Virus record (IMG/VR): IMGVR_UViG_3300013094_000017
Location: 124,001 to 188,000 of that record
Length of the DNA: 64,000 nt
Source of the DNA: a virus
Strand: one strand, 5' to 3'
The translations under genes were made by a program, and so were the position numbers. Positions 1 through 64,000 of this stretch are shown here, piece after piece. The notes below the pieces were generated by a model. The model was not told where the DNA came from. It saw only the letters and a list, made by a program, of their open reading frames with translations, and searched no databases. Position 1 is the stretch's first letter, and each line of letters begins with the position of its first letter.

Positions 1-2319
1 ATCGGTGATCCTGCTAAAGTTGAAGAATTTAATCAAGAGGTAAGTAAATCCGGAGGAGTTATAAGAACTACTGCTGGAGCTTTTGGCGGGCTTACTGCGG
101 CTGGACAACAACTACAAGTTGGGTTTAACAAAACTGTTGACGTTGTAAGCAAATTAGTATCAGGAACAAACCAAGCAAGTGATGTGTTTGGTGCTATGAA
201 AAATTTACCTCTCGGTATAGGATTAGTAGCCTCTGGATTTGAAATATTAGCAAAATATCAAGAACAACAATTAAAAGCATATCAATCGATGTCATCAGCA
301 GGAGTAAACTTTGGTGGCAGCTTAAATGCAATGAAACTAGCTAGTTTAGAGTATGGAATGACCATGGAACAATTCTCTAATGTGATGAAAGAGAATGGTA
401 AAGCATTTGCATTAATGGGCCCAACAGTTGAAGCTGGAAAAAATCAATTCTTAAAAATGAATAAGGAATTGATTAACGGTGATATAGGATTACAATTAAA
501 AAATCTAGGATTAACCGCTGAGGATATATCAAACGGATTTGCAGGATTTATACAAATGCAAGGTGGGTTAGGTGCTACTCAGATTAAAGATCAAAAAGCA
601 TTAGAAGAATCATTTCATAATTATACAAACGAATTAGATATGATGACTCGATTAACAGGTGAAACAAGAAAAGAACAACAAGATGCACAAGCCCAACTTA
701 AAAATGATGCAGTCTTCCAAAATGAATTAAGCAAACTAGTTGCCTCTGGAAAAATAAACGAGGCAAATCAACTTAAATTCTTAGGTGAACAAGCTAAAAT
801 AAAAGGTGCCGGAGCTTTTGATAATCTCATCGGCACGTTAACCAATACTCAACCAGTGACTGCTGCAGGAAGAGCATGGGCAGGGGTTCAGAGTGAACAA
901 ACTAGGTTACAAGGGGAATCTGTTAAATTAGCTCTTGAAGGAAAATTAAATAGTCAACAAGCAGTTAAAAGCCAGTTAGAACAACAGGCTGCGATGGCAA
1001 AAACAACTACTGCGTTCGGAGCATCAGCTTCGGTAAACGCTAGAATGAATAATGAATACACAGAAGCGATGACTGCTGGGTTAAAAGCCGAATCAAATGT
1101 TAGATTGAAAGGGCTTAATACCCAAGAAGGTATAAACGCTGCAATGGTTGCGGCACAAAAAGAACAAGAAGATATTGCAAAAAAAGCCACAGAAGTTAAA
1201 GCCGCTAATGAACGACAAGAGGAAATGGCAAAACTATCTCAACATATAATGGAAACTTTAATCCCTATCATTAATCAAGCATTACCTCAAATGAACAAAT
1301 TTATTCAAGGATTTAGTGATGCAGTAAGTTGGATGAGTAAGAATGCTAATACATTAAAGTTGATAGGTGAATCTTTATTAGCAGCGTATGTTACTGCTAA
1401 AGCAGTTCAAGGAGCAAAAGCCGCATATGGAGTCGGATCTAAAGTAGCAGAATTTATTGGAGGTGGTAAAGGTGCCGCAGGAGTAGCAGAAGGAGCAATA
1501 TCAAAAGGACCGTTAGCCGCAGTTGAAGGCGCAGCAGGTGGTGGCGGAGGTATAGCAGGATTTATACGCAGCATGGGTATGGCATTAGCAGCACTTGGTC
1601 CCGAGGCTCCGTTAATTGCAGCCGGTGCAGCCGCAGTTGGAGCAGCTATAACATTAATCGGCGCAGGCATTGCAGGTGCAACATGGTTAATGGGCAAAGC
1701 ATTACCGTCACTAGCCTCAGGATTAAAAGCGTTTGGAGATATTGACGGAGTTAATTTAATCAAAGTAGGCGCAGGAATTGCAGCACTTGGATTAGGATTA
1801 GGAGCATTCGGTGCAGGCAGTGCATTAGCCGGTGCAGGCGGAGTAATTGAAGGATTAACATCTGGACTTGGTAAGTTATTTGGTGCTAAGAGTCCTATTG
1901 ACAAGATTAAAGAATATGCTGCATTAGGTCCAAGTTTAGAAAAATCTGGTATAGGTATAATGAAATTTAACACAGGATTAGCACAACTACTAGCCACCGA
2001 TACAGGTAAAATTTACAAAGTTGCCGCAGCAATGGCTCAGCTAAAAAATAGTATACCACAAGAAAGTTTCAGTGATAGAGCCGCAAATCTGTTGACTGGG
2101 TTAGTAACAAAAGCTATTGAGCCTGCAGCCGCTACCGCTACCGCTACTACTGCTGCAACAGGAGCAGCAGGCACAATTGATGAAAATAATTTAGTCGCTC
2201 AGGTACAACGGTTAAATAGCATATCTGTAGAAATGCTTAAACATATAAAAGACACCGCAGATCAAGCGAAGAAAAATGTTGAAGCAACAAAAGCTCTTAA
2301 TAGAAATGTTTGGGCATAA
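1..2319 (+). CDS. Tape-measure-like tail protein, 5' end cut by the window
   Basis: The reading frame is open from base 1 with no stop before the first Met at 184, so the gene starts outside the window. The visible part (about 772 codons) is Ala/Gly/Lys/Gln-rich. It has a long predicted helical N-terminal half, then a strongly hydrophobic Gly/Ala-rich stretch coded by about 1390-1870, and a short helical C-terminal tail. That mix is typical of tail tape-measure proteins, which set tail length and help DNA through the membrane. It lies 16 bp upstream of the portal gene, a position where T4 itself has the tail tube gene 19, so the gene order differs from T4. I see no catalytic motif. It could instead be another large tail or injected virion protein. 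Confidence 0.5.
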   Translation: MGDPAKVEEFNQEVSKSGGVIRTTAGAFGGLTAAGQQLQVGFNKTVDVVSKLVSGTNQASDVFGAMKNLPLGIGLVASGFEILAKYQEQQLKAYQSMSSAGVNFGGSLNAMKLASLEYGMTMEQFSNVMKENGKAFALMGPTVEAGKNQFLKMNKELINGDIGLQLKNLGLTAEDISNGFAGFIQMQGGLGATQIKDQKALEESFHNYTNELDMMTRLTGETRKEQQDAQAQLKNDAVFQNELSKLVASGKINEANQLKFLGEQAKIKGAGAFDNLIGTLTNTQPVTAAGRAWAGVQSEQTRLQGESVKLALEGKLNSQQAVKSQLEQQAAMAKTTTAFGASASVNARMNNEYTEAMTAGLKAESNVRLKGLNTQEGINAAMVAAQKEQEDIAKKATEVKAANERQEEMAKLSQHIMETLIPIINQALPQMNKFIQGFSDAVSWMSKNANTLKLIGESLLAAYVTAKAVQGAKAAYGVGSKVAEFIGGGKGAAGVAEGAISKGPLAAVEGAAGGGGGIAGFIRSMGMALAALGPEAPLIAAGAAAVGAAITLIGAGIAGATWLMGKALPSLASGLKAFGDIDGVNLIKVGAGIAALGLGLGAFGAGSALAGAGGVIEGLTSGLGKLFGAKSPIDKIKEYAALGPSLEKSGIGIMKFNTGLAQLLATDTGKIYKVAAAMAQLKNSIPQESFSDRAANLLTGLVTKAIEPAAATATATTAATGAAGTIDENNLVAQVQRLNSISVEMLKHIKDTADQAKKNVEATKALNRNVWA

Positions 2320-2335
2320 TAAAGGAATATATTAG

Positions 2336-4069
2336 ATGTCATGGAAACGTTATTTTACTCCGGTAGCCACTGGATCACAAAGCGCAATTAGCGGCGCTAA
2401 CCGAGCAAACCCAACTCGCTCTAATTACTCAAGCTATTTGCCAGATGTTTACAGCGGTCATCCGAACAGACTAGAACGCTACAGCCAATACGATACTATG
2501 GACATGGATCCAGAAGTAAATGCGGCTTTTGATATTCTTGCTGAATTCTGTACACAGGTAAATGAAGAAAATCAAACTCCATTTCATGTATTCTTTAAAG
2601 AACAAGCAACTCCTACAGAAATTAAGATTATTAAGAAGTACTTACAACAGTGGACTAAACTAAACAAGTTTGGTAATAGAATCTTTAAAGTCATACGTAA
2701 CACATTCAAATACGGTGACTGTTTCTTTATCCGTGATCCAGAAACACAAGCATGGATGTATATTGATCCAAGTAAGATTGACAAAATTATTGTTAATGAA
2801 AGTGAAGGTAAGAAACCAGAACAGTATGTTGTTCGTGACCTAAACATTAACTTTCAAAATCTAACGGTCACACAGATCAACCCAAGTAATCAAAATGCTA
2901 CACCAGGTGGTACTGCTTATGTAACAGGCGGCGTACACCAACGAGGTATGGTGGGTGCTTATCCACAAAGCTCAGGTAGTCGTTTTGCTATTAATCAAAA
3001 CCAATGGGCAATTGATGCAGAACACGTTATTCACCTATCATTAAGCGAAGGACTAGATAACAATTTCCCATTTGGTAACAGCCTAATGGAAACGATTTTC
3101 AAAGTTTATAAACAAAAAGAATTGCTTGAAGATGCTATTATTATCTACCGTGTACAACGTGCGCCAGAACGTCGTGTGTTCTATATTGACGTAGGTAATA
3201 TGCCCAGCCACTTGGCCATGAGCTTTGTTGAGCGTGTTAAGAACGAAGTAAATCAAAGACGTATTCCAAGCGTAACAGGCGGCGGCCAAAGTGTTATTGA
3301 TGCAGGATATAATCCACTTTCGATCAACGAAGATTACTTCTTTCCACAAACAGCAGAAGGCCGTGGATCAAAAGTTGACATTCTACCAGGCGGTACTAAT
3401 CTAGGTGAGATCAGCGATTTGCTATTCTTTACACAAAAACTAATGCGTGCCCTACGTATACCAAGTAGCTACTTGCCTACCGGTACAGATGACAGCGCAG
3501 CACAATTTAGCGACGGCCGTGTTGGTACAGCATACATTCAAGAGCTACGCTTTAACAAATACTGCGAACGCTTACAAAGCCTAGTTAATGAACAATTTGA
3601 TATAGAATTTAAAGATTACCTATTTAAGAAAGGTATGAATATTGATCCTAATCTGTTTGATCTTAAATTCAATCCTCCACAAAACTTTGCTGCTTATCGC
3701 CAAGCGGAAATGGATACAGCACGTATTCAAAACTACGCAGGTCTAGCAGAAGTGCCATTTATGAGCAAACGCTTTGCACTTAAACGCTTCTTAGGATTAT
3801 CACAAGAAGAGATTGCAGAAAATGAACAAATGTGGCGTGAAGAGAATGTTGATAGTGAAACTAACCTAAGCGCACAAGCAGAAATGCGTTCAATGGGGGT
3901 TACCAGCGCAGGCCTAAGCAACGATGCAGAAACACTTGGTTCTAGCGATACAGGTCCAGAAGATCTACAAATGGACGGTATGCCAGAAGGTCCTTCAAGC
4001 AGTGTGCCTAATACTCCAGCAACTCCAGCAGCTGGTGGCGGTGCAGGTGGCGGTGCAGGTGGAATGTGA
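2336..4069 (+). CDS. 20: Portal vertex protein (T4 gp20-like)
   Basis: This 577-aa protein matches the T4 gp20 family: the dodecameric portal through which DNA is packaged and on which prohead assembly starts. It begins with the short basic N-terminus MSWKRYFTP. It then has the family's stretch around YDTMDMDPEVNAAFDILAEF, the aromatic segment NTFKYGDCFFI, and the RAPERRVFYIDVGNMP region in its middle. The C-terminus ends in a low-complexity Ser/Pro/Gly tail (GGGAGGGAGGM). The start is ATG 2336, preceded by AAAGGAA. It is followed by prohead core, protease, scaffold and capsid genes in T4 order, which supports the call. Length is near the family norm. Confidence 0.95.
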   Translation: MSWKRYFTPVATGSQSAISGANRANPTRSNYSSYLPDVYSGHPNRLERYSQYDTMDMDPEVNAAFDILAEFCTQVNEENQTPFHVFFKEQATPTEIKIIKKYLQQWTKLNKFGNRIFKVIRNTFKYGDCFFIRDPETQAWMYIDPSKIDKIIVNESEGKKPEQYVVRDLNINFQNLTVTQINPSNQNATPGGTAYVTGGVHQRGMVGAYPQSSGSRFAINQNQWAIDAEHVIHLSLSEGLDNNFPFGNSLMETIFKVYKQKELLEDAIIIYRVQRAPERRVFYIDVGNMPSHLAMSFVERVKNEVNQRRIPSVTGGGQSVIDAGYNPLSINEDYFFPQTAEGRGSKVDILPGGTNLGEISDLLFFTQKLMRALRIPSSYLPTGTDDSAAQFSDGRVGTAYIQELRFNKYCERLQSLVNEQFDIEFKDYLFKKGMNIDPNLFDLKFNPPQNFAAYRQAEMDTARIQNYAGLAEVPFMSKRFALKRFLGLSQEEIAENEQMWREENVDSETNLSAQAEMRSMGVTSAGLSNDAETLGSSDTGPEDLQMDGMPEGPSSSVPNTPATPAAGGGAGGGAGGM

Positions 4070-4075
4070 TAAATA
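4068..4075 (+). promoter_or_regulatory. Late-type promoter octamer GATAAATA
   Basis: GATAAATA overlaps the stop codon of the portal gene and ends exactly 5 nt before ATG 4081. It fits the T4-type late -10 element (TATAAATA; relaxed first base in marine relatives). The 14-mer TAAATAATCATATG here recurs exactly at 11448-11461. The spacing predicts transcription starting at or next to the start codon. Confidence 0.55.
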
Positions 4076-4080
4076 ATCAT

Positions 4081-4323
4081 ATGCTATTAAACGAATTCAT
4101 GTACTTTAACGCTGATCAAGCAGAAATGACCGATTCGGGTCGTTATGATTCATCGCACGACACTGGTGTAATCAAATCAACTGATTTGAGAAAAAGCCGA
4201 TTGACGTTGAAAATGCTTAACGATCTACGCAAAGCAGGTGATGCCCGCGAACGTGAACAAAAAGAAGAGTTAGCATTGGTTCGTACCATGTACGCAACAC
4301 CGACAGAAGAAACTCCGCAATAA
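4081..4323 (+). CDS. Small protein between portal and prohead core genes
   Basis: An 80-aa, charged, probably helical protein with the core DLRKSRLTLKMLNDLRK and many Arg/Glu/Lys. It sits where T4 has the small prohead core genes 67 and 68, but I see no sequence proof that it is either of them. I chose ATG 4081. A GTG at 4066 would overlap the portal stop, while the 14 bases ending at this ATG are repeated exactly in front of another gene at 11459, and a late-promoter octamer ends 5 nt upstream. There is no close Shine-Dalgarno sequence for ATG 4081, so translation may be leaderless. A head-assembly role is inferred from position only. Confidence 0.7.
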   Translation: MLLNEFMYFNADQAEMTDSGRYDSSHDTGVIKSTDLRKSRLTLKMLNDLRKAGDAREREQKEELALVRTMYATPTEETPQ

Positions 4324-4366
4324 TTATTAAAATTGCAAAAAGTTTCAAATATTCCCACACCTCTAA

Positions 4367-4388
4367 GCCAAAACGAGCCGTTTTTGGC
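4367..4388 (+). terminator. Hairpin, possible weak terminator
   Basis: GCCAAAACG (4367-4375) pairs with CGTTTTTGGC (4379-4388) around a 3-nt loop, with one bulged T. It follows the small gene by about 45 nt. There is no clean T-run after it, so it may be an attenuator or mRNA-stability hairpin rather than a true terminator. Confidence 0.4.
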
Positions 4389-4416
4389 CTATTTCATATA
4401 AGTATATCAGAATGGC

Positions 4417-4424
4417 TGTAAATA
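4417..4424 (+). promoter_or_regulatory. Late-type promoter octamer TGTAAATA inside an inverted repeat
   Basis: TGTAAATA lies 43 nt before ATG 4468 and differs from ATAAATA-type octamers at one base. It is flanked by GGCTGT (4414-4419) and ACAGCC (4431-4436), a perfect 6-bp inverted repeat. It is the candidate promoter for the head-core to capsid block. Confidence 0.4.
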
Positions 4425-4467
4425 TACTCGACAGCCTTGCCAGTTGAACTTAATTAAGGAGACCGTA

Positions 4468-5430
4468 ATGTCTAGCAAATTTGAGCAATTATTAGACCTT
4501 CTAGTAAACGAAGAACACGAAAAAGCTAACGAGCTATTTCACGAAATCGTTATAGAAAAGTCTAGAGAAATTTATGATACAATGATCGCTGAAGAAGCGA
4601 AAGAAGAAGATGAAGAAGAAATGGACGAAGCTCGTGACGAAGAAGATGACGAGTCAGTTGAAGAATCATCTGAAGATGAAGAAGAAGATGAATCAGTTGA
4701 AGAAGGTTTTGGCGATTCAGAAGAAAGCATGTACGAGATTGGTGGTGAAGAAGAATTAGGTGGTGACGCAAGTGACGACCTAGTACACGACATCGAAGAT
4801 CACGATGCAATGGGCCAAGACGACGAAGAAGGTGGTGACGAGCCAGCTACTAAAGATGACGTTCTTGACATTGCTGATGCATTAGAAGAATTAAAAGCAG
4901 AATTCCAAGCTCTATTAGCTGGTGAAAAACATGAAGAAGAAGAAAACCCAGATATCCATGGTGGCGCTCTTGATTCATTAGATTCAGAAGAAGATAGTGA
5001 AGAAGATGACGAAGAAGCTGACGAACAATTCATGCGTGAATACCGTGAAGTAGTTGGTAAGCCATATGCTGGTGGTAAAGTTGCTGGTAAGAGCGAAGAA
5101 GCTTCTACTAACAAATCAAGCGTAGTTAGCTCAGCTAAAGGTCGCCCATCATCAGATGCTACTGCACACAATATCACACAAGGTGGTAAAGGTGAAGGCG
5201 CAATGGACGGCGAACGTACAAACGCAGGTGCTATTCCTAAAAGTTTAGCTGGCGGTGTTAAAGGTGAATTTACTAAAGGTGTTGAAAAGAACATTTCTAG
5301 CAAATCAACTACTAGCATGAAAGACGGCGGTGCTTTAAACAAAGTAGCAGCTGGTCACGGCGCTGAAAAGAAAGGCAGCGGTGAAGTTGGTGGTACTAAC
5401 ACTAAACCAATCGTTGACAAGAAACAATAA
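4468..5430 (+). CDS. Acidic prohead core protein (gp67/gp68 position)
   Basis: This 320-aa protein has an extremely acidic first half, with long runs of Asp and Glu at about residues 40-190. A Gly/Lys/Ser-rich second half contains VVGKPYAGGKVAGKSEEAS and ends in DKKQ. T4 places acidic internal prohead proteins (gp67, gp68) between portal and protease; these fill the scaffold core and are cut by gp21. I infer the same role here from composition and position. Start ATG 4468 has AAGGAGA at 4456-4462. An in-frame TTG at 4444 lacks such a site. It is larger than the T4 proteins (about 80 and 140 aa), so it may be a fused or expanded version. Confidence 0.75.
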   Translation: MSSKFEQLLDLLVNEEHEKANELFHEIVIEKSREIYDTMIAEEAKEEDEEEMDEARDEEDDESVEESSEDEEEDESVEEGFGDSEESMYEIGGEEELGGDASDDLVHDIEDHDAMGQDDEEGGDEPATKDDVLDIADALEELKAEFQALLAGEKHEEEENPDIHGGALDSLDSEEDSEEDDEEADEQFMREYREVVGKPYAGGKVAGKSEEASTNKSSVVSSAKGRPSSDATAHNITQGGKGEGAMDGERTNAGAIPKSLAGGVKGEFTKGVEKNISSKSTTSMKDGGALNKVAAGHGAEKKGSGEVGGTNTKPIVDKKQ

Positions 5431-5443
5431 TTAGGAAAATTAG

Positions 5444-6076
5444 ATGAACAAAATTCAATATCTAAGAGAAAACCTAAGTTTTGATCAAGCTCGTGTTGTA
5501 TTAGAGAGCGATGACAAAGATGGTAAAAACCTTTACCTAAAGGGAATTGCTATTCAAGGCGGTATCCGTAATGCTAATCAACGGGTTTATCCTGTTAATG
5601 AAATTACTAATGCTGTTAAGACATTAAATGATCAAATACAAAATGGGTATTCTGTATTAGGTGAAGTTGATCATCCAGATGACCTTAAAGTGAACTTGGA
5701 CCGTGTAAGTCACATGATTACAGATATGTGGATGGACGGTCCGAACGGTTATGGTAAGATGAAAGTCTTACCTACTCCGATGGGTAACTTAATCCGTACT
5801 ATGCTTGAAAGCGGTGTAAAACTAGGAGTTAGTAGCAGAGGTAGCGGCAACGTTAACGATGCAACTGGCGAAGTAGCTGATTTCGAGATTATTACAGTGG
5901 ATATAGTTGCACAACCTTCTGCGCCAGGAGCTTATCCTACGCCAGTTTACGAGCATCTTATGAATATGAGAGGCGGTAATCGAGCAATTGGGGTGGCGCG
6001 AGAAGTAAATCAAGATCCGAAAGCACAAAAGTATCTCCGTGAGGCGATGCTGAATATAATTAACGGTTTGAAATAA
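5444..6076 (+). CDS. 21: Prohead core scaffold protein and protease (T4 gp21-like)
   Basis: This 210-aa serine protease matures the prohead by cutting scaffold, core and capsid proteins, then itself. The family signatures are visible: GEVDHP with candidate catalytic His77; GVSSRGSG with candidate Ser130/Ser131; and the following DFEIITVDIVAQPSAPGA segment, which is highly conserved in T4-like proteases. It starts 13 nt after the acidic core gene, with AGGAAA upstream, and is followed 20 nt later by the scaffold gene, as in T4. Length is normal for the family (T4 gp21 is about 212 aa). Confidence 0.95.
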   Translation: MNKIQYLRENLSFDQARVVLESDDKDGKNLYLKGIAIQGGIRNANQRVYPVNEITNAVKTLNDQIQNGYSVLGEVDHPDDLKVNLDRVSHMITDMWMDGPNGYGKMKVLPTPMGNLIRTMLESGVKLGVSSRGSGNVNDATGEVADFEIITVDIVAQPSAPGAYPTPVYEHLMNMRGGNRAIGVAREVNQDPKAQKYLREAMLNIINGLK

Positions 6077-6096
6077 CCGGATAGGAGAACGTGATA

Positions 6097-7185
6097 ATGG
6101 ACGCATTCAACCAATTAGTAGAAAGTGGCGTGATGACAGAAGAAACTAAATCTGTTATTGAATCAGCTTTCAATACTAAGATTCAAGAGAATCGCGACCT
6201 AGTCACCGCTGAACTTCGAGAAGAATTTGCTCAAAAATACAGTCACGATAAGACTGTTATGGTTGAAGCAATCGACAAGATGTTAAGTGAGCGATTAGCC
6301 GCAGAAATGGCTGAACTTGCTGAAGATAAAAATGCATTAGCGGAAGCTAAAGTTGCTTATCACAACAAGATGGCATCAGATGCCAAAGTGATGGAAACAT
6401 TCATCATGAATCAGCTAGGAAAAGAAATGGTAGAGTTCCAAAACGATCGTAAGAAAGTTGCGGAAAACTTCCAAAAGATGGAAGACTTCATTGTACATGC
6501 ATTAGCTAGAGAAGTAACAGAATTTGCACAAGACAAGAAAGACTTAGCAGAAGCTAAAGTTAAACTTGTTAAGGAAGCTAAAGCACGTTTTGAAGATATC
6601 AAGCATCAATTTATTAAACGTAGTACACAAGTAGTTGAAAACGTAGTTACTAAAAAATTAACATCTGAAATCAAGCAATTGAAAGAAGATATTGATAGTG
6701 CTCGTCAAAGCGATTTTGGACGTCGTTTATTTGAAGCATTTGCAACAGAATATTCTACATCATTACTAAACGATAAATCAGAAACAAGTAAATTGTTAAA
6801 GGTTATCGAGAAGAAAGATTTAGAGTTAGCTGAAGCAAAACAAGCATTGTCACAGAAAGAAACTATTGTTGAATCTAAAGAACGCGAAATTCGTGTTGCT
6901 AAAGATCTAGCAGAGCGTAAGGCTGTGATGAGTGAACTATTAGCACCGTTAGGCGCTGATAAAAGAGAACTTATGCGTGACCTATTAGAAAGTGTGCAAA
7001 CACAACGATTAGCGACTGCATTTGACAAATACCTACCCGCAGTAATGGAAGGCGAGAGCAAAAAAGCAGCGAAAGCTACTTTAACTGAAAGTACTGCTGT
7101 AACAGGCGACCGTAAAGTTTCGAGTCAATCACAGGTAGGCTTAGATAATATTTTAGATATCCGCAAACTAGCGGGTTTAAAATAA
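6097..7185 (+). CDS. 22: Prohead scaffolding core protein (T4 gp22-like)
   Basis: This is a helical, Lys/Glu/Ala-rich protein with heptad-like coiled-coil patterning over most of its length. It contains several short repeats of the type LAEAKVKL/LAEDKNALAEAKV, as expected for the gp22 family. The protein forms the internal scaffold of the prohead and is degraded by gp21. It lies between protease and capsid genes, the T4 position. I chose ATG 6097 because AGGAG (6083-6087) is 9 nt upstream; the in-frame GTG 6091 is only 3 nt from it. The protein is longer (about 362 aa) than T4 gp22. Confidence 0.9.
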   Translation: MDAFNQLVESGVMTEETKSVIESAFNTKIQENRDLVTAELREEFAQKYSHDKTVMVEAIDKMLSERLAAEMAELAEDKNALAEAKVAYHNKMASDAKVMETFIMNQLGKEMVEFQNDRKKVAENFQKMEDFIVHALAREVTEFAQDKKDLAEAKVKLVKEAKARFEDIKHQFIKRSTQVVENVVTKKLTSEIKQLKEDIDSARQSDFGRRLFEAFATEYSTSLLNDKSETSKLLKVIEKKDLELAEAKQALSQKETIVESKEREIRVAKDLAERKAVMSELLAPLGADKRELMRDLLESVQTQRLATAFDKYLPAVMEGESKKAAKATLTESTAVTGDRKVSSQSQVGLDNILDIRKLAGLK

Positions 7186-7206
7186 TTTAATTCAAGGAGA
7201 CATTAA

Positions 7207-8382
7207 ATGTCACAATTATTAAACGAAAGATGGTCAGAGACCAAAGACGCGCTGCTTGAAGGCCTACAAGGTAACCGTAAAGCATCTATGAACGTAGTTT
7301 TAGAGAACACACGTAAGTACCTAGGCGAAGCAGCAACAGCAGGTGCAACAAGTTCTGGTAACGTAGCTACACTTAACCGTGTAATTCTTCCAGTAATTCG
7401 TCGTGTAATGCCAACAGTTATCGCTAATGAAATTATCGGCGTTCAACCAATGACAGGTCCAGTTGGACAAATCCACACATTGCGTGTACGTTACGCAGAC
7501 AGTGGTGATGGTATTGTAGCTGGTGAAGAAGCATTATCACCATTCAAGATTGCTGCTGCTTACTCTGGTAACAACACTGACTCAAATCCAAAAGCTGCTT
7601 CAACAGCACAATTGGAAGGTCAACCAGGTAAACGCATGTCAATCCAAATCTTGAAAGCTCCAGTTGAAGCTAAGTCTCGTAAACTAAGCGCACGTTGGAC
7701 TTTTGAGGCTGCTCAAGATGCACAAAGCCAACAAGGCATTGACATCGAAGCAGAAATCATGGCTGCACTAGCACAAGAAATTACTGCTGAAATTGACCAA
7801 GAGATCTTAGCATCTCTACGTGGTTTAGCTTCAGTAGAAGAAACATATGACCAAGCGTTAGTTTCAGGTACTGCTACATTCGTTGGTGATGAACATGCTG
7901 CTTTAGCAATTCAAATCAACCGTGTATCAAACTTGATCGCTCAACGTACACGTCGTGGCGCAGGTAACTGGGCAGTTGTTTCTAACCAAGCATTAACGAT
8001 TTTACAATCTGCTACTACTTCAGCTTTTGCTCGTACAACAGAAGGTACATTCGAAGCTCCAACAAATACTAAATTCGTTGGTACTTTAAACGGTGCTATG
8101 CGTATCTACGTTGACAGCTACAAAGCTGATACAGATACAACTAACCAAGTATTGATCGGTTATAAAGGTGCTTCAGAAGCTGATGCTCCTGCGTTCTACT
8201 GCCCATACATTCCTTTGATGTCAAGCGGTGTTGTATTAGATCCTAATACATTCGAACCAGTAGTTGGTTTCCTTACAAGATACGGCTACGTCGAGCTTTC
8301 AAATACTGCGAGTTCATTGGGCAATGCAGCTGACTACTTAGGTAAAGTGGCAATCAACAACCAAACAGTTTCATTCAAATAA
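7207..8382 (+). CDS. 23: Major capsid protein (T4 gp23-like)
   Basis: At 391 aa this is shorter than T4 gp23 (521 aa), a size seen among distant marine T4-like phages. Conserved family segments include NEIIGVQPMTGPVGQIHTLR, ARWTFEAAQDAQSQQGIDIE and the RRGAGNWAVVSNQAL region. The N-terminal part contains YLGE-AATAG: Leu39-Gly40-Glu41 fits the (L/I)xE rule for gp21 cleavage, so the mature protein probably starts near Ala42. A strong AAGGAGA site precedes the ATG. A UUCG-loop terminator lies 29 nt after the stop, which fits high expression and ends the head block. Confidence 0.96.
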   Translation: MSQLLNERWSETKDALLEGLQGNRKASMNVVLENTRKYLGEAATAGATSSGNVATLNRVILPVIRRVMPTVIANEIIGVQPMTGPVGQIHTLRVRYADSGDGIVAGEEALSPFKIAAAYSGNNTDSNPKAASTAQLEGQPGKRMSIQILKAPVEAKSRKLSARWTFEAAQDAQSQQGIDIEAEIMAALAQEITAEIDQEILASLRGLASVEETYDQALVSGTATFVGDEHAALAIQINRVSNLIAQRTRRGAGNWAVVSNQALTILQSATTSAFARTTEGTFEAPTNTKFVGTLNGAMRIYVDSYKADTDTTNQVLIGYKGASEADAPAFYCPYIPLMSSGVVLDPNTFEPVVGFLTRYGYVELSNTASSLGNAADYLGKVAINNQTVSFK

Positions 8383-8408
8383 TTCGTTATTTGTTATTAA
8401 ACTAAATG

Positions 8409-8433
8409 AAAAAGCACCTTCGGGTGCTTTTTT
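8409..8433 (+). terminator. Rho-independent terminator after the capsid gene
   Basis: AAAGCACC-TTCG-GGTGCTTT is a perfect 8-bp stem (8411-8418/8423-8430) with a UUCG tetraloop, flanked by A's and followed by T's. Confidence 0.93.
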
Positions 8434-8434
8434 G

Positions 8435-8463
8435 TTGACTTTATTTTCTAAAGAGTGTACTAT
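8435..8463 (+). promoter_or_regulatory. Sigma70-type promoter
   Basis: TTGACT (8435-8440), a 17-nt spacer, then TACTAT (8458-8463). It starts 2 nt after the capsid terminator and points to the HNH endonuclease gene. A late octamer follows at 8478, so the gene may be read both early and late. Confidence 0.7.
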
Positions 8464-8477
8464 GTTAGTTAACTCTA

Positions 8478-8485
8478 CATAAATA
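8478..8485 (+). promoter_or_regulatory. Late-type promoter octamer CATAAATA
   Basis: CATAAATA ends exactly 5 nt before ATG 8491 (spacer TCAAT). This is the same geometry as at 4068 and 11446, and predicts a leaderless late transcript of the endonuclease gene. Confidence 0.55.
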
Positions 8486-8490
8486 TCAAT

Positions 8491-9267
8491 ATGAACAAAT
8501 ACGAAAAATGGTATAATAATATAGTAGCAATGGGCTTAATAGATCGCCCTAATATGCGCACTGCCCGGCACCACATCATTCCTGAGAGTTTTTTCAAGAA
8601 TAGAACACGTAAAGGCCCCCCTGGGTGGTTAGATGGTAATCCTGATGATCCATCTAACCTCACATTTCTTACAGGAAGGGAACACTTTATATGCCACTGG
8701 CTATTGACTAAGATTTATAGCGGAGAAGCTAAAGCCAAGATGATATATGCATTACGGATGATGAGAGCAGGAGAATACTATACAAAAATAACTGCAAGAG
8801 TATATTCTAATATAAAAGAAGAATATTCTAAAATTGCTAGTACCGCTGTTTCTGGAGAAAATAATCCTATGTGGGGTAAAACACACACCGAAGAAACAAA
8901 AGATAAAATACGGCAAGCAAACCTAGGTAATCAAATAAATGAAGAACAGCGTAAAAAGATAAGTGACAGCAAGTTAGGCAGAAAGCGTTCGCCATTTAGT
9001 GATGAGTGGATAGCAAATATAAAAGCGGCAAGGCAAGGTGAATTAAATGGTATGTATGGAAAAAATCACTCAGAAGAAACTAGAAAGAAACAAAGCGAAA
9101 AAGCCAAAGGCAGAAAATATAGTGCAGATGTAGTTGAAAAACGTGCTGCAAAGATTAGAGGTAGTAAAAGAGAAAAACTTCTCTGCCCGCACTGTAATAA
9201 AGATGTAGCAGTAAATGGATATGCAAGATGGCACGGCGACAATTGTAAACTTAAAGGACCTAAATAA
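8491..9267 (+). CDS. HNH homing endonuclease with NUMOD3 motifs
   Basis: This 258-aa protein has an HNH nuclease core at about residues 25-70 (ARHHIIPESFF with His27/His28, Asn56 in DDPSNLTFL, and His65/His69 in REHFICHW). Two NUMOD3 DNA-binding modules follow at about 122-147 (GENNPMWGKTH) and 183-208 (GELNGMYGKNH). A C-terminal Cys2-His-Cys finger-like tail has Cys232, Cys235, His248 and Cys252. Such free-standing endonucleases spread by cutting homologous phage DNA and are common beside T4-like capsid genes. It has both a sigma70-type promoter and a late octamer upstream and no good ribosome-binding site. The next gene overlaps its stop (TAATG). A degenerate copy of its last codons lies at 9801-9848. 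Confidence 0.93.
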   Translation: MNKYEKWYNNIVAMGLIDRPNMRTARHHIIPESFFKNRTRKGPPGWLDGNPDDPSNLTFLTGREHFICHWLLTKIYSGEAKAKMIYALRMMRAGEYYTKITARVYSNIKEEYSKIASTAVSGENNPMWGKTHTEETKDKIRQANLGNQINEEQRKKISDSKLGRKRSPFSDEWIANIKAARQGELNGMYGKNHSEETRKKQSEKAKGRKYSADVVEKRAAKIRGSKREKLLCPHCNKDVAVNGYARWHGDNCKLKGPK

Positions 9268-9797
9268 TGAAACAATACGAATTTGCAGATATAGAACCAC
9301 TAATTATTGAATACAGTAAAGGAAATAAATGGGTACATCCGTATATAAAAGAGTGGTATACCCCTGAATCTGGTAGCGAGCATGATACTGATGTTTTTCG
9401 AGTCTATTTCAAAAATAAAAAAGACGAAATGATGTATGTATATTTTAAATCTGATTATCTAACACAAAAAACTAACGAGTACTTTGCACAAGAAGATTGG
9501 GAGGATATGCCAAAACAAGGAATATTTAACCCGCCATACATAGATACAACTTTGGTGTACAATTGTTTGCAAATGACATTAGTTGAAGATATGTGGACTC
9601 CAGCGCCACCTAGAGGTACTATTAAAAACAGCAAAGAATATGCTAAATGGAGAGAACAATATCCTTCTGAACAATTTTGTTTTACCAAAGACGGTAAGCA
9701 GGTTAGCAAATTCCTTAACTTAGATGCAAAGGTTAATTTCTTTTCGTTAGATTGCGGACTTACTACAGACGGTACTGATTGGTTTTGCGAATCTTAG
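9267..9797 (+). CDS. Hypothetical protein of the accessory island
   Basis: A 176-aa acidic, aromatic-rich soluble protein (many Trp, Tyr and Asp) that I do not recognise. I see no signal peptide, membrane helix or metal-binding motif. Its ATG overlaps the HNH stop codon, so translation is probably coupled; AAAGGA lies 9 nt upstream. It is followed directly by the remnant of an endonuclease tail. It may therefore have been carried in with, or inserted by recombination between, two copies of that tail. Confidence 0.65.
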   Translation: MKQYEFADIEPLIIEYSKGNKWVHPYIKEWYTPESGSEHDTDVFRVYFKNKKDEMMYVYFKSDYLTQKTNEYFAQEDWEDMPKQGIFNPPYIDTTLVYNCLQMTLVEDMWTPAPPRGTIKNSKEYAKWREQYPSEQFCFTKDGKQVSKFLNLDAKVNFFSLDCGLTTDGTDWFCES

Positions 9798-9800
9798 ACC

Positions 9801-9848
9801 CGCTAGCACGGCGACAACTGTAAATACAGTAAAGGAACGGAGCAATGA
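9801..9848 (+). pseudogene. Remnant of an HNH endonuclease C-terminal tail
   Basis: In one frame, 9801-9848 reads R-stop-HGDNCKYSKGTEQ-stop. The intact endonuclease ends RWHGDNCKLKGPK, so the Trp codon TGG has become TAG. At DNA level 9806-9824 matches 9231-9249 in 18 of 19 bases (gcacggcgacaa[t/c]tgtaaa). I read this as the leftover 3' end of a second or earlier endonuclease copy. Confidence 0.65.
9819..9826 (+). promoter_or_regulatory. Possible late-type octamer TGTAAATA
   Basis: TGTAAATA lies 18 nt before ATG 9845, within the palindrome ACTGT-AAAT-ACAGT (9817-9830). It overlaps the endonuclease remnant, so it may have arisen by chance from codons. Confidence 0.3.
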
Positions 9849-10018
9849 CCAACAAAGAACTTAACAAAATAATCAATGCAATGCCAGAACACCTTGAGTT
9901 TAATCTATCTGGCACGATAAAGGAAAGCGCACCACCGTCTAAAACTGTAGAAGAGATTCGCCAAGAAATTGATAAACTAAGTGAAGAAATTAATAAATGG
10001 TGTGACAATGAGAATTAA
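9845..10018 (+). CDS. Small hypothetical protein, 57 aa
   Basis: ATG 9845 follows AAAGGAACGGAGCA, a good ribosome-binding region. It opens a 57-codon frame that begins MTNKELNKIINAMPEHLEF and ends KWCDNEN. The protein is charged and likely helical in its C-terminal half (VEEIRQEIDKLSEEINKW). No function is recognised. Its last 11 nt overlap the next gene, which suggests a coupled pair. Confidence 0.6.
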   Translation: MTNKELNKIINAMPEHLEFNLSGTIKESAPPSKTVEEIRQEIDKLSEEINKWCDNEN

Positions 10019-10313
10019 AGACTTATTAGAATCGCCTGCTGATATACATTTAATGTTAAAATTAATGGGATATGATTTACAGTTATTACAAACGAATTCT
10101 AAAAAAGTAAAAGAGAAGGTTGAGGCCTCTCCTAATCACGCTACTATACTCTCAATGAAAAGTTTTTTGGTACAGGTCAATTCTAAGTTATACGAGATAG
10201 CAGAGCTCAGCCAATGGCATACTTGGGCAAACACTAAAGATGGAAAAGATACAATGGAAGAGATTGACCAATTATATAATGATAATATTAAATTTATGAA
10301 AAGGTTTCCTTAA
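10008..10313 (+). CDS. Small hypothetical helical protein
   Basis: A 101-aa protein starting MRIKDLLESPADIHL, charged and predicted largely helical, with no family I recognise. I chose ATG 10008, which overlaps the preceding small gene by 11 nt; an upstream in-frame GTG at 9981 lies inside that gene and is less likely. It closes the accessory island. A late octamer and a structured leader for the next gene begin 6 nt after its stop. Confidence 0.65.
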   Translation: MRIKDLLESPADIHLMLKLMGYDLQLLQTNSKKVKEKVEASPNHATILSMKSFLVQVNSKLYEIAELSQWHTWANTKDGKDTMEEIDQLYNDNIKFMKRFP

Positions 10314-10318
10314 AAGAC

Positions 10319-10326
10319 AATAAATA
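10319..10326 (+). promoter_or_regulatory. Late-type promoter octamer AATAAATA with 82-nt leader
   Basis: AATAAATA is followed by an 82-nt untranslated leader to ATG 10409 that contains small hairpins and ends in the strong site AAGGAG. Confidence 0.6.
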
Positions 10327-10351
10327 TACTTGTTCACTCTTAAAGAGAGTT

Positions 10352-10373
10352 TATGCGGAAATCCAACCGCGTA
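10352..10373 (+). other. Leader hairpin
   Basis: TATGCGG (10352-10358) pairs with CCGCGTA (10367-10373), including one G-T pair, around an 8-nt loop. It lies between the late octamer and the ribosome-binding site, so it may protect or tune a highly expressed late mRNA. Confidence 0.4.
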
Positions 10374-10408
10374 GGCGCTAGAACGCTATATTCACAAGGA
10401 GAAATAAA

Positions 10409-11401
10409 ATGGGACGTCCTTTAAACGACAGATTTTTTGGTAACCGTAACATCGGTTCCGTAAGTACAACAACAGACAACGGCATTGGCGGCGAAGGTAT
10501 TGCCAGTGTAAGTTGGAGCAATTTAGGTAGCGTGTTAGCTACTAGCGGTAGCGGTACTCCACTATCAGGTATACAATTGCCAGCACCAACACTACCAGGT
10601 GGCGTACAAGCAACTTGGACATTAGTTTACGGTGTAGACGTTGTATCAACAGGCGCTGGCCGAGCAGGATTATACACAGGCGATCTTTACACATATCCTG
10701 ATATTCCTGGCTCAAGTGTTCAAGTTGCATCAACATCAAGTTCAAATGCTACATTTACTGTACTTGCATCAGGTAGTACAGGCACACTAATCACAGACAC
10801 ACAAGGTGTTAACCTTACTAAAGTATCAGGTGCAGGAGTTGGTACATTCTTAGTTGATGTTAATCAAAAGATTGTAAGTTCAAACATTGTTGAAAGCGGT
10901 TCTGGATACACTGGCGTAGAAACAATCACAGTTACTCTGGCAAACGGCGCAACAGGCCAGGTGCCAGTAACAAGTGCTATCAACTTAACAACAGACAGCG
11001 GAATCCAAAACCCAAGTCAAAACCCAGCAGGCGAAAATGCTAATGCAATCATTATCTACGCTAACACAACTGGCGCAGGTGCTAAGATTGGCGACATACA
11101 AAAACAAGTTGGTTCACATCGTTATCGAGTTAAAACAGCAGACGGCGTTGCTCGTGTACAATTAGTTGCTTCAAATACTCCAGCAATTGGTCAAGCATAT
11201 ATTATTGCAACTGATTCAGGTGGTGCAACCTATTGGGTAACTAAACTAACAGCACGCAGAGCTGTGTTAACTCCACGTGGTGACGGTACTCCACAATTCC
11301 CACTAGTAGACAACGGCGAAGGTGGTACACAACCAGTATCAGCAGGATGGGTATTAAGCGGTGCAGTAGCTAACCAATCTGTAGTTGTTCAGAACGCTTA
11401 A
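10409..11401 (+). CDS. Putative virion surface or decoration protein
   Basis: This 330-aa, Gly/Ser/Thr/Val-rich, low-Cys protein has the look of stacked beta-sandwich domains. The N-terminus MGRPLNDRFFGNRNIG is of a type I associate with abundant structural proteins of marine T4-like phages, but I cannot assign a named function. It is a single-gene unit with its own late octamer, a structured leader, a strong AAGGAG site and a terminator 15 nt after the stop. That layout matches a protein made in large amounts, such as a capsid decoration protein. A tail or fibre-base component is the alternative. Confidence 0.6.
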   Translation: MGRPLNDRFFGNRNIGSVSTTTDNGIGGEGIASVSWSNLGSVLATSGSGTPLSGIQLPAPTLPGGVQATWTLVYGVDVVSTGAGRAGLYTGDLYTYPDIPGSSVQVASTSSSNATFTVLASGSTGTLITDTQGVNLTKVSGAGVGTFLVDVNQKIVSSNIVESGSGYTGVETITVTLANGATGQVPVTSAINLTTDSGIQNPSQNPAGENANAIIIYANTTGAGAKIGDIQKQVGSHRYRVKTADGVARVQLVASNTPAIGQAYIIATDSGGATYWVTKLTARRAVLTPRGDGTPQFPLVDNGEGGTQPVSAGWVLSGAVANQSVVVQNA

Positions 11402-11416
11402 TCATTAAGTGTATGA

Positions 11417-11444
11417 AAATAGAGCCTCCGGGCTCTATTTTTTT
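11417..11444 (+). terminator. Rho-independent terminator
   Basis: AAATAGAGCC (11417-11426) pairs perfectly with GGCTCTATTT (11431-11440) around TCCG, followed by TTTT. Confidence 0.93.
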
Positions 11445-11445
11445 G

Positions 11446-11453
11446 GGTAAATA
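11446..11453 (+). promoter_or_regulatory. Late-type octamer GGTAAATA
   Basis: GGTAAATA ends exactly 5 nt before ATG 11459 (spacer ATCAT). The 14-mer TAAATAATCATATG is identical to that at 4070-4083. It sits directly after a terminator, where a new promoter is expected. Confidence 0.5.
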
Positions 11454-11458
11454 ATCAT

Positions 11459-11977
11459 ATGACAACAGCCTGGTTCCTACCTAATACCGTAACACAATTT
11501 GCCGAAATACCTCAGCATATAGCTTGGCAAGGTGAAGAAAATAATTACGCTTATCTACGTACTGTAGATGCTTACCTATCTACTAAAAGTGAATTATTAC
11601 ACATTGCAAATCCTTCTGTAAACGATCTTAAGATGAAGACCTATTATCTTTATCTTACCAACTTTAATATCACAGGCTTGCCTGATGTAGTATCAGGAGT
11701 TGAAGTACAAATTGATATGAAACGTGGTGGCCGTATCACAGACGAAACAATACAACTACGTTATAACAATGAATTTATTGGAGTAAATCGTGCTTCATAT
11801 CCATTAGATAATAATACATTATATGGCGGCCCGACTGATTTATGGGAATTAGACAGTATATCTACAGATATTATAACAGATCCTAGCTTTGGGCTAGGAA
11901 TAAGATACCAGAGCCACCCATTTTGGCCACATAAAGAACACCCGATGCTTAACTACATTATGTTAAGAGTTTGGTAA
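11459..11977 (+). CDS. Putative virion structural protein
   Basis: A 172-aa protein with alternating hydrophobic strands (TYYLYLTNFNI, VEVQIDMKRGGRI) and no signal or catalytic motif; probably a beta-sandwich. It sits at the start of the fibre region, downstream of a terminator and late octamer. I infer a small structural piece such as a fibre connector. The protein has no ribosome-binding site in the usual place, in keeping with a leaderless transcript. Family not recognised. Confidence 0.55.
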   Translation: MTTAWFLPNTVTQFAEIPQHIAWQGEENNYAYLRTVDAYLSTKSELLHIANPSVNDLKMKTYYLYLTNFNITGLPDVVSGVEVQIDMKRGGRITDETIQLRYNNEFIGVNRASYPLDNNTLYGGPTDLWELDSISTDIITDPSFGLGIRYQSHPFWPHKEHPMLNYIMLRVW

Positions 11978-11980
11978 TAC

Positions 11981-11988
11981 AATAAATA
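11981..11988 (+). promoter_or_regulatory. Late-type promoter octamer AATAAATA
   Basis: AATAAATA lies 17 nt before ATG 12006, followed by the ribosome-binding site AAAGGAAA, so here a short leader is expected. Confidence 0.6.
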
Positions 11989-12005
11989 CACTAAAGGAAA
12001 CAGCA

Positions 12006-13016
12006 ATGCCGACAGATGTTCTTAAATTATCAGGTGATTACCTACTAGATGCCAGCAATGGTAATGTAACTATTGATGTTACAAATGCCTCTACAACCGG
12101 CACAGTGACCATCATTGGTAATTTAGATGTAGTTGGAGTGAATACTAATCTTCAAACGATTAATTCCGAAATACAGGATAATATACTAATCCTTAACAGT
12201 GGCGAAACTGCTAACTATGGAATTACATTAAACACTGCGGGGATATTAATTTCACGTGGTAATAATAATGATCCCAGTCAAGCAGCCACTATCATATATG
12301 ACGAAACACCCGGCGGCTCAGGACAATGGACTGACAACGGTGGCAATATTCATGCAGGATTGTTTAAATTTTCATCAGCTGGTGCAGGTACAGCTATTCA
12401 AACTAATGCAATTAGAATTGACACTAACACTACCAGCACACTAAACATCTTAGGCGCAGAAGGCGGCTCAGCAATGATCAATGTTAAAGGTCAAAGCAAT
12501 TATGCTAGCCGAGTTGTTGATCCGGATGACATTCCTAATAAACAATATGTAGATAACGCATTATACGCAGGTACAATATTTGCTAAACGTATTCAAGTTG
12601 GTAATACGTTTATGAAGATTACTGATAATAGTGTTCAATTTACTGATCCACCTAACTACGGTCCAAACAGAATATTTGCTGCCCTAGGTACATCAACTAA
12701 TGAAGTATTCAGCTTAGAAGGCAATACTGCGGTAATTCAAGGCATAACAATTGATAATTCTATCATCAGTGCTAATAATACTGCAACTGATCTAGTATTA
12801 CAACCGCCAGTAGGCTACGGTGTTGTGATCAATGAAGCATTAAAGATTGGTGAGATAACATCTAGTACTGTAATTACTGCCCAAGCAAACGTAGACACAT
12901 TGTACTACACAGCAAATCCAGGCGGCGGCGGCACAGGATTGTATTATGTAAATACAAATCAGAGCGATGAATTAGTAAGTCGTAGAAAAGCAATCATCTA
13001 CGGTATTATATTTTAA
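12006..13016 (+). CDS. Fibre or baseplate-associated structural protein
   Basis: A 336-aa protein rich in Asn, Thr, Ile and Val. The N-terminal part (TIIGNLDVVGVNTNLQTINSEIQDNI) resembles the stem of the larger fibres, in which a feature is named then compared with a time or grid series of short strands. Beta-structure is expected throughout. It contains GGSAMINVKGQSNYASRVVDP and ends KAIIYGIIF. It starts the run of closely packed structural genes 12006-14140. The exact role is unknown; a short fibre or fibre-attachment protein is my inference. Confidence 0.55.
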   Translation: MPTDVLKLSGDYLLDASNGNVTIDVTNASTTGTVTIIGNLDVVGVNTNLQTINSEIQDNILILNSGETANYGITLNTAGILISRGNNNDPSQAATIIYDETPGGSGQWTDNGGNIHAGLFKFSSAGAGTAIQTNAIRIDTNTTSTLNILGAEGGSAMINVKGQSNYASRVVDPDDIPNKQYVDNALYAGTIFAKRIQVGNTFMKITDNSVQFTDPPNYGPNRIFAALGTSTNEVFSLEGNTAVIQGITIDNSIISANNTATDLVLQPPVGYGVVINEALKIGEITSSTVITAQANVDTLYYTANPGGGGTGLYYVNTNQSDELVSRRKAIIYGIIF

Positions 13017-13028
13017 GGTTAACAAAAA

Positions 13029-13352
13029 ATGGCGATATCAAACGTACGAGTAGAATCAACACAAACTACAAAAATATTTATGGCACCTCTAAACGAGGAA
13101 CATGCAATTACAACTATGTTTTTCTGTAATCAAGATTCATCAAATGATACAGCAATAGACATTTATCTTGTTCCAGGTGGATCAGGATTAAGCACAGGCT
13201 CGCAGGTGATCAAATCATTAGCATTGCCTAGAACAGAAACATTTGTGTTTGATGCTGAGAAACTTATCTTGGCCAATGGTGATACTATCTACGCAGAAGC
13301 TACAGTAGATAAGATTGTAGTAGCAACTATAAGTTCAGTTAAGACTTCATAA
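13029..13352 (+). CDS. Small virion structural protein
   Basis: A 107-aa protein with the pattern of a single beta-sandwich (TKIFMAPLNEEHAITTMFFC, IDIYLVPGGSG, RTETFVFDAEKLILANGDTI). Similar small proteins occur beside marine T4-like fibre genes, and the 131-aa protein at 21701 has the same general strand pattern, so the two may be distant paralogs. AAGGTTAA precedes the ATG, and only 12 nt separate it from the previous gene. Function by inference only. Confidence 0.5.
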   Translation: MAISNVRVESTQTTKIFMAPLNEEHAITTMFFCNQDSSNDTAIDIYLVPGGSGLSTGSQVIKSLALPRTETFVFDAEKLILANGDTIYAEATVDKIVVATISSVKTS

Positions 13353-13354
13353 TT

Positions 13355-14140
13355 ATGAGATATATCAAAAAACTTGCCCTATATGCCAAAAACCCTGCTG
13401 ATGACAGATTGTCTGTTGAACCAGATAATCGTATTGTTACTAACAGTGTAACCAGTTTAGAAGTTCCTACAGGAACTAAAGCACAACGACCAACTACCTT
13501 AGTAGACGGTACAATTCGTTACAACACTGATCTAGGCGAGTTTGAAGTTTACAACAGTCAAAACCCAGGCGTTAGACCTTGGGAAATATTACGTACAATA
13601 CGTCAAGCAACTATTACTCCACAAAATTTAGGTTATGGTAATTATGTAGATTATCTATTTGGCCCGTTAAGTTATGATGTTGCTATTTCTAAACCACAAA
13701 ACGTATTAGTGTTTGTGGACAATGTTTATCAAACACCTACTACCAATTACACATTAACATCTAATCCTGTTAGTTCTACAGCTACATTGGCTATATCAAC
13801 TATCACTGGTGTAACAACATTATATCTAAACACACTGACTAGTATTGACACAGGCGAACCAGGCAAATGGAGAACAATTAGTGCTTCATCTGGTATTCAA
13901 CTTGGCACTACTGTAACCAGCGTGAGCACCACATATAACAATACAATCCACGGATGGCCAGTTGGTATCAGCTTGCCAACAAACGGTCCTATGTCGGCTG
14001 GGGCACTAGTTTCAGTTAACTATAGTGCTGGTACATATATTCAGTTTACTGGACCAGTACCTGCCAAACCGGTATTTGCCCTATTAGGTTTTGATGGATA
14101 TTTCCCTGCTGGGCCTAACGGCACTGCTTTTGAATCGTAA
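13355..14140 (+). CDS. Fibre-region structural protein
   Basis: A 261-aa protein that starts 2 nt after the previous stop. Its middle (TKAQRPTTLVDGTIRYNTDLGEFEVYN) is a motif common in phage tail-fibre and tip proteins, where a trimmed beta-strand register precedes a trimerising domain. The C-terminal half is Thr/Ser/Gly-rich with predicted strands. No enzyme motif is seen. I take it as a minor structural protein, possibly a short fibre or fibre hinge. Confidence 0.5.
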   Translation: MRYIKKLALYAKNPADDRLSVEPDNRIVTNSVTSLEVPTGTKAQRPTTLVDGTIRYNTDLGEFEVYNSQNPGVRPWEILRTIRQATITPQNLGYGNYVDYLFGPLSYDVAISKPQNVLVFVDNVYQTPTTNYTLTSNPVSSTATLAISTITGVTTLYLNTLTSIDTGEPGKWRTISASSGIQLGTTVTSVSTTYNNTIHGWPVGISLPTNGPMSAGALVSVNYSAGTYIQFTGPVPAKPVFALLGFDGYFPAGPNGTAFES

Positions 14141-14162
14141 CAGATCGGTTTAATCTCCCCGT

Positions 14163-14170
14163 AATAAATA
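14163..14170 (+). promoter_or_regulatory. Late-type promoter octamer AATAAATA with 94-nt leader
   Basis: AATAAATA precedes a 94-nt leader to ATG 14265 that contains a tight hairpin close to the ribosome-binding site. Confidence 0.6.
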
Positions 14171-14232
14171 CACTTGATGCCATTATTGTGGCGTTATCAT
14201 ACTGTGGTAAACCCGCAATGTAAGGTGGTTAG

Positions 14233-14245
14233 CCGTGAAACACGG
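14233..14245 (+). other. Leader hairpin before the giant fibre gene
   Basis: CCGTG-AAA-CACGG, a perfect 5-bp stem, ends 9 nt before the AGGAG ribosome-binding site at 14255-14259. Confidence 0.4.
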
Positions 14246-14264
14246 TGGTTGATGAGGAGCTCCA

Positions 14265-17200
14265 ATGGCCATAGGTCGCATTTCCGGTCCGCTGCTATCG
14301 AAAAACCTGTTACGTGACGGGGTTGATCTAGCATTTGAAACCGATTTATTATATCTCGACGTTACAGACGGTCGCATCGGCATACGAAAAAGTAATCCAG
14401 CCTACGAGTTAGACGTCAACGGAACCATCAACGCAAACAATCTTCGAGTAACTTACACAGGTCCCGGCACAGGATCAGCAACACTTGGTAAGTTAACAAT
14501 TAACTCAGGAACAATTTCAACTACTGTTGGTCCAGTAACAATTCAACCTAGCGGCAATGATAAGATTAACCTAGTCGGTGACACAACCGTTACAGGAAAC
14601 TTACACGCAACTGGCAATATTACATCAGATGGCGATATTACCATTGGTGATAACGCAAATATTGATAATGTTGTATTCAATGCTGAAATTAAATCAAACA
14701 TTATTCCGGCGGCCACCGGCCTATACACATTAGGTAATGAGAATAATTCTTGGGCAACTACCTATGCCGACACAGTGGTTGCTAACGCATTATCTAGTCG
14801 TGGCAATATTGAAATCACCCCACATGGCGGTTTATTAGAAATCAACAGTGACATTCGCGTTAGTGGTAAGAATCCAATCGGTACTGCTCCGGTGGTTACC
14901 AACGTATTGTATGTAACAATGGACGGTAACGATACTAACGATGGCCGAGCACAAGATCCAAGTCGTGCATGTAAGACAATTAGTGGCGCTGTTCGTAGTC
15001 CTTACTATCGTCCGGGAACATTAATTCGTGTATCTAGCGGACACTATTACGAAAACAATCCAATTTTAATGCAGCCTAACACTGCTATCATCGGTGATGA
15101 CTTACGTACAACTAGTATTGAGCCGATTAACAAAACACAAGATTTATTTCACGTACAATCTGGTTGCTATCTAGCACAGATGCAGTTCTTAAATGGCCGC
15201 AGTGGATTATTACCTGGTCCTTATGTTCCTGGAACTAACCGCGGCGCATTTGCTGTGGCATTTCCTCCAAGCGTAAACGGCAAAAAGTTAGATGTATATC
15301 AATCACCATATATACAAAACTGTACTAACCAAAGCGGTCCTTGGTTAATTGATGGTACTGTGTTTGTTCCTAACCAAACTATACAAGTTCCTACAGGAGT
15401 AGGAATGACACAATTTGAAGCCAACACTAACACAATTACTGTAACAGTGTCAGAAGGTGTAATTAAATTAGGCGACAACGTTATCAGCGGTCCGCAAGAT
15501 CCTGGCTTCTTTAACGCAAGAACATTGTTGTTGGCAAACATACCATTTATAGAAGATCAAGCTATAACATACATTAATGACCTAGTGCTGACTGCAACTA
15601 ATACTAATGATATCGGAAATCCATTCTATAATTTTAAATATGAGCAATCTAAATGGTCACGAGATTTAGGACTTATCATTCAAAACATTGCTTACGATGC
15701 TACATTTGGTGGTAACCAAAAGAGTGTCGAATCTGGCTTAGCCTACTACAACGGTGTTGTCAACCTAATCGAAGGTCAACAGACACAATTTACCACAGCA
15801 ATTAATTACGTTAACACCTTAAGCCAAGCTATCATACAAAATATAGCGGTTACTCCTGTAAGTACTGCTACAACACAGGTAATTAATACAGCATTAGTAA
15901 ATGGCGTAATTGCCTCAGACGAGATCAATGCTGGTATCAGCATTATTACAAATATTATCAACAACGGTCCTGGTGTTGCTCCGGCTGTGTTTAATAGTTG
16001 CGGCCCAGAAAATCCAAGCGTTAGCGCAGAAATATTATTACAAGCAAATAGAACATTCTTACAAGAAGAAGTAACTGCGTATGTAGACGCACAGTATCCA
16101 ACCTTTGAATACAAAAAAGACTATTGCTACCGAGATGTTGGCTTGATCGTAGATGCGGTTAGCCAAGACATAATTGTAGGTGGCAACACAAAATCAATCG
16201 AAGCCGCATTAAGTTACTTCACAGGCAGCAAAGGAGATAGCAGCGTAGCTGAGCAGGCAATTACTAGCAACATTGAATTAATCAAAAATATTATCGTAAA
16301 CGGTTCTGCTACAGCACCTACTCCTATATCAGGACCAAACCAAGGCACCGGATTTAGCAATGCCGCTGACCTACTAACTAAGAATAAATTATTCCTACAA
16401 TCTGAAATCAGTGCGTATGTACGCACTATTATTACCTTAACTCCACAACAAGAAGCATTATGTTATAGAGACCTTGGGCTAATTGTTGATGCTCTATCTG
16501 CTGACACAGGAGCAGGCGGCAATGTAAACAGCATCTATGCTGCCTTACAATATTTCAGCGGTATGACTAACATCTTACCTAGCAATGAAATTACTCCATT
16601 AGCACAGGCGTTGGATTACATGGTTACCTTGTGTGCAAATATTGTTAAGAATACACAAAATACTAATCTATATCAAAAATTAATTTCTCAAGTAATATCA
16701 TTACCTGTGGCATCATTAGCAGAATACAATAGTGCCGCAGCTAATATAGATTTAATAACAGATATTATCACAGTTGGCCCAAGTGCTGCTCCAACTGATG
16801 TGCCAATTAGTCTATCAATGTCAACTGCTACCACAGCATATAACGCATTTAGAATACTAACAGAAAATAAAGATTTCTTATCAGCAGAAGTAACTGGATA
16901 TATTGACAGTGTATTTGGCGGCGGCTTTAACTACAATACAGGAACATGTTTTAGAGATACGGGACTTATTGTAGACAGTCTAGCATTTGACCTATTATAC
17001 CAAGGTAACACACAGGCTATATTTGCAGGTTCACAGTATTATAACCAAAGTACCTACACTGGTCAAATTGGTCGCGAACTAACCACAACCACTAATGCTA
17101 TTAAGTATGCTAAGATGTTAGCAGAATTAGTAGCGGTTAATTCGACTGTGACTAATTTACAAGCAGTATCTACACAGACATTTGATCTATCTAATCCGGG

Positions 17201-20200
17201 ATCAGATATTTCAACAGCAACGATTGAACAATTATTCAACACTGTTACTAATATATTAACTAATGGCACTGTGGGAATTACTAATCAAATAATTTCAAAT
17301 AGTACAGCTTCTAGCGACCTTGGAATTATTAATGCATTTACTCTTGTACAGGCAAATAAACAGTTTATTGAAGACGAAGTAATAGCCTATGTTGATAGTC
17401 TTAATCCGTCATTTGTCTACGATCAAGTTAAATGTTCTAGAGATACTGGCTTAATTGTTAAAGCACTAGCACAAGATTTAATGTTTAGTGGGAACAGTCA
17501 AAGTACATTTGCAGGATTACAATATTGGAATCAAAATGGTTACGTTGGCGCTATTTCAAATGAATTAACCACTACAACCAATGCAATTACCTATATTAGA
17601 GATCTAGCAATTAAAGTAATAACATTAGATACTAGCGGAACACGCTATCAAACAGCCGTAGGTCAATGGACCACAGGCACAGCCGCTACTATAGCTGAAA
17701 CACAATCAGTTTATGACGACTTTAATCTAATCCTTGACATTATTACCAACGGAACAGCTAATGTAACTGATAGAATTGTTTCTAATAGCCTAACTACCAG
17801 CACTAATGCTAATGTATTAAATGCTTATGCCTTATTAGAAGAGAATAAAGCATATTTACAAGCAGAAGCCATTGCTTTTGTTGAAGCCAGCAAGGCATTT
17901 GGCTTTGTTTATGATCCAGGTAAATGCAGTCGCGATATAGGTTACATGGTTGATAGCATTTCATTCGACTTATTATACGGTGGAAATAGACAGGCTATTC
18001 AAAGCGGTGTTTATTATTACGGCTTCTCCAATACTGCTACGCAAGTGCCAAATGAACAGGCACAGGTAAGTGCTGCCTACGATTATATTAAGACTCTAGC
18101 TTCATATATTGTTACTGGACAGCGTGTTCCTACACAATATCAAAGTATTGTTCCGCAGATTATTTCTGCAACTACAGGCACAGGATATCAAGCATCTTTA
18201 ATTAACACTAACATTGATACTATTGTTAGCATTGTAAATGGTGGACCTACACTAGCAGGAACTCCGAGTCCGATATCATTAACTACATCGGGTGATATAC
18301 ACGATATTAATGCAGCAATGTTGTTAGATGCCAACATGGCGTTTATTCAAGCGGAAGTAATTGCGTATATTAACTATCTATATCCTACAGGATTTACCTA
18401 CGATAGAACCAAATGTCGTAGAGATGTTGGTTATATTTTAGATTGTGTATGTTTTGATTTATTAAACGGCGGTAATAGACAAAGTATTCAAGCAGGTGTA
18501 TATTATTATGGATTTAACACATCATCTAGTGTATTAACCTACGAAATAGCACAGATAACGGCTGCGTACAATCATATCAAAACAATTGCTAACAATATTG
18601 TACAAAATATTCCAATAACTCCGACCTCTGGAAATACATATTCACAGGTCACATTAGGATCTACTGCTACTATTGCTGAAGCTGAATACATTGCCAGCGA
18701 CATTGATATTATCACTGATATTATTAACACAGGTGATATTGATTTCTATCCTAAGACACCTATTAGTTTAACCGCAAGTGTTGATGCTAATATAGTTGCT
18801 ACCTACGATCTACTATTAGCCAACAGAGAATTCATACAAAATGAATTAATTGCCTACATCAATTATTATTTCGTTCAACCATTTGTGTATAATAAAGAAA
18901 AATGCGCACGTGATACTAAACTAATTGTTGATTCTATTGCACTTGACATATTATACGAAGGTAGTTCACAAAGTTCATTTGCTGCATTACAATATTGGAA
19001 CCAATCTGGATACACCGGAGCGATTGCTAGTGAATTAACAACTACAACTAATGCTATAATCTATGCTAAAGGTCTAGTACAATCATACATTGTTACTCCA
19101 GATGAAAGTGATCAAGTTGGACATTTATTCGATACTATTGTAAATGTTATTACACAAGTGACCACAGGCACTACTGATTTAATAGTTCCTAATGGTTTAC
19201 CATCACCGGTTGTCTCAGTAAATAATGCTTATGCCGCAATTATAGCAAATAAGAGCGTGATACAACAACAAACAGTTGATTATGTAAATGCTACTAACCC
19301 AGGTTTCGTTTATAATACATCAACCTGCTATAGAGATGTTGGCTACATTATAGATTGTGTGGCATTTGACCTATTACACACTGGAAATAGACAAAGTATT
19401 CAAGCAGGAGTTTATTATTTCAGCTTTAACGGAACATCTAACCTAGTTGATACAGTCAGTGGCAATCCTGAAATCCCACAATCTACTGCGGCCTACACCT
19501 ATTTGAAATATCTAATGAAACAGGTGTTATTAAACAATCCAATAACACGCAGTTATCAAGTAGTTTATCCTCAGGTAATTATTCCAGCATATATGGGAAT
19601 GGCCACTGTTATTCCTGGCGAACAAAATATTACAGTTGATGCTATTCACTATCTAAACGATTTAAGTTTAAATGTAATTAGTAATACTTCTGTACCTGTG
19701 GTACGTTCATCAACTGCACAGACTATGTACCCTAATTTTGAAGGCGGTGCTTATGCAGGTCCGGGTATAACTAGAAATTACAATACCATTGCCGATATTA
19801 TTCAAAATGGACCAAATGTAGCACCAGTACCGTTTGCTGGCAGTGGATTATTTGCTACCACAGGTGTTAGTTCAGACGATGTACGACAAAGTCCAACAGT
19901 TATTGCCCTATCTACAGTGACAACTGGCACATATTTGGTAACATTGTCAGGGTCAACCGTAGGTGATTCACAAAACGGTACATTGTATTTTGGTAAAACT
20001 GAGGTTTATCCAGCACAAGATGCAGATGTACCTGACGAATGGGCACAACGTCGCGTTGATGTATTAGGTTCTATGGGCGGTGCGCTGGTAGATGGCGGTG
20101 TAGTAAGTGCTCGTTCACCGATTCAGTCATTCGTATTTGACGCATATACTCAGGTTAACCAAGGCGGACGTGGGGTATATGTTACAAATAACGGCTACGC

Positions 20201-21689
20201 ACAGTTAGTATCTGTGTTTACAATTTTCTGTTCAACTGCGGTACAGGTTGACAACGGTGGCATTTGTTCTATTACTAACTCTAACAGTAACTTCGGTGAT
20301 CAATGTTTGGTGGCTAAAGGATATGGCAAATTAGAATTTAGTGGTACAGTGTTCAATCCTCCTTATCCAAGTTACCAGCCAAACGGTCAATATTATCCGA
20401 ATGGTTACTATCCTAAGAATGGTGTAGCGGAAATCTTCTTGCCAGATACTGCTAATCGTCCGCATATTGGTTTGGTAATGGAAATTGAACCGCCATTAGG
20501 TCATATTAACGAACAAGGTTATCCAGGATTCTTAAATGCTGCACCATCGTTGGCAACATTAACTACAGGAACTATCACAATTGATGGTATTGACACAACA
20601 GGTATTGCTGTGGGTAATAGAGTAGACATCCGTGATCAATACGGCAACACCTATTATGTTGCCGATGGCACAACAGTAGTTGATGTTAATTACCAAAGCA
20701 TCACATTGAACAAAGGATTGATCAGTGGCGGCGGTGATCCAACTAATAGTAATTACTTTAACTTATATTTCTCTGGCAATGCTTACTATACTGTACTGTC
20801 TAGTCAACTATCTGAAGCATATAATACAGGAACTAATGCTACTGTTATTCCTTCGGATCAAATAGGCCCAGAATTAGATGCATTAGCCTTCTTAAGAGAT
20901 TCTAGTCTAGGAAATGTATTAGTAGGTGCTAGTGTTGATCCTAGCTCAATAACGTTTATTGACAATAGTATTAACACAATTATCAGTATTGTAGGGGCAA
21001 GTGACCTAACTGCGGCACGTGCGGTTGTTCCAGCGCCATCTAAAGTAGGAACACCACCGAGTGGCGCAAGTCTAGCGATTACAACTATTAATAATAACAT
21101 TGAAGCAATAGTAACTGCTACGATTGCCCACGTTGTGACCACATTCCCTGATATTAGTTTACCTACAGGACTAGGAGCACCAACTGATTTAACCACCTAT
21201 CTAACAAATAAATGTGCTAGAGATATTAGATTAGTCCTAAGACAACTAGTATACGATCTAGAAACAGGTGGCAACTACTATTCAGCCTATGCTGGATTAA
21301 GTTATTGGATTCGTACAGGCACACATCACATCGTTGATCTTGGGGAAGCAGTTAATAATACTGCACTATTCCCAGATGGCGCTATTGTAAACTTCTATCA
21401 ACGTAGTTACATCAGTGCATCAGGATACTTGTTTGAGTATGTTGGTGCTGGAACTAACTATGGAGCACTACCTCAACGCGGAGTGGCTGATCCTGTACAA
21501 ACCAAAGAAGTAATACAGTTAAATAATGGTAAGGTGTTCTTTACGTCAACAGACCAAAACGGTGACTTTAGAATTGGTCCAGGATTAGTAGTAAGTCAAG
21601 CAACTGGTGTATTATCAGGACGCACATTTACTAAATCATTATTTGCAAACTTAACGCCATTCATATTGGCAATTGAAGGCGGAGGCTAA
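14265..21689 (+). CDS. Giant fibre/structural protein with helical repeats and beta-helix segments
   Basis: This 2,474-aa protein has, in order: a fibre-like N-terminus (residues 1-210, with the motif YELDVNGTINANNLRV); a right-handed beta-helix-like part (about 218-345, DGNDTNDGRAQDPSRACKTI, of the kind seen in pectate-lyase-fold tail proteins); ten divergent helical repeats of about 100-160 residues, each carrying KCxRDxGLIVDxxxxDLLxGGNxQSI; a second beta-helix part around 1,900-2,100 (GVYVTNNGYAQLVSVFTIFC); and a C-terminal DFRIGPGLVVSQATGVLSG segment. Comparable very large repeat proteins occur in cyanophage-type tails. AGGAG lies just upstream of the start. The role is inferred as a long tail fibre or whisker; no enzymatic residues are evident. 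Confidence 0.75.
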   Translation: MAIGRISGPLLSKNLLRDGVDLAFETDLLYLDVTDGRIGIRKSNPAYELDVNGTINANNLRVTYTGPGTGSATLGKLTINSGTISTTVGPVTIQPSGNDKINLVGDTTVTGNLHATGNITSDGDITIGDNANIDNVVFNAEIKSNIIPAATGLYTLGNENNSWATTYADTVVANALSSRGNIEITPHGGLLEINSDIRVSGKNPIGTAPVVTNVLYVTMDGNDTNDGRAQDPSRACKTISGAVRSPYYRPGTLIRVSSGHYYENNPILMQPNTAIIGDDLRTTSIEPINKTQDLFHVQSGCYLAQMQFLNGRSGLLPGPYVPGTNRGAFAVAFPPSVNGKKLDVYQSPYIQNCTNQSGPWLIDGTVFVPNQTIQVPTGVGMTQFEANTNTITVTVSEGVIKLGDNVISGPQDPGFFNARTLLLANIPFIEDQAITYINDLVLTATNTNDIGNPFYNFKYEQSKWSRDLGLIIQNIAYDATFGGNQKSVESGLAYYNGVVNLIEGQQTQFTTAINYVNTLSQAIIQNIAVTPVSTATTQVINTALVNGVIASDEINAGISIITNIINNGPGVAPAVFNSCGPENPSVSAEILLQANRTFLQEEVTAYVDAQYPTFEYKKDYCYRDVGLIVDAVSQDIIVGGNTKSIEAALSYFTGSKGDSSVAEQAITSNIELIKNIIVNGSATAPTPISGPNQGTGFSNAADLLTKNKLFLQSEISAYVRTIITLTPQQEALCYRDLGLIVDALSADTGAGGNVNSIYAALQYFSGMTNILPSNEITPLAQALDYMVTLCANIVKNTQNTNLYQKLISQVISLPVASLAEYNSAAANIDLITDIITVGPSAAPTDVPISLSMSTATTAYNAFRILTENKDFLSAEVTGYIDSVFGGGFNYNTGTCFRDTGLIVDSLAFDLLYQGNTQAIFAGSQYYNQSTYTGQIGRELTTTTNAIKYAKMLAELVAVNSTVTNLQAVSTQTFDLSNPGSDISTATIEQLFNTVTNILTNGTVGITNQIISNSTASSDLGIINAFTLVQANKQFIEDEVIAYVDSLNPSFVYDQVKCSRDTGLIVKALAQDLMFSGNSQSTFAGLQYWNQNGYVGAISNELTTTTNAITYIRDLAIKVITLDTSGTRYQTAVGQWTTGTAATIAETQSVYDDFNLILDIITNGTANVTDRIVSNSLTTSTNANVLNAYALLEENKAYLQAEAIAFVEASKAFGFVYDPGKCSRDIGYMVDSISFDLLYGGNRQAIQSGVYYYGFSNTATQVPNEQAQVSAAYDYIKTLASYIVTGQRVPTQYQSIVPQIISATTGTGYQASLINTNIDTIVSIVNGGPTLAGTPSPISLTTSGDIHDINAAMLLDANMAFIQAEVIAYINYLYPTGFTYDRTKCRRDVGYILDCVCFDLLNGGNRQSIQAGVYYYGFNTSSSVLTYEIAQITAAYNHIKTIANNIVQNIPITPTSGNTYSQVTLGSTATIAEAEYIASDIDIITDIINTGDIDFYPKTPISLTASVDANIVATYDLLLANREFIQNELIAYINYYFVQPFVYNKEKCARDTKLIVDSIALDILYEGSSQSSFAALQYWNQSGYTGAIASELTTTTNAIIYAKGLVQSYIVTPDESDQVGHLFDTIVNVITQVTTGTTDLIVPNGLPSPVVSVNNAYAAIIANKSVIQQQTVDYVNATNPGFVYNTSTCYRDVGYIIDCVAFDLLHTGNRQSIQAGVYYFSFNGTSNLVDTVSGNPEIPQSTAAYTYLKYLMKQVLLNNPITRSYQVVYPQVIIPAYMGMATVIPGEQNITVDAIHYLNDLSLNVISNTSVPVVRSSTAQTMYPNFEGGAYAGPGITRNYNTIADIIQNGPNVAPVPFAGSGLFATTGVSSDDVRQSPTVIALSTVTTGTYLVTLSGSTVGDSQNGTLYFGKTEVYPAQDADVPDEWAQRRVDVLGSMGGALVDGGVVSARSPIQSFVFDAYTQVNQGGRGVYVTNNGYAQLVSVFTIFCSTAVQVDNGGICSITNSNSNFGDQCLVAKGYGKLEFSGTVFNPPYPSYQPNGQYYPNGYYPKNGVAEIFLPDTANRPHIGLVMEIEPPLGHINEQGYPGFLNAAPSLATLTTGTITIDGIDTTGIAVGNRVDIRDQYGNTYYVADGTTVVDVNYQSITLNKGLISGGGDPTNSNYFNLYFSGNAYYTVLSSQLSEAYNTGTNATVIPSDQIGPELDALAFLRDSSLGNVLVGASVDPSSITFIDNSINTIISIVGASDLTAARAVVPAPSKVGTPPSGASLAITTINNNIEAIVTATIAHVVTTFPDISLPTGLGAPTDLTTYLTNKCARDIRLVLRQLVYDLETGGNYYSAYAGLSYWIRTGTHHIVDLGEAVNNTALFPDGAIVNFYQRSYISASGYLFEYVGAGTNYGALPQRGVADPVQTKEVIQLNNGKVFFTSTDQNGDFRIGPGLVVSQATGVLSGRTFTKSLFANLTPFILAIEGGG
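15630..21310 (+). repeat. Ten-copy helical protein repeat (CxRDxG...GGN)
   Basis: Within the 2,474-aa protein the motif [Y/N]xxxKCxRDxGLIVDxxxxDxxxGGNxxSIxAxxxYY occurs ten times. Examples are WSRDLGLI, CYRDVGLI, CFRDTGLI, CSRDTGLI, CSRDIGYM, CRRDVGYI, CARDTKLI and CARDIRLV. Each repeat then carries an ExxxTxxAxxYIKxLA helix, and eight or so have an INxxxLLxANxxFIQxEVIAYI helix upstream. Copies are divergent, so this is an old array. Confidence 0.8.
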
Positions 21690-21700
21690 GAGGAAAGATT

Positions 21701-22096
21701 ATGGCATTAATACCATTAAACACGTTTAAAACAAAAACAGCGATATTACAAGGTGATTGGACCTACGGAACAACCGCCACGGTATATACAGCACCAATTG
21801 GCGTTACATCAATTATATTAATGACACAGGTAGCTAATGTTAGCACACAGACTCATACAGTTACATTTGCTCATTCAAGAAATTTTCCAATATTTGCCGA
21901 TGCACAAGGTAATGGAGCTCAACCAGCAGGTGTAGTTACTGAATTGATACAACAATTTGCTATTCCGACTAATGATGCGGCTAGTCTAACCACTGGTAAA
22001 ATGATTATTGAAAGTCTTGACAGTGTAATTTGTTATGCAGATGCAGATGGTGTAATGAAATTAACTATGAGTATCTTGGAGACAGCTAATGCCTAG
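21701..22096 (+). CDS. Small virion structural protein
   Basis: A 131-aa protein, all-beta in pattern (VYTAPIGVTSIILMTQVANV, THTVTFAHSRNF), of the small-sandwich type often placed next to fibre genes. AGAGGAAAG precedes the ATG. Its stop overlaps the start of the next fibre gene by 8 nt, so the two are probably co-translated and may act together. Could be a fibre-attachment or capping protein; this is inference. Confidence 0.55.
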   Translation: MALIPLNTFKTKTAILQGDWTYGTTATVYTAPIGVTSIILMTQVANVSTQTHTVTFAHSRNFPIFADAQGNGAQPAGVVTELIQQFAIPTNDAASLTTGKMIIESLDSVICYADADGVMKLTMSILETANA

Positions 22097-25000
22097 TTTA
22101 ATTAGCGGCCGCACACTTGTTACCAGCGCACCGAATCTACAAGATAGCCGCTATCAATTCCTAAATCTAGCCCAAGCACAACCTGCGCTTGGCCCTACTC
22201 CTTCAACTAGCACAGGATATACTCTAGTTGCTGGACCAAACGGCTCGGTAGCCTACACAAATAGTTTAGGAAATTTAATATTCTCAACAGGTACTATTAG
22301 TACAAACTTACCTAATGAAAATATAACATTAGTTACAACTGGCACAGGCATTATACAATTATCGTCTAGTCTAGTAAGTGTTGATGTTGCAATGACATTT
22401 ACCAATGTATCAGGGTATATAGATCTAGGCGGTCGCCCTAGTTATCGTATTCCAAATTACTACGAAGGTATCACACCACCAGACAACACACAGTTCTGGG
22501 CAGGCGACCAATGGTATGATCAGGTTAATGATGTCTTATATGAATACACCTTAGACGACAGCGGCCCATCGTGGGTAGATATTACAGGTCCGTTCTTTAG
22601 TACATCAGTATCAAACGGATTTATAGGCAGTGGTGGCGGAGGCAGCGGCAATGGATATACCGGATCTAAAGGTGATGTAGGTCCAAGTGGTGGATATACT
22701 GGCTCACGAGGTAGTCAAGGATATTATGGAAGTCGAGGTTACATAGGTAGTATCGGTACAGGTTACCAAGGTAGTCAAGGTACTACTGGATATACGGGTA
22801 GTTTTGGAAATCAAGGATACACAGGTAGCCGAGCATATACTGGTAGTACTGGTTATGTTGGATCACAAGGTATATCAGGATACTACGGTAGCCAAGGAAC
22901 ATTAGGTTATACTGGCAGTCGCGGCTTTACCGGCAGCACAGGTTATGTCGGATCACAGGGCATTACTGGATACACAGGCAGTTTGGGATATGTAGGTAGC
23001 CGCGGTTACACAGGTAGTCGAGGTGACACAGGGTATACCGGTAGTCAAGGTGCTATGGGATATACTGGTAGTCTGGGATATTTCGGTAGTCAAGGATACA
23101 CCGGAAGCCAAGGCATTACAGGATATATTGGTTCACAAGGCCTTCAAGGATATTTCGGAAGCCAAGGATATTTCGGAAGCCAAGGCTACACTGGATCGCA
23201 AGGTATTCAAGGTATTCAAGGTAACACGGGATTTAATGGTAGCTTTGGTTACACAGGTAGTCGAGGCATTACTGGATACTACGGATCGCAAGGTATTGTA
23301 GGGTTTACTGGATCACAGGGCTATTTTGGTAGTCAAGGGTATTTTGGTAGTCGAGGAGTTACAGGATTTGATGGTAGTCAAGGGGTTATCGGCTATACCG
23401 GATCACAGGGCTACACCGGATCACAGGGATTCTTTGGATCACAAGGAGTGGTTGGATTTAACGGTAGCCGTGGCGACCTTGGATACACTGGTAGTCAAGC
23501 GTATACTGGTAGTATAGGCTTTGTCGGTAGTCAAGGCACTGTTGGATATAATGGATCACTTGGTGGCATCGGATATGCTGGTAGTATTGGATATACTGGA
23601 TCACAAGGGGTAGTAGGATATGTTGGCTCGCAAGGTGACCTCGGCTATGCTGGTAGTATTGGATATACTGGATCACAAGGGGTAGTAGGATATGTTGGCT
23701 CGCAAGGTGACATCGGATATGTAGGTAGCTTAGGATATGCGGGCAGTGTCGGATATGTCGGTAGCCAAGGGCTTGGATATACAGGAAGCCAAGCGTATAC
23801 TGGTAGCATAGGTTTTGTTGGTAGTCAAGGAATTATTGGGTATACTGGTAGTATTGGTGGCATTGGATATACAGGTAGTATCGGGTACACTGGTAGTCAA
23901 GGCACACTTGGTTATTTTGGTAGCTATGGGTATACAGGTAGTGTCGGATATACAGGCAGTCGTGGGTATACTGGCAGCATTGGCTATGTAGGCAGCATTG
24001 GCTACGTAGGTAGTTCAGGAGCATTTGGTGCTATTGGATTTACTGGAAGTCAAGGTAATATTGGATATGTAGGCAGCATCGGATATGTAGGTAGTCAAGG
24101 ACTTGGTTATGCTGGTAGTGTAGGTATTGGGTACACAGGTAGTCTAGGCTATGTTGGTTCAATAGGATATACCGGAAGTCAGGGTATTACTGGTTATGTT
24201 GGATCATTCGGTAGTCAAGGTATAATTGGTTACGTCGGAAGTATTGGTTATGTAGGTAGCACAGGATCGTTTGGTGCAATTGGATTTACAGGTAGTACTG
24301 GTTATGTTGGCAGTCAAGGCATTACTGGTTACACAGGTAGTACCGGAGCCGCAGGTGCGGGCGGATACCTAGGTAGTATCGGCTATACCGGTAGTCAAGG
24401 TGCTACGGGATATCTCGGTAGTCAAGGTAATATTGGCAATATAGGATATGCAGGTAGTCGCGGAGTAACTGGATTTAATGGTAGTCAAGGCTCTATTGGA
24501 TATTCGGGTAGTATCGGCTATACTGGTAGTGCAAGTACTGTACAGGGACCAACGGGATATACAGGCAGCGGAAGCGCCTCGGTGTCAGCAACACCGACCT
24601 CAATTGGTAGTGTTTATGCCTATACAACCTCAACCCGAAACAATACCGCATTAGGCTACTGTGCCGGCAATACAACAATGGTCGGTCGTAGTAATGTTGC
24701 TATTGGATACGGAGCTTTGGGTGTAAACACCTATGGTTCCAATAATATAGCAATGGGCTGTTTTGCATTAACATTTAATACCGCTGGATGTGCCAATGTC
24801 GCATTAGGATACAGTGCAATGCACGACAACTGCTACGGTGGATGTAATATTGCCCTAGGATGGCAGGCTTTATATGCTAATCAAACTGGTTGCAATAATA
24901 TTGCAATTGGATGTACAGCATTAGTTAATGCAAATAATACTGGAACTAACATTGGTATAGGTGCTGCTGCTGGTATTAATATTACAACTGGTATTAATAA

Positions 25001-26741
25001 TACTGTTATTGGTTCATTACCAGCCGCTGCTGGTTGTGTATGTACAGTATTAATTGGTGCAGGTACCTGTGAACGTATACTTGTAAATGACAGCGGTATG
25101 ACCATCAATGGATTATACACTGTAAGTACAGCATCGGCTGTAGTAGCAGCTACTCCAACAGTATTAGGTACTGTTTACGCTTATACTCCAAGTACTTACG
25201 GTAATGTATTTGTCGGTTATTGTGCCGGTAATAATACAGTAACTGGCGGCGGCAATATTGCCCTAGGAGGTGCTTCACTTAGAAATGTCACAACCGGCGG
25301 TAACAATATTGCCATCGGTGGTAGTGGTACACTTTGCAGTCTTAACATAGGTAGCAATAATATTGCTATCGGGTCTCACACATTATCTGCAACTACTAGC
25401 AGTTATGCTAACATAGCAATAGGACATGGGTCATTGTCCTGTAACTCTACAGGACAATGTAATATTGCTTTGGGGTGTAGCCTTTATTATAATACCTACG
25501 GCAATAATAACATTGCAATGGGAGCTGGGGCATTGTTCTGTAACTCTACAGGCACTAACAACTTTGCAGCAGGGTGGGATAGTTTAAAATCAAATTTATC
25601 CGGCTGCGATAACATTGCAATCGGCTATAACGCAAACAGTAACGGTGGTGGCTCGTGTAATATCGCACTCGGAGCTAATGCACTTGGTGGTATTTGCTTC
25701 ACAAGCACAAACAATATCGGTATTGGTGCGTGTACCTTAGCTAATCCGTTTGGCGGCGCTGGATCTTGCAACATTGCAATCGGGTGCTATGCATTTGGTT
25801 GCTTAACTGGTGGGTTTGGTAATAATATTGGTATTGGTGTATGTGCAGGGTATGGTATTAATAACGGTGGGAATAATACTGTTATTGGTAATCTAGTAGG
25901 AGGCTGTACTTGCCAATATACTGTATTAATCGGCGCAGGTACATGTGAACGTATTCGTGTTGATAACAGCGGATTATATATTAACGGAACAATATTTACA
26001 GCAGGCGGCGGATACACAGGTAGTGTTGGTTATATTGGATCAGCAGGCTCTGCAGGAACAAATGGATATACCGGTAGTACTGGTTACGTAGGATCACAAG
26101 GTATAGGCTATGCTGGTAGTATCGGGACCGGATATACCGGCAGTGCGAGTACCGTACAAGGACCACTTGGATATACTGGTAGTATCGGCTACGCAGGTAG
26201 CATTGGATATGTAGGCAGTGCTAGTAGCATAATTGGTTACACTGGTAGTAGTGGTGCTGCATCCTATCAAGGATATACTGGATCACAAGGTATTGGATAC
26301 GTGGGCAGTATTGGATATGTAGGTAGCACAGGTCCGGGAGTATCAACTTCTACTAATATGCAGGTTAATAGCCTAGGTGTTGGAGTAGTAGCATCAGGAA
26401 CAACTGGCGAAATACGTGCTACCAATGCCATTACTTCTTACTACTCAGATGAAAGATTGAAGACCAATCTTGGCAACATACCTAATGCACTAGACAAGTT
26501 ATTAACATTAGATGGGTTCTACTATGAAGCCAATCAACTAGCACAGACATTAGGCTATGCAGTTAAACGAGAAGTAGGTATATCAGCACAACAGGTGCAA
26601 AAAGTATTGCCAGAAGTAGTAACGCCGGCACCGATTGATAGTCAATACCTAACTGTGTATTATGAAAGATTAGTGCCATTGTTGATAGAAGCAATTAAAG
26701 AATTGAAAGCAGAAGTTGATCAATTAAAAGGAAAGAATTAA
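22089..26741 (+). CDS. Collagen-like tail fibre with S74 chaperone
   Basis: This 1,550-aa fibre is modular. Residues 1-185 form an attachment region. Residues 189-827 are an almost unbroken Gly-X-Y tract (GYTGSQG type). About 835-1305 carry NIAIG solenoid repeats closed twice by a TVLIGAGTCERI cap. A second Gly-X-Y tract follows at about 1306-1418. The C-terminal 100 residues are a peptidase S74 intramolecular chaperone, with SDERLK containing the Ser1453-Lys1458 dyad spacing. S74 domains trimerise the fibre and then cut themselves off. The gene overlaps the preceding small gene by 8 nt and uses GGAGA inside it as ribosome-binding site. A receptor-binding fibre is the likely role. Confidence 0.9.
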   Translation: MPSLISGRTLVTSAPNLQDSRYQFLNLAQAQPALGPTPSTSTGYTLVAGPNGSVAYTNSLGNLIFSTGTISTNLPNENITLVTTGTGIIQLSSSLVSVDVAMTFTNVSGYIDLGGRPSYRIPNYYEGITPPDNTQFWAGDQWYDQVNDVLYEYTLDDSGPSWVDITGPFFSTSVSNGFIGSGGGGSGNGYTGSKGDVGPSGGYTGSRGSQGYYGSRGYIGSIGTGYQGSQGTTGYTGSFGNQGYTGSRAYTGSTGYVGSQGISGYYGSQGTLGYTGSRGFTGSTGYVGSQGITGYTGSLGYVGSRGYTGSRGDTGYTGSQGAMGYTGSLGYFGSQGYTGSQGITGYIGSQGLQGYFGSQGYFGSQGYTGSQGIQGIQGNTGFNGSFGYTGSRGITGYYGSQGIVGFTGSQGYFGSQGYFGSRGVTGFDGSQGVIGYTGSQGYTGSQGFFGSQGVVGFNGSRGDLGYTGSQAYTGSIGFVGSQGTVGYNGSLGGIGYAGSIGYTGSQGVVGYVGSQGDLGYAGSIGYTGSQGVVGYVGSQGDIGYVGSLGYAGSVGYVGSQGLGYTGSQAYTGSIGFVGSQGIIGYTGSIGGIGYTGSIGYTGSQGTLGYFGSYGYTGSVGYTGSRGYTGSIGYVGSIGYVGSSGAFGAIGFTGSQGNIGYVGSIGYVGSQGLGYAGSVGIGYTGSLGYVGSIGYTGSQGITGYVGSFGSQGIIGYVGSIGYVGSTGSFGAIGFTGSTGYVGSQGITGYTGSTGAAGAGGYLGSIGYTGSQGATGYLGSQGNIGNIGYAGSRGVTGFNGSQGSIGYSGSIGYTGSASTVQGPTGYTGSGSASVSATPTSIGSVYAYTTSTRNNTALGYCAGNTTMVGRSNVAIGYGALGVNTYGSNNIAMGCFALTFNTAGCANVALGYSAMHDNCYGGCNIALGWQALYANQTGCNNIAIGCTALVNANNTGTNIGIGAAAGINITTGINNTVIGSLPAAAGCVCTVLIGAGTCERILVNDSGMTINGLYTVSTASAVVAATPTVLGTVYAYTPSTYGNVFVGYCAGNNTVTGGGNIALGGASLRNVTTGGNNIAIGGSGTLCSLNIGSNNIAIGSHTLSATTSSYANIAIGHGSLSCNSTGQCNIALGCSLYYNTYGNNNIAMGAGALFCNSTGTNNFAAGWDSLKSNLSGCDNIAIGYNANSNGGGSCNIALGANALGGICFTSTNNIGIGACTLANPFGGAGSCNIAIGCYAFGCLTGGFGNNIGIGVCAGYGINNGGNNTVIGNLVGGCTCQYTVLIGAGTCERIRVDNSGLYINGTIFTAGGGYTGSVGYIGSAGSAGTNGYTGSTGYVGSQGIGYAGSIGTGYTGSASTVQGPLGYTGSIGYAGSIGYVGSASSIIGYTGSSGAASYQGYTGSQGIGYVGSIGYVGSTGPGVSTSTNMQVNSLGVGVVASGTTGEIRATNAITSYYSDERLKTNLGNIPNALDKLLTLDGFYYEANQLAQTLGYAVKREVGISAQQVQKVLPEVVTPAPIDSQYLTVYYERLVPLLIEAIKELKAEVDQLKGKN
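22653..24570 (+). repeat. Collagen-like Gly-X-Y tract
   Basis: About 640 residues in Gly-X-Y register, dominated by GYTGSQG, GYVGSIG, GYFGSQG and GYAGS. Proline is nearly absent and Tyr, Thr, Ser, Gln and Val fill X and Y. At DNA level the copies share near-identical blocks such as ggatatactggtagt. Confidence 0.9.
24640..25980 (+). repeat. NxAIG solenoid repeats, first array
   Basis: Runs of a roughly 17-residue unit (N-N-I-A-I-G-x-x-A-L-x-x-N-T-T-G-x) resembling the head repeats of trimeric adhesins. Two blocks, each ended by CTVLIGAGTCERI or YTVLIGAGTCERI followed by a GLYING or GMTING strand. Confidence 0.8.
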
Positions 26742-26744
26742 GAT

Positions 26745-27578
26745 ATGTCATTCCCATTAAATCCAGTAGATGGACAAAAAGCCACAAGGAATAACATTGT
26801 CTATACCTACTCGGCTATAACAAATAGTTGGCGTAGAGATTTCAATAATCTAATAGATAGATTAACTCTAGCGGGCAATTACAATTCAACTTCTACAACT
26901 GATGGTACACTTGTAGTCTACGGTGGAGTGGGCATCACTGAGAATCTTAATGTTGGCGGATCAACGGAATTACTTGGCACATTAAAGGTAGACGGTGAAG
27001 TTACATTAAGTCCAACAGGCGCCGACGTTTTCATAGAACCAACTAGTGGCGGAACACTGATAATAGCACCAAGTGCCTATGGTTATATTGATAATATGAT
27101 TATTGGTGGCAACACTCCGAAGATTGGATATTTCACAGACCTAGTAGTTGAAGACACTACTCCAAGTATTAATACAGGATCGGGTGCATTGACTGTTGCA
27201 GGTGGCGCAGGCATTGCTGGAGATTTGTGGGTTGGCGGTACAATTTACGGTAATGTTTCTACAACATCAACAGCTAATCTTGGAAATCCGTGGCAAATCA
27301 TTCAAACTAATTATACCGCTACAACTAAAGATAGACTAATGATCAGCACAACAATCACAGCCGTAACAGTTACATTACCGTTAGCACCAACATTTGGAGA
27401 CTGGATACAGTTCGTAGATTATGGTGGTAGTTTTGGCGTAAACACGGCAACTATTGCCAGAAATAGTGAATTAATCATGGAAATTCCTGAAGATATGATC
27501 ATAGATTTTCCGTATGCGGCTAATACCTTAATATATGCCGGAATAGATGAAGGTTGGAAACTAGGAGCAGTAATGTAA
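26745..27578 (+). CDS. Short fibre protein with GALxVxGG module
   Basis: A 277-aa protein with the N-terminus MSFPLNPVDGQKATRNNIVY, a form common in marine phage fibre proteins. It has two copies of the module seen across this cluster (TLVVYGGVGITENLNVGG and GALTVAGGAGIAGDLWVGG), then a C-terminal beta domain ending EGWKLGAVM. Its stop shares a base with the ATG of the next gene (TAATG), so the two are coupled. Role inferred as a short fibre or a fibre subunit. Confidence 0.65.
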   Translation: MSFPLNPVDGQKATRNNIVYTYSAITNSWRRDFNNLIDRLTLAGNYNSTSTTDGTLVVYGGVGITENLNVGGSTELLGTLKVDGEVTLSPTGADVFIEPTSGGTLIIAPSAYGYIDNMIIGGNTPKIGYFTDLVVEDTTPSINTGSGALTVAGGAGIAGDLWVGGTIYGNVSTTSTANLGNPWQIIQTNYTATTKDRLMISTTITAVTVTLPLAPTFGDWIQFVDYGGSFGVNTATIARNSELIMEIPEDMIIDFPYAANTLIYAGIDEGWKLGAVM

Positions 27579-28825
27579 TGTCATTTTATACTCAATTTAA
27601 ACCAGGTGCAGGAGTAACTAAATTATACGCAGGTACTGATACCTCAGTAAGTACCTCCACTGGTGCAGTAACAGTATGGGATATCAGTACATTACAAACA
27701 GTAACTGATCGCGGAAATTCTACAACTGACAATATTAGTATATTAAACACTGCTAGTTCAACCTCAACAAACACTGGCGCATTAGTTGTCAGTGGTGGAG
27801 TTGGGATCAGTGAAAACTTAAATGTCGGTAGCCACATATACATTAATGGTATTAATGTAGGATACGGGTACACTGGATCTATAGGATATGTTGGATCAAT
27901 TGGATATGCTGGATCACAAGGAACTACTGGATATGTTGGATCACAGGGTGATATCGGATATGTCGGATCAGTCGGTTCGTTCTCTGGAACAACCGATCAA
28001 CCAATAATTACCACAAATGCAACTGCAAGTACAGATACTACCACCGGAGCATTAATTGTCACAGGTGGCGCAGGCATAGGCGGCGATATTTACGTTGGTG
28101 CTACATTAAATGCAGCAGGTACAAGCAATCTAAGTCTAACTAATATTAGTCCACAGTTACTGGTTACAAGTAATCCTTTAGATACATTAAATTCTGCTAC
28201 GATTGTATTAACCAGCACTGCTCCTGTGGGATATAGTGCCTTTACTATTCAAAATACAGGAACAAGTGGCCGTAGTTATACCATCGATGTTGGTGGTAAC
28301 AATCGTGCCCTAACTGGCGGTACCAGCATCAATGAAGGTAACTTAACCATCTATGACAATGTAGCATCTGCCTACAGAATGGTTATAACCAAAGCAGGTA
28401 ATATGTTAGTAGGCACTACTACTAGTACCGGCGATATGCTAGTGGTTAATGGGTCAATTAATGCCACAACTGCTACATTCTCTGGACCGGTTACTATTGA
28501 AACCTCACTACTGCAAACTACGGTAACTTTGGTAAATACAACTACAGCAACCGTGGTAGATAGCTTTGTGGCAGCAAATTATAGAAGCTGCAAGAGCTTT
28601 ATACAGATACAAGACGGGTCAAATTTTGAATTAACTGAGATAGTGTTGTTACACGATGATCTCGGACAGGTTTATAAGAGTGAATATGGTATTATTGCCA
28701 CAAGCGGCGAGCTAGGTACATTCACAGCAGATTTACAAGGCGATGGAATAGTAAGATTATACTACACAGCAAGTGCGCCAAGTAGTAAAACAATTAAAGT
28801 GGTAAAAACAGCAATAGCTGCTTAA
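27578..28825 (+). CDS. Short fibre protein with collagen-like segment
   Basis: A 415-aa protein: N-terminal GTDTSVSTSTGAVTVWDIST block, GALVVSGGVGISENLNVGS module, a short Gly-X-Y tract (GYTGSIGYVGSIGYAGSQG), another GALIVTGGAGIGGDIYVG module, and a C-terminal beta domain. That C-terminal domain (KSFIQIQDGSNFELTEIVLL...YKSEYGII...GELGTF) is homologous to the end of the 1,348-aa protein that follows. I chose ATG 27578, preceded by AGGAG at 27563-27567; the in-frame TTG 27554 lies inside the previous gene. Confidence 0.7.
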   Translation: MSFYTQFKPGAGVTKLYAGTDTSVSTSTGAVTVWDISTLQTVTDRGNSTTDNISILNTASSTSTNTGALVVSGGVGISENLNVGSHIYINGINVGYGYTGSIGYVGSIGYAGSQGTTGYVGSQGDIGYVGSVGSFSGTTDQPIITTNATASTDTTTGALIVTGGAGIGGDIYVGATLNAAGTSNLSLTNISPQLLVTSNPLDTLNSATIVLTSTAPVGYSAFTIQNTGTSGRSYTIDVGGNNRALTGGTSINEGNLTIYDNVASAYRMVITKAGNMLVGTTTSTGDMLVVNGSINATTATFSGPVTIETSLLQTTVTLVNTTTATVVDSFVAANYRSCKSFIQIQDGSNFELTEIVLLHDDLGQVYKSEYGIIATSGELGTFTADLQGDGIVRLYYTASAPSSKTIKVVKTAIAA

Positions 28826-28838
28826 GGGAAAATAACAA

Positions 28839-31800
28839 ATGGCAACAATAAAAGATTTCATAGTCAAAGCTGGTCTCCAGATTGAAAGCTCAACTAATTC
28901 CACCAGTACTAATACTGGTGCCTTACGTGTACAAGGTGGTGCAGGCATTGCTGGCGATTTGTGGGTTGGTGGCACAATCTACATGCAGGGCGCAGGCCTT
29001 GATTCTGTAAGCAGTACAACTGGTACATTTGTCAATGTTTATGTAACTGGTACTAACGTAGCCACTAATACATATTCTGGTGCTGTAGTTGTCACAGGCG
29101 GTATGGGTGTTGGCGGTAGCTTATATGGTACTGCATTATATGACAGTGGTGCTCGTGTACTTACTACTGCTACTATTGGCAGCTTTGGTGTTAGCGTACT
29201 AACAGCAGGAACAGATACTGCGGTCAGCGCATCTTCCGGTCCAGTAACTATTTGGGATACTAGTACTTTACAAAGTGTAACTAGTCGTGGTGCTACAACT
29301 AATAATGCTATCAGCATTACAAATGCTAGTGTAAGTACTGGTTCAACTACTGGTGCATTACAGATAACAGGTGGATTGGGTGTAGGTGGTGTGGCAAATA
29401 TCGCTTCACAATTAACTGTTGGTTTAAACTACGGTTATAACACCCTAACAAACACAATTGCATACTTTGGTGCAAACACCTCAACATTTGCTCAGGTTAA
29501 TCTACAGAACATTGGCGGCGGCACCAGTTCATCAGTTGACTTTATTGCAACAGCCAATAACGGTAATGACACAACTGGCTATATCGACCTAGGTATTAAC
29601 AATAGTTCATTTTCTGATGCATCATTTACCATTGTTGGTGCAGGCGATGGTTACTTATATTCACAAGGTGGTAACTTTGGTATTGGTGCAGCAGCATCAG
29701 GTAAAGATATCATATTCTTCCAAGGCGACACCTTAGCTGCTAATGAAGTAGGTCGTTGGGCAAATGGTCAAGGCCTAACAATTAAACAAGGTACTAACGC
29801 CAGCAATACCAACACTGGTGCATTGATTGTACAAGGCGGCTCGGGCATTTGGGGTAACTTGTTTGTTGGTGGCAACACTAATCTACAGGGTGTAACAGCT
29901 ACCACACTAACATTGTCTAGTACATTAAACGCTGCGGCTGCAAACTTTAGTGGTCAAGTGGCAATCACCAATACCACAAACGGTACAAGTACCAGCACAG
30001 GACAGGCATTATTAGTAAGTGGTGGGGTTGGTGTAGGTGGTAATGTTTACTCAAGCGGTAACATTGTTACTTTAAATTCTACCGCAGCCACACAAGCAGG
30101 CGCTGGCGCAGTACAGGTAAGTGGCGGTGTTTACATTGCTAACAACTTGGTTGTTAACGGGTCAGGTTCAAGTACCAGTACCACAGCAACCAACGCATTA
30201 GTTGTAACTGGTGGTGCTAACATTGGTAAAAACTTGATTGTTGGCGGTCCAACAATATTCCAAGATACTGTAACATTCAATGGTACTGCAACCTACGTTT
30301 ATTCAACAAATACCTACTACACAGATAATATTATTGAAATACATACCCCACCGGGTGGTGTTTATAGTAATTGGGAGTATGACGACGGTAAAGATATCGG
30401 ATTCCGTTTCCACTACTATGCTAACAGTACAGACACAAATGCTGCTCTAGTATTAGCTGATGATACTAAAATGTTGGAATGGTACGGTTCAGGTGCTGAA
30501 TCAAGCACAGGTACATTTGCAGGCGCAGCATACGGTGGTATTAAAACTGGTTACATGTATTTGGTCACAGCCACAAATGCTACCAGCGCCAGCACAGGTG
30601 CACTACAATTACGTAATGGTGGTTTAGGTGTTGCCTTAGATGGTTGGTTTGGTGGTGTAGGTACATTTAACAGTACCACAGACACCACAGGTGCAGGCAC
30701 AGGTGGATTGATCACCTTAGGTGGTCTAGGCATTTCCAAAGCTGTTTACGTGGGTACCACAGCCACAGTAGCAGGTGCAGGATCAAGTTCGTCAGGTGTT
30801 GCTGGTAACGCATTACAGGTAACCACAGGTGGCCTAGGTGTCAACGGTGCAGGTTACTTTGGTGGCGCAGTACTAGTAGCATCAAATACCAACGGTACCA
30901 GCACAAGTTCAGGTCAAGCATTATTAGTCACTGGCGGGGTTGGTATTGGTGCTAATTTATATGTCGGTGGACTAGCAGTACATCAAAATACCACAGATGC
31001 AGCTCTAACCAGTGCAGGTTCAAGTGGCTCTATACAGACCACTGGTGGTGCAGGTGTTGCCAAAAACCTAGCAGTAGGCGGAACAATTTCACGCACCGGT
31101 GCTGTAAGTCAAGCAAGTTGGCAAGGTGCAACTGGTGTGGCATTAAACCTAGCAGCCGCAACCTACACAGATACAACCACAGCAGGTACAGTACAAGGTC
31201 CAAATGCAGCAACATGGTTAGGTCAACCTACCCTGGCAGCAACCAACACCAGTACCTATACTGATGCGGCTACTTTATATATTGCCAATGCTCCAACAAA
31301 TGGCACAAACGTAACATTAACCAATCCCTACGCATTATTAGTTGCCAACGGGGTAGTTGGTATTAGATCTACAACCAGTGCCACAAGCACCTCAACTGGT
31401 GCATTGCAGATTGCAGGCGGGGTGGGCATCGGTGGTAGTGTATATGCTGGCCCTATCTACTCAAACGGTAGTGCTGTTATTACTTCAGCAAGTTTAGGTA
31501 GTTATGGTGTTTCAACTATTGCAGCTGGTACAGATACTTCAGTATCAACAAGTATTGGTGCTGTGACTGTTTGGAATAACAGTACATTACAAACAATTAC
31601 TAACCGCGGTGCTACAACCAATAATGCATTAAGCATCACCAACACAACAATCAGTGCCAGCACTAACTCAAGTCAGGCATTATTAGTAAGTGGTGGTATT
31701 GGTGCTCAAGCAGTTTACGCAGGTGCATTATATGATACTGGTAATAGAGTTGTTACCAGCGTGGCAATCACCACTGGTACTAATGGTATTACTGTTTCGA

Positions 31801-32885
31801 CTTCAACTAACGGTACTGCTGTTTCATTCACAGTTAACAACACTGGTGTTACAAGTTTAACATCCAGCGGTGCAGGACTAGGTGTTAGTGCAGCCACAGG
31901 TGCTGTCACATTAACCAATCTAGGTGTTACCAGCATCTCTGGTACAACAAATCAAATATCAGCAAGTGCCAGCACTGGTTCAGTAACATTAAGTTTCCCT
32001 TCCGGTGGTATTACAACCACAAACGTTACAGCTACCAGCAATGTTTATGTAACTGGTTCAGCAATTGCCACTGGTGCAAGCTCTGGTGCACTACAGGTAA
32101 CAGGTGGTGCTAGTGTAAATGCTAACTTATACGTAGGTACAACTGCCACAGTAGCAGGCACATTATATAGAAACGGTAACATAAACTCAACTGGATGGTT
32201 AGCTGGCGGTATTGGTCTAGTAGTCAGCACATCAACCTACACTGACACAAGTTTAACTGGCGCACAGGGTGTGATAGCAATCAACACCTTTGGTAAACCG
32301 ACTATATCAGCAAGTAACACACCAACATACAGCGATGCAGCAACATTATATGTAGCTGATGCTCCTGGTGTAGGCTCTGGTGCTACAATTACTAACCCTT
32401 GGTCATTATATGTTGCTTCTGGTAACGTTAAGATCAACACAGGTACAGCAAGTAGTCTAAGTACCAACGGTGCATTAGTAGTCACGGGCGGTGTAGGCAT
32501 TGGCGGTAATTTAAACGTAGCTGGTACAGGTAACTTTAGTGCTAACGGTGTTACAGTTGGTAACAGTTTAATCAGTTCATACACTAGTTCAGCGATCAGC
32601 AGTAATACTACGCAAAACTTAGATACGTTCAGTACTTCAACATACAGAACTGCTAGATACACTGTTCAAATTTTAGATCAAACTAACGTACATATCACTG
32701 AAATGACAGTATTCCATGATAATACAATTGTTTACAAAAATGAATACGGTATCGCAACCAACACAGGTGAGTTAGGAACATTTGACGCAACCTTAGCTGG
32801 CGGTACAATTACATTAACCTTTACTCCAAACTATACTCCAACAAGCATGGTGATCAAGGCAAATCGAACTGCTATAACAGCATAG
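28839..32885 (+). CDS. Long fibre protein built of GALxVxGGxGxGGNLxVGG modules
   Basis: This 1,348-aa Ser/Thr/Gly/Ala-rich protein has about a dozen copies of a module of the form TSTGALxVxGGxGVGGNLxVGGT, separated by varied beta segments. Two of these segments are paralogous (TYTDTTTAGTVQGPN... and TYTDTSLTGAQGV..., each leading to YTDAATLYIANAP or YSDAATLYVADAP). Another at about residues 480-560 carries TDNIIEIHTPPGGVY. The C-terminal domain (YTVQILDQTNVHITEMTVFH...YKNEYGIA...GELGTF) matches that of the gene before it. No S74 domain is seen. A terminator lies 25 nt after the stop. Probably an elongated trimeric fibre shaft with a shared tip domain. Confidence 0.75.
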   Translation: MATIKDFIVKAGLQIESSTNSTSTNTGALRVQGGAGIAGDLWVGGTIYMQGAGLDSVSSTTGTFVNVYVTGTNVATNTYSGAVVVTGGMGVGGSLYGTALYDSGARVLTTATIGSFGVSVLTAGTDTAVSASSGPVTIWDTSTLQSVTSRGATTNNAISITNASVSTGSTTGALQITGGLGVGGVANIASQLTVGLNYGYNTLTNTIAYFGANTSTFAQVNLQNIGGGTSSSVDFIATANNGNDTTGYIDLGINNSSFSDASFTIVGAGDGYLYSQGGNFGIGAAASGKDIIFFQGDTLAANEVGRWANGQGLTIKQGTNASNTNTGALIVQGGSGIWGNLFVGGNTNLQGVTATTLTLSSTLNAAAANFSGQVAITNTTNGTSTSTGQALLVSGGVGVGGNVYSSGNIVTLNSTAATQAGAGAVQVSGGVYIANNLVVNGSGSSTSTTATNALVVTGGANIGKNLIVGGPTIFQDTVTFNGTATYVYSTNTYYTDNIIEIHTPPGGVYSNWEYDDGKDIGFRFHYYANSTDTNAALVLADDTKMLEWYGSGAESSTGTFAGAAYGGIKTGYMYLVTATNATSASTGALQLRNGGLGVALDGWFGGVGTFNSTTDTTGAGTGGLITLGGLGISKAVYVGTTATVAGAGSSSSGVAGNALQVTTGGLGVNGAGYFGGAVLVASNTNGTSTSSGQALLVTGGVGIGANLYVGGLAVHQNTTDAALTSAGSSGSIQTTGGAGVAKNLAVGGTISRTGAVSQASWQGATGVALNLAAATYTDTTTAGTVQGPNAATWLGQPTLAATNTSTYTDAATLYIANAPTNGTNVTLTNPYALLVANGVVGIRSTTSATSTSTGALQIAGGVGIGGSVYAGPIYSNGSAVITSASLGSYGVSTIAAGTDTSVSTSIGAVTVWNNSTLQTITNRGATTNNALSITNTTISASTNSSQALLVSGGIGAQAVYAGALYDTGNRVVTSVAITTGTNGITVSTSTNGTAVSFTVNNTGVTSLTSSGAGLGVSAATGAVTLTNLGVTSISGTTNQISASASTGSVTLSFPSGGITTTNVTATSNVYVTGSAIATGASSGALQVTGGASVNANLYVGTTATVAGTLYRNGNINSTGWLAGGIGLVVSTSTYTDTSLTGAQGVIAINTFGKPTISASNTPTYSDAATLYVADAPGVGSGATITNPWSLYVASGNVKINTGTASSLSTNGALVVTGGVGIGGNLNVAGTGNFSANGVTVGNSLISSYTSSAISSNTTQNLDTFSTSTYRTARYTVQILDQTNVHITEMTVFHDNTIVYKNEYGIATNTGELGTFDATLAGGTITLTFTPNYTPTSMVIKANRTAITA

Positions 32886-32909
32886 ATAAAGATATTGATG
32901 GCAATACAC

Positions 32910-32939
32910 AAAGGCGCTCAAAGCGCCTTTGTTCTTTTA
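32910..32939 (+). terminator. Rho-independent terminator
   Basis: AAAGGCGCT (32910-32918), loop CAA, AGCGCCTTT (32922-32930), then a T-rich tail. Separates the 1,348-aa fibre gene from the next transcription unit. Confidence 0.9.
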
Positions 32940-32946
32940 TAGTACG

Positions 32947-32954
32947 ACTAAATA
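32947..32954 (+). promoter_or_regulatory. Possible late-type octamer ACTAAATA
   Basis: ACTAAATA starts 8 nt after the terminator's T-rich tail and lies 47 nt before ATG 33002. It differs from the ATAAATA core by one base. Confidence 0.4.
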
Positions 32955-33001
32955 CCTATACAATTCGATTAGTCGATGGTGGATAGGGAAGCTTACCGAC
33001 A

Positions 33002-36000
33002 ATGGCAACAAACAATGATTTTCTGGTCAAGAATGGCCTTGTGGTCAAGACCACAGCTACAATTCAATCAACTCAAGCAAGTACAAGTACCTCAACCGGT
33101 GCATTAACAGTCGCAGGTGGCGTTGGGGTGGGCGGCAACTTATATGCCTCTGCATTATATGACAATGGCAGTAGAGTACTAACAACTGCTAGTTCTATCA
33201 CTATATCAGCAGCCACTCCGACAGTACTAGGTACAGTTTACGCTTATACATCAGCGTCCTCATCAACTGGATTAACATCATTAGGATATAATGCCGGTAA
33301 CCTTACATCTACTGGTCCTAATAATATTGCTATCGGATACGGATCTTTAGTATCTAATACCACAGGCGGATTTAACCTCGCTATTGGTCAATCTGCACTT
33401 TACACTAATATAGGCGGCGGCTGTAACATTGCATTAGGTGCTAATGCTCTTCGCAATAATACCTACGGTTGTCTTAACATAGCCATCGGAAATGGATCTC
33501 TGTGCTTGAATACCACTGGTACTAACAACGTTGCTATAGGTAGCAGTACACTTCGACTTAATAGCTCAGGGACCTGTAACGTTGCTATAGGTAACAATGC
33601 ACTTTGCGTTAACACCTACGGAAGCAATAACGTTGCAATTGGTAACAATGCAATGATTTTCAATACTACCGGCATTCAAAACGTTGCTATCGGAACAACA
33701 GCACTTCGCAGCAACACCTACGGTTGCGCAAACGTTGCTATTGGTACCTGCGCATTATATGCCAATACCACTGCTAGCAATAATGTTGCGGTCGGATTTG
33801 CTTCACTGAGATGTAATTCTACTGGTTATAATAATACTGCTATTGGGCATTGTTCATTATATAATAATACTACTGGATTTAATAACGTTGCGCTTGGTGT
33901 AACAGCACTTCGTGCCAACACCTACGGTTCTAATAACTTTGCAGCCGGCGGAAATTCATTGTTTAACAATACTACCGGTACTGGTAACGTTGCTCTTGGT
34001 GGAAACAGTTTATACAGCAATATTACTGGTATTAATAACACTGCTATTGGTTCAGCCGCACTTTGTTTAAACATCAGCGGCAGTAGTAACGTTGCTATTG
34101 GTGCACAGTCCCTTAGATCTAATCTAGCTAATTACAATACTGCAATTGGCACACTTGCAATGTACAACAATACCACTGGTAGCGGTAATATTGCCATCGG
34201 CTATCTATCATTGTGTGCAAATACCTACGGTAATAATAACACCGCGATTGGTACTAATGCATTGCCATTTAACACCACTGGATGTAACAATGTTGCTATT
34301 GGTCAAAATGCATTGTATGCCAATATCACTGGAAATCTAAACACAGCTATTGGTCTATCGGCGTTACGTTATAATACCTACGGATGTAATAATACAGCAA
34401 TTGGTGCAACAGCGATGTGGTCAAATACCACCGGGGCGTGTAACGTAGCAATTGGGTGGTTATCACTTTACAATAACACCTACGGTAATAATAACACCGC
34501 ACTTGGAGTTGCTGCACTCTGTGCAAATACTACTGGTACCAATAACGTTGCTATTGGTTCTCTTGCAATGTACTATAATACAACCGGTGGAGGTAACACT
34601 GCAATTGGAGTTAGTTCACTAAGATGCAATACCACAGGATGTAATAACGTTGCCATTGGTTGCGCTGCTCTATGTGCAAATACTTACGGCATTCAAAACG
34701 TTGCAATTGGAACTAACTCCTTGTTGGCCAATACTACCGGTATTAACAACGTGGCCATTGGATATCTTGCGTTGCCAGTTAACACAATTGGTGTTAATAA
34801 TGTTGCTATTGGAACTAGTGCATTACGTTATAATACCACCGGCATTAATAACACCGCAATTGGTACTAATGCATTACTCTGCAATATTACAGGAGTTTGC
34901 AATGTTGCTGTTGGAACTAACACACTGCGTTATAATACCACCGGCATTAATAATATAGCATTTGGTACTAATGCATTATTCTGCAATACTACAGGTATTT
35001 GTAACGTAGCACTTGGGTGGCAAGCTCTTTTCAATAACACCTATGGCAATAATAATACCGCAATTGGAGTTTCTGCATTATATTGTAATACTACCAGTAC
35101 TAATAATGTTGCTATCGGTTCTGTGTCATTGTATTACAATACCACTGGGTGTAATAATACCGCAATTGGTGTCCAATCGCTTTACAATAATACCACCGGT
35201 ACTAATAATATTGCCTTAGGAAATGCAGCAGGGTGTGCAATCACTACCGGCAATAACAACACTATCATTGGTAACATTACTGGTACTAATAGTTTAGTAT
35301 GTACTGTATTAATTGGTGCTGGCAATTGCTGTCGTATCCAGGTAGACGATACTGGATTGTATATCAATGGATTTAGTGTATCAACCGGTACTGTATCAGC
35401 AGCTACTACACAAACACTAGGTACTGTCTACGCTTATACCCCAATTACTAACTGTAACGTATCATTAGGCTACAATGCTGGTAATAACTTTATGACTGGC
35501 AGAAGTAACTTTGCTGTCGGTTATGGGGCATTAGCGAGCAACACTGTTGGTTGTCATAACGTTGCAATTGGATGCAAATCACTATGCTCTAACATTTCTG
35601 GCTTGCAGAACATAGCAATCGGGTGCGGTGCACTTAAATCTAACATTACTGGTAATTCTAATATTGCAATCGGCACCGCGGCACTTTGTACAGTAACCTG
35701 CGGAGACAATAATGTTGCTATTGGATGTGCTACACTATTTTCTTTAATATGCGGATCCTCTAACACTGCAATTGGGTATTGGGCACTACACAGTGCTACT
35801 ACTGCTAGTTATAATGTTGCAGTTGGAGATAGCACATTAGCTAACAACACTACTGGTACAGGAAACGTTGCCGTTGGTTTTCTAGCACTGAGTTGTAATA
35901 CCATCGGTATTAACAACGTTGCTATTGGTTGCTGTGCCGGCAGATGTTTATTAACCGGCAATAACAACACCATTATTGGTAATATTACCGGTACTAATGC

Positions 36001-37189
36001 GCTTACTTGTACTGTATTAATTGGAGCGGGTAGTTGCTGCCGCTTACAAGTAGACGATACTGGATTGTATATTAACGGTTCAATATGGTGTAATACTGGA
36101 TATGCAGGTAGTATTGGATATGTCGGTAGTCAAGGCGTTACTGGATATACTGGCAGCGTCGGTTACACAGGTTCACAAGGTAATTTAGGCTATGTGGGTA
36201 GTTTAGGATATGTAGGCAGCATTGGCTACGCCGGATCAGTGGGATCATTCACAGGTACCACTGCATTTCAAATCATTACATCTAACACTACACCAGCTAC
36301 ATCAACAAACAGTGGCGCACTACAGGTAGCAGGTGGTGCAGGCATTGGCGGCAATTTAGTAGTAGGTGGAACCACTTATCTATCAGGTGACCTATATGTT
36401 GACGGCACACAGTTTGTTGTCAACAGGTCAAATATCTACACAGGTGATAAGACTTTAACATTAAGTACAGCCAGTGCAAGTGCTGCTCTAGCTGCCAACT
36501 CTGGAGTATTAATAGGATCAACTGCTACTAATACTGCTTATATGTCACTGTTATTCGACGGTGTTAATAACTGGATATCAAGTGGCGGCATTAAGGTTAA
36601 CGGAATATGGACAGTATTAACCGGTACTGGTAGCGTAGGCTACAGTGGAAGTATTGGTTATCAAGGCAGTACTGGTTCAACTGGTTACTTTGGATCAGTA
36701 GGATATCAAGGCAGTCAAGGTAGTGCCGGCTATCAAGGCAGTGCTGGGTCTGGCGGACTACTTATCACAGATGATACATCAACTAATGCTACATACTATC
36801 CGGTATTTGCTACTTTAAATACTGGTGCATTTTCAACAGCTACAGTATCTAGCAGCAAGTTAACATATAATCCAAGTCTTGGACAGTTAACAGCAGTTGA
36901 TTTAAACACGATATCTGACCGATCACTTAAAGATCATATCACAACTATTACTAATTCAATTAGTGTTATTGATCAACTACGTGGTGTATCATTTAACTGG
37001 CGTGATGATGGAAGACTATCACACGGTGTGATCGCGCAGGAGTTAGAACAAATATTACCAGAACTAGTAACTGTAAATGATATTGGTGTAAAATCTGTTA
37101 ATTATATTCCGTTAATTGGCTTCTTAATTGAAGCTATTAAATATCAACAATTGCAGATTGACGAGATACGTAAACAGCTTGCCGAATAA
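33002..37189 (+). CDS. Solenoid-repeat tail fibre with S74 chaperone
   Basis: This 1,395-aa protein starts with a short GALTVAGGVGVGGNLYAS module. It then has two long arrays of 17-residue NNxAIGxxALxxNTTG repeats (about residues 92-785 and 815-1025), each closed by CTVLIGAG[N/S]CCR[I/L]QVDDTGLYING. A Gly-X-Y tract, a GALQVAGGAGIGGNLVVGG module with a YVDGTQFVVN domain, and a second short Gly-X-Y tract follow. The C-terminal S74 chaperone has SDRSLK (Ser1305-Lys1310) and SHGVIAQELEQILPELV. AGGGA precedes the ATG. Likely a homotrimeric receptor-binding fibre that loses its C-terminal domain by self-cleavage. Confidence 0.88.
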   Translation: MATNNDFLVKNGLVVKTTATIQSTQASTSTSTGALTVAGGVGVGGNLYASALYDNGSRVLTTASSITISAATPTVLGTVYAYTSASSSTGLTSLGYNAGNLTSTGPNNIAIGYGSLVSNTTGGFNLAIGQSALYTNIGGGCNIALGANALRNNTYGCLNIAIGNGSLCLNTTGTNNVAIGSSTLRLNSSGTCNVAIGNNALCVNTYGSNNVAIGNNAMIFNTTGIQNVAIGTTALRSNTYGCANVAIGTCALYANTTASNNVAVGFASLRCNSTGYNNTAIGHCSLYNNTTGFNNVALGVTALRANTYGSNNFAAGGNSLFNNTTGTGNVALGGNSLYSNITGINNTAIGSAALCLNISGSSNVAIGAQSLRSNLANYNTAIGTLAMYNNTTGSGNIAIGYLSLCANTYGNNNTAIGTNALPFNTTGCNNVAIGQNALYANITGNLNTAIGLSALRYNTYGCNNTAIGATAMWSNTTGACNVAIGWLSLYNNTYGNNNTALGVAALCANTTGTNNVAIGSLAMYYNTTGGGNTAIGVSSLRCNTTGCNNVAIGCAALCANTYGIQNVAIGTNSLLANTTGINNVAIGYLALPVNTIGVNNVAIGTSALRYNTTGINNTAIGTNALLCNITGVCNVAVGTNTLRYNTTGINNIAFGTNALFCNTTGICNVALGWQALFNNTYGNNNTAIGVSALYCNTTSTNNVAIGSVSLYYNTTGCNNTAIGVQSLYNNTTGTNNIALGNAAGCAITTGNNNTIIGNITGTNSLVCTVLIGAGNCCRIQVDDTGLYINGFSVSTGTVSAATTQTLGTVYAYTPITNCNVSLGYNAGNNFMTGRSNFAVGYGALASNTVGCHNVAIGCKSLCSNISGLQNIAIGCGALKSNITGNSNIAIGTAALCTVTCGDNNVAIGCATLFSLICGSSNTAIGYWALHSATTASYNVAVGDSTLANNTTGTGNVAVGFLALSCNTIGINNVAIGCCAGRCLLTGNNNTIIGNITGTNALTCTVLIGAGSCCRLQVDDTGLYINGSIWCNTGYAGSIGYVGSQGVTGYTGSVGYTGSQGNLGYVGSLGYVGSIGYAGSVGSFTGTTAFQIITSNTTPATSTNSGALQVAGGAGIGGNLVVGGTTYLSGDLYVDGTQFVVNRSNIYTGDKTLTLSTASASAALAANSGVLIGSTATNTAYMSLLFDGVNNWISSGGIKVNGIWTVLTGTGSVGYSGSIGYQGSTGSTGYFGSVGYQGSQGSAGYQGSAGSGGLLITDDTSTNATYYPVFATLNTGAFSTATVSSSKLTYNPSLGQLTAVDLNTISDRSLKDHITTITNSISVIDQLRGVSFNWRDDGRLSHGVIAQELEQILPELVTVNDIGVKSVNYIPLIGFLIEAIKYQQLQIDEIRKQLAE
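33275..36075 (+). repeat. NNVAIG solenoid repeats, second array
   Basis: More than 50 units of about 17 residues (51 nt) with consensus NNVAIGxxALxxNTTGx. Many carry Cys just after AIG or in the last position. Two blocks are separated at about 35390-35450 by SAATTQTLGTVYAYTP. Confidence 0.88.
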
Positions 37190-37192
37190 ATA
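37185..37192 (+). promoter_or_regulatory. Late-type promoter octamer AATAAATA with 107-nt leader
   Basis: AATAAATA overlaps the end of the preceding gene and is followed by a 107-nt leader before ATG 37300, which has AAGGAA upstream and a perfect hairpin inside. Confidence 0.55.
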
Positions 37193-37246
37193 ACAATAGT
37201 AACAAACCGAGTTCAGAGAACGATGATGGTTATGTTTATTCAATGA

Positions 37247-37262
37247 GATAGCCTTGGCTATC
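37247..37262 (+). other. Leader hairpin before the 2,532-aa fibre gene
   Basis: GATAGCC (37247-37253) and GGCTATC (37256-37262) form a perfect 7-bp inverted repeat. It has no T-run, so it is more likely a 5' leader structure than a terminator. Confidence 0.45.
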
Positions 37263-37299
37263 CGTCATAATAAAATAGCCGTCACACAAGGAATAGCAG

Positions 37300-40200
37300 A
37301 TGGCAATAAAAATATGCGGCAACACCATTATACCCAATCTAAGCGGGTCCGATACTACAACTGGTAATCTAGCGGTTGGCTATAATGCACTGGTATCAAA
37401 TACCACCGGATGCTGCAATACTGCGCTTGGTGTAAATTCTCTTCGCGGTAATACTACCGGCTGCCAAAACGTAGCCGTTGGGGCTAACGCACTTCAGGGC
37501 AATACTATTGGCACATGTAACATTGCGATAGGCCAAAACTCGTTATGTTCAAATACATCTGGCAGCAATAACGTAGCAGTAGGTCAACTGTCATTACTTA
37601 ACAATACTATTGGAAGTTGCAATATAGCCTTAGGTAATAGCACATTATTCTGTAATGTTTCTGGTTGTTTCAACATTGCAATCGGATATAATGTATTAAA
37701 CTGCAATCTTTCAAGTAACAATATTGCTATAGGTACGTGTGCTGGATATAGTATCACCACAGGTAATAATAACACTATCATTGGTAACATAACTGGTACT
37801 AATAGTTTAGTATGTACTGTATTAATCGGTGCCGGTACTTGTTGTCGTATCCAGGTTGACAACAGTGGACTATATATCAATGGCACATTGGCGGTAATAT
37901 CAACTAGTACATTACAAGCAGTAACCAATGTTGGATTTACTACTACTAATGCTATTAACATTACAAATACAGCTACTAGCACTGGAACCGCTACTGGTGC
38001 ATTAACTGTAGCCGGCGGAGCAGGTGTTGCTGGCAATCTAAACGTTGGCGGGAACGCTACGGTCAACTATTTGGTATCGTTTACATCATCAGCAAACGTT
38101 GGACTGTCTATATCTGGAATAGCAGCGGTATCAGCTCCTTCGACTGTAGCAGTGTTAACTGTCGCAGGTGGTGGTGGCGGTGGTACAGGATCTGGCGGTG
38201 GTGGTGGTGCGGGTGGTGTTATATCTGATTCAGCATATTCAGTAACAACTTCTACACCAATCACTGTTACTGTTGGCGCCGGTGGCGCTGGTGCTGCTTA
38301 CCCAGGTGGTGGTCCTGCAACATCAGGTTCAAATTCGGTTTTTGGAACCTGGACTGCGATTGGTGGCGGCCGTGGTGCCTCGGATACTCCTTATGCTGCA
38401 TCTAGTGGCGGCTCTGGTGGCGGCGGAGTTTGGGATTCAACCGGTGGCGGCTCTGGTACATCAGGTCAGGGAAATAACGGTGGCCACGGTGGTAATTACA
38501 CCGGTGGCGGCTACTATGGTGGCGGTGGCGGTGGCGGCTGGGGTAGTGCTGGCGGTGACGGCGGAAATAGTACCGCAGGTGCTGGTGGTACTGGTTATAA
38601 CGCTAGCATTATTGACTCAACCGCGGCCGCAACATTAGCAGTAGGTGAAGTCTATAGCGGCAGTGTTTGGTTTGCAGGTGGTGGTGGCGGTGGTGCTGAT
38701 TCTGAAAGAGGTGGTACTGGCGGAGCTGGTGGCCATGGTGGTGGTGGATCAGGCGGATTAATAACCAATCCAAATGGTGACGGTGCTGCTGGCCTACCAA
38801 ATACCGGTGGCGGTGGCGGTGGTACTACTAATGATTCACCCTCGCCATCTGCAGGCGGTGGCGCTGGTGGTAGTGGTGTGGTTATTGTATCTTATCCTAC
38901 AAGTTATGGCCCAATAGCATCAATCACTGGAACATTAACATATAGCAGTGTAGTTTCTGGTAGTAATTACATATATGCGTTTAAGAGTGGTACTGGATCT
39001 ATAACATTCGGCAGTGCAGGTACTGATGCAAAAACTTGGTTATATGACGGATCAGCAAACTGGGTATCAAGCCAAGGTATTAAAGCGCAGTCAAATCTTG
39101 CAAGTACCTCAACCAACACTGGTGCATTAACAGTAGCAGGCGGTGCTGGTATCGGTGGTGCGATGTACATCAACACTACATCATACATTGCTGGTGCACA
39201 GATCTTAACTACTGCAACAGTTAATAGTTTTGTAACAGCAGGAGTTAGTTCAGTAGCCGCAGGTACTGATACTGCAATTAGCACATCAACTGGTGCTGTT
39301 ACTGTATGGAATACCAGTACCTTACAAAGTATAACTAATCGCGGTAGTACCACAACTAATGCTATTACTATCAATAATGCCACAGCCAGCACAGGTACAA
39401 CAACTGGTGCGTTAACTGTAGCTGGTGGTGTTGGCATTGCTGGCGATCTAAACGTTGGCGGGAATATCAAAACCAACCAGTTAGTAACATTCAAGACAGG
39501 ACCAAATTCAGGGCTAGTAGTAGACACAGGTATCACTGGCGGTTATGTAGGCGGTAGTGTGTATTTCAATGGCTCTACTGGTATGAGATTGCCTACTACT
39601 AGTCTATTACAATTTAACTCCAGTGACTTTACTATCGAATTTTGGATGAAAGCTGGATCTAGCCAAACTACGTATGCAACTATCACTGACGCTAGCACAA
39701 ACAATAGTGCAACTGAGATTGGTGTTGGAAATAATAGTGGTAATAGTCCGGGTAAAATTGGTTTCCAAGCTGCCCCAGGATATGAAATAAACGGAAGTAC
39801 AACTATATTAGATAATGTATGGCATCATATTGCCTGCGTTAAGAGCGGTAATAATGGTTATATTTTTGTTGACGGTGCACTTGATGCTACTGCAACAGGA
39901 TGGAGCGGTATCACAGCCGCATATCTAAACGGTGGATCACTGGGTCGATCATCTTATGGCAGCGGTGGTAACGGTGATAACACATATACAGGTTATATAA
40001 CAAACTTCCGAATATCAAACTACGCAAGATACACTTCTGCATTTACACCATCAACAAGCAGTGTATTAGCTAATGATGCTAATACTGTGTTATTAATGCT
40101 AGAAACGAACTCAGGAGGACTTTATACTGATTCAAGTTCAAACGGTTTTACTATAACATCATTGAATGGCACTCCAAGTTGGGATTCTAGTAGTCCAATA

Positions 40201-43200
40201 TATGCTACCTCTGGTGTATATTCTACGCTGACCTATGATGGATCAGCAAACTGGGTATCAAGCCAAGGTATTAAAGTACTAGGGAATACAGCCAGCACAA
40301 GCACAACCACTGGTGCACTGCAAGTAGTAGGTGGGGTTGGTATCGGTGGCAACTTAAACGTTGGCGGCACAGCGTATATCGCAGGCAACTTATATGTAGA
40401 CGGAACACAATTTATAGTTAATAGTACTAATATCTCCACCGGTGACAAGACTATAACACTGAGCACCGGCAGTACATCAACCGTATTGGCTGCAAATTCT
40501 GGGATATTGATTGGCTCAACTGCTACTAACACAGCATACATTTCATTGTTATATGATGGTGCAGGTAATTGGGTATCCAGCGGCGGACTTAAAGTCAACG
40601 GCATCTGGTCAGTACTAACAGGAACAGGATCAATAGGCTACAGCGGAAGTATTGGCTACACTGGATCATTTGGCTATACAGGTAGCACTGGCTATACAGG
40701 TAGTCAAGGTATTACAGGTTATACTGGAAGTACTGGATATACAGGCAGTACTGGTACACAGGGTATTGTTGGATACCAAGGCTCGGGTGGCGTCGGATAC
40801 CAAGGCAGTGCCGGTAGCGGTGGATTAGCCTACGCAACCCCGACTACGATCGGTGGTGTATACGCTTTAACCACTACAACAGGCAACAATGCGTTCTTTG
40901 GATATAATTCCGGTAATACTACAACAACTGGAAATAATAATCACGCAGTCGGATACACAGCATTAGCAGCCAACACTACTGGTAATAATAACATCGCTAT
41001 TGGTACAGGCGCATTAGCAGTTAATACTATCGGTAGCAATAACTTTGCCGCAGGTTGTTCTGCACTGGCATCTAACACCACAGGTAATGATAACGTTGCC
41101 ATTGGCTTCTGTGCATTATTCTGCAACACCTCTGGTATTAGTAACATCGCTATCGGTAATAATGCGCTTACTATCAATACTACTGGGTTTGATAATATTG
41201 CATTAGGCGACCACGCACTAGTTTCCAACACTGGTGGTAGCCATAACTTTGCTGTAGGCTGCTGTTCTCTACGTAATAACACTATTGGGTGTTCTAACGT
41301 AGCTATAGGCTGTGCAGCCCTGCAGGCTAATACCACAGGGGTTAATAACTTTGCAGTTGGAAATCTAGCACTAGCTGCTAATACCACCGGCGTAAACAAT
41401 ACAGCAATTGGACAATGTGCGCTCAATGCGAATATATCTGGCATCAATAATACAGCAATTGGGTGTTGCGCCCTTGCTAAGAACACCGCCGGTATAGCAA
41501 ACCTTGCTATCGGATGTCTTGCATTGGTTAATAATACTGTTGGGGGTAATAATACTGCCTTAGGTACTGGTGCATTACTCCAAAACACTACTGGTAATAA
41601 CAATGTCGCTATAGGAAATCGCTCGCTGTATTGCAATTCTGTAGGCGGCGGTAGCATTGCCTTAGGACAAAACGCACTATACGGAAACACAATTGGCAGT
41701 AATAACTATGCGCTAGGATATTTTTCACTCTTTACTAACATTTCTGGAAGTAATAATGTTTCTATAGGGTGTTACTCACTATATAACTCATTAGGTAGTA
41801 ACAACATCGCACTAGGTGCTAACGCAGGATGTGCAATTACTACTGGTGTAAACAATACCGTAATTGGTAATTTATACGGAGCAGCAGCTTGCGTATGTAC
41901 AGTATTGATCGGTGCTGGTACCTGCCAACGTATACTTGTAAATGACAGCGGCTTGTTTGTTAATGGATCAGCATTTGCTGTCAGCACTGGATCAAGTGTA
42001 GTAGCAGCTACTCCAACAGTATTAGGTACTGTATATGCTTATACCACAGGTAATGGTAATACTGCCCTAGGACAAAATGCTGGCAACACCACAATGAGTG
42101 GTGCTAATAATATTGCTATCGGATGCCAAACTTTATCAGTAAATACCACTGGTGCTAACAACATAGCACTTGGGGTTGGCGCACTCTGCGGTAATACCAC
42201 TGGTGCTAGCAATATTGCACTCGGGTTCAGTGCATTAACTTTTAACACAACTGGTACTAACAACATTGCCCTTGGAATTTGTGCTCTTAAGAATAGTACC
42301 ACTGGCACAGATAACTTTGCCGCTGGTGCCTGCACTCTTTATACCAACGTCAGTGGTAGTAATAATATCGCGATAGGTAATGGTGCCGGGTGGGCTCTTT
42401 GTACTGGATCAAATAACTTTGCTGCGGGATATCAGACTTTATATGCAGGGGTATTCAGCTGCACTAGTGGCTGCAACAACATAGCCATTGGATATCAATC
42501 ATTATATTCAAATACTGCCGGTAATAATAATATTGCACTTGGGTGTTGCGCACTTTATGCTAATACCACTGGACAGAGTAATATCGCATTAGGATTATCT
42601 GCCGGGTGTGCTATTACTACTGGTGCAAACAATACAATTATTGGCTCATTACCAGCAGCCGCAGGCTGTGTATGTACTGTATTGATCGGTGCTGGTACTT
42701 GTGAACGTATTCGTGTAGACAACAGCGGTATGACCATCAATGGATTATACACTGTAAGTACAGCATCGGCTGTAGTAGCAGCTACTCCAACGGCTTTAGG
42801 CACAGTTTACGCTTATACTCCTGTTGGAACTAATTTATTCGTTGGTTATCAATCAGGTAATACTACATTAACAGGCACCTGCAACATAGCACACGGTGCA
42901 TTTTCATTAAGTGTAAACACTACCGGTGTTGGTAATATTGCTATTGGGGTTAATACATTGTGCCTTAACACTTCCGGTAGCAGCAATATCGCAATCGGCG
43001 GCGGCGCATTGAGTGCAAATACCACTGGCAACACCAATATTGCAGTTGGAGTTAGCACACTTTGCTCTAATACCACTGGCTTCAGCAATTCCGCAGTTGG
43101 TGCGAGTGCATTGCAGTACAATACCATTGGCAGCAGAAATTCCGCGGTTGGTATGAGTGCATTGCAGTGCAATACCACTGGCAACAACAATTCTGCACTT

Positions 43201-44898
43201 GGTGTGAGTGCATTGCAGTGCAATACCACTGGCATCTGCAATTCCGCGGTTGGTATGAGTGCATTGCAGAGCAATACCATTGGCAACAACAATTCCGCAC
43301 TTGGTGTAAGTGCATTGCAGTACAATACCATTGGCAGCTGCAATTCCGCAGTTGGTGTGAGTGCATTGCAGTGCAATACCACTGGCAACAACAATTCTGC
43401 ACTTGGTGTGAGTGCATTGCAGTGCAATACCACTGGTACCAATAATATCGGTGTAGGATACAATGCAGGATGTGCAATTACCACTGGTAATAATAACACA
43501 GTTATCGGTTCACTGCCAGCAGCCGCAGCTTGCGTATGTACAGTATTAATTGGTGCTGGCTCTTGTGAGCGTATTCGTGTAGACAACAGCGGTATGACCA
43601 TCAATGGATTATATACTGTAAGTACCGCTACTGTATCAGCAGCCACTCCGACCTCACTTGGTACAGTATTTGGCTACACAACCAGCAATGGTAACACAAG
43701 TGTGGGATGTTGTAGTGGTAATACCACACAAACTGGCTGCAATAATATTGCCATTGGATGCTGTGCCCTAATTGCAAATACCACCGGCTGCCACAATATT
43801 GCACTTGGCGCACTTGCACTAACCAAAAATACTGCTGGTTCAAACAATTTTGCAGTAGGATATAATGCCCTGTGTTCTAACCTAATAGGTAACTTTAACG
43901 TGGCTATTGGTTGCCAGGCCCTGTTGGCTAACACCAGCGGTGTTGATAATCTAGCCATAGGCTACGGTGCACTACAAAATAACATCACAGGTATTAGTAA
44001 TTTTGCTGTAGGTCGCGCAGCACTATGCCAAAACTGTGGTAATAATAACATCGCACACGGATGTGCTGCCTTAACTAAAAACACAGTGGGTAATAATAAT
44101 TTTGCCGCGGGCTGCTTTGCCTTGTGCGCAAACATATCAGGGTGTGATAACGTTGCTATTGGGTCTAGCGCATTATACAATAATACCACTGGTAACTCAA
44201 ATACAGCCATTGGTAATGGTGCTCTATATAATAATACTACTGGTGCAACCAATATTGCAATTGGATGCTGTTCAATGTTCCAAAACACCACTGGTACCAA
44301 TAATATTGCAGTTGGATTTAATGCAGGTTGTGCAATAACCACTGGTGCAAACAATACTGTTATCGGTTCATTACCAGCAGCCGCAGCCTGTGTATGTACA
44401 GTACTAATCGGCGCAGGCACGTGTGAACGTATACGTGTAGATAACAGCGGATTGTATATCAACGGTACAGCAGCTGGCGGATTCTCATCAACAGACGATG
44501 TTTCAACTAATGCTACATATTATCCTGCAATTGTTACCACAGCAGGTGGATCAACTGCTAAAACAAGTTCAAGCAAACTAACATTTAACCCTAGCAGCGG
44601 TGTGCTAAGTGCTGTGGTCTTTACCTCCTTGTCAGATCGAACTGCCAAAACTAATATCAATTCGGTGACCAATGCTGTTAGTACTCTACAATCCGTACAG
44701 GGTGTAAGTTTTGATTGGATAGACAACGGTGATAGATCATACGGGGTTATCGCCCAGGACATTGAACAGATATTACCAGCTGTGGTAAGTACTCTAGCTG
44801 ATGGTAAGAAATCAGTTAACTATCCTGCATTAACTGCCTTCTTAATTGAAGCAGTTAAAGAACTTGATGCTAGAGTGCGTGTATTGGAAAGTAAATAA
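37300..44898 (+). CDS. Giant modular receptor-binding fibre with Gly-rich, LamG-like and S74 domains
   Basis: At 2,532 aa this is the largest protein here. Order: NIAIG repeats with cap (15-197); GALTVAGGAGVAGNLNVGG module; a polyglycine domain (about 287-535, with blocks such as GGGGGGTGSGGGGGAGG); two more GALTVAGG modules; a LamG/concanavalin-like domain (about 740-945, FTIEFWMKAGS...NVWHHIACVKSG...GYIFVDG); a YVDGTQFIVN domain; a Gly-X-Y tract (about 1111-1173); long NIAIG arrays with several TVLIGAGTCERI caps (about 1184-2388); and an S74 chaperone (SDRTAK, Ser2445-Lys2450). Gly-rich and LamG parts are typical cell-surface or glycan-binding elements, so this is the best candidate for the main adhesin. 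Its stop overlaps the next ATG (TAATG). Confidence 0.88.
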   Translation: MAIKICGNTIIPNLSGSDTTTGNLAVGYNALVSNTTGCCNTALGVNSLRGNTTGCQNVAVGANALQGNTIGTCNIAIGQNSLCSNTSGSNNVAVGQLSLLNNTIGSCNIALGNSTLFCNVSGCFNIAIGYNVLNCNLSSNNIAIGTCAGYSITTGNNNTIIGNITGTNSLVCTVLIGAGTCCRIQVDNSGLYINGTLAVISTSTLQAVTNVGFTTTNAINITNTATSTGTATGALTVAGGAGVAGNLNVGGNATVNYLVSFTSSANVGLSISGIAAVSAPSTVAVLTVAGGGGGGTGSGGGGGAGGVISDSAYSVTTSTPITVTVGAGGAGAAYPGGGPATSGSNSVFGTWTAIGGGRGASDTPYAASSGGSGGGGVWDSTGGGSGTSGQGNNGGHGGNYTGGGYYGGGGGGGWGSAGGDGGNSTAGAGGTGYNASIIDSTAAATLAVGEVYSGSVWFAGGGGGGADSERGGTGGAGGHGGGGSGGLITNPNGDGAAGLPNTGGGGGGTTNDSPSPSAGGGAGGSGVVIVSYPTSYGPIASITGTLTYSSVVSGSNYIYAFKSGTGSITFGSAGTDAKTWLYDGSANWVSSQGIKAQSNLASTSTNTGALTVAGGAGIGGAMYINTTSYIAGAQILTTATVNSFVTAGVSSVAAGTDTAISTSTGAVTVWNTSTLQSITNRGSTTTNAITINNATASTGTTTGALTVAGGVGIAGDLNVGGNIKTNQLVTFKTGPNSGLVVDTGITGGYVGGSVYFNGSTGMRLPTTSLLQFNSSDFTIEFWMKAGSSQTTYATITDASTNNSATEIGVGNNSGNSPGKIGFQAAPGYEINGSTTILDNVWHHIACVKSGNNGYIFVDGALDATATGWSGITAAYLNGGSLGRSSYGSGGNGDNTYTGYITNFRISNYARYTSAFTPSTSSVLANDANTVLLMLETNSGGLYTDSSSNGFTITSLNGTPSWDSSSPIYATSGVYSTLTYDGSANWVSSQGIKVLGNTASTSTTTGALQVVGGVGIGGNLNVGGTAYIAGNLYVDGTQFIVNSTNISTGDKTITLSTGSTSTVLAANSGILIGSTATNTAYISLLYDGAGNWVSSGGLKVNGIWSVLTGTGSIGYSGSIGYTGSFGYTGSTGYTGSQGITGYTGSTGYTGSTGTQGIVGYQGSGGVGYQGSAGSGGLAYATPTTIGGVYALTTTTGNNAFFGYNSGNTTTTGNNNHAVGYTALAANTTGNNNIAIGTGALAVNTIGSNNFAAGCSALASNTTGNDNVAIGFCALFCNTSGISNIAIGNNALTINTTGFDNIALGDHALVSNTGGSHNFAVGCCSLRNNTIGCSNVAIGCAALQANTTGVNNFAVGNLALAANTTGVNNTAIGQCALNANISGINNTAIGCCALAKNTAGIANLAIGCLALVNNTVGGNNTALGTGALLQNTTGNNNVAIGNRSLYCNSVGGGSIALGQNALYGNTIGSNNYALGYFSLFTNISGSNNVSIGCYSLYNSLGSNNIALGANAGCAITTGVNNTVIGNLYGAAACVCTVLIGAGTCQRILVNDSGLFVNGSAFAVSTGSSVVAATPTVLGTVYAYTTGNGNTALGQNAGNTTMSGANNIAIGCQTLSVNTTGANNIALGVGALCGNTTGASNIALGFSALTFNTTGTNNIALGICALKNSTTGTDNFAAGACTLYTNVSGSNNIAIGNGAGWALCTGSNNFAAGYQTLYAGVFSCTSGCNNIAIGYQSLYSNTAGNNNIALGCCALYANTTGQSNIALGLSAGCAITTGANNTIIGSLPAAAGCVCTVLIGAGTCERIRVDNSGMTINGLYTVSTASAVVAATPTALGTVYAYTPVGTNLFVGYQSGNTTLTGTCNIAHGAFSLSVNTTGVGNIAIGVNTLCLNTSGSSNIAIGGGALSANTTGNTNIAVGVSTLCSNTTGFSNSAVGASALQYNTIGSRNSAVGMSALQCNTTGNNNSALGVSALQCNTTGICNSAVGMSALQSNTIGNNNSALGVSALQYNTIGSCNSAVGVSALQCNTTGNNNSALGVSALQCNTTGTNNIGVGYNAGCAITTGNNNTVIGSLPAAAACVCTVLIGAGSCERIRVDNSGMTINGLYTVSTATVSAATPTSLGTVFGYTTSNGNTSVGCCSGNTTQTGCNNIAIGCCALIANTTGCHNIALGALALTKNTAGSNNFAVGYNALCSNLIGNFNVAIGCQALLANTSGVDNLAIGYGALQNNITGISNFAVGRAALCQNCGNNNIAHGCAALTKNTVGNNNFAAGCFALCANISGCDNVAIGSSALYNNTTGNSNTAIGNGALYNNTTGATNIAIGCCSMFQNTTGTNNIAVGFNAGCAITTGANNTVIGSLPAAAACVCTVLIGAGTCERIRVDNSGLYINGTAAGGFSSTDDVSTNATYYPAIVTTAGGSTAKTSSSKLTFNPSSGVLSAVVFTSLSDRTAKTNINSVTNAVSTLQSVQGVSFDWIDNGDRSYGVIAQDIEQILPAVVSTLADGKKSVNYPALTAFLIEAVKELDARVRVLESK
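43087..43443 (+). repeat. Seven near-identical 51-bp tandem repeats
   Basis: Seven in-frame units of NSA[V/L]GxSALQ[C/Y/S]NT[T/I]Gxx. At DNA level they share gagtgcattgcagtgcaat and neighbouring bases almost unchanged, much closer than other units of the same gene, which points to recent expansion. Confidence 0.85.
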
Positions 44899-46088
44899 TG
44901 GCTGGCGGATTTACTAGTAATGGTAATGGAGATTTACAAACAATTTATGTAGATGACTATGCCTTGATTGACCAATGGGCGGCTACAGGATCGTTATGGA
45001 CCTGGGGATATAACTACTATGGTCAACTAGGTGATAATACTATAGCCAATAAATCAAGTCCAGTCCAGACTGTTGCAGGTGGTACTAATTGGAAGTCAGT
45101 GGCATCTGGTGGACTTCATACAGCAGCCATCAAGACTGACGGAACCCTATGGCTCTGGGGATATAACTACTATGCCGCTCTAGGAGATAATACTCTAGTC
45201 AGCAAAAGCAGTCCGGTCCAGACTGTTGCAGGTGGTACTAATTGGAAATTGGTAGCTGGCGGAAGATACCATACCGCAGCTATCAAGACTGATGGTACAC
45301 TATGGCTCTGGGGTCGTAACACCTATGGACAACTAGGTGATAATACTATAGCCAATAAATCAAGTCCAGTCCAGACTGTTGCAGGTGGTACTAATTGGAA
45401 ATTGGTCTCAGGCGGAAGATACCATACCGCAGCTATCAAGACTGATGGTACACTATGGCTCTGGGGATATAACACCTATGGTCAACTAGGTGATAATACT
45501 ACTGTCAGCAAAAGCAGTCCGGTCCAGACTGTTGCAGGTGGTACTAATTGGAAGTCAGTGGCATCTGGTGGAATTCATACAGCAGCCATCAAGACTGATG
45601 GCACATTATGGACCTGGGGTGATAATACTCTTGGAAAGTTAGGTGATAATACTACTGTCAGCAAAAGCAGTCCAGTACAGACCATTAGTGGTGGTACTAA
45701 CTGGAAACAGGTCTCAGGCGGAAGATACCATACCGCTGCCATCAAGACTGATGGTACACTATGGACCTGGGGACATAACACCTACGGCCAACTAGGAGAG
45801 AATGATATTGTCCATAGAAGTAGTCCAGTACAGACTGTTGCAGGTGGTACTAATTGGAAACTAGTCGCAAGTGGATACTATCATACAGCAGCTATCAAGA
45901 CTGATGGTACACTATGGACCTGGGGAGGTAACGGCAATGCCGCTCTAGGAGATAATACTCTAGTCCATAGATCCAGTCCAGTCCAGACTGTTGCAGGTGG
46001 TACTAATTGGAAATCGGTAGCTGTCGGAATATACTATACCGCAGCCATCTATTTCTATGATGCCGGTAATCTATATCCAAATGCATAA
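44898..46088 (+). CDS. RCC1-repeat beta-propeller protein, copy 1
   Basis: A 396-aa protein with a short unique N-terminus (about 33 residues) and then seven RCC1-type blades of about 51 residues. Each blade has the form LWxWGxNxxGQLGDNTxxxKSSPVQTV, then GGTNWKxVxxGxxHTAAIKTDGT. Seven blades make one closed propeller. RCC1 folds bind protein or carbohydrate partners through their loops. In a phage fibre cluster, directly coupled to the giant fibre (TAATG), I infer a fibre-tip receptor-binding protein. No signal peptide or enzyme motif. An RCC1-type enzyme inhibitor (BLIP-II-like) role is a less likely alternative. Confidence 0.85.
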   Translation: MAGGFTSNGNGDLQTIYVDDYALIDQWAATGSLWTWGYNYYGQLGDNTIANKSSPVQTVAGGTNWKSVASGGLHTAAIKTDGTLWLWGYNYYAALGDNTLVSKSSPVQTVAGGTNWKLVAGGRYHTAAIKTDGTLWLWGRNTYGQLGDNTIANKSSPVQTVAGGTNWKLVSGGRYHTAAIKTDGTLWLWGYNTYGQLGDNTTVSKSSPVQTVAGGTNWKSVASGGIHTAAIKTDGTLWTWGDNTLGKLGDNTTVSKSSPVQTISGGTNWKQVSGGRYHTAAIKTDGTLWTWGHNTYGQLGENDIVHRSSPVQTVAGGTNWKLVASGYYHTAAIKTDGTLWTWGGNGNAALGDNTLVHRSSPVQTVAGGTNWKSVAVGIYYTAAIYFYDAGNLYPNA

Positions 46089-46111
46089 TAAGTACATTAA
46101 GAGGAATTAAA

Positions 46112-46765
46112 ATGTTTGTAATCGTATACGAAAATCAAGTAGTATTAGGACCAATGAGATGGAACCAATTTCGATTTGAAAACTTCTTAGCTGAAGAATA
46201 TGAAATTACAACTACTCTTAGTTCATCTAATATTGACCAAGTTGTAATTGTCGATGATAATTGTAAAATTATGCCCGTACAGGGAACCGATAATCCGGAG
46301 TTCAATCCAACCATTGAAATGTTACACGGTCCATTCTGGGAATTCACTGATACCGTGGCAATCTCATCGTACCAAGTAGAACCATTGCCAGTTGATGCTG
46401 TTAAGAATATGTTGAAAGAGCGTGCATCTATTGAGCGATATAAGAGAGAAATATCAGGTACCACTGTTACTATTCAAGATACTCAGGTTTCTTTGGCCAC
46501 AGACAGAGATTCTCGAAACATATTTAATACCACATATTTACTAGCAACTGATCCAGTCAATTGGAAATTTCCAGAGGGTTGGTTAACCGTAACCAAAGAA
46601 GAATTGGGATCGGCAGTTACCGCTATTAACTCATATGTACAACAGCAGTTTACCTGGGAATCAAACAAGGTATCTGAAATTGAAGCAGCTACTACGCTAG
46701 AGCAATTAGCTAGTATTGAAATAGAACCTATTATAGGATTGAACGATGTCATCGGTCCAAACTAA
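46112..46765 (+). CDS. DUF4376-like tail fibre assembly or attachment protein
   Basis: A 217-aa protein. The C-terminal 100 residues (ERYKREISGTTVTIQDTQVS, DRDSRNIFNTTYLLA, INSYVQQQFTWESNKVSEIE) fit the DUF4376 family found in phage fibre and fibre-assembly proteins. The N-terminal half (MFVIVYENQVVLGPMRWN) is a separate small beta domain. It sits between the first and second RCC1 proteins, overlaps the second by 20 nt, and has AAGAGGAA before its ATG. I infer that it helps assemble or attach the propeller proteins. Confidence 0.7.
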   Translation: MFVIVYENQVVLGPMRWNQFRFENFLAEEYEITTTLSSSNIDQVVIVDDNCKIMPVQGTDNPEFNPTIEMLHGPFWEFTDTVAISSYQVEPLPVDAVKNMLKERASIERYKREISGTTVTIQDTQVSLATDRDSRNIFNTTYLLATDPVNWKFPEGWLTVTKEELGSAVTAINSYVQQQFTWESNKVSEIEAATTLEQLASIEIEPIIGLNDVIGPN

Positions 46766-47957
46766 CTTTATCGATGGAACAACAGGTCAAGATATAGCCG
46801 CTCCCTTAGTTGACAAATCATATCTAATTGACCGATATCCTGAATTGGTTGATACATTTAGGTTTGCTGGGTTATGGACCTGGGGATATAACACCTATGG
46901 TCAACTAGGTGATAATACTCTAGTCAATAAATCCAGTCCTGTCCAGACTGTTGCAGGTGGTACTAACTGGAAGCTAGTGGCCTGTGGAAAATACCATACC
47001 GCAGCTATCAAGACTGATGGCACTTTATGGCTCTGGGGTCGTAACACCTATGGTCAGCTAGGTGATAATACTATTACCCATAGAAGCAGTCCAGTACAGA
47101 CTGTTGCAGGTGGTACCAACTGGAAACTGGTAGCTGGCGGAAGATACCATACCGCAGCTATCAAGACTGACGGAACTCTATGGCTCTGGGGATATAACAC
47201 CTATGGTCAGCTAGGAGATAATACTCTAGTCAATAAATCTAGTCCTATTCAGACTGTTGCAGGTGGTACTAACTGGAAACTAGTCTCAGGCGGATACTAT
47301 CATACCGCAGCTATCAAGACTGATGGTACACTATGGACCTGGGGATATAACACCTATGGCGCTCTAGGAGATAATACTCTAGTCAGCAAAACCAGTCCGG
47401 TCCAGACTGTTGCAGGTGGTACTAACTGGAAACAGGTCGCAAGTGGACTTTGGCATACCGCAGCTATCAAGACTGATGGTACACTATGGACCTGGGGATA
47501 TAATAACTATGGCGCTCTAGGAGATAATACTAGTACTAGTCGGAGTAGTCCAGTACAGACTGTAGCAGGTGGTACTAATTGGAAGTCAGTGGCATCTGGT
47601 GGAATTCATACAGCAGCCATCAAGACTGATGGTACACTATGGCTCTGGGGTCGTAACACCTATGGTCAGCTAGGAGATAATACTATAGTCCATAGAAGCA
47701 GCCCAGTACAGACTGTTGCAGGTGGTACTAATTGGAAGTCAGTGGCATCTGGTGGCGAATACCATACCGCAGCCATCAAGACTGATGGTACACTATGGCT
47801 CTGGGGACATAACACCTATGGTCAGCTAGGTGATAATACTGTAGTCAATAAATCCAGTCCTGTCCAGACTGTTTCAGGTGGTACTAACTGGATAATGGTC
47901 GCAAGTGGATACTATCATACAGCAGCCATCCGTGATGATTCAGGTGACCTACTTTGA
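46746..47957 (+). CDS. RCC1-repeat beta-propeller protein, copy 2
   Basis: A 403-aa protein with a different 37-residue N-terminus (MSSVQTNFIDGTTGQD) and seven RCC1 blades nearly identical in framework to those of the flanking copies. Differences sit in the loops: after WG (YNT, RNT, YNN, HNT), after DNT (LVNK, ITHR, LVSK, STSR, IVHR, VVNK), and before HTAAIKTDG. The unique N-terminus suggests a different attachment point or partner. It overlaps both neighbours, so translation is coupled. Confidence 0.85.
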   Translation: MSSVQTNFIDGTTGQDIAAPLVDKSYLIDRYPELVDTFRFAGLWTWGYNTYGQLGDNTLVNKSSPVQTVAGGTNWKLVACGKYHTAAIKTDGTLWLWGRNTYGQLGDNTITHRSSPVQTVAGGTNWKLVAGGRYHTAAIKTDGTLWLWGYNTYGQLGDNTLVNKSSPIQTVAGGTNWKLVSGGYYHTAAIKTDGTLWTWGYNTYGALGDNTLVSKTSPVQTVAGGTNWKQVASGLWHTAAIKTDGTLWTWGYNNYGALGDNTSTSRSSPVQTVAGGTNWKSVASGGIHTAAIKTDGTLWLWGRNTYGQLGDNTIVHRSSPVQTVAGGTNWKSVASGGEYHTAAIKTDGTLWLWGHNTYGQLGDNTVVNKSSPVQTVSGGTNWIMVASGYYHTAAIRDDSGDLL

Positions 47958-48457
47958 TACATCCTTTAGTTAAACTAATCACCGTTGATGGATTTATGAC
48001 TTCAGAACAGGCAATCAATCTATCAAACACAGTAAAAAATCTACAGTATATTGAAAAAGATTTTGGCAAAGAGATAGAAAACTTTAATCTTGTTTCTCCT
48101 GATGCGGATCAGTTATTCTCCACTATTATAAATACTAACATAAAAGTAGATGAGGATAGATCAGGAATTTTCAGATTTCCCCAACTATTTGTTCATTTTG
48201 AAGAATTTGATGGTATGAATGAATGGGTGTTTGCTGTAGCACTACAACCGTCTACATTTAACATATACGAAAATCTTAATGGACCAAAGTCAGCACTAGA
48301 CGGATATCAATTGGGGTACAGGGATATGTTTCAATGGGACGTGACTACAAATTATCTACTGCAACCAGGTCAGGGTATACTGTTTAGACCGTGGTTGTTT
48401 CACTCATTTGATTCTGGATTAATACAAATATTTAGGTTAACAGAAAATGGCAGTTAA
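47954..48457 (+). CDS. Putative 2OG-Fe(II) oxygenase between RCC1 genes
   Basis: A 167-aa protein whose C-terminal half has the pattern of a double-stranded beta-helix: QLFVHFEEF, EWVFAVALQPSTFNIYENL, QPGQGILFRPWLFHSF, GLIQIFRL. His81-x-Glu83, His150 and Arg161 fit the Fe-binding HxD/E...H triad and the 2-oxoglutarate-binding Arg of 2OG-Fe(II) oxygenases. The start TTG 47954 overlaps the stop of RCC1 copy 2 and has AGGTGA 6 nt upstream; a downstream Met at 47996 is the alternative. It overlaps RCC1 copy 3 by 11 nt. I infer a hydroxylase whose substrate may be a neighbouring fibre protein. A cupin without enzyme activity is possible. Confidence 0.6.
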   Translation: MIHPLVKLITVDGFMTSEQAINLSNTVKNLQYIEKDFGKEIENFNLVSPDADQLFSTIINTNIKVDEDRSGIFRFPQLFVHFEEFDGMNEWVFAVALQPSTFNIYENLNGPKSALDGYQLGYRDMFQWDVTTNYLLQPGQGILFRPWLFHSFDSGLIQIFRLTENGS

Positions 48458-49622
48458 TTTTCAATTTAATACAGCCCCGGGTTATTACAGTGACTTTGAT
48501 GATATGTTCATCCGCAGAGATTATTTTACCACTGGTGGATTGTGGCTTTGGGGAATTAATACTATCGGACAACTAGGTGACAATACTGTAGTCAATAAAT
48601 CCAGTCCTGTCCAGACTGTTGCTGGTGGTACTAATTGGAAGTTAGTCTCGGGTGGACCCAATCATACAGCAGCCATCAAAACTGATGGTACCCTATGGCT
48701 TTGGGGATATAACACCTATGGCGCTCTAGGTGATAATACTACTGTCAGCAAAAGCAGTCCGGTCCAGACTGTTGCAGGTGGTACTAATTGGAAACTGGTC
48801 GCAAGTGGATACTATCATACAGCAGCCATCAAGACTGATGGCACTTTATGGCTCTGGGGTCGTAACACCTATGGTCAGCTAGGTGATAATACTATTACCC
48901 ATAGAAGCAGTCCAGTACAGACTGTTGCTGGTGGTACTAATTGGAAGTCAGTGGCATCTGGTGGGTATCATACCGCAGCCATCAAAACTGATGGTACCCT
49001 ATGGCTTTGGGGTCGTAACACCTATGGCCAACTAGGTGATGGTTCTAGTGTAGTACATAGATCCAGTCCTATCCAAACTGTTGCAGGTGGTACTAACTGG
49101 AAATCGGTGGCTGGTGGAGGCTATCATACAGCAGCTATCAAGACTGATGGTACACTATGGCTTTGGGGACGTAATAACTATGGTCAACTAGGTAACAATA
49201 CTTCAGGAAATTCTAAATCAAGTCCAGTCCAGACCATTAGTGGCGGCACCAACTGGAAGTTAGTCTCCTGTGGATACTATCATACCGCAGCCATCAAGAC
49301 TGATGGTACACTATGGCTTTGGGGATGGAATGCAGTATTTGGCAATCTAGGTGATAATACTGTAGCTGCTAAAAGCAGTCCAGTACAGACGATTGCTGCT
49401 GGTACTAATTGGAAATCGGTGGCCTGTGGAAGATTCCATACCGTAGCCATCAAAACTGATGGTACCCTATGGACCTGGGGACGCAACACCTACGGCGGAC
49501 TAGGTGATAATACTATTACCCATAGAAGCAGTCCAGTACAGACCATTAGTGCTGGTACTAACTGGAAACAAGTGGCCTGTGGAGGGTATCATACCGCAGC
49601 CATCCGTGAAGATTACTATTAA
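48447..49622 (+). CDS. RCC1-repeat beta-propeller protein, copy 3
   Basis: A 391-aa protein with another unique N-terminus (MAVNFQFNTAPGYYSDFDDM) and seven RCC1 blades. This copy has the most loop variation: blade 4 has LGDGSSVVHRSS, blade 5 LGNNTSGNSKSS and blade 6 WGWNAVFGNLG, each adding residues to otherwise constant loops. It ends the fibre cluster; a sigma70-type promoter for the next operon begins 6 nt after the stop. A receptor-binding role is inferred as for the other copies. Confidence 0.85.
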   Translation: MAVNFQFNTAPGYYSDFDDMFIRRDYFTTGGLWLWGINTIGQLGDNTVVNKSSPVQTVAGGTNWKLVSGGPNHTAAIKTDGTLWLWGYNTYGALGDNTTVSKSSPVQTVAGGTNWKLVASGYYHTAAIKTDGTLWLWGRNTYGQLGDNTITHRSSPVQTVAGGTNWKSVASGGYHTAAIKTDGTLWLWGRNTYGQLGDGSSVVHRSSPIQTVAGGTNWKSVAGGGYHTAAIKTDGTLWLWGRNNYGQLGNNTSGNSKSSPVQTISGGTNWKLVSCGYYHTAAIKTDGTLWLWGWNAVFGNLGDNTVAAKSSPVQTIAAGTNWKSVACGRFHTVAIKTDGTLWTWGRNTYGGLGDNTITHRSSPVQTISAGTNWKQVACGGYHTAAIREDYY

Positions 49623-49627
49623 AATAG

Positions 49628-49656
49628 TTGACAATATATTAATTTTGTGGTATAAT
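49628..49656 (+). promoter_or_regulatory. Consensus sigma70 promoter
   Basis: TTGACA (49628-49633), 17-nt spacer, TATAAT (49651-49656): a perfect match in both boxes. Surrounding bases are almost all A/T. It drives the 49690-54081 operon. Confidence 0.88.
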
Positions 49657-49689
49657 ATATAGTATATAATTATAATATATTGAGATACT

Positions 49690-50253
49690 ATGCGAATTAA
49701 TATTGGTTCGGGGGCTAAACGATATCCAGGTTTCTTAAACATTGACGCAGATGTGGGTTCTAATCCAGACTTTGTGGTTGATTTAGAAACAGAAAAACTA
49801 CCATTCGATGATAATTCAGTTGACGGAGTAATCGCCCACCATATCTTAGAACACCTAGGCGATGGATTCTTTAACTGTATTCAAGAATTATACCGTGTAT
49901 GTAAACACGATACTATTATTGATGTCCGAGTACCACATCCACGTCACGATACATTTCTGATTGACCCTACTCACAAAAGACCTATATATCCACACACGTT
50001 GGATATGTTTTCAAAGACCCGTAATAAACGAGATTTAGATGCCAATGGGTGCGAAACCCCATTAGGTTTTATATATGATGTAGACCTATATGTAGCAGAC
50101 CATACATTTGTGCTCGATGAATATTGGCGAGAGCAATTCAAAAACTTCTCCGATGAACAATGTGAACACACCGCAAGAACTTTTAACAATGTGATTCTCG
50201 AGATTGGTATTAAATTAATGGTGAAAAAAGATGAACCCTCTAGCAACCGCTGA
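49690..50253 (+). CDS. SAM-dependent methyltransferase
   Basis: A 187-aa class I methyltransferase. Motif I is degenerate but recognisable at the N-terminus (INIGSGAKRYPGFLNIDAD). Motif II/IV follows as LPFDDNSVDGVIAHHILEHL, a signature of Methyltransf_11-type proteins in glycan and lipid pathways. Target unknown. It is the first gene of the sigma70-driven operon and overlaps the next gene by 23 nt. Given its neighbours (glycosyltransferases, sulfotransferase), methylation of a sugar is the likely job. Confidence 0.8.
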   Translation: MRINIGSGAKRYPGFLNIDADVGSNPDFVVDLETEKLPFDDNSVDGVIAHHILEHLGDGFFNCIQELYRVCKHDTIIDVRVPHPRHDTFLIDPTHKRPIYPHTLDMFSKTRNKRDLDANGCETPLGFIYDVDLYVADHTFVLDEYWREQFKNFSDEQCEHTARTFNNVILEIGIKLMVKKDEPSSNR

Positions 50254-51529
50254 GTTCTTTATATTCTTAAAACAATTCGATAAGGCAAAAATAGTATTAG
50301 ATTTATTAAAACCCTTTGCCCAAAGAATTGAAGAAATCGACCAAATTGGTAAACTCTATGCTGATATTAGGGAATTTAATGATACTTTGGAATTAGCAGA
50401 AAGAATTTATTCTTTGGTGAATACTCCTGATGCTAGGTTTGATGCTAGAGTTAATATCATTCGAGCTTATCTTAATCTTAATAAACCTAAAGAAGCACTT
50501 ACCTATATCAGTATTAACGAACGAGAGAGACCAAAAGATCATCCAAATCAAATGGACAAGGCAATGTGTTACTTCTTGCTTGACCAAAAAGCTCAAGGTG
50601 AAGCAATACTAAGAAATATTCTATTGGAACCACACACAGAAGACGTTAATTTTAGAGTAAACTTTAATCTTGGCACCTACGATTTGCGCAATGGTAATTT
50701 CAAAGAAGGATTGCGACGAGTCTTACTGGATGGTCGTAAATTAAACATTTGGCACGAGTTTAAGTATCCACAAGAGCAATTATGGGAAGGCAATCCACAA
50801 CCAGGTAAGACTATTGTTCTTTGTGCGGAGGGTGGAATCGGTGATGAAATAATTTCAGTAAGGTTTATGAAACATTTTCGAGACCTCGGAATGACGCCAA
50901 TTTGGTATAGTGACCGTAAAGATATATGTGCTATATTTGAACGTAATGGATTTAAAACAATATCTGATCTAAAAGAAATTCCAAAAGATTGGTTATGGAC
51001 TTATTCGATGCCATCGCCAACTTATCTAGACTTAAATGAAGATGATTTATGGTATGGTACATATTTAACTCCTATCAACAATGCAGCTAAATTGCCCAGC
51101 ACTAGTAAGAAAAAGATTGGTATTAAGTGTATGGGTAATCCAAAATATGACCAAGACCTTCATAGAACTATTCCATTTGAACAACTGATTTCTCATATTC
51201 CAGATGATTATGAAATATATTCATTTCATATCGATGAGGACTTTGCTCACCCTAGAGTAATTCCACTGAAGGATAAAATTAAAACCTGGGACGATACATT
51301 AGACTATTTGGATCAAATGGACATTGTGGTATCAAGCTGTACATCTTTAATTCACGCCGCAGGCGCAATAGGAAAAAATTCTATAGTCATTATTCCTATT
51401 CTAACGTACTACACTTGGGCCAAACCCGACTATCATTCAAAATGGTATGGTGATAATCTAACGGTACTGCGGCAAACTGAATATGATAACTGGAATGCTC
51501 CATTGACTGAATTAACTTCTTTACTATGA
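50231..51529 (+). CDS. TPR-containing glycosyltransferase
   Basis: A 432-aa protein. Residues 1-165 are TPR-like helical hairpins (DKAKIVLDLLKPF, ARVNIIRAYLNLNKPKEALTY, NFNLGTYDLRNGNFKEGL). Residues 180-432 form a GT9/GT41-like domain starting at LWEGNPQPGKTIVLCAEGGI. This is the usual start of this bacterial family, which has an ...GDxI..R motif (GDEIISVRF at 204-212), and it ends with a nucleotide-sugar site containing SCTSLIHAAGAIG. Such proteins transfer sugars to surface glycans or proteins. Start ATG 50231 lies within the preceding gene, and its stop overlaps the next ATG (ATGA). Confidence 0.8.
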   Translation: MNPLATAEFFIFLKQFDKAKIVLDLLKPFAQRIEEIDQIGKLYADIREFNDTLELAERIYSLVNTPDARFDARVNIIRAYLNLNKPKEALTYISINERERPKDHPNQMDKAMCYFLLDQKAQGEAILRNILLEPHTEDVNFRVNFNLGTYDLRNGNFKEGLRRVLLDGRKLNIWHEFKYPQEQLWEGNPQPGKTIVLCAEGGIGDEIISVRFMKHFRDLGMTPIWYSDRKDICAIFERNGFKTISDLKEIPKDWLWTYSMPSPTYLDLNEDDLWYGTYLTPINNAAKLPSTSKKKIGIKCMGNPKYDQDLHRTIPFEQLISHIPDDYEIYSFHIDEDFAHPRVIPLKDKIKTWDDTLDYLDQMDIVVSSCTSLIHAAGAIGKNSIVIIPILTYYTWAKPDYHSKWYGDNLTVLRQTEYDNWNAPLTELTSLL

Positions 51530-51900
51530 TTGATTATAAAATAATTAATATTAATCTAACTTCTATCGGCAGTGATGACCCCATCGAAGATGTGCCCTGC
51601 GGTTCCTGTGTACTCTGTTGTGAAACACTAGCACCTTTCTTATCTCCTGAAGAAGTAACATCAGGATTATATCCATTAAGTTTAATACAACCGAGTCAAG
51701 AACAAATACAAGCTAATCCTGATATTGGACCCATTGTGACTCTTTATAGAAAAAAAGAGGGAGGATGTGGAATGTTAGTTGATGGAAAATGCAGCATATA
51801 TAATTATAGACCAAGAGCCTGCAGACAGTTTGATTGCAGAAAAGGTCATCATCCCGCATTAACTGAATTTGCAAAAGAGTATTTCAAAGGTGAAAAATGA
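51526..51900 (+). CDS. YkgJ-type CxxCxxCC cysteine-cluster protein
   Basis: A 124-aa protein with Cys25-x2-Cys28-x2-Cys31-Cys32 (CGSCVLCC), then GGCGMLVDGKCSIYNYRPRAC with Cys81, Cys89 and Cys99, and Cys104. This is the UPF0153/YkgJ family pattern, thought to bind a metal or Fe-S cluster; members are of uncertain function. It overlaps both neighbours by 4 nt (ATGA), so it is tightly tied to this glycan operon. It may be a partner or maturation factor for an enzyme here, which is inference. Confidence 0.85.
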   Translation: MIDYKIININLTSIGSDDPIEDVPCGSCVLCCETLAPFLSPEEVTSGLYPLSLIQPSQEQIQANPDIGPIVTLYRKKEGGCGMLVDGKCSIYNYRPRACRQFDCRKGHHPALTEFAKEYFKGEK

Positions 51901-52706
51901 AAACAGCAGCCTACACGATATTAAAGAATGAAAAGAAGTACATTGAGAAGTGGTTATATTATACTCAACCTTTCGATTATAGAGTTCTATTAGATACTGG
52001 ATCTACTGACGGTTCTTGGGAGATGTTACAAGAATATGCCAAAGATGATGTTAATCTAATTATAGAACAAAAAATATTTACTCCTTGGAAATTCCATATT
52101 GCTCGCAGATATAATCTAGCAATGGTGCCGGAAGAAGTCACTTGGTGTTTATCACCAGACCTAGATGAATACTTCTCTATCAATACCAGAGAACAGATGG
52201 AAATTATCATTAAGGCAGTGCCAAAGATTACAAATATTGCCTGTGATAGACTAGACCTATATTCTAAAACGGTTAGGGTAGGTCCACCTAATTTCATTGC
52301 CACTAATAAGATACATCTTAGAGCAGACTATACGTGGAACCAACCGATATATGAGCACCTAAGTTGGATTCATAAAGACCGAGAAGAACTTGAATTATAT
52401 TCCGATGAAATATTTCTAATTCACGACCAAGATTTTCGAAAGAAAGAAAGACCCGAACTGTACATTAAAATGATGGAAGATGAATATCAAGAAAATCCAA
52501 CTAATACTTGGAACTTATGGTATCTATTATATCATTACAGAAATAGTCAGCAATTAGATAAGTTTATTTTAGGGGCCTGTTTGTTTATTGCACACCATAA
52601 TAAAAAAGATGATTGGTTTAATAAAATAACTGAGCAACTTACTGAGATACTAAAGCAAGCACCAATTACAAAAGAGCAACGTGAAATGATTATAGGAGTT
52701 TTATGA
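51897..52706 (+). CDS. Glycosyltransferase, GT2-like
   Basis: A 269-aa GT-A fold glycosyltransferase. The N-terminus MKTAAYTILKNEKKYIEKWL is typical of GT2 and related families that begin with a KNE motif. VLLDTGSTDGSWEML supplies the nucleotide-binding region, and CLSPDLDEYF holds the metal-binding DxD. Membrane helices are absent, so it acts in the cytoplasm on a soluble or membrane-attached acceptor. The donor and acceptor cannot be read from sequence. ATGA overlaps on both sides. Confidence 0.85.
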   Translation: MKTAAYTILKNEKKYIEKWLYYTQPFDYRVLLDTGSTDGSWEMLQEYAKDDVNLIIEQKIFTPWKFHIARRYNLAMVPEEVTWCLSPDLDEYFSINTREQMEIIIKAVPKITNIACDRLDLYSKTVRVGPPNFIATNKIHLRADYTWNQPIYEHLSWIHKDREELELYSDEIFLIHDQDFRKKERPELYIKMMEDEYQENPTNTWNLWYLLYHYRNSQQLDKFILGACLFIAHHNKKDDWFNKITEQLTEILKQAPITKEQREMIIGVL

Positions 52707-53491
52707 AACAAACCCTACACTTTCTATCAGGACTACCTCGTTCAGGATCTACTGTACTAGCATCTATACTTAATCAAAATCCTAGTGTATATGTTACTCC
52801 TACTAGTCCGATGTTGAATGTTGCGGTTAAAATGCAAGAAGCGTGGCGAGAAGACCCAACGGTCAAGGCCAACTACTTTGAAGAGCAAGCACGAAATCTA
52901 ACCAAGGCAATATTACCTGCATTTTGGCAACATAGACCCGAACCTATTATCATTGACAAAGGCAGGGGCTGGGCAAAAAATATGCCAACAGTTAATGCCT
53001 TATTTGGTGAGAAAATTAAAGTAGTAGTTGTTGAGCGAGACCTTCCTAGTATTATGGCGTCGTGGCTAACTATTATCAGGAATCAAACTAACTCTAATTT
53101 TGATAATATATTATTAAAAAATGGAATGATGATTAATGATGAAAATCGTATGGGAGAAATGTGGTTTAATATGGTTAAAGACTGTATGGAAGGAACTCAA
53201 CAGATTAAGAAGGATGTTCCTGATCAAATAATGGTAGTCAATTATGACGATATTGTAAGTAATCCCCGGCACGAAATTCTAAGAATTGAACAATTCTTAG
53301 ATTTGCCCACGCACGCATACGACTTTGATAACATACAAAGCGACACAACAGATGACGATCTAGTAGCTTGGGGATTTGAAGGACTTCATACCATTAGACC
53401 CAAATTGGAAAAAACATCAAAAGACCCTAAGGAAGTATTAGGCGAAGAATTGTATAATAGATTTGTTGCAATAGAAAAGGAATATAAATGA
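52703..53491 (+). CDS. Sulfotransferase (PAPS-dependent), copy 1
   Basis: A 262-aa protein with the 5'-phosphosulfate-binding loop near the N-terminus (FLSGLPRSGSTVLASIL, Gly10-Thr17) and a 3'-phosphate-binding region (VVVERDLPSIMASWL). These are the two PAPS-binding elements of sulfotransferases, which move sulfate from PAPS to hydroxyl groups of sugars or proteins. It is a paralog of the gene at 57492. It overlaps the neighbours by 4 nt on each side. The nearby APS-kinase-like gene could supply PAPS. Substrate unknown. Confidence 0.85.
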   Translation: MKQTLHFLSGLPRSGSTVLASILNQNPSVYVTPTSPMLNVAVKMQEAWREDPTVKANYFEEQARNLTKAILPAFWQHRPEPIIIDKGRGWAKNMPTVNALFGEKIKVVVVERDLPSIMASWLTIIRNQTNSNFDNILLKNGMMINDENRMGEMWFNMVKDCMEGTQQIKKDVPDQIMVVNYDDIVSNPRHEILRIEQFLDLPTHAYDFDNIQSDTTDDDLVAWGFEGLHTIRPKLEKTSKDPKEVLGEELYNRFVAIEKEYK

Positions 53492-54081
53492 AATTTAGTG
53501 CAGATTGGTTTAGTTATAATATTCCAGGAGTAACTAGATGTTTAGATACACTCCAAACTAGAACTAAATTTCTTGAAATTGGCTGCTACGAAGGACTATC
53601 TACTACTTGGTTTATAAAGAATTATCTCAACGAAGCTGGATCTATCACAGTAATTGATACATTCGAAGGTGGAGAAGAACACAAAGATTATGTATCTAAT
53701 TCTTTATATGATACTTGTATTTCAAACATAGAAGAAGTGATTGGGCAAAATCAAAAGTATGAGGTTTATAAAGATATTTCCTATAATGCAATTGCAAAGC
53801 TAATTGTTAATAACGAACGATTCGACTTTATCTATATCGACGGTAGCCATCAAGCGGCTGATGTGTTATCCGATGCTGTTATGTCATTTCCGTTATTAAA
53901 TTCCGGTGGCATAATGATTTTTGATGACTATACCTGGGGATGGAATCTGGGAGATAAACCTTATATTAAAGACGATCCATTAAAATGTCCCAAGATTGGA
54001 ATAGATTCATTTGGTCAATCTTTCAATGATAAATTTGAACAGACTCTGCTGACAAATCAAATCGGTATAATGAAGAAATAA
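53488..54081 (+). CDS. SAM-dependent methyltransferase (Methyltransf_24-like)
   Basis: A 197-aa protein with FLEIGCYEGLSTTWFIKNYL (SAM-binding motif I), ITVIDTFEGGEEHKDY (acidic loop), RFDFIYIDGSHQAADVLSDA and GGIMIFDDYTWG. This set matches the methyltransferase group that includes macrocin-type sugar O-methyltransferases and cephalosporin hydroxylase-like proteins. Sugar O-methylation fits the context but is inferred. Its start overlaps the sulfotransferase stop (ATGA), and it is the last gene of the first operon. Confidence 0.85.
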   Translation: MKFSADWFSYNIPGVTRCLDTLQTRTKFLEIGCYEGLSTTWFIKNYLNEAGSITVIDTFEGGEEHKDYVSNSLYDTCISNIEEVIGQNQKYEVYKDISYNAIAKLIVNNERFDFIYIDGSHQAADVLSDAVMSFPLLNSGGIMIFDDYTWGWNLGDKPYIKDDPLKCPKIGIDSFGQSFNDKFEQTLLTNQIGIMKK

Positions 54082-54109
54082 ACAAATATCTAAATCCTAG
54101 CACCACCAC

Positions 54110-54138
54110 TTGACACAGTGATAAATTAGTTGTATACT
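54110..54138 (+). promoter_or_regulatory. Sigma70-type promoter
   Basis: TTGACA (54110-54115), 17-nt spacer, TATACT (54133-54138), followed by AAAAAAGGA as ribosome-binding site before ATG 54156. Drives the GT9-carbamoyltransferase pair. Confidence 0.85.
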
Positions 54139-54155
54139 AAGAAAAAAGGATCATT

Positions 54156-55094
54156 ATGGCTAGTACAGTTTTCTATATCGACGGCGGAGCAGGTCGTGTT
54201 ATCGCAGCAATTCCAGCATTACTCAAATACGGTAGACTAAATCCCAGCAAAGATTGGGCAGTGATTATCCCAGCATGGGATAACTTACTATGGAGTATTC
54301 CAGAACTACAAGATCGTACCTACGGTGCCGACACCAAGGGCGTTTGGGATAATGTTATTTCCCTGTGCGACGAGTTGATTACTCCGGAGCCATATAAACT
54401 TCCAGCATACTTCCGCCAGGAAATTAGTCTAGTAGAAGGTTTTGATTGTGAGATTAACAATACTACAGATCATAGTGATCTAGGCGCACCAATTATGCTG
54501 TTTAACAAAGCTGAAGAAAAGTGGGCAGTAAACACCATTGCTGATGTTAAGACGCAACAACAAAAATCCAAGACCGTGGTTATTCAACCATTTGGTCGTG
54601 GTGCTACGTTAGATCGTGTAGACATTGTTGACACAGCCAGTCGCAGTCTAAGTCCAGATGCTTACATTAGTCTAGTACAAAAACTATCAGCACGTTACAA
54701 TCTAGTATTTTTTGGTGAACCACAGTTCCAAATTGTAACAGATACCTACACAGTTAAACTGCCAAACACCACTGACCTACGTATGTGGGCTGCACTTATT
54801 GACGCAGCTGATTATTTTGTTGGAGTAGACAGCGTGGGGCAACATATGGCTCGAGCAACTAACACACCAGGTACTGTTATCTTTGGTAGTACATTCCCAA
54901 TTAATACCAGCTATCCGGATTTCTTCCAAATTATAGAAAAACCAGGCGCTAAGAAATACAGTCCTATTCGTATCACAGGACTTGACAGCATACTAGCAGA
55001 TCGCAGTAACGATCGCATGGCTGACTTTAGCGAACAAGAACTGCAAACAATCTACAATGAAATTGTAGCAGATATTGAACGTAAGGTACCTTAA
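54156..55094 (+). CDS. GT9-like (heptosyltransferase-family) glycosyltransferase
   Basis: A 312-aa protein with the GT-B layout of ADP-heptose:LPS heptosyltransferase-like enzymes. The N-terminus FYIDGGAGRVIAAIPALLKY resembles the GxGDxL..P start. The C-terminal domain has the typical AALIDAADYFVGVDSVGQHM and ATNTPGTVIFGSTFP nucleotide-sugar binding segments. It is cytoplasmic by sequence (no signal or membrane helix). Its own sigma70-type promoter lies just upstream, and its last base is shared with the ATG of the carbamoyltransferase gene. Together with the GmhB-like gene nearby this could hint at heptose chemistry, but the donor is not proven. Confidence 0.75.
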   Translation: MASTVFYIDGGAGRVIAAIPALLKYGRLNPSKDWAVIIPAWDNLLWSIPELQDRTYGADTKGVWDNVISLCDELITPEPYKLPAYFRQEISLVEGFDCEINNTTDHSDLGAPIMLFNKAEEKWAVNTIADVKTQQQKSKTVVIQPFGRGATLDRVDIVDTASRSLSPDAYISLVQKLSARYNLVFFGEPQFQIVTDTYTVKLPNTTDLRMWAALIDAADYFVGVDSVGQHMARATNTPGTVIFGSTFPINTSYPDFFQIIEKPGAKKYSPIRITGLDSILADRSNDRMADFSEQELQTIYNEIVADIERKVP

Positions 55095-56782
55095 TGTCAT
55101 ATTCAGTCCTTGGAGTTTCACCAGGCCATAATGGCTCAGCAGCACTCATAATTGACGGAAAAATAGTCTATTATTGCGAAGAAGAACGTCTTTCTCGCAT
55201 GAAATATGACGGAAATCCTTTCAGGGCTATGTTGTACATCCTAGAACGTTATCCAGTAGATGAGATCATCATCGGTGGTACTACTGCTGAATTACCTATC
55301 TTGCCATGGACCATGGAAGATCCCTACACTGCTCTAGCACGCAAATATAATCCTAAGATTAAATCAACTAATTTAGGCCACCAGCATCATCTTGGTCATG
55401 CCGCAGGTGCGTTCTACAATTCAGGATTTGACACAGCTATTGCTATTATTGTTGATGGTGCTGGCAGTAAACACACAGCCTCAGTAGACGAGCAAGGTAA
55501 TACAGTCAGTGGATATGAAACAGAAAGTGTTTACAAATGTTCCTACACTGAACCCTTACAACCATTGTATAAACGCTATGCTGATGGTAATACATTCTAC
55601 TATAGTAACGGTGTACAAGAATTTGATAACAGTGTAACCATTACCAAGGCCTACGAAGCAGTCAGTCAATACCTCGGGTTTGGCTTTATTGAAGCTGGCA
55701 AGACCATGGGCCTAGCACCTTACGGCAAATCAGATAGTGCTATTCCTGAATTATTTGTCAATGGAAAAGGTAATAAGAACGCATTAATTCCTCGCTATCC
55801 AGCAGGTGCGTTTATTGATGTCAATCGATATCCTAATCTACAACAAACCCGTGATCCAAAAGAGTGGCATTGCGACTTTACTAAAGTCACTGATACTGAA
55901 AAAAATCTTGCATGGCGAGTACAAGACGAAACACAAAGGTTAATTGGTGACCTAATTGAGCGTGCCGCAGCAGCCACAGGTGAAACTAATATTGTTATTG
56001 CTGGCGGATATGGGTTAAATTGTGTAGCAAACTACTACTATCTAAGTCGCTTTCCTAATCTTAACATCTATGTTGATCCGATTAGCCACGACGGAGGCAC
56101 AAGTGTTGGGTTGGCTAAACTTGCTTGGTACGAACACAGCAAGAGTACCGTGAAAGAACCACTTACTACCTTATATCTTGGCGCACAACCAGTATACGAA
56201 GGTATGAATTTACCAAGTAATTTCTCATTGATAGATGCTACTGCCGCAGATGTAGCAGAATTGCTGTTTAGAGGCAACATTGTGGCCATGTTCCAAGGAG
56301 CAGCAGAAGCAGGTCCTAGAGCATTAGGTAATCGCTCAATCATGTTTGATCCACGTAGAAGTGATGGTAAAGACTATGTGAACAAGGTCAAAGGTCGCGA
56401 ATGGTTCCGTCCATTTGCCGGATCAGCACTAGCAGAACATGCAGCAGAATGGTTTGACCTACGGGGCATGTCCGAAAGCCCATTTATGATGTATGCTGTA
56501 AATTTAACTGCGGCTAAAGTAGGACAACTACCTGCAATTACGCACGTTGATGGAACTTGTCGTGTACAAACTGTTAAGCAAACTGATAACCCTGCGTACT
56601 ATGCAGTGATTAATGAGTTTTTTGAGATGACAGGAGTGCCTGTGGTGTTTAATACTAGCTTTAATCTAGCAGGAGAACCGTTGGTTGAAACTGTACAGGA
56701 TGCTATACATACACTGACAAACTGCGATATCAGTTATATGTATATGCCTGATATTAAGAAGTTGTTAGTGAAGCAAGGTTAA
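55094..56782 (+). CDS. Carbamoyltransferase (NodU/CmcH family)
   Basis: A 562-aa protein, the usual length for this family. N-terminal Kae1-like fold: MSYSVLGVSPGHNGSAALI, EEERLSRMKYDG, GHQHHLGHAAGAFY (metal-binding His96-His102 region) and IVDGAGSKHTAS. C-terminal YrdC-like half: FQGAAEAGPRALGNRSIMFD and GREWFRPFAGSAL. Both active sites look intact. These enzymes make carbamoyl-AMP and move the carbamoyl group to a hydroxyl, as in Nod factors and antibiotics. Some phage homologs have been linked to carbamoylation of hydroxymethylated cytosine in DNA, so DNA is an alternative target. It follows the GT9 gene without a gap. Confidence 0.93.
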   Translation: MSYSVLGVSPGHNGSAALIIDGKIVYYCEEERLSRMKYDGNPFRAMLYILERYPVDEIIIGGTTAELPILPWTMEDPYTALARKYNPKIKSTNLGHQHHLGHAAGAFYNSGFDTAIAIIVDGAGSKHTASVDEQGNTVSGYETESVYKCSYTEPLQPLYKRYADGNTFYYSNGVQEFDNSVTITKAYEAVSQYLGFGFIEAGKTMGLAPYGKSDSAIPELFVNGKGNKNALIPRYPAGAFIDVNRYPNLQQTRDPKEWHCDFTKVTDTEKNLAWRVQDETQRLIGDLIERAAAATGETNIVIAGGYGLNCVANYYYLSRFPNLNIYVDPISHDGGTSVGLAKLAWYEHSKSTVKEPLTTLYLGAQPVYEGMNLPSNFSLIDATAADVAELLFRGNIVAMFQGAAEAGPRALGNRSIMFDPRRSDGKDYVNKVKGREWFRPFAGSALAEHAAEWFDLRGMSESPFMMYAVNLTAAKVGQLPAITHVDGTCRVQTVKQTDNPAYYAVINEFFEMTGVPVVFNTSFNLAGEPLVETVQDAIHTLTNCDISYMYMPDIKKLLVKQG

Positions 56783-57431
56783 GAGCGTAGGCCATAAGGT
56801 TATCAAATATTTGAACCTTTGGCTTAAGCATCTTATAAATTAAGCTATCTAATTTTGCTAGTGTTTTTTGACCATTACCAGTAAGCACTAACACGGGTGT
56901 TGCGCCGGCTTTGTCAGCCATGATCAAATCTTCAATAGAATCACCAACATACACACCACCTTTGAAATTAACACCGGGCAATGTGCCTTCTGCATGCTTA
57001 ATTAACCCGGTCTTGGGTTTGGCGTAATCATCTTCTTTCTTATTTGATGTATTGTAGTAAATGCCGTCAATGCTGATACATCCAGCAGCACCAAACGTGT
57101 TCAGCATCACTTGATTAAGTGTTTCTACCTGAGGAATGGTAATTTTCTTTTGTGATATCAGTGGCTGATCGTGCAATACACAAATCTTATGTCCTAATGA
57201 ACGCATGATAGCCACTGCGCGAGCAGAATTAGCAATAGGCACATACTTATCGGGGGTGTCAATAATACCACCTAGTTCGTTTAATACTCCATCGCGATCT
57301 AACCCGATAGTAAATTTGTCAAAAGTAGCAGGAAAATTCAATTGACCATTGATCAGTTGATCATTTGATGCTACACTTAATTGTTGCTCCTGAGCAGGAA
57401 CCATATTACGTTCTACACTAAATCTTGCCAT
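56754..57431 (-). CDS. HAD-superfamily phosphatase, GmhB-like
   Basis: A 225-aa protein on the minus strand within a plus-strand island. HAD motifs: IGLDRDGVLN (Asp45, Asp47), a motif II region CVLHDQPLIS in place of the usual V-T-N-Q, Lys138 in YAKPKTG, and GDSIEDLIMADKAG (163-176). This fits HAD-IIIA phosphatases such as D-glycero-D-manno-heptose-1,7-bisphosphatase. However, the zinc-binding cysteines of classic GmhB are missing and there is an extra N-terminal stretch of about 38 residues. Its 3' end overlaps the carbamoyltransferase 3' end by 29 bp. It could make a sugar precursor, or act on another phosphate. Confidence 0.8.
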   Translation of the reverse strand: MARFSVERNMVPAQEQQLSVASNDQLINGQLNFPATFDKFTIGLDRDGVLNELGGIIDTPDKYVPIANSARAVAIMRSLGHKICVLHDQPLISQKKITIPQVETLNQVMLNTFGAAGCISIDGIYYNTSNKKEDDYAKPKTGLIKHAEGTLPGVNFKGGVYVGDSIEDLIMADKAGATPVLVLTGNGQKTLAKLDSLIYKMLKPKVQIFDNLMAYALNLASLTTS

Positions 57432-57459
57432 AGCATCCTCTAATTGATAATTAGTAGTA

Positions 57460-57488
57460 ATTATATAGGTATTTAATAGAAACTACAA
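57460..57488 (-). promoter_or_regulatory. Possible sigma70-type promoter for the HAD gene
   Basis: Read on the minus strand: TTGTAG (57488-57483), 17-nt spacer, TATAAT (57465-57460), about 28 nt before the start, which has AGAGG upstream. Confidence 0.5.
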
Positions 57489-57491
57489 CCG

Positions 57492-58316
57492 ATGAAAAAA
57501 TATCACTTTATATCAGGCCTACCTCGAGCAGGCTCAACATTACTGTCAGCAATACTAAAACAAAATCCAAGATTTACAGCAGATATTTCTGATCCACTGT
57601 TAGATTTCATTAAAAGTATCACCTCAACAGTGAGCCAATCTGTTGGAATGGCAGCACAATGTAATGAAGAAAAGCAACAAGAAATCATGCGAGGTATTGT
57701 TGATACATATTATAAAGATAGCAACGAAGTTTGTTTCAATACCAATAGAGGATGGTCTGCTAATACATCGTTAGTTCGTGCATTATATCCAGACTCTAAA
57801 GTTATTGTATGTGTGCGTGATATTCCTTGGATACTTGATAGTTTTGAAAAACTTAATTCAAAGAATCCATTCACAATCAAACCACTTTATAATCACCAAG
57901 ACCTTGGCACAGTGTACGAACGTACTCGAATGTTAATGGGCGAATATCAAAACCAAGCAGGATATGTGCTTGGACCGTTGGCCAATGTTAAACAAGTGGT
58001 CTACTCAGATGACAGGGATATGATCTGTGTAGTTGATTACGAAGCACTGGCTAAGAATCCTCTAGACACAATGAAACGAATTTATGAATTTCTTGGCGAA
58101 CCTTGGTACGAACACGATTTTGAAAACGTAGAAGATAGCTATGACGAGTTTGACGAACAGGCTAAAATTTCAGGACTGCATACAGTCAAACGTCGAGTAG
58201 AATTTACCCTACGTAAACCGATATTACCTGAAGATTTATGGTTACAATATTCGCAGAGTTCGTTTTGGAAATATAATTTTGATCATATCAAACGTCAAAT
58301 TAACTGGATTGGTTAA
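57492..58316 (+). CDS. Sulfotransferase (PAPS-dependent), copy 2
   Basis: A 274-aa paralog of the 52703 protein. The 5'-phosphosulfate loop is ISGLPRAGSTLLSAILKQNP (Gly9-Thr16) and the 3'-phosphate region VIVCVRDIPWILDSFEKL. Both keep the Arg/Ser-type signature residues. Divergence is large outside these motifs, so acceptors may differ. It starts a new run of plus-strand genes divergent from the HAD gene; I see no good ribosome-binding site. Its stop overlaps the ATG of the GT4 gene (TAATG). Confidence 0.85.
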   Translation: MKKYHFISGLPRAGSTLLSAILKQNPRFTADISDPLLDFIKSITSTVSQSVGMAAQCNEEKQQEIMRGIVDTYYKDSNEVCFNTNRGWSANTSLVRALYPDSKVIVCVRDIPWILDSFEKLNSKNPFTIKPLYNHQDLGTVYERTRMLMGEYQNQAGYVLGPLANVKQVVYSDDRDMICVVDYEALAKNPLDTMKRIYEFLGEPWYEHDFENVEDSYDEFDEQAKISGLHTVKRRVEFTLRKPILPEDLWLQYSQSSFWKYNFDHIKRQINWIG

Positions 58317-59242
58317 TGAAACCAGCAGGCGGAAGTGAATTAGCATATCAAGCATTATTGGCTAATCTAGGAGGATCGTGGCCTTCTAATATTAATTTCA
58401 TATTAAGTACCTGTGATCCATCTTCGGTTGATCCAAATAAAATTAATGTACTTTGGCAACAGTTAAATTGGAATGAAGAAAATGTTGCTCTAATGGCAGA
58501 TCAACAGTTCGTAGATAGTATTGATCATTTTGTGTATGTTTCGCATTGGTGTTATGATAAGTTTCGTAATAAATTTAACATACCGCATCAACATAAGTCG
58601 CATGTGGTCAAAAATGCCGTGTATCCGTTTGAACATAAACCAAAAGTTCGTACAGAAAAACTTAAATTAATCTATACATCAACACCATGGCGTGGATTAG
58701 ATGTATTATTAGATGCATTTGAAATGTTAGGTAGAGATGATGTAGAGTTAGATGTTTTTTCGTCTACTACAATCTATGGTGATTTCTTTCATACCAGTTA
58801 TGGCAGTCAATTTACATGGATATTTGATCGTGCCAAGGCCATGCCAAATGTAAATTATATGGGATATGCTAGTAACGCTGGAGTGCGCAAAGCCTTACAA
58901 AATGCACACATATTTGCCTATCCTAGTATGTTTGAAGAAACTAGTTGTATATCAGCAATCGAAGCAGGTGCATCGGGCTGTCAAATGGTAGTCAGTGATT
59001 ACGGCGCACTTTATGAAACCTGCGCACAGTGGGCTACATTTGTTCCCTACAATCCAGACCGTAAACAAATGGCACGAGATTACGCACCTGTGTTAAATCG
59101 GGCAATAGATGAATATTGGTCAACCGCTAACCAATCTAAACTAGTAGCACAGGTGAATTATTACAACAGGTTTTGGACCTGGGATTATAGAATGATAGAA
59201 TGGAGAGATTTCTTTGACAGAATCAGTAAACAAAAAACGTAG
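58316..59242 (+). CDS. Glycosyltransferase family 4-like
   Basis: A 308-aa protein with the C-terminal GT4 signature EETSCISAIEAGASGCQMVVSD (split here: EETSCISAIEAGASGC, then QMVVSDYGALYET), which binds the nucleotide sugar. The N-terminus MKPAGGSELAYQALLANL carries a GGSE-type loop. The middle KLIYTSTPWRGLDVLLDAFE is the start of the GT-B second domain. It overlaps the GT-A gene that follows by 29 nt. Role: adds one sugar, acceptor unknown. Confidence 0.85.
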   Translation: MKPAGGSELAYQALLANLGGSWPSNINFILSTCDPSSVDPNKINVLWQQLNWNEENVALMADQQFVDSIDHFVYVSHWCYDKFRNKFNIPHQHKSHVVKNAVYPFEHKPKVRTEKLKLIYTSTPWRGLDVLLDAFEMLGRDDVELDVFSSTTIYGDFFHTSYGSQFTWIFDRAKAMPNVNYMGYASNAGVRKALQNAHIFAYPSMFEETSCISAIEAGASGCQMVVSDYGALYETCAQWATFVPYNPDRKQMARDYAPVLNRAIDEYWSTANQSKLVAQVNYYNRFWTWDYRMIEWRDFFDRISKQKT

Positions 59243-59969
59243 AGTTATGATCGGATCGCCTAGCTACGATGGCAAACTTGATGTTTGGTATGTAAACAGT
59301 CTAATACAAACTATGAAACTAGCAGATCGACACAACGTTGAAGTAATACCAATCTGGGTCAGCTTTGATGCACTGATACAACGCTGCCGCAATGATACAC
59401 TAGCAATGGCTCTAGCACAGGACTGCGATGATTTAATATGGATTGACACTGATATAGAATGGGAGCCAGAATGGTTTTATCGTTTACTAGATCACCCTGT
59501 TGATATCGTTGGCGGAACTTATCCAAAAAAAGGTGACACAGTAGAACAATATGTGTTAAACTTAGGTAATAACACTGGTGAGATTGATGCTAATGGCCTA
59601 ATGAAGGTCGGCGGCCTTGGCACAGGATTCTTAAGATTTAGTCGTCGAGCATGTCAATGGTTATGGGACAATAGCCCACCATATATTGAAACTGAAAAAG
59701 GTGGATTAGAAAAACGATGGGCATTTGATGTTGCTATTCGCAACAATGATTTGATCAGCGAAGATATATGGGTATGTAAGAGATTAATAAATGAAGGTGG
59801 ATTTGACATTTACCTAGATTCGACAATGACCTGCGGACATGTAGGTGGTAAGAAATATACAGGTAATTTCTTACAATGGTTTAATACTAAATTCAAACCA
59901 TCGATTACTCCGCCACCACCTACAACTAATGGTATTAGTTACTTAAACAGATATTTAAAGGGAAGATAA
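59214..59969 (+). CDS. GT-A glycosyltransferase with intact DxD
   Basis: A 251-aa protein: MIGSPSYDGKLDVWYVNSL, then LIWIDTDIEWEPEW with the metal-binding Asp78-Thr-Asp80, ISEDIWVCKR (Asp184, possible base) and TMTCGHVGGKKYTG with His209. The layout is that of GT-A transferases in phages and bacteria. Start is TTG 59214, with GGAGAG 6 nt upstream; ATG 59247 is the alternative. It is followed by a diverged paralog that has lost all three sites. No membrane segment. Donor and acceptor unknown. Confidence 0.8.
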   Translation: MTESVNKKRRVMIGSPSYDGKLDVWYVNSLIQTMKLADRHNVEVIPIWVSFDALIQRCRNDTLAMALAQDCDDLIWIDTDIEWEPEWFYRLLDHPVDIVGGTYPKKGDTVEQYVLNLGNNTGEIDANGLMKVGGLGTGFLRFSRRACQWLWDNSPPYIETEKGGLEKRWAFDVAIRNNDLISEDIWVCKRLINEGGFDIYLDSTMTCGHVGGKKYTGNFLQWFNTKFKPSITPPPPTTNGISYLNRYLKGR

Positions 59970-59970
59970 T

Positions 59971-60693
59971 ATGGAAGCAGTACAACAACCAACACTAAGA
60001 ACTGTGTTCATAGGCACACATTGTCCTAACAACACACTAGAATCATTCTATGTACACAGTCTATCAGATACAATCAAACAGAGTCCACTGAGTAACATTA
60101 GACTTATACCTTTGTTTATCAATGATATTTCGTCAGCAGTTGTGGCCAAGAATGAATTACTGGCAATCGTATCTGGACAAGAATACGAAAGTATAGTATT
60201 CGTTGATCACAATATGGCCTGGGATGCAAACGCATTATTAGATATTATCAATTCACCGTATGATGCTGCGGCCTTGCCCTGCGTTAAGAAATCAGGAACA
60301 AACGCAGTATTTGATCTAGAGATTGGCACTGAGATTCAGCAAGATGCCAACGGCTATATTAAAGTAAACTATGCCAGTACTTCGATGATTAAACTTAGTA
60401 AGAAACTAGTAGATGCTCTAAATGATTCTAATCTATCTATTACAAATCCCACAGGCAATGAAGTAAAGAATGTATTTGACACCAATACACAATACGGTAG
60501 ATTCTTTAGTGAAGGCATCGTATTGGCAAATAAGATACGCGATCTTGGATTTGAAATTTGGTTAAATCCTGCATCAACCTGTGCAAACATTGCGGGTAAT
60601 ATCTACGCAGCAGATTTTGCCGCTAGTCTAACTCCGCAACCTGCACCGCAGGCACCAGCAGTTCCAGACGAAATTAAATCATTGTACTCATAA
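59971..60693 (+). CDS. Degenerate GT-A paralog, probably inactive
   Basis: A 240-aa protein that aligns with the preceding glycosyltransferase along most of its length (FIGTHCPNNTLESFYVHSL, IVFVDHNMAWDANALLDIIN, EIWLNPASTCANIAGNIYA). Asp-Thr-Asp has become Asp79-His80-Asn81, SED has become SEG (Gly182), and CGHV has become CANI. A Pro-rich tail (PQPAPQAPAVPDE) is unique to it. It is intact as a reading frame and well preceded by AAAGGGAAG. I infer a duplicated copy kept as a regulatory or scaffold subunit rather than an enzyme. Confidence 0.75.
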   Translation: MEAVQQPTLRTVFIGTHCPNNTLESFYVHSLSDTIKQSPLSNIRLIPLFINDISSAVVAKNELLAIVSGQEYESIVFVDHNMAWDANALLDIINSPYDAAALPCVKKSGTNAVFDLEIGTEIQQDANGYIKVNYASTSMIKLSKKLVDALNDSNLSITNPTGNEVKNVFDTNTQYGRFFSEGIVLANKIRDLGFEIWLNPASTCANIAGNIYAADFAASLTPQPAPQAPAVPDEIKSLYS

Positions 60694-60696
60694 CCC

Positions 60697-60704
60697 AATA
60701 AATA
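60697..60704 (+). promoter_or_regulatory. Late-type promoter octamer AATAAATA
   Basis: AATAAATA lies 21 nt before ATG 60726, followed by AGGAGAA as ribosome-binding site. It implies that the two small genes downstream are also read late. Confidence 0.6.
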
Positions 60705-60725
60705 TAGGATAACAGGAGAACTATC

Positions 60726-61022
60726 ATGGCAGGAATTTTAGATATTGGTACACTAACCAACGAAGTGGTATTAACAGAACGTATTGTTACAACAGAATTT
60801 AAGGTTACAGAAATGCACGAGAATGTGGCTAATCGCGAAGTACGTGCTGAAGTAGAATTAGGCCCATTTACTACAGAAACTAATCCAGACGGATCTACTT
60901 ACACACGCGGTGCTAGTCGTCGTGGTGTTATAGTATGGCAAAATGATGCGTATGATGCGGTGCGCGATACTTGGAATAACCTAGATCTTATTGCTCAAGT
61001 TACTACAATCTTAAACGGTTAA
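60726..61022 (+). CDS. Small protein of unknown function
   Basis: A 98-aa acidic protein with a possible beta-rich core (TTEFKVTEMHENVANREVRA, RRGVIVWQNDAYDAV). No motif I recognise. It has its own late octamer and a strong AGGAGAA site, so it is expected to be well expressed late, and may be a virion component. It lies 2 nt before the APS-kinase-like gene; the two are likely one transcript. Confidence 0.6.
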   Translation: MAGILDIGTLTNEVVLTERIVTTEFKVTEMHENVANREVRAEVELGPFTTETNPDGSTYTRGASRRGVIVWQNDAYDAVRDTWNNLDLIAQVTTILNG

Positions 61023-61024
61023 TA

Positions 61025-61462
61025 ATGGCACACCGCATTTTGATCATGGGATTACCTGGCGCAGGCAAAACTACCCTGGCAGAAGAATTACAAAAATCTC
61101 TACAAAATGCGGGTCAAACCGTAACCTGGCTCAATGCCGATGCTATTAGAAAAAAGTTCGACGATTGGGATTTTAGTCTAGACGGTCGAATTCGTCAATC
61201 TACTCGAATGAGTGCTATTGCCGATAGGTCAACTGATGACTATGTGATAGCGGATTTTGTGGCACCTCTTGCAGTGATGCGTGAACATTTTCGTGCTGAT
61301 CTTACTGTATGGGTTGATACTATTAGTGAAGGTCGGTTTGCAGATACTAACAAAATGTTCGAAGCACCTGATCATTATGATGTACATGTAACCAGTCAAG
61401 ATGCGGCTCGTTGGAGCAAACTAATCATGTACCGACTAGCAACACACGCAGTCCGTAGTTAA
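61025..61462 (+). CDS. APS-kinase-like P-loop kinase
   Basis: A 145-aa protein with the P-loop GLPGAGKT (9-16) and a TVTWLNADAIRKKFDDWDFS segment matching the DGD-x-[V/I]R region of adenylylsulfate kinases. It continues with GRIRQSTRM, then DFVAPLAVMREHFR and VWVDTISEGRFADTNKMFEA. These features place it in the CysC group, which phosphorylates adenylyl sulfate (APS) to PAPS, the sulfate donor. It is shorter than bacterial CysC (about 200 aa), missing part of the N-terminal extension and C-terminal lid. With two sulfotransferases nearby, PAPS supply is a plausible role. It meets the Nudix gene tail-to-tail, overlapping by 4 nt. Confidence 0.75.
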   Translation: MAHRILIMGLPGAGKTTLAEELQKSLQNAGQTVTWLNADAIRKKFDDWDFSLDGRIRQSTRMSAIADRSTDDYVIADFVAPLAVMREHFRADLTVWVDTISEGRFADTNKMFEAPDHYDVHVTSQDAARWSKLIMYRLATHAVRS

Positions 61463-61899
61463 ATTAATTCACGTAATAATTCAAGTTTAGTTTTAATAAT
61501 GCGATTGCCAAGACTGGTACGCACTCCGCGATGTAATGGCTTTGGCCATGCACCTAGATCACACCACGCATACCCGCTATGTTCTTCATTAAGGGTTGGA
61601 ATAAATTCATTATCTACGATTAGAACATAAGTGTTGTATTGAAATAATTGATCATTACTGGTGAATAACTCTAATGGAACTACCTTGTGGATAGTAGGAG
61701 TTGTTCCTACTTCTTCTTCAATTTCTCTCATTAGAGTATCGTGCGGAGTTTGATCACTAGGCTCACGCTTGCCACCTACAAGTCCCCAGGTGTTGGCTGT
61801 TTTGCCTTGTGTTCTAAGTAAGAACAAAAATCTTTTTGTGTCGCGTGCTATAAACAATCCGCCTGAACACACTATTTCTTTTACAGTATTAATCGCCAA
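61459..61899 (-). CDS. Nudix hydrolase
   Basis: A 146-aa protein with the Nudix box region GGKREPSDQTPHDTLMREIE at 42-61. The REIEEEVGT part is canonical, but the first half has one or more extra residues and Gln50 where the first Glu is usual, so the spacing is non-standard. Nudix enzymes split nucleoside diphosphates linked to another group. The start is TTG 61899, 19 nt inside the end of the gp15-like gene; GTG ten codons in is the alternative. Substrate unknown. Confidence 0.85.
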   Translation of the reverse strand: MAINTVKEIVCSGGLFIARDTKRFLFLLRTQGKTANTWGLVGGKREPSDQTPHDTLMREIEEEVGTTPTIHKVVPLELFTSNDQLFQYNTYVLIVDNEFIPTLNEEHSGYAWCDLGAWPKPLHRGVRTSLGNRIIKTKLELLRELI

Positions 61900-63320
61900 T
61901 TCTCATTTGTGTAAACCCCCTCGTAGGATTTAGACCACTGTGATCCATCCCACTTGTATTGGATGTTGGTATAAGCATTAGTTATGTAAGTAGTTGTGGT
62001 AACATTAGCAGAATCGAATAATACCCACCAACGGAAACCATCCCATTGTATGATATCATTTGCGTGAGCTATGGTTGCAACCACTGAATTATCATTAGGT
62101 GGAGGTGTTCCTACTCCAGTCCACGCTTCGGTAACACCCTCGCCTTGATTAAGCACAACATCTTCTAAGATAAGATATCTAAGATCGACGTTTTCGCCTT
62201 CTGTAGTGTGAGGATTAAATGTCTGAGGATTAATAATAGCATCAATGGTGCCTCGGCTTACCAAGTGAATGTGATCAGTTAAGATTGTGTTAGCAGGTAC
62301 AGTATCTTGATCAAAGTTCAGTGCCATCAATGCTTCATTGGTTGGATTAAGACTAATGTAAGCAACTATCTCATTACCGTCTGGTTTGGTCAAGCGTATT
62401 TGACTTAGCCCCGCATTAAATTTACCAGGATATAGATCCAATAAATTCATCCAACTTGGACGATCTGGCACTAGATTAGGATCAATCCAGCCCTCGCTGA
62501 CATTCATATAATCGTGCGGAACTAATACCGCGGTATTGTTTAATACTAATAATCCGTAATCACCTGATGTAACAACAATCTTACTATCCGGAGTTAGTCC
62601 GCCAAATATATTTCCACCATAGAACGCATCATCGTATCCGCCTGCATCGCCTGTGCCGGTTGGTTCAGCAAATACATTTGAAATAATTTTAGTAATGATA
62701 CCGAGTTTCTTTACCTTGGCCGGTGGACTGATCCACGCAGGTGCTGTAAATTGTAAAGAAGCAATGCTAAGATCATTATTAAGGCCCTGAGGAATTGCAC
62801 GTGATTCAAATGTAGATGTGTCCATCAGTTCAAGATAGCTCAGACTTGTCCAGTCAACATAGTTGTCTGTGGTCTGTAATTCAATTGCTGGATTAAACAA
62901 TACAGTAATTTGTTCCCATAGTTGTAATTTTTGATCAAAATTTGATGTCCATATATCAGCCGTAAACGATATCATATAAGGAGTTGGCATCAATCTTTCA
63001 ATGGTATAATTGCCGCCTTGTATGTTTGCGTATTCATTGATAGTTTGTCCGTATGTTGGACTATTAGGATCTTCATCTTCGTATCCGTACTGTCTTTCAC
63101 GTATATTAAGTTTGCTTATATAAGTAGGATCCTGCATGCGCTCGCGATCAAATTTTAGTTCTTTAATATAGCAGGCAATAAACGGTGCGCTGGGCATTAC
63201 GTTTTCAGTATTTTTGTTTAAGATAGCACTAGCTTGTCTAGAAGCATCGCCGTAGCGCACAGGCACTCGAATTACATTGCCGCTTGCGTCTTTATAGGAA
63301 AAATTACTCATTAATCGCAT
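61881..63320 (-). CDS. 15: Tail sheath stabiliser (T4 gp15-like), N-terminus extends upstream of this ATG
   Basis: A 479-aa protein from this ATG. Segments like MSNFSYKDASGNVIRVPVRY, LMPTPYMISFTADIWTSNFD, QLWEQITVLFNPAIEL and LQFTAPAWISPPAKV fit the gp15 family, which caps the contracted sheath and joins tail to head. The C-terminal 250 residues are longer than T4's. The frame stays open 5' to the ATG for 17 codons with a family-like N-terminus (WFYDGQIRRYLTQF), but has no ATG, GTG or TTG there; an ATT at 63371-63369 would match T4's length. An upstream ATG (63378) is out of frame by one base. So the start is unresolved. AAGGAG lies further upstream. Confidence 0.8.
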   Translation of the reverse strand: MRLMSNFSYKDASGNVIRVPVRYGDASRQASAILNKNTENVMPSAPFIACYIKELKFDRERMQDPTYISKLNIRERQYGYEDEDPNSPTYGQTINEYANIQGGNYTIERLMPTPYMISFTADIWTSNFDQKLQLWEQITVLFNPAIELQTTDNYVDWTSLSYLELMDTSTFESRAIPQGLNNDLSIASLQFTAPAWISPPAKVKKLGIITKIISNVFAEPTGTGDAGGYDDAFYGGNIFGGLTPDSKIVVTSGDYGLLVLNNTAVLVPHDYMNVSEGWIDPNLVPDRPSWMNLLDLYPGKFNAGLSQIRLTKPDGNEIVAYISLNPTNEALMALNFDQDTVPANTILTDHIHLVSRGTIDAIINPQTFNPHTTEGENVDLRYLILEDVVLNQGEGVTEAWTGVGTPPPNDNSVVATIAHANDIIQWDGFRWWVLFDSANVTTTTYITNAYTNIQYKWDGSQWSKSYEGVYTNENWRLIL

Positions 63321-63420
63321 AAACTGCGTTAGATAACGTCTTATTTGACCATCATAGAACCATTCGATAATAGTACATCGGCGTTAAACCGAAGCTCCTT
63401 GTGTTTTCTGTATACGCATC

Positions 63421-64000
63421 TTAATTGTCTGCCTTAGGTTTCAATACTTGACTCAATGCTTGACGTTCCGGTACAACCTCGCCAGCGATTGTAGCAGTAT
63501 TATTATTATTGATAAAGCTAGTTTTTTGTGTTTGACGTGTTAGGCTATTGTCTGCCGGCAATCCGTCGACTGGTTTATTAGTCATTGTCATGCGCACATT
63601 ATCTTCAAATTTAATCCAATTTCTACCATTCCAACGGAACAGTCTGTTAGGGAAATAATCAGTGCGTAGATGGAATTGACCATCTACCACGCCATCTGGA
63701 AAACTAGCACCAAATGTATATGGAGCACCGTTAGGTGTTTTATTATCACCAGTTAAATATCCAACGTAGAAATCCTTATCTGGACTGCGTAATACCATGC
63801 TAGCATCAAGTGCAGCAGTTTCGCTGTCTACAGTATCAGTGTCATCGCTGGCATCTGCTGTGTTAACAATTCCGTTGTCACGGGTAGGAATAACATAGAA
63901 TTGATTTGTGTCGTAGCCACTTAACGGAGCATCTGCTTCTGCTTGGGCAATAATAGCATCATTGATAGCAATATTTTGATTGTATGTACTGATGATATCA
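63421..64000 (-). CDS. Neck protein (T4 gp14-like), C-terminal part, cut by the window
   Basis: The minus-strand frame is open to the window end, with at least 192 codons visible; the start lies beyond 64000. The conserved-looking part is DFYVGYLTGDNKTPNGAP, GQFHLRTDYFPNRLFRWNG and WIKFEDNVRMTMTNK, followed by an Asn/Thr-rich tail ending KPKADN. Its place directly before a gp15-like gene suggests gp14, the neck protein that sits on top of gp13 and receives the tail, since T4 order is 13-14-15. The call rests mainly on position and general resemblance. Confidence 0.55.
   Translation of the reverse strand, partial: DIISTYNQNIAINDAIIAQAEADAPLSGYDTNQFYVIPTRDNGIVNTADASDDTDTVDSETAALDASMVLRSPDKDFYVGYLTGDNKTPNGAPYTFGASFPDGVVDGQFHLRTDYFPNRLFRWNGRNWIKFEDNVRMTMTNKPVDGLPADNSLTRQTQKTSFINNNNTATIAGEVVPERQALSQVLKPKADN

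Follow-up and report, generated by a model that had tools for sequence, protein, structure and literature searches.

Why would a giant structural protein of a bacteriophage carry ten copies of one domain, nearly all of which keep the same cysteine, arginine and aspartate, and what could such a site hold? The question is raised by an open reading frame (ORF) at 14265..21689 on the plus strand of the window, by which we mean the entire 64,000-nucleotide stretch of DNA that was analysed, positions 124001-188000 of G000, a virus record of 259 kb. The window contains T4-like genes for a portal, a head protease, a major head protein (7207..8382, plus strand; phrog_138, E 5.6e-100) and a tail-sheath stabiliser, and the phage, judged from its gene content, is a T4-type jumbo myovirus. 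Among the matches listed, its nearest isolate capsids are those of Vibrio phage 2.275.O (72%) and Pseudomonas phage Ettore (67%).

A ten-unit array in a giant fibre gene

The ORF encodes a giant fibre or tail structural protein of 2474 amino acids. It matches two tail-fiber families of PHROG, phrog_5342 with an E-value of 5e-92 and phrog_4527 (short tail fiber) with one of 3e-82, as well as phrog_701 (virion structural protein, E 3e-49). Its relatives in isolated phages carry tail or structural annotations, that of Syn9 being 'structural protein, putative fiber'. From these family names and annotations we infer that the repeat-bearing protein is located on the virion, either as a fibre or as a baseplate decoration.

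The protein contains ten units of about 162 amino acids, all on the plus strand, that together span about 15402-21446. Repeat 1 (aa 380-541, 15402..15887) has a 13-residue insertion upstream of its motif and carries a tryptophan, Trp464, at the position of the motif Cys while keeping the Arg and Asp. It is followed by the short repeat 2 (aa 537-672, 15873..16280, motif cysteine C621) and by repeat 3 (aa 673-810, 16281..16694, C733). The middle of the array is formed by repeat 4 (aa 811-972, 16695..17180, C895), repeat 5 (aa 973-1134, 17181..17666, C1057), repeat 6 (aa 1137-1298, 17673..18158, C1221), repeat 7 (aa 1300-1461, 18162..18647, C1384) and repeat 8 (aa 1463-1624, 18651..19136, C1547). 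Repeat 9 (aa 1604-1765, 19074..19559, C1688) overlaps repeat 8 at its start as the units were cut, and repeat 10 (aa 2233-2394, 20961..21446, C2317) is the most phycobiliprotein-like copy. An HMM built from the units of the window and of its relatives recovers all ten (E 1e-30 to 1e-60) and also gives a partial repeat unit near aa 1778-1820.

The first-pass annotation had described this region as a ten-copy helical repeat at 15630-21310, in which every copy displays Cys-x-Arg-Asp-x-Gly followed by Asp and GGN at nearly the same spacing. The copy number holds, and the helical character agrees with the six-helix model of one unit described below; the proposed span covers the ten motifs, and the units themselves extend beyond it on both sides. 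Within the motif, the Arg and the first Asp are present in all ten copies, whereas the Cys is kept in nine and the Gly in eight (Lys replaces it in copy 8 and Arg in copy 10). Two further residues, the second Asp (+14) and a Tyr (+30) missing from the first-pass motif, are likewise found in all ten copies, but GGN is exact in only six, with x-G-N in nine. The distances between successive Cys positions from copy 1 to copy 10 (157, 112, 162, 162, 164, 163, 163, 141 and 629 amino acids) show that near-constant spacing is restricted to the middle of the array and that copy 10 stands apart. The recurrence of the motif far exceeds what the composition of the ORF predicts: nine C.RD motifs are observed against 0.026 expected, and none of 20,000 shuffled ORFs contained more than two.

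Three segments outside the main body of the array have counterparts in cyanophage proteins (blastp). These are an N-side segment (aa 211-371, 14895..15377, plus strand; 41% identity to a 619-aa protein of S-SRM01), a second segment (aa 1954-2031, 20124..20357, plus strand), which matches proteins of S-SRM01 and SynMITS9220M01, and the C-terminal piece (aa 2372-2474, 21378..21686, plus strand; 52-53% identity to repeat-less cyanophage relatives). The S-SRM01 and SynMITS9220M01 relatives match aa 211-371 (103-375 in SynMITS9220M01), then 1954-2031 and then 2372-2472; hardly any sequence separates the first two matching segments, and no repeats were found anywhere in these two genomes. As the flanking segments adjoin one another in the repeat-less relatives, aa ~372-1953 constitute a discrete and removable nine-unit module. 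Copy 10 lies outside this module, within the C-terminal part. By eye, the segment at aa 211-371 has the look of a beta-helix.

Relationship of the repeat unit to phycobiliproteins

The repeat unit is very probably a distant homologue of the phycobiliproteins, with the bilin-binding-globin fold. In a search of 24,736 Pfam families, PF00502 (Phycobilisome) matches the full ORF with an E-value of 7.8e-9 (36.1 bits, cut-off 22.2). On single copies, repeat 10 scores above this cut-off (26.9 bits), repeat 7 gives a sub-threshold match at a collinear position (15.6 bits), and the eight remaining copies (1-6, 8 and 9) give none. The same family matches 17 of 97 diverse single units from related viral contigs, for which the other Pfam families listed match one unit each, and 19 of 37 two-unit pieces.

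A profile of the 97 units was compared with PDB sequences. Phycocyanins occupy ranks 1-3 (E 0.0051, 0.018 and 0.024), and in these alignments the RD and C of the phage motif are in register with the chromophore Cys and its neighbours. Sixteen PDB sequences were found at E ≤1, nine of which are phycobiliproteins and seven cytolysins; the cytolysin matches start at E 0.026 and cover a different part of the profile. The loop that precedes the chromophore Cys belongs to the bilin pocket, and in the profile alignment this loop is 8-11 residues shorter in the phage units than in the phycocyanins. Profile comparison with hhalign gave a probability of 84 (score 40.6) against 19 phycocyanins and of 92.6 (score 46.7) against the alpha-phycocyanins alone, while the beta-phycocyanins alone produced no match (probability 1.3). 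Scores for 60 column shuffles did not exceed 22.5, and reversal scored 15.5.

The closest phycobiliprotein is alpha-phycocyanin, which has in common with the phage unit a length of about 162 amino acids, the helical fold and a core composed of an Asn and KC-x-RD-x-G, with the chromophore Cys position aligned to the motif Cys of the phage unit. The phage units differ from phycobiliproteins in their tandem arrangement in one giant viral protein, their shorter pre-Cys loop and the invariance of D+14 and Y+30. Given the tandem viral context, an assembly into alpha/beta heterodimers with linkers, of the type found in phycobilisome rods, is unlikely.

Structure prediction of a single repeat, a check proposed in the first-pass annotation, yielded a confident helical model whose fold matches are phycobiliproteins. 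The template-free AlphaFold2 model of repeat 7 (made on 18150-18674) consists of six helices, with a mean pLDDT of 90.7 and a pTM of 0.86. Of ranks 1-12 in a Foldseek search of the PDB, 11 are phycobiliproteins and the remaining one is a 'Bacterial fluorescent protein', with no E-value at or below 0.001 and none significant. All 50 entries listed by VIA-align are also phycobiliproteins or 'Bacterial fluorescent protein', with Z of 9.5-10.4 over about 110-128 residues and rmsd of 2.5-4.3, values to be read against the Z of 13 that helical models can reach by chance. The unit model aligns mostly from PDB residue 32 onwards, and the N-terminal helical pair of phycobiliproteins is not clearly matched.

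A model of two consecutive units (7-8) is weaker (mean pLDDT 67). It matches C-phycocyanin with a Z of 9.9, and its second best match is the photocobilin/photoglobin PDB 8j2x (Z 7.9 over 100 residues); unrelated chains follow from 5.2 down. The C-phycocyanin match combines residues of both units (range 40-318), which may result from domain swapping or from an error of the model. Photocobilins are photoreceptors that bind B12 together with a bilin, and no B12-type family was matched by the ORF in Pfam. Tail proteins of S-WAM2 and S-CAM1 are among the best matches to viral models, as is the S-PM2 GC 830 protein.

Conservation of the candidate bilin site and its possible ligands

The first-pass annotation had also proposed a search for the motif in other proteins. 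In relatives of the phage this gave 795 matches; once duplicates and units in which fewer than about 100 columns matched had been removed, 619 unique units remained, drawn from 71 loci. Conservation in these units is highest in five columns, C (97%), R (98%), D (99%), D+14 (~100%) and Y+30 (~100%), and 463 of the 619 units have no second Cys. In phycobiliproteins, Arg86 and Asp87 contact the bilin; to our knowledge, residues equivalent to D+14 and Y+30 are not bilin ligands.

Outside viruses, the CXRD motif is described as common to phycobiliproteins and BBAG-1/3, and the latter as binding bilins without lyases (PMC10151467); it is present in nine of the ten fibre copies. BBAGs are characterised in the same source as phycobiliprotein paralogs that lie outside phycobilisomes and are linked to genes for heme oxygenase and bilin reductase (PMC10151467). 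Compared by description, the phage resembles these systems in having both the CXRD motif and a heme oxygenase-bilin reductase operon, but BBAGs are cellular globins encoded inside bilin gene clusters, whereas in the phage the units are repeated within a fibre gene and the operon lies far away. The clustering with heme oxygenase and pre-PcyA by which BBAGs are recognised is not seen here, the heme oxygenase and reductase genes being separated from the fibre gene by ~165 kb in contig G001 of the same phage. Because of this distance we do not class the units as BBAGs, although they may still work like one.

Since the pigment-site residues are kept in nearly every copy, the virion may hold a pigment that absorbs light. 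The reading that we favour, to which we assign a probability of roughly 45% when taken as a whole, is that of a bilin-loaded array of phycobiliprotein-fold domains in a tail or fibre protein, whose pigment alters adsorption or stability in light. A string of such domains would be built into the tail or fibre protein, and the Cys/Arg/Asp site of each would hold a linear tetrapyrrole attached covalently at the Cys. During infection, the phage heme oxygenase and bilin reductase or, for cyanophages, the host would make the bilin inside the cell, and the pigmented fibre would then change adsorption or the stability of the particle in light. Taken separately, the retention of bilin (or other tetrapyrrole) binding at the Cys/Arg/Asp site is a tentative proposition, for which the odds are somewhat less than even. 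That a pigment matters in the virion, through light sensing, photoprotection or light-dependent adsorption, we consider unlikely on current evidence, and it is similarly doubtful that the virion has a built-in pigment and that the fibre domains are working biliproteins, acting as a sensor or photoprotectant during adsorption.

The main rival, nearly as likely as the pigment reading, is that the units descend from a bilin-globin, bind no pigment and serve as modular spacers or decorations of the fibre, in which case C, R, D, D and Y would form an internal network of hydrogen bonds and packing contacts that fixes the fold. Several features of the conservation pattern favour this. D+14 and Y+30 are more conserved than the C, R and D of the motif; copy 1 has a Trp instead of the Cys; and the 21 of 619 units that lack the Cys mostly keep the Arg (16/21) and the Asp (17/21), with D+14 retained in all 21. 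In 31 units from cyanophage isolates, the Arg is relaxed (15/31) and the Cys is present in 27/31, while D+3 (29/30), D+14 (28/31) and Y+30 (30/31) are kept. The retention of Arg and Asp after Cys loss and the relaxation of Arg in cyanophages fit a partly structural role for these residues. Furthermore, the distribution of the bilin genes does not follow that of the repeats, as described in the next section. On the other hand, a Cys frequency of 97% in the 619 virion-type units, mostly as the sole Cys, is unusual for a purely structural residue, and C-x-R-D corresponds exactly to the signature of the bilin site in the related family (PMC10151467).

An occupant other than a bilin at the old site, be it heme, another tetrapyrrole or a metal bound via Cys and Asp, or else a role of the Cys in inter-chain disulfides, is improbable. 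With one Cys per unit, a disulfide within a unit is impossible. Such an occupant would accommodate a site that is conserved and yet has a short pocket loop, as well as the fact that bilin genes are not a general trait of the clade, and the photocobilin match shows that relatives with other cofactor partners exist; however, no second metal-type pattern (CxxC, His) is conserved among the ranked columns. The first-pass annotation had read the conserved Cys, Arg and Asp of this fibre-size protein as a structural or binding site, in agreement with the PHROG tail fiber and virion matches and with the homology to the bilin site. The example it offered, clusters of metal ions or salt bridges along a shaft, was rejected: a second metal-type ligand pattern is not conserved in the 619 units, and homology instead places C-x-R-D on the bilin attachment site. 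Equally improbable is a generic helical repeat that resembles phycobiliproteins by chance or convergence, which would suit the non-significant Foldseek E-values, the single units that mostly fall below the Pfam cut-off and the beta-phycocyanins that do not align, but is opposed by the concordance of one Pfam family out of the whole set, the PDB sequences, the profile comparison with its shuffles and two separate structural models.

In cells, phycobiliproteins harvest light and the function of BBAGs is obscure. Our searches of open-licence papers in PubMed Central turned up no description of phycobiliprotein-like domains in virions; the fold is already known, and it is the tandem form in a phage fibre that was not found reported there. 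The use of phage bilin genes has been called 'a mystery' (PMC3037559) and 'still enigmatic' (PMC11480375), and the second of these sources raises interaction with a BBAG as a possible use of phage-made bilin, in a statement that names no phage protein. Adsorption of several cyanomyoviruses is described as light-dependent (PMC2984593). If the pigment reading is true, the phage bilin genes gain a product inside the virion, and the pigmented fibre would be a phage-borne receptor for light-dependent cyanophage adsorption. The array makes both the purpose of phage-made bilins and the light dependence of cyanomyovirus adsorption directly testable. If no pigment is bound, an antenna-type fold has been reused as a fibre module. 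Even then, domains of giant cyanophage proteins that are now called hypothetical gain names.

Bilin genes, lyases and cyanophage relatives

Contig G001 represents the same phage: identity is 99.9% across 20 kb at the fibre gene and 100.000% against the first 20 kb of G000. It carries overlapping genes for a heme oxygenase and a ferredoxin-dependent bilin reductase (positions 9414-9944 and 9925-10602 of locus L086). G000 starts at position 73,512 of G001 and therefore does not reach them. Among 40 fibre-gene records (G000 and 39 of the 80 relative loci), the two genes occur together, adjacent to each other, in three; the psbA/psbD family was found in none of the 40.

We also examined 40 of 80 reductase loci, chosen mostly from longer contigs. 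Repeats are present in 6/6 of the reductase-bearing records of at least 100 kb and in 2/34 of the shorter ones. Controls anchored on the T4-type major head protein (10 of 80 capsid loci, mostly long contigs) carry repeats in 6/10 cases (5/6 of those of at least 100 kb), and the bilin reductase was found in 0/10. As these capsid-matched controls carry repeats nearly as often, the co-occurrence of reductase and repeats was rejected as proof of bilin binding, and the link cannot be told apart from membership of the clade.

Pelagibacter phage Mosig and P-SSM2, the latter also reported to carry ho1, have bilin genes and no repeats. P-SSM2 is described as carrying pebS (PMC2984593). Repeats were searched for and not found in T4, HTVC008M, Vibrio phage 2.275.O and Pseudomonas phage Ettore, and no bilin reductase was found in the last two. 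S-CREM2 has the lyase gene cpcV and lacks repeats; in a search for CpeS in which S-CREM2 cpcV was detected as the positive control, none of 24 jumbo-phage records gave a match.

The full ORF matches 371 of 50,697 GenBank phage records, which are named Synechococcus (290), Cyanophage (56), Prochlorococcus (14), Marine (10) and uncultured (1). The same repeat family is found in giant tail or structural proteins of cyanophages of another lineage (Kyanoviridae, about 180-200 kb), such as p088 and p218 of S-PM2, gp101 of Syn9 and Syn1_032 (T4-GC 830 and 734). Compared with the units of the window, those of cyanophages are much more divergent, with the Arg relaxed in half of them and fewer detectable copies per protein. 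S-PM2 p088 contains five strict C-x-R-D units, and with this cultured phage the pigment question can be tested without a new isolate. Repeats are carried by 8/8 of the tested cyanophage records with a reductase match; the reductase isolates tested comprise 9 of 17 records (the eight cyanophages and Mosig), most of the remainder being duplicate records.

CpeT is a family of chromophore lyases. In 19 of 23 named phages with a CpeT match it lies upstream (0.6-6.5 kb, same strand) of a repeat-bearing tail gene or of a repeat match, as established from listed coordinates in 13 cases and by HMM in six. The examination covered all of the 23 names except Sf-CH1a, Sf-CH1b and AG-345-P14, and in S-SCSM2R the HMM found no repeat in the gene adjoining CpeT. 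The 19 cases are not independent events because the phages are related. CpeT was found in none of the 40 fibre-gene records. Around CpeT, tRNAs are abundant, and this neighbourhood may be a hot spot for accessory genes. Lyases of the T type are described as serving Cys153 and not Cys84 (PMC10452541). In view of this lyase type, the gene order shared by related phages and the richness in tRNAs, the proximity of CpeT to the repeats is suggestive only. In Sf-CH3, the reductase gene is located about 40 bases from a repeat-bearing structural gene.

Neighbours and a paralogue of the fibre protein

The fibre protein with the ten phycobiliprotein-like units is adjoined by a 1550-amino acid protein (window 22089–26741) whose GYTGS/GSQG repeats are collagen-like and whose C-terminus is an S74 intramolecular chaperone. 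A second ORF of the same phage (1629 amino acids; G000 C1 30780–32111) resembles the non-repeat parts of the fibre protein (amino acids 1931–2025 and 2381–2450) and, judging by its sequence, is a paralogue of it.

Bilin gene loci and a repeat-bearing cyanophage ORF

On G001, a contig of the same phage, inspection by eye alone of the stretch flanking the heme oxygenase–bilin reductase pair (L086 8631–15019) pointed to genes for a small heat-shock protein, a CsgG-like lipoprotein, a curli-like repeat protein and a FecR-like protein, as well as a gene for a ClpS-like protein that overlaps hemO. In cyanophage Sf-CH3 (PV340851.1, 19626–34862), the gene order is CpeT (chromophore-lyase family), 2OG-Fe(II) oxygenase, bilin reductase and a repeat-bearing structural protein of 4.3 thousand amino acids, which lies about 40 bases past the bilin reductase. 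The repeat-bearing ORF p218 of cyanophage S-PM2 (AJ630128.1, 168556–170625) has 15 tRNA genes annotated within it on the same strand, a placement that is probably a coordinate error of this record.

Other genes of the window

The gene for the major head protein is followed directly by a homing endonuclease (8491–9267). Three adjacent ORFs (44898–46088, 46746–47957 and 48447–49622), situated within a phage structural region, consist almost wholly of RCC1 β-propeller repeats. Two sulfotransferases (52703–53491 and 57492–58316), a Nol-like carbamoyltransferase (55094–56782) and glycosyltransferases close to them look like a surface-sugar modification cluster.
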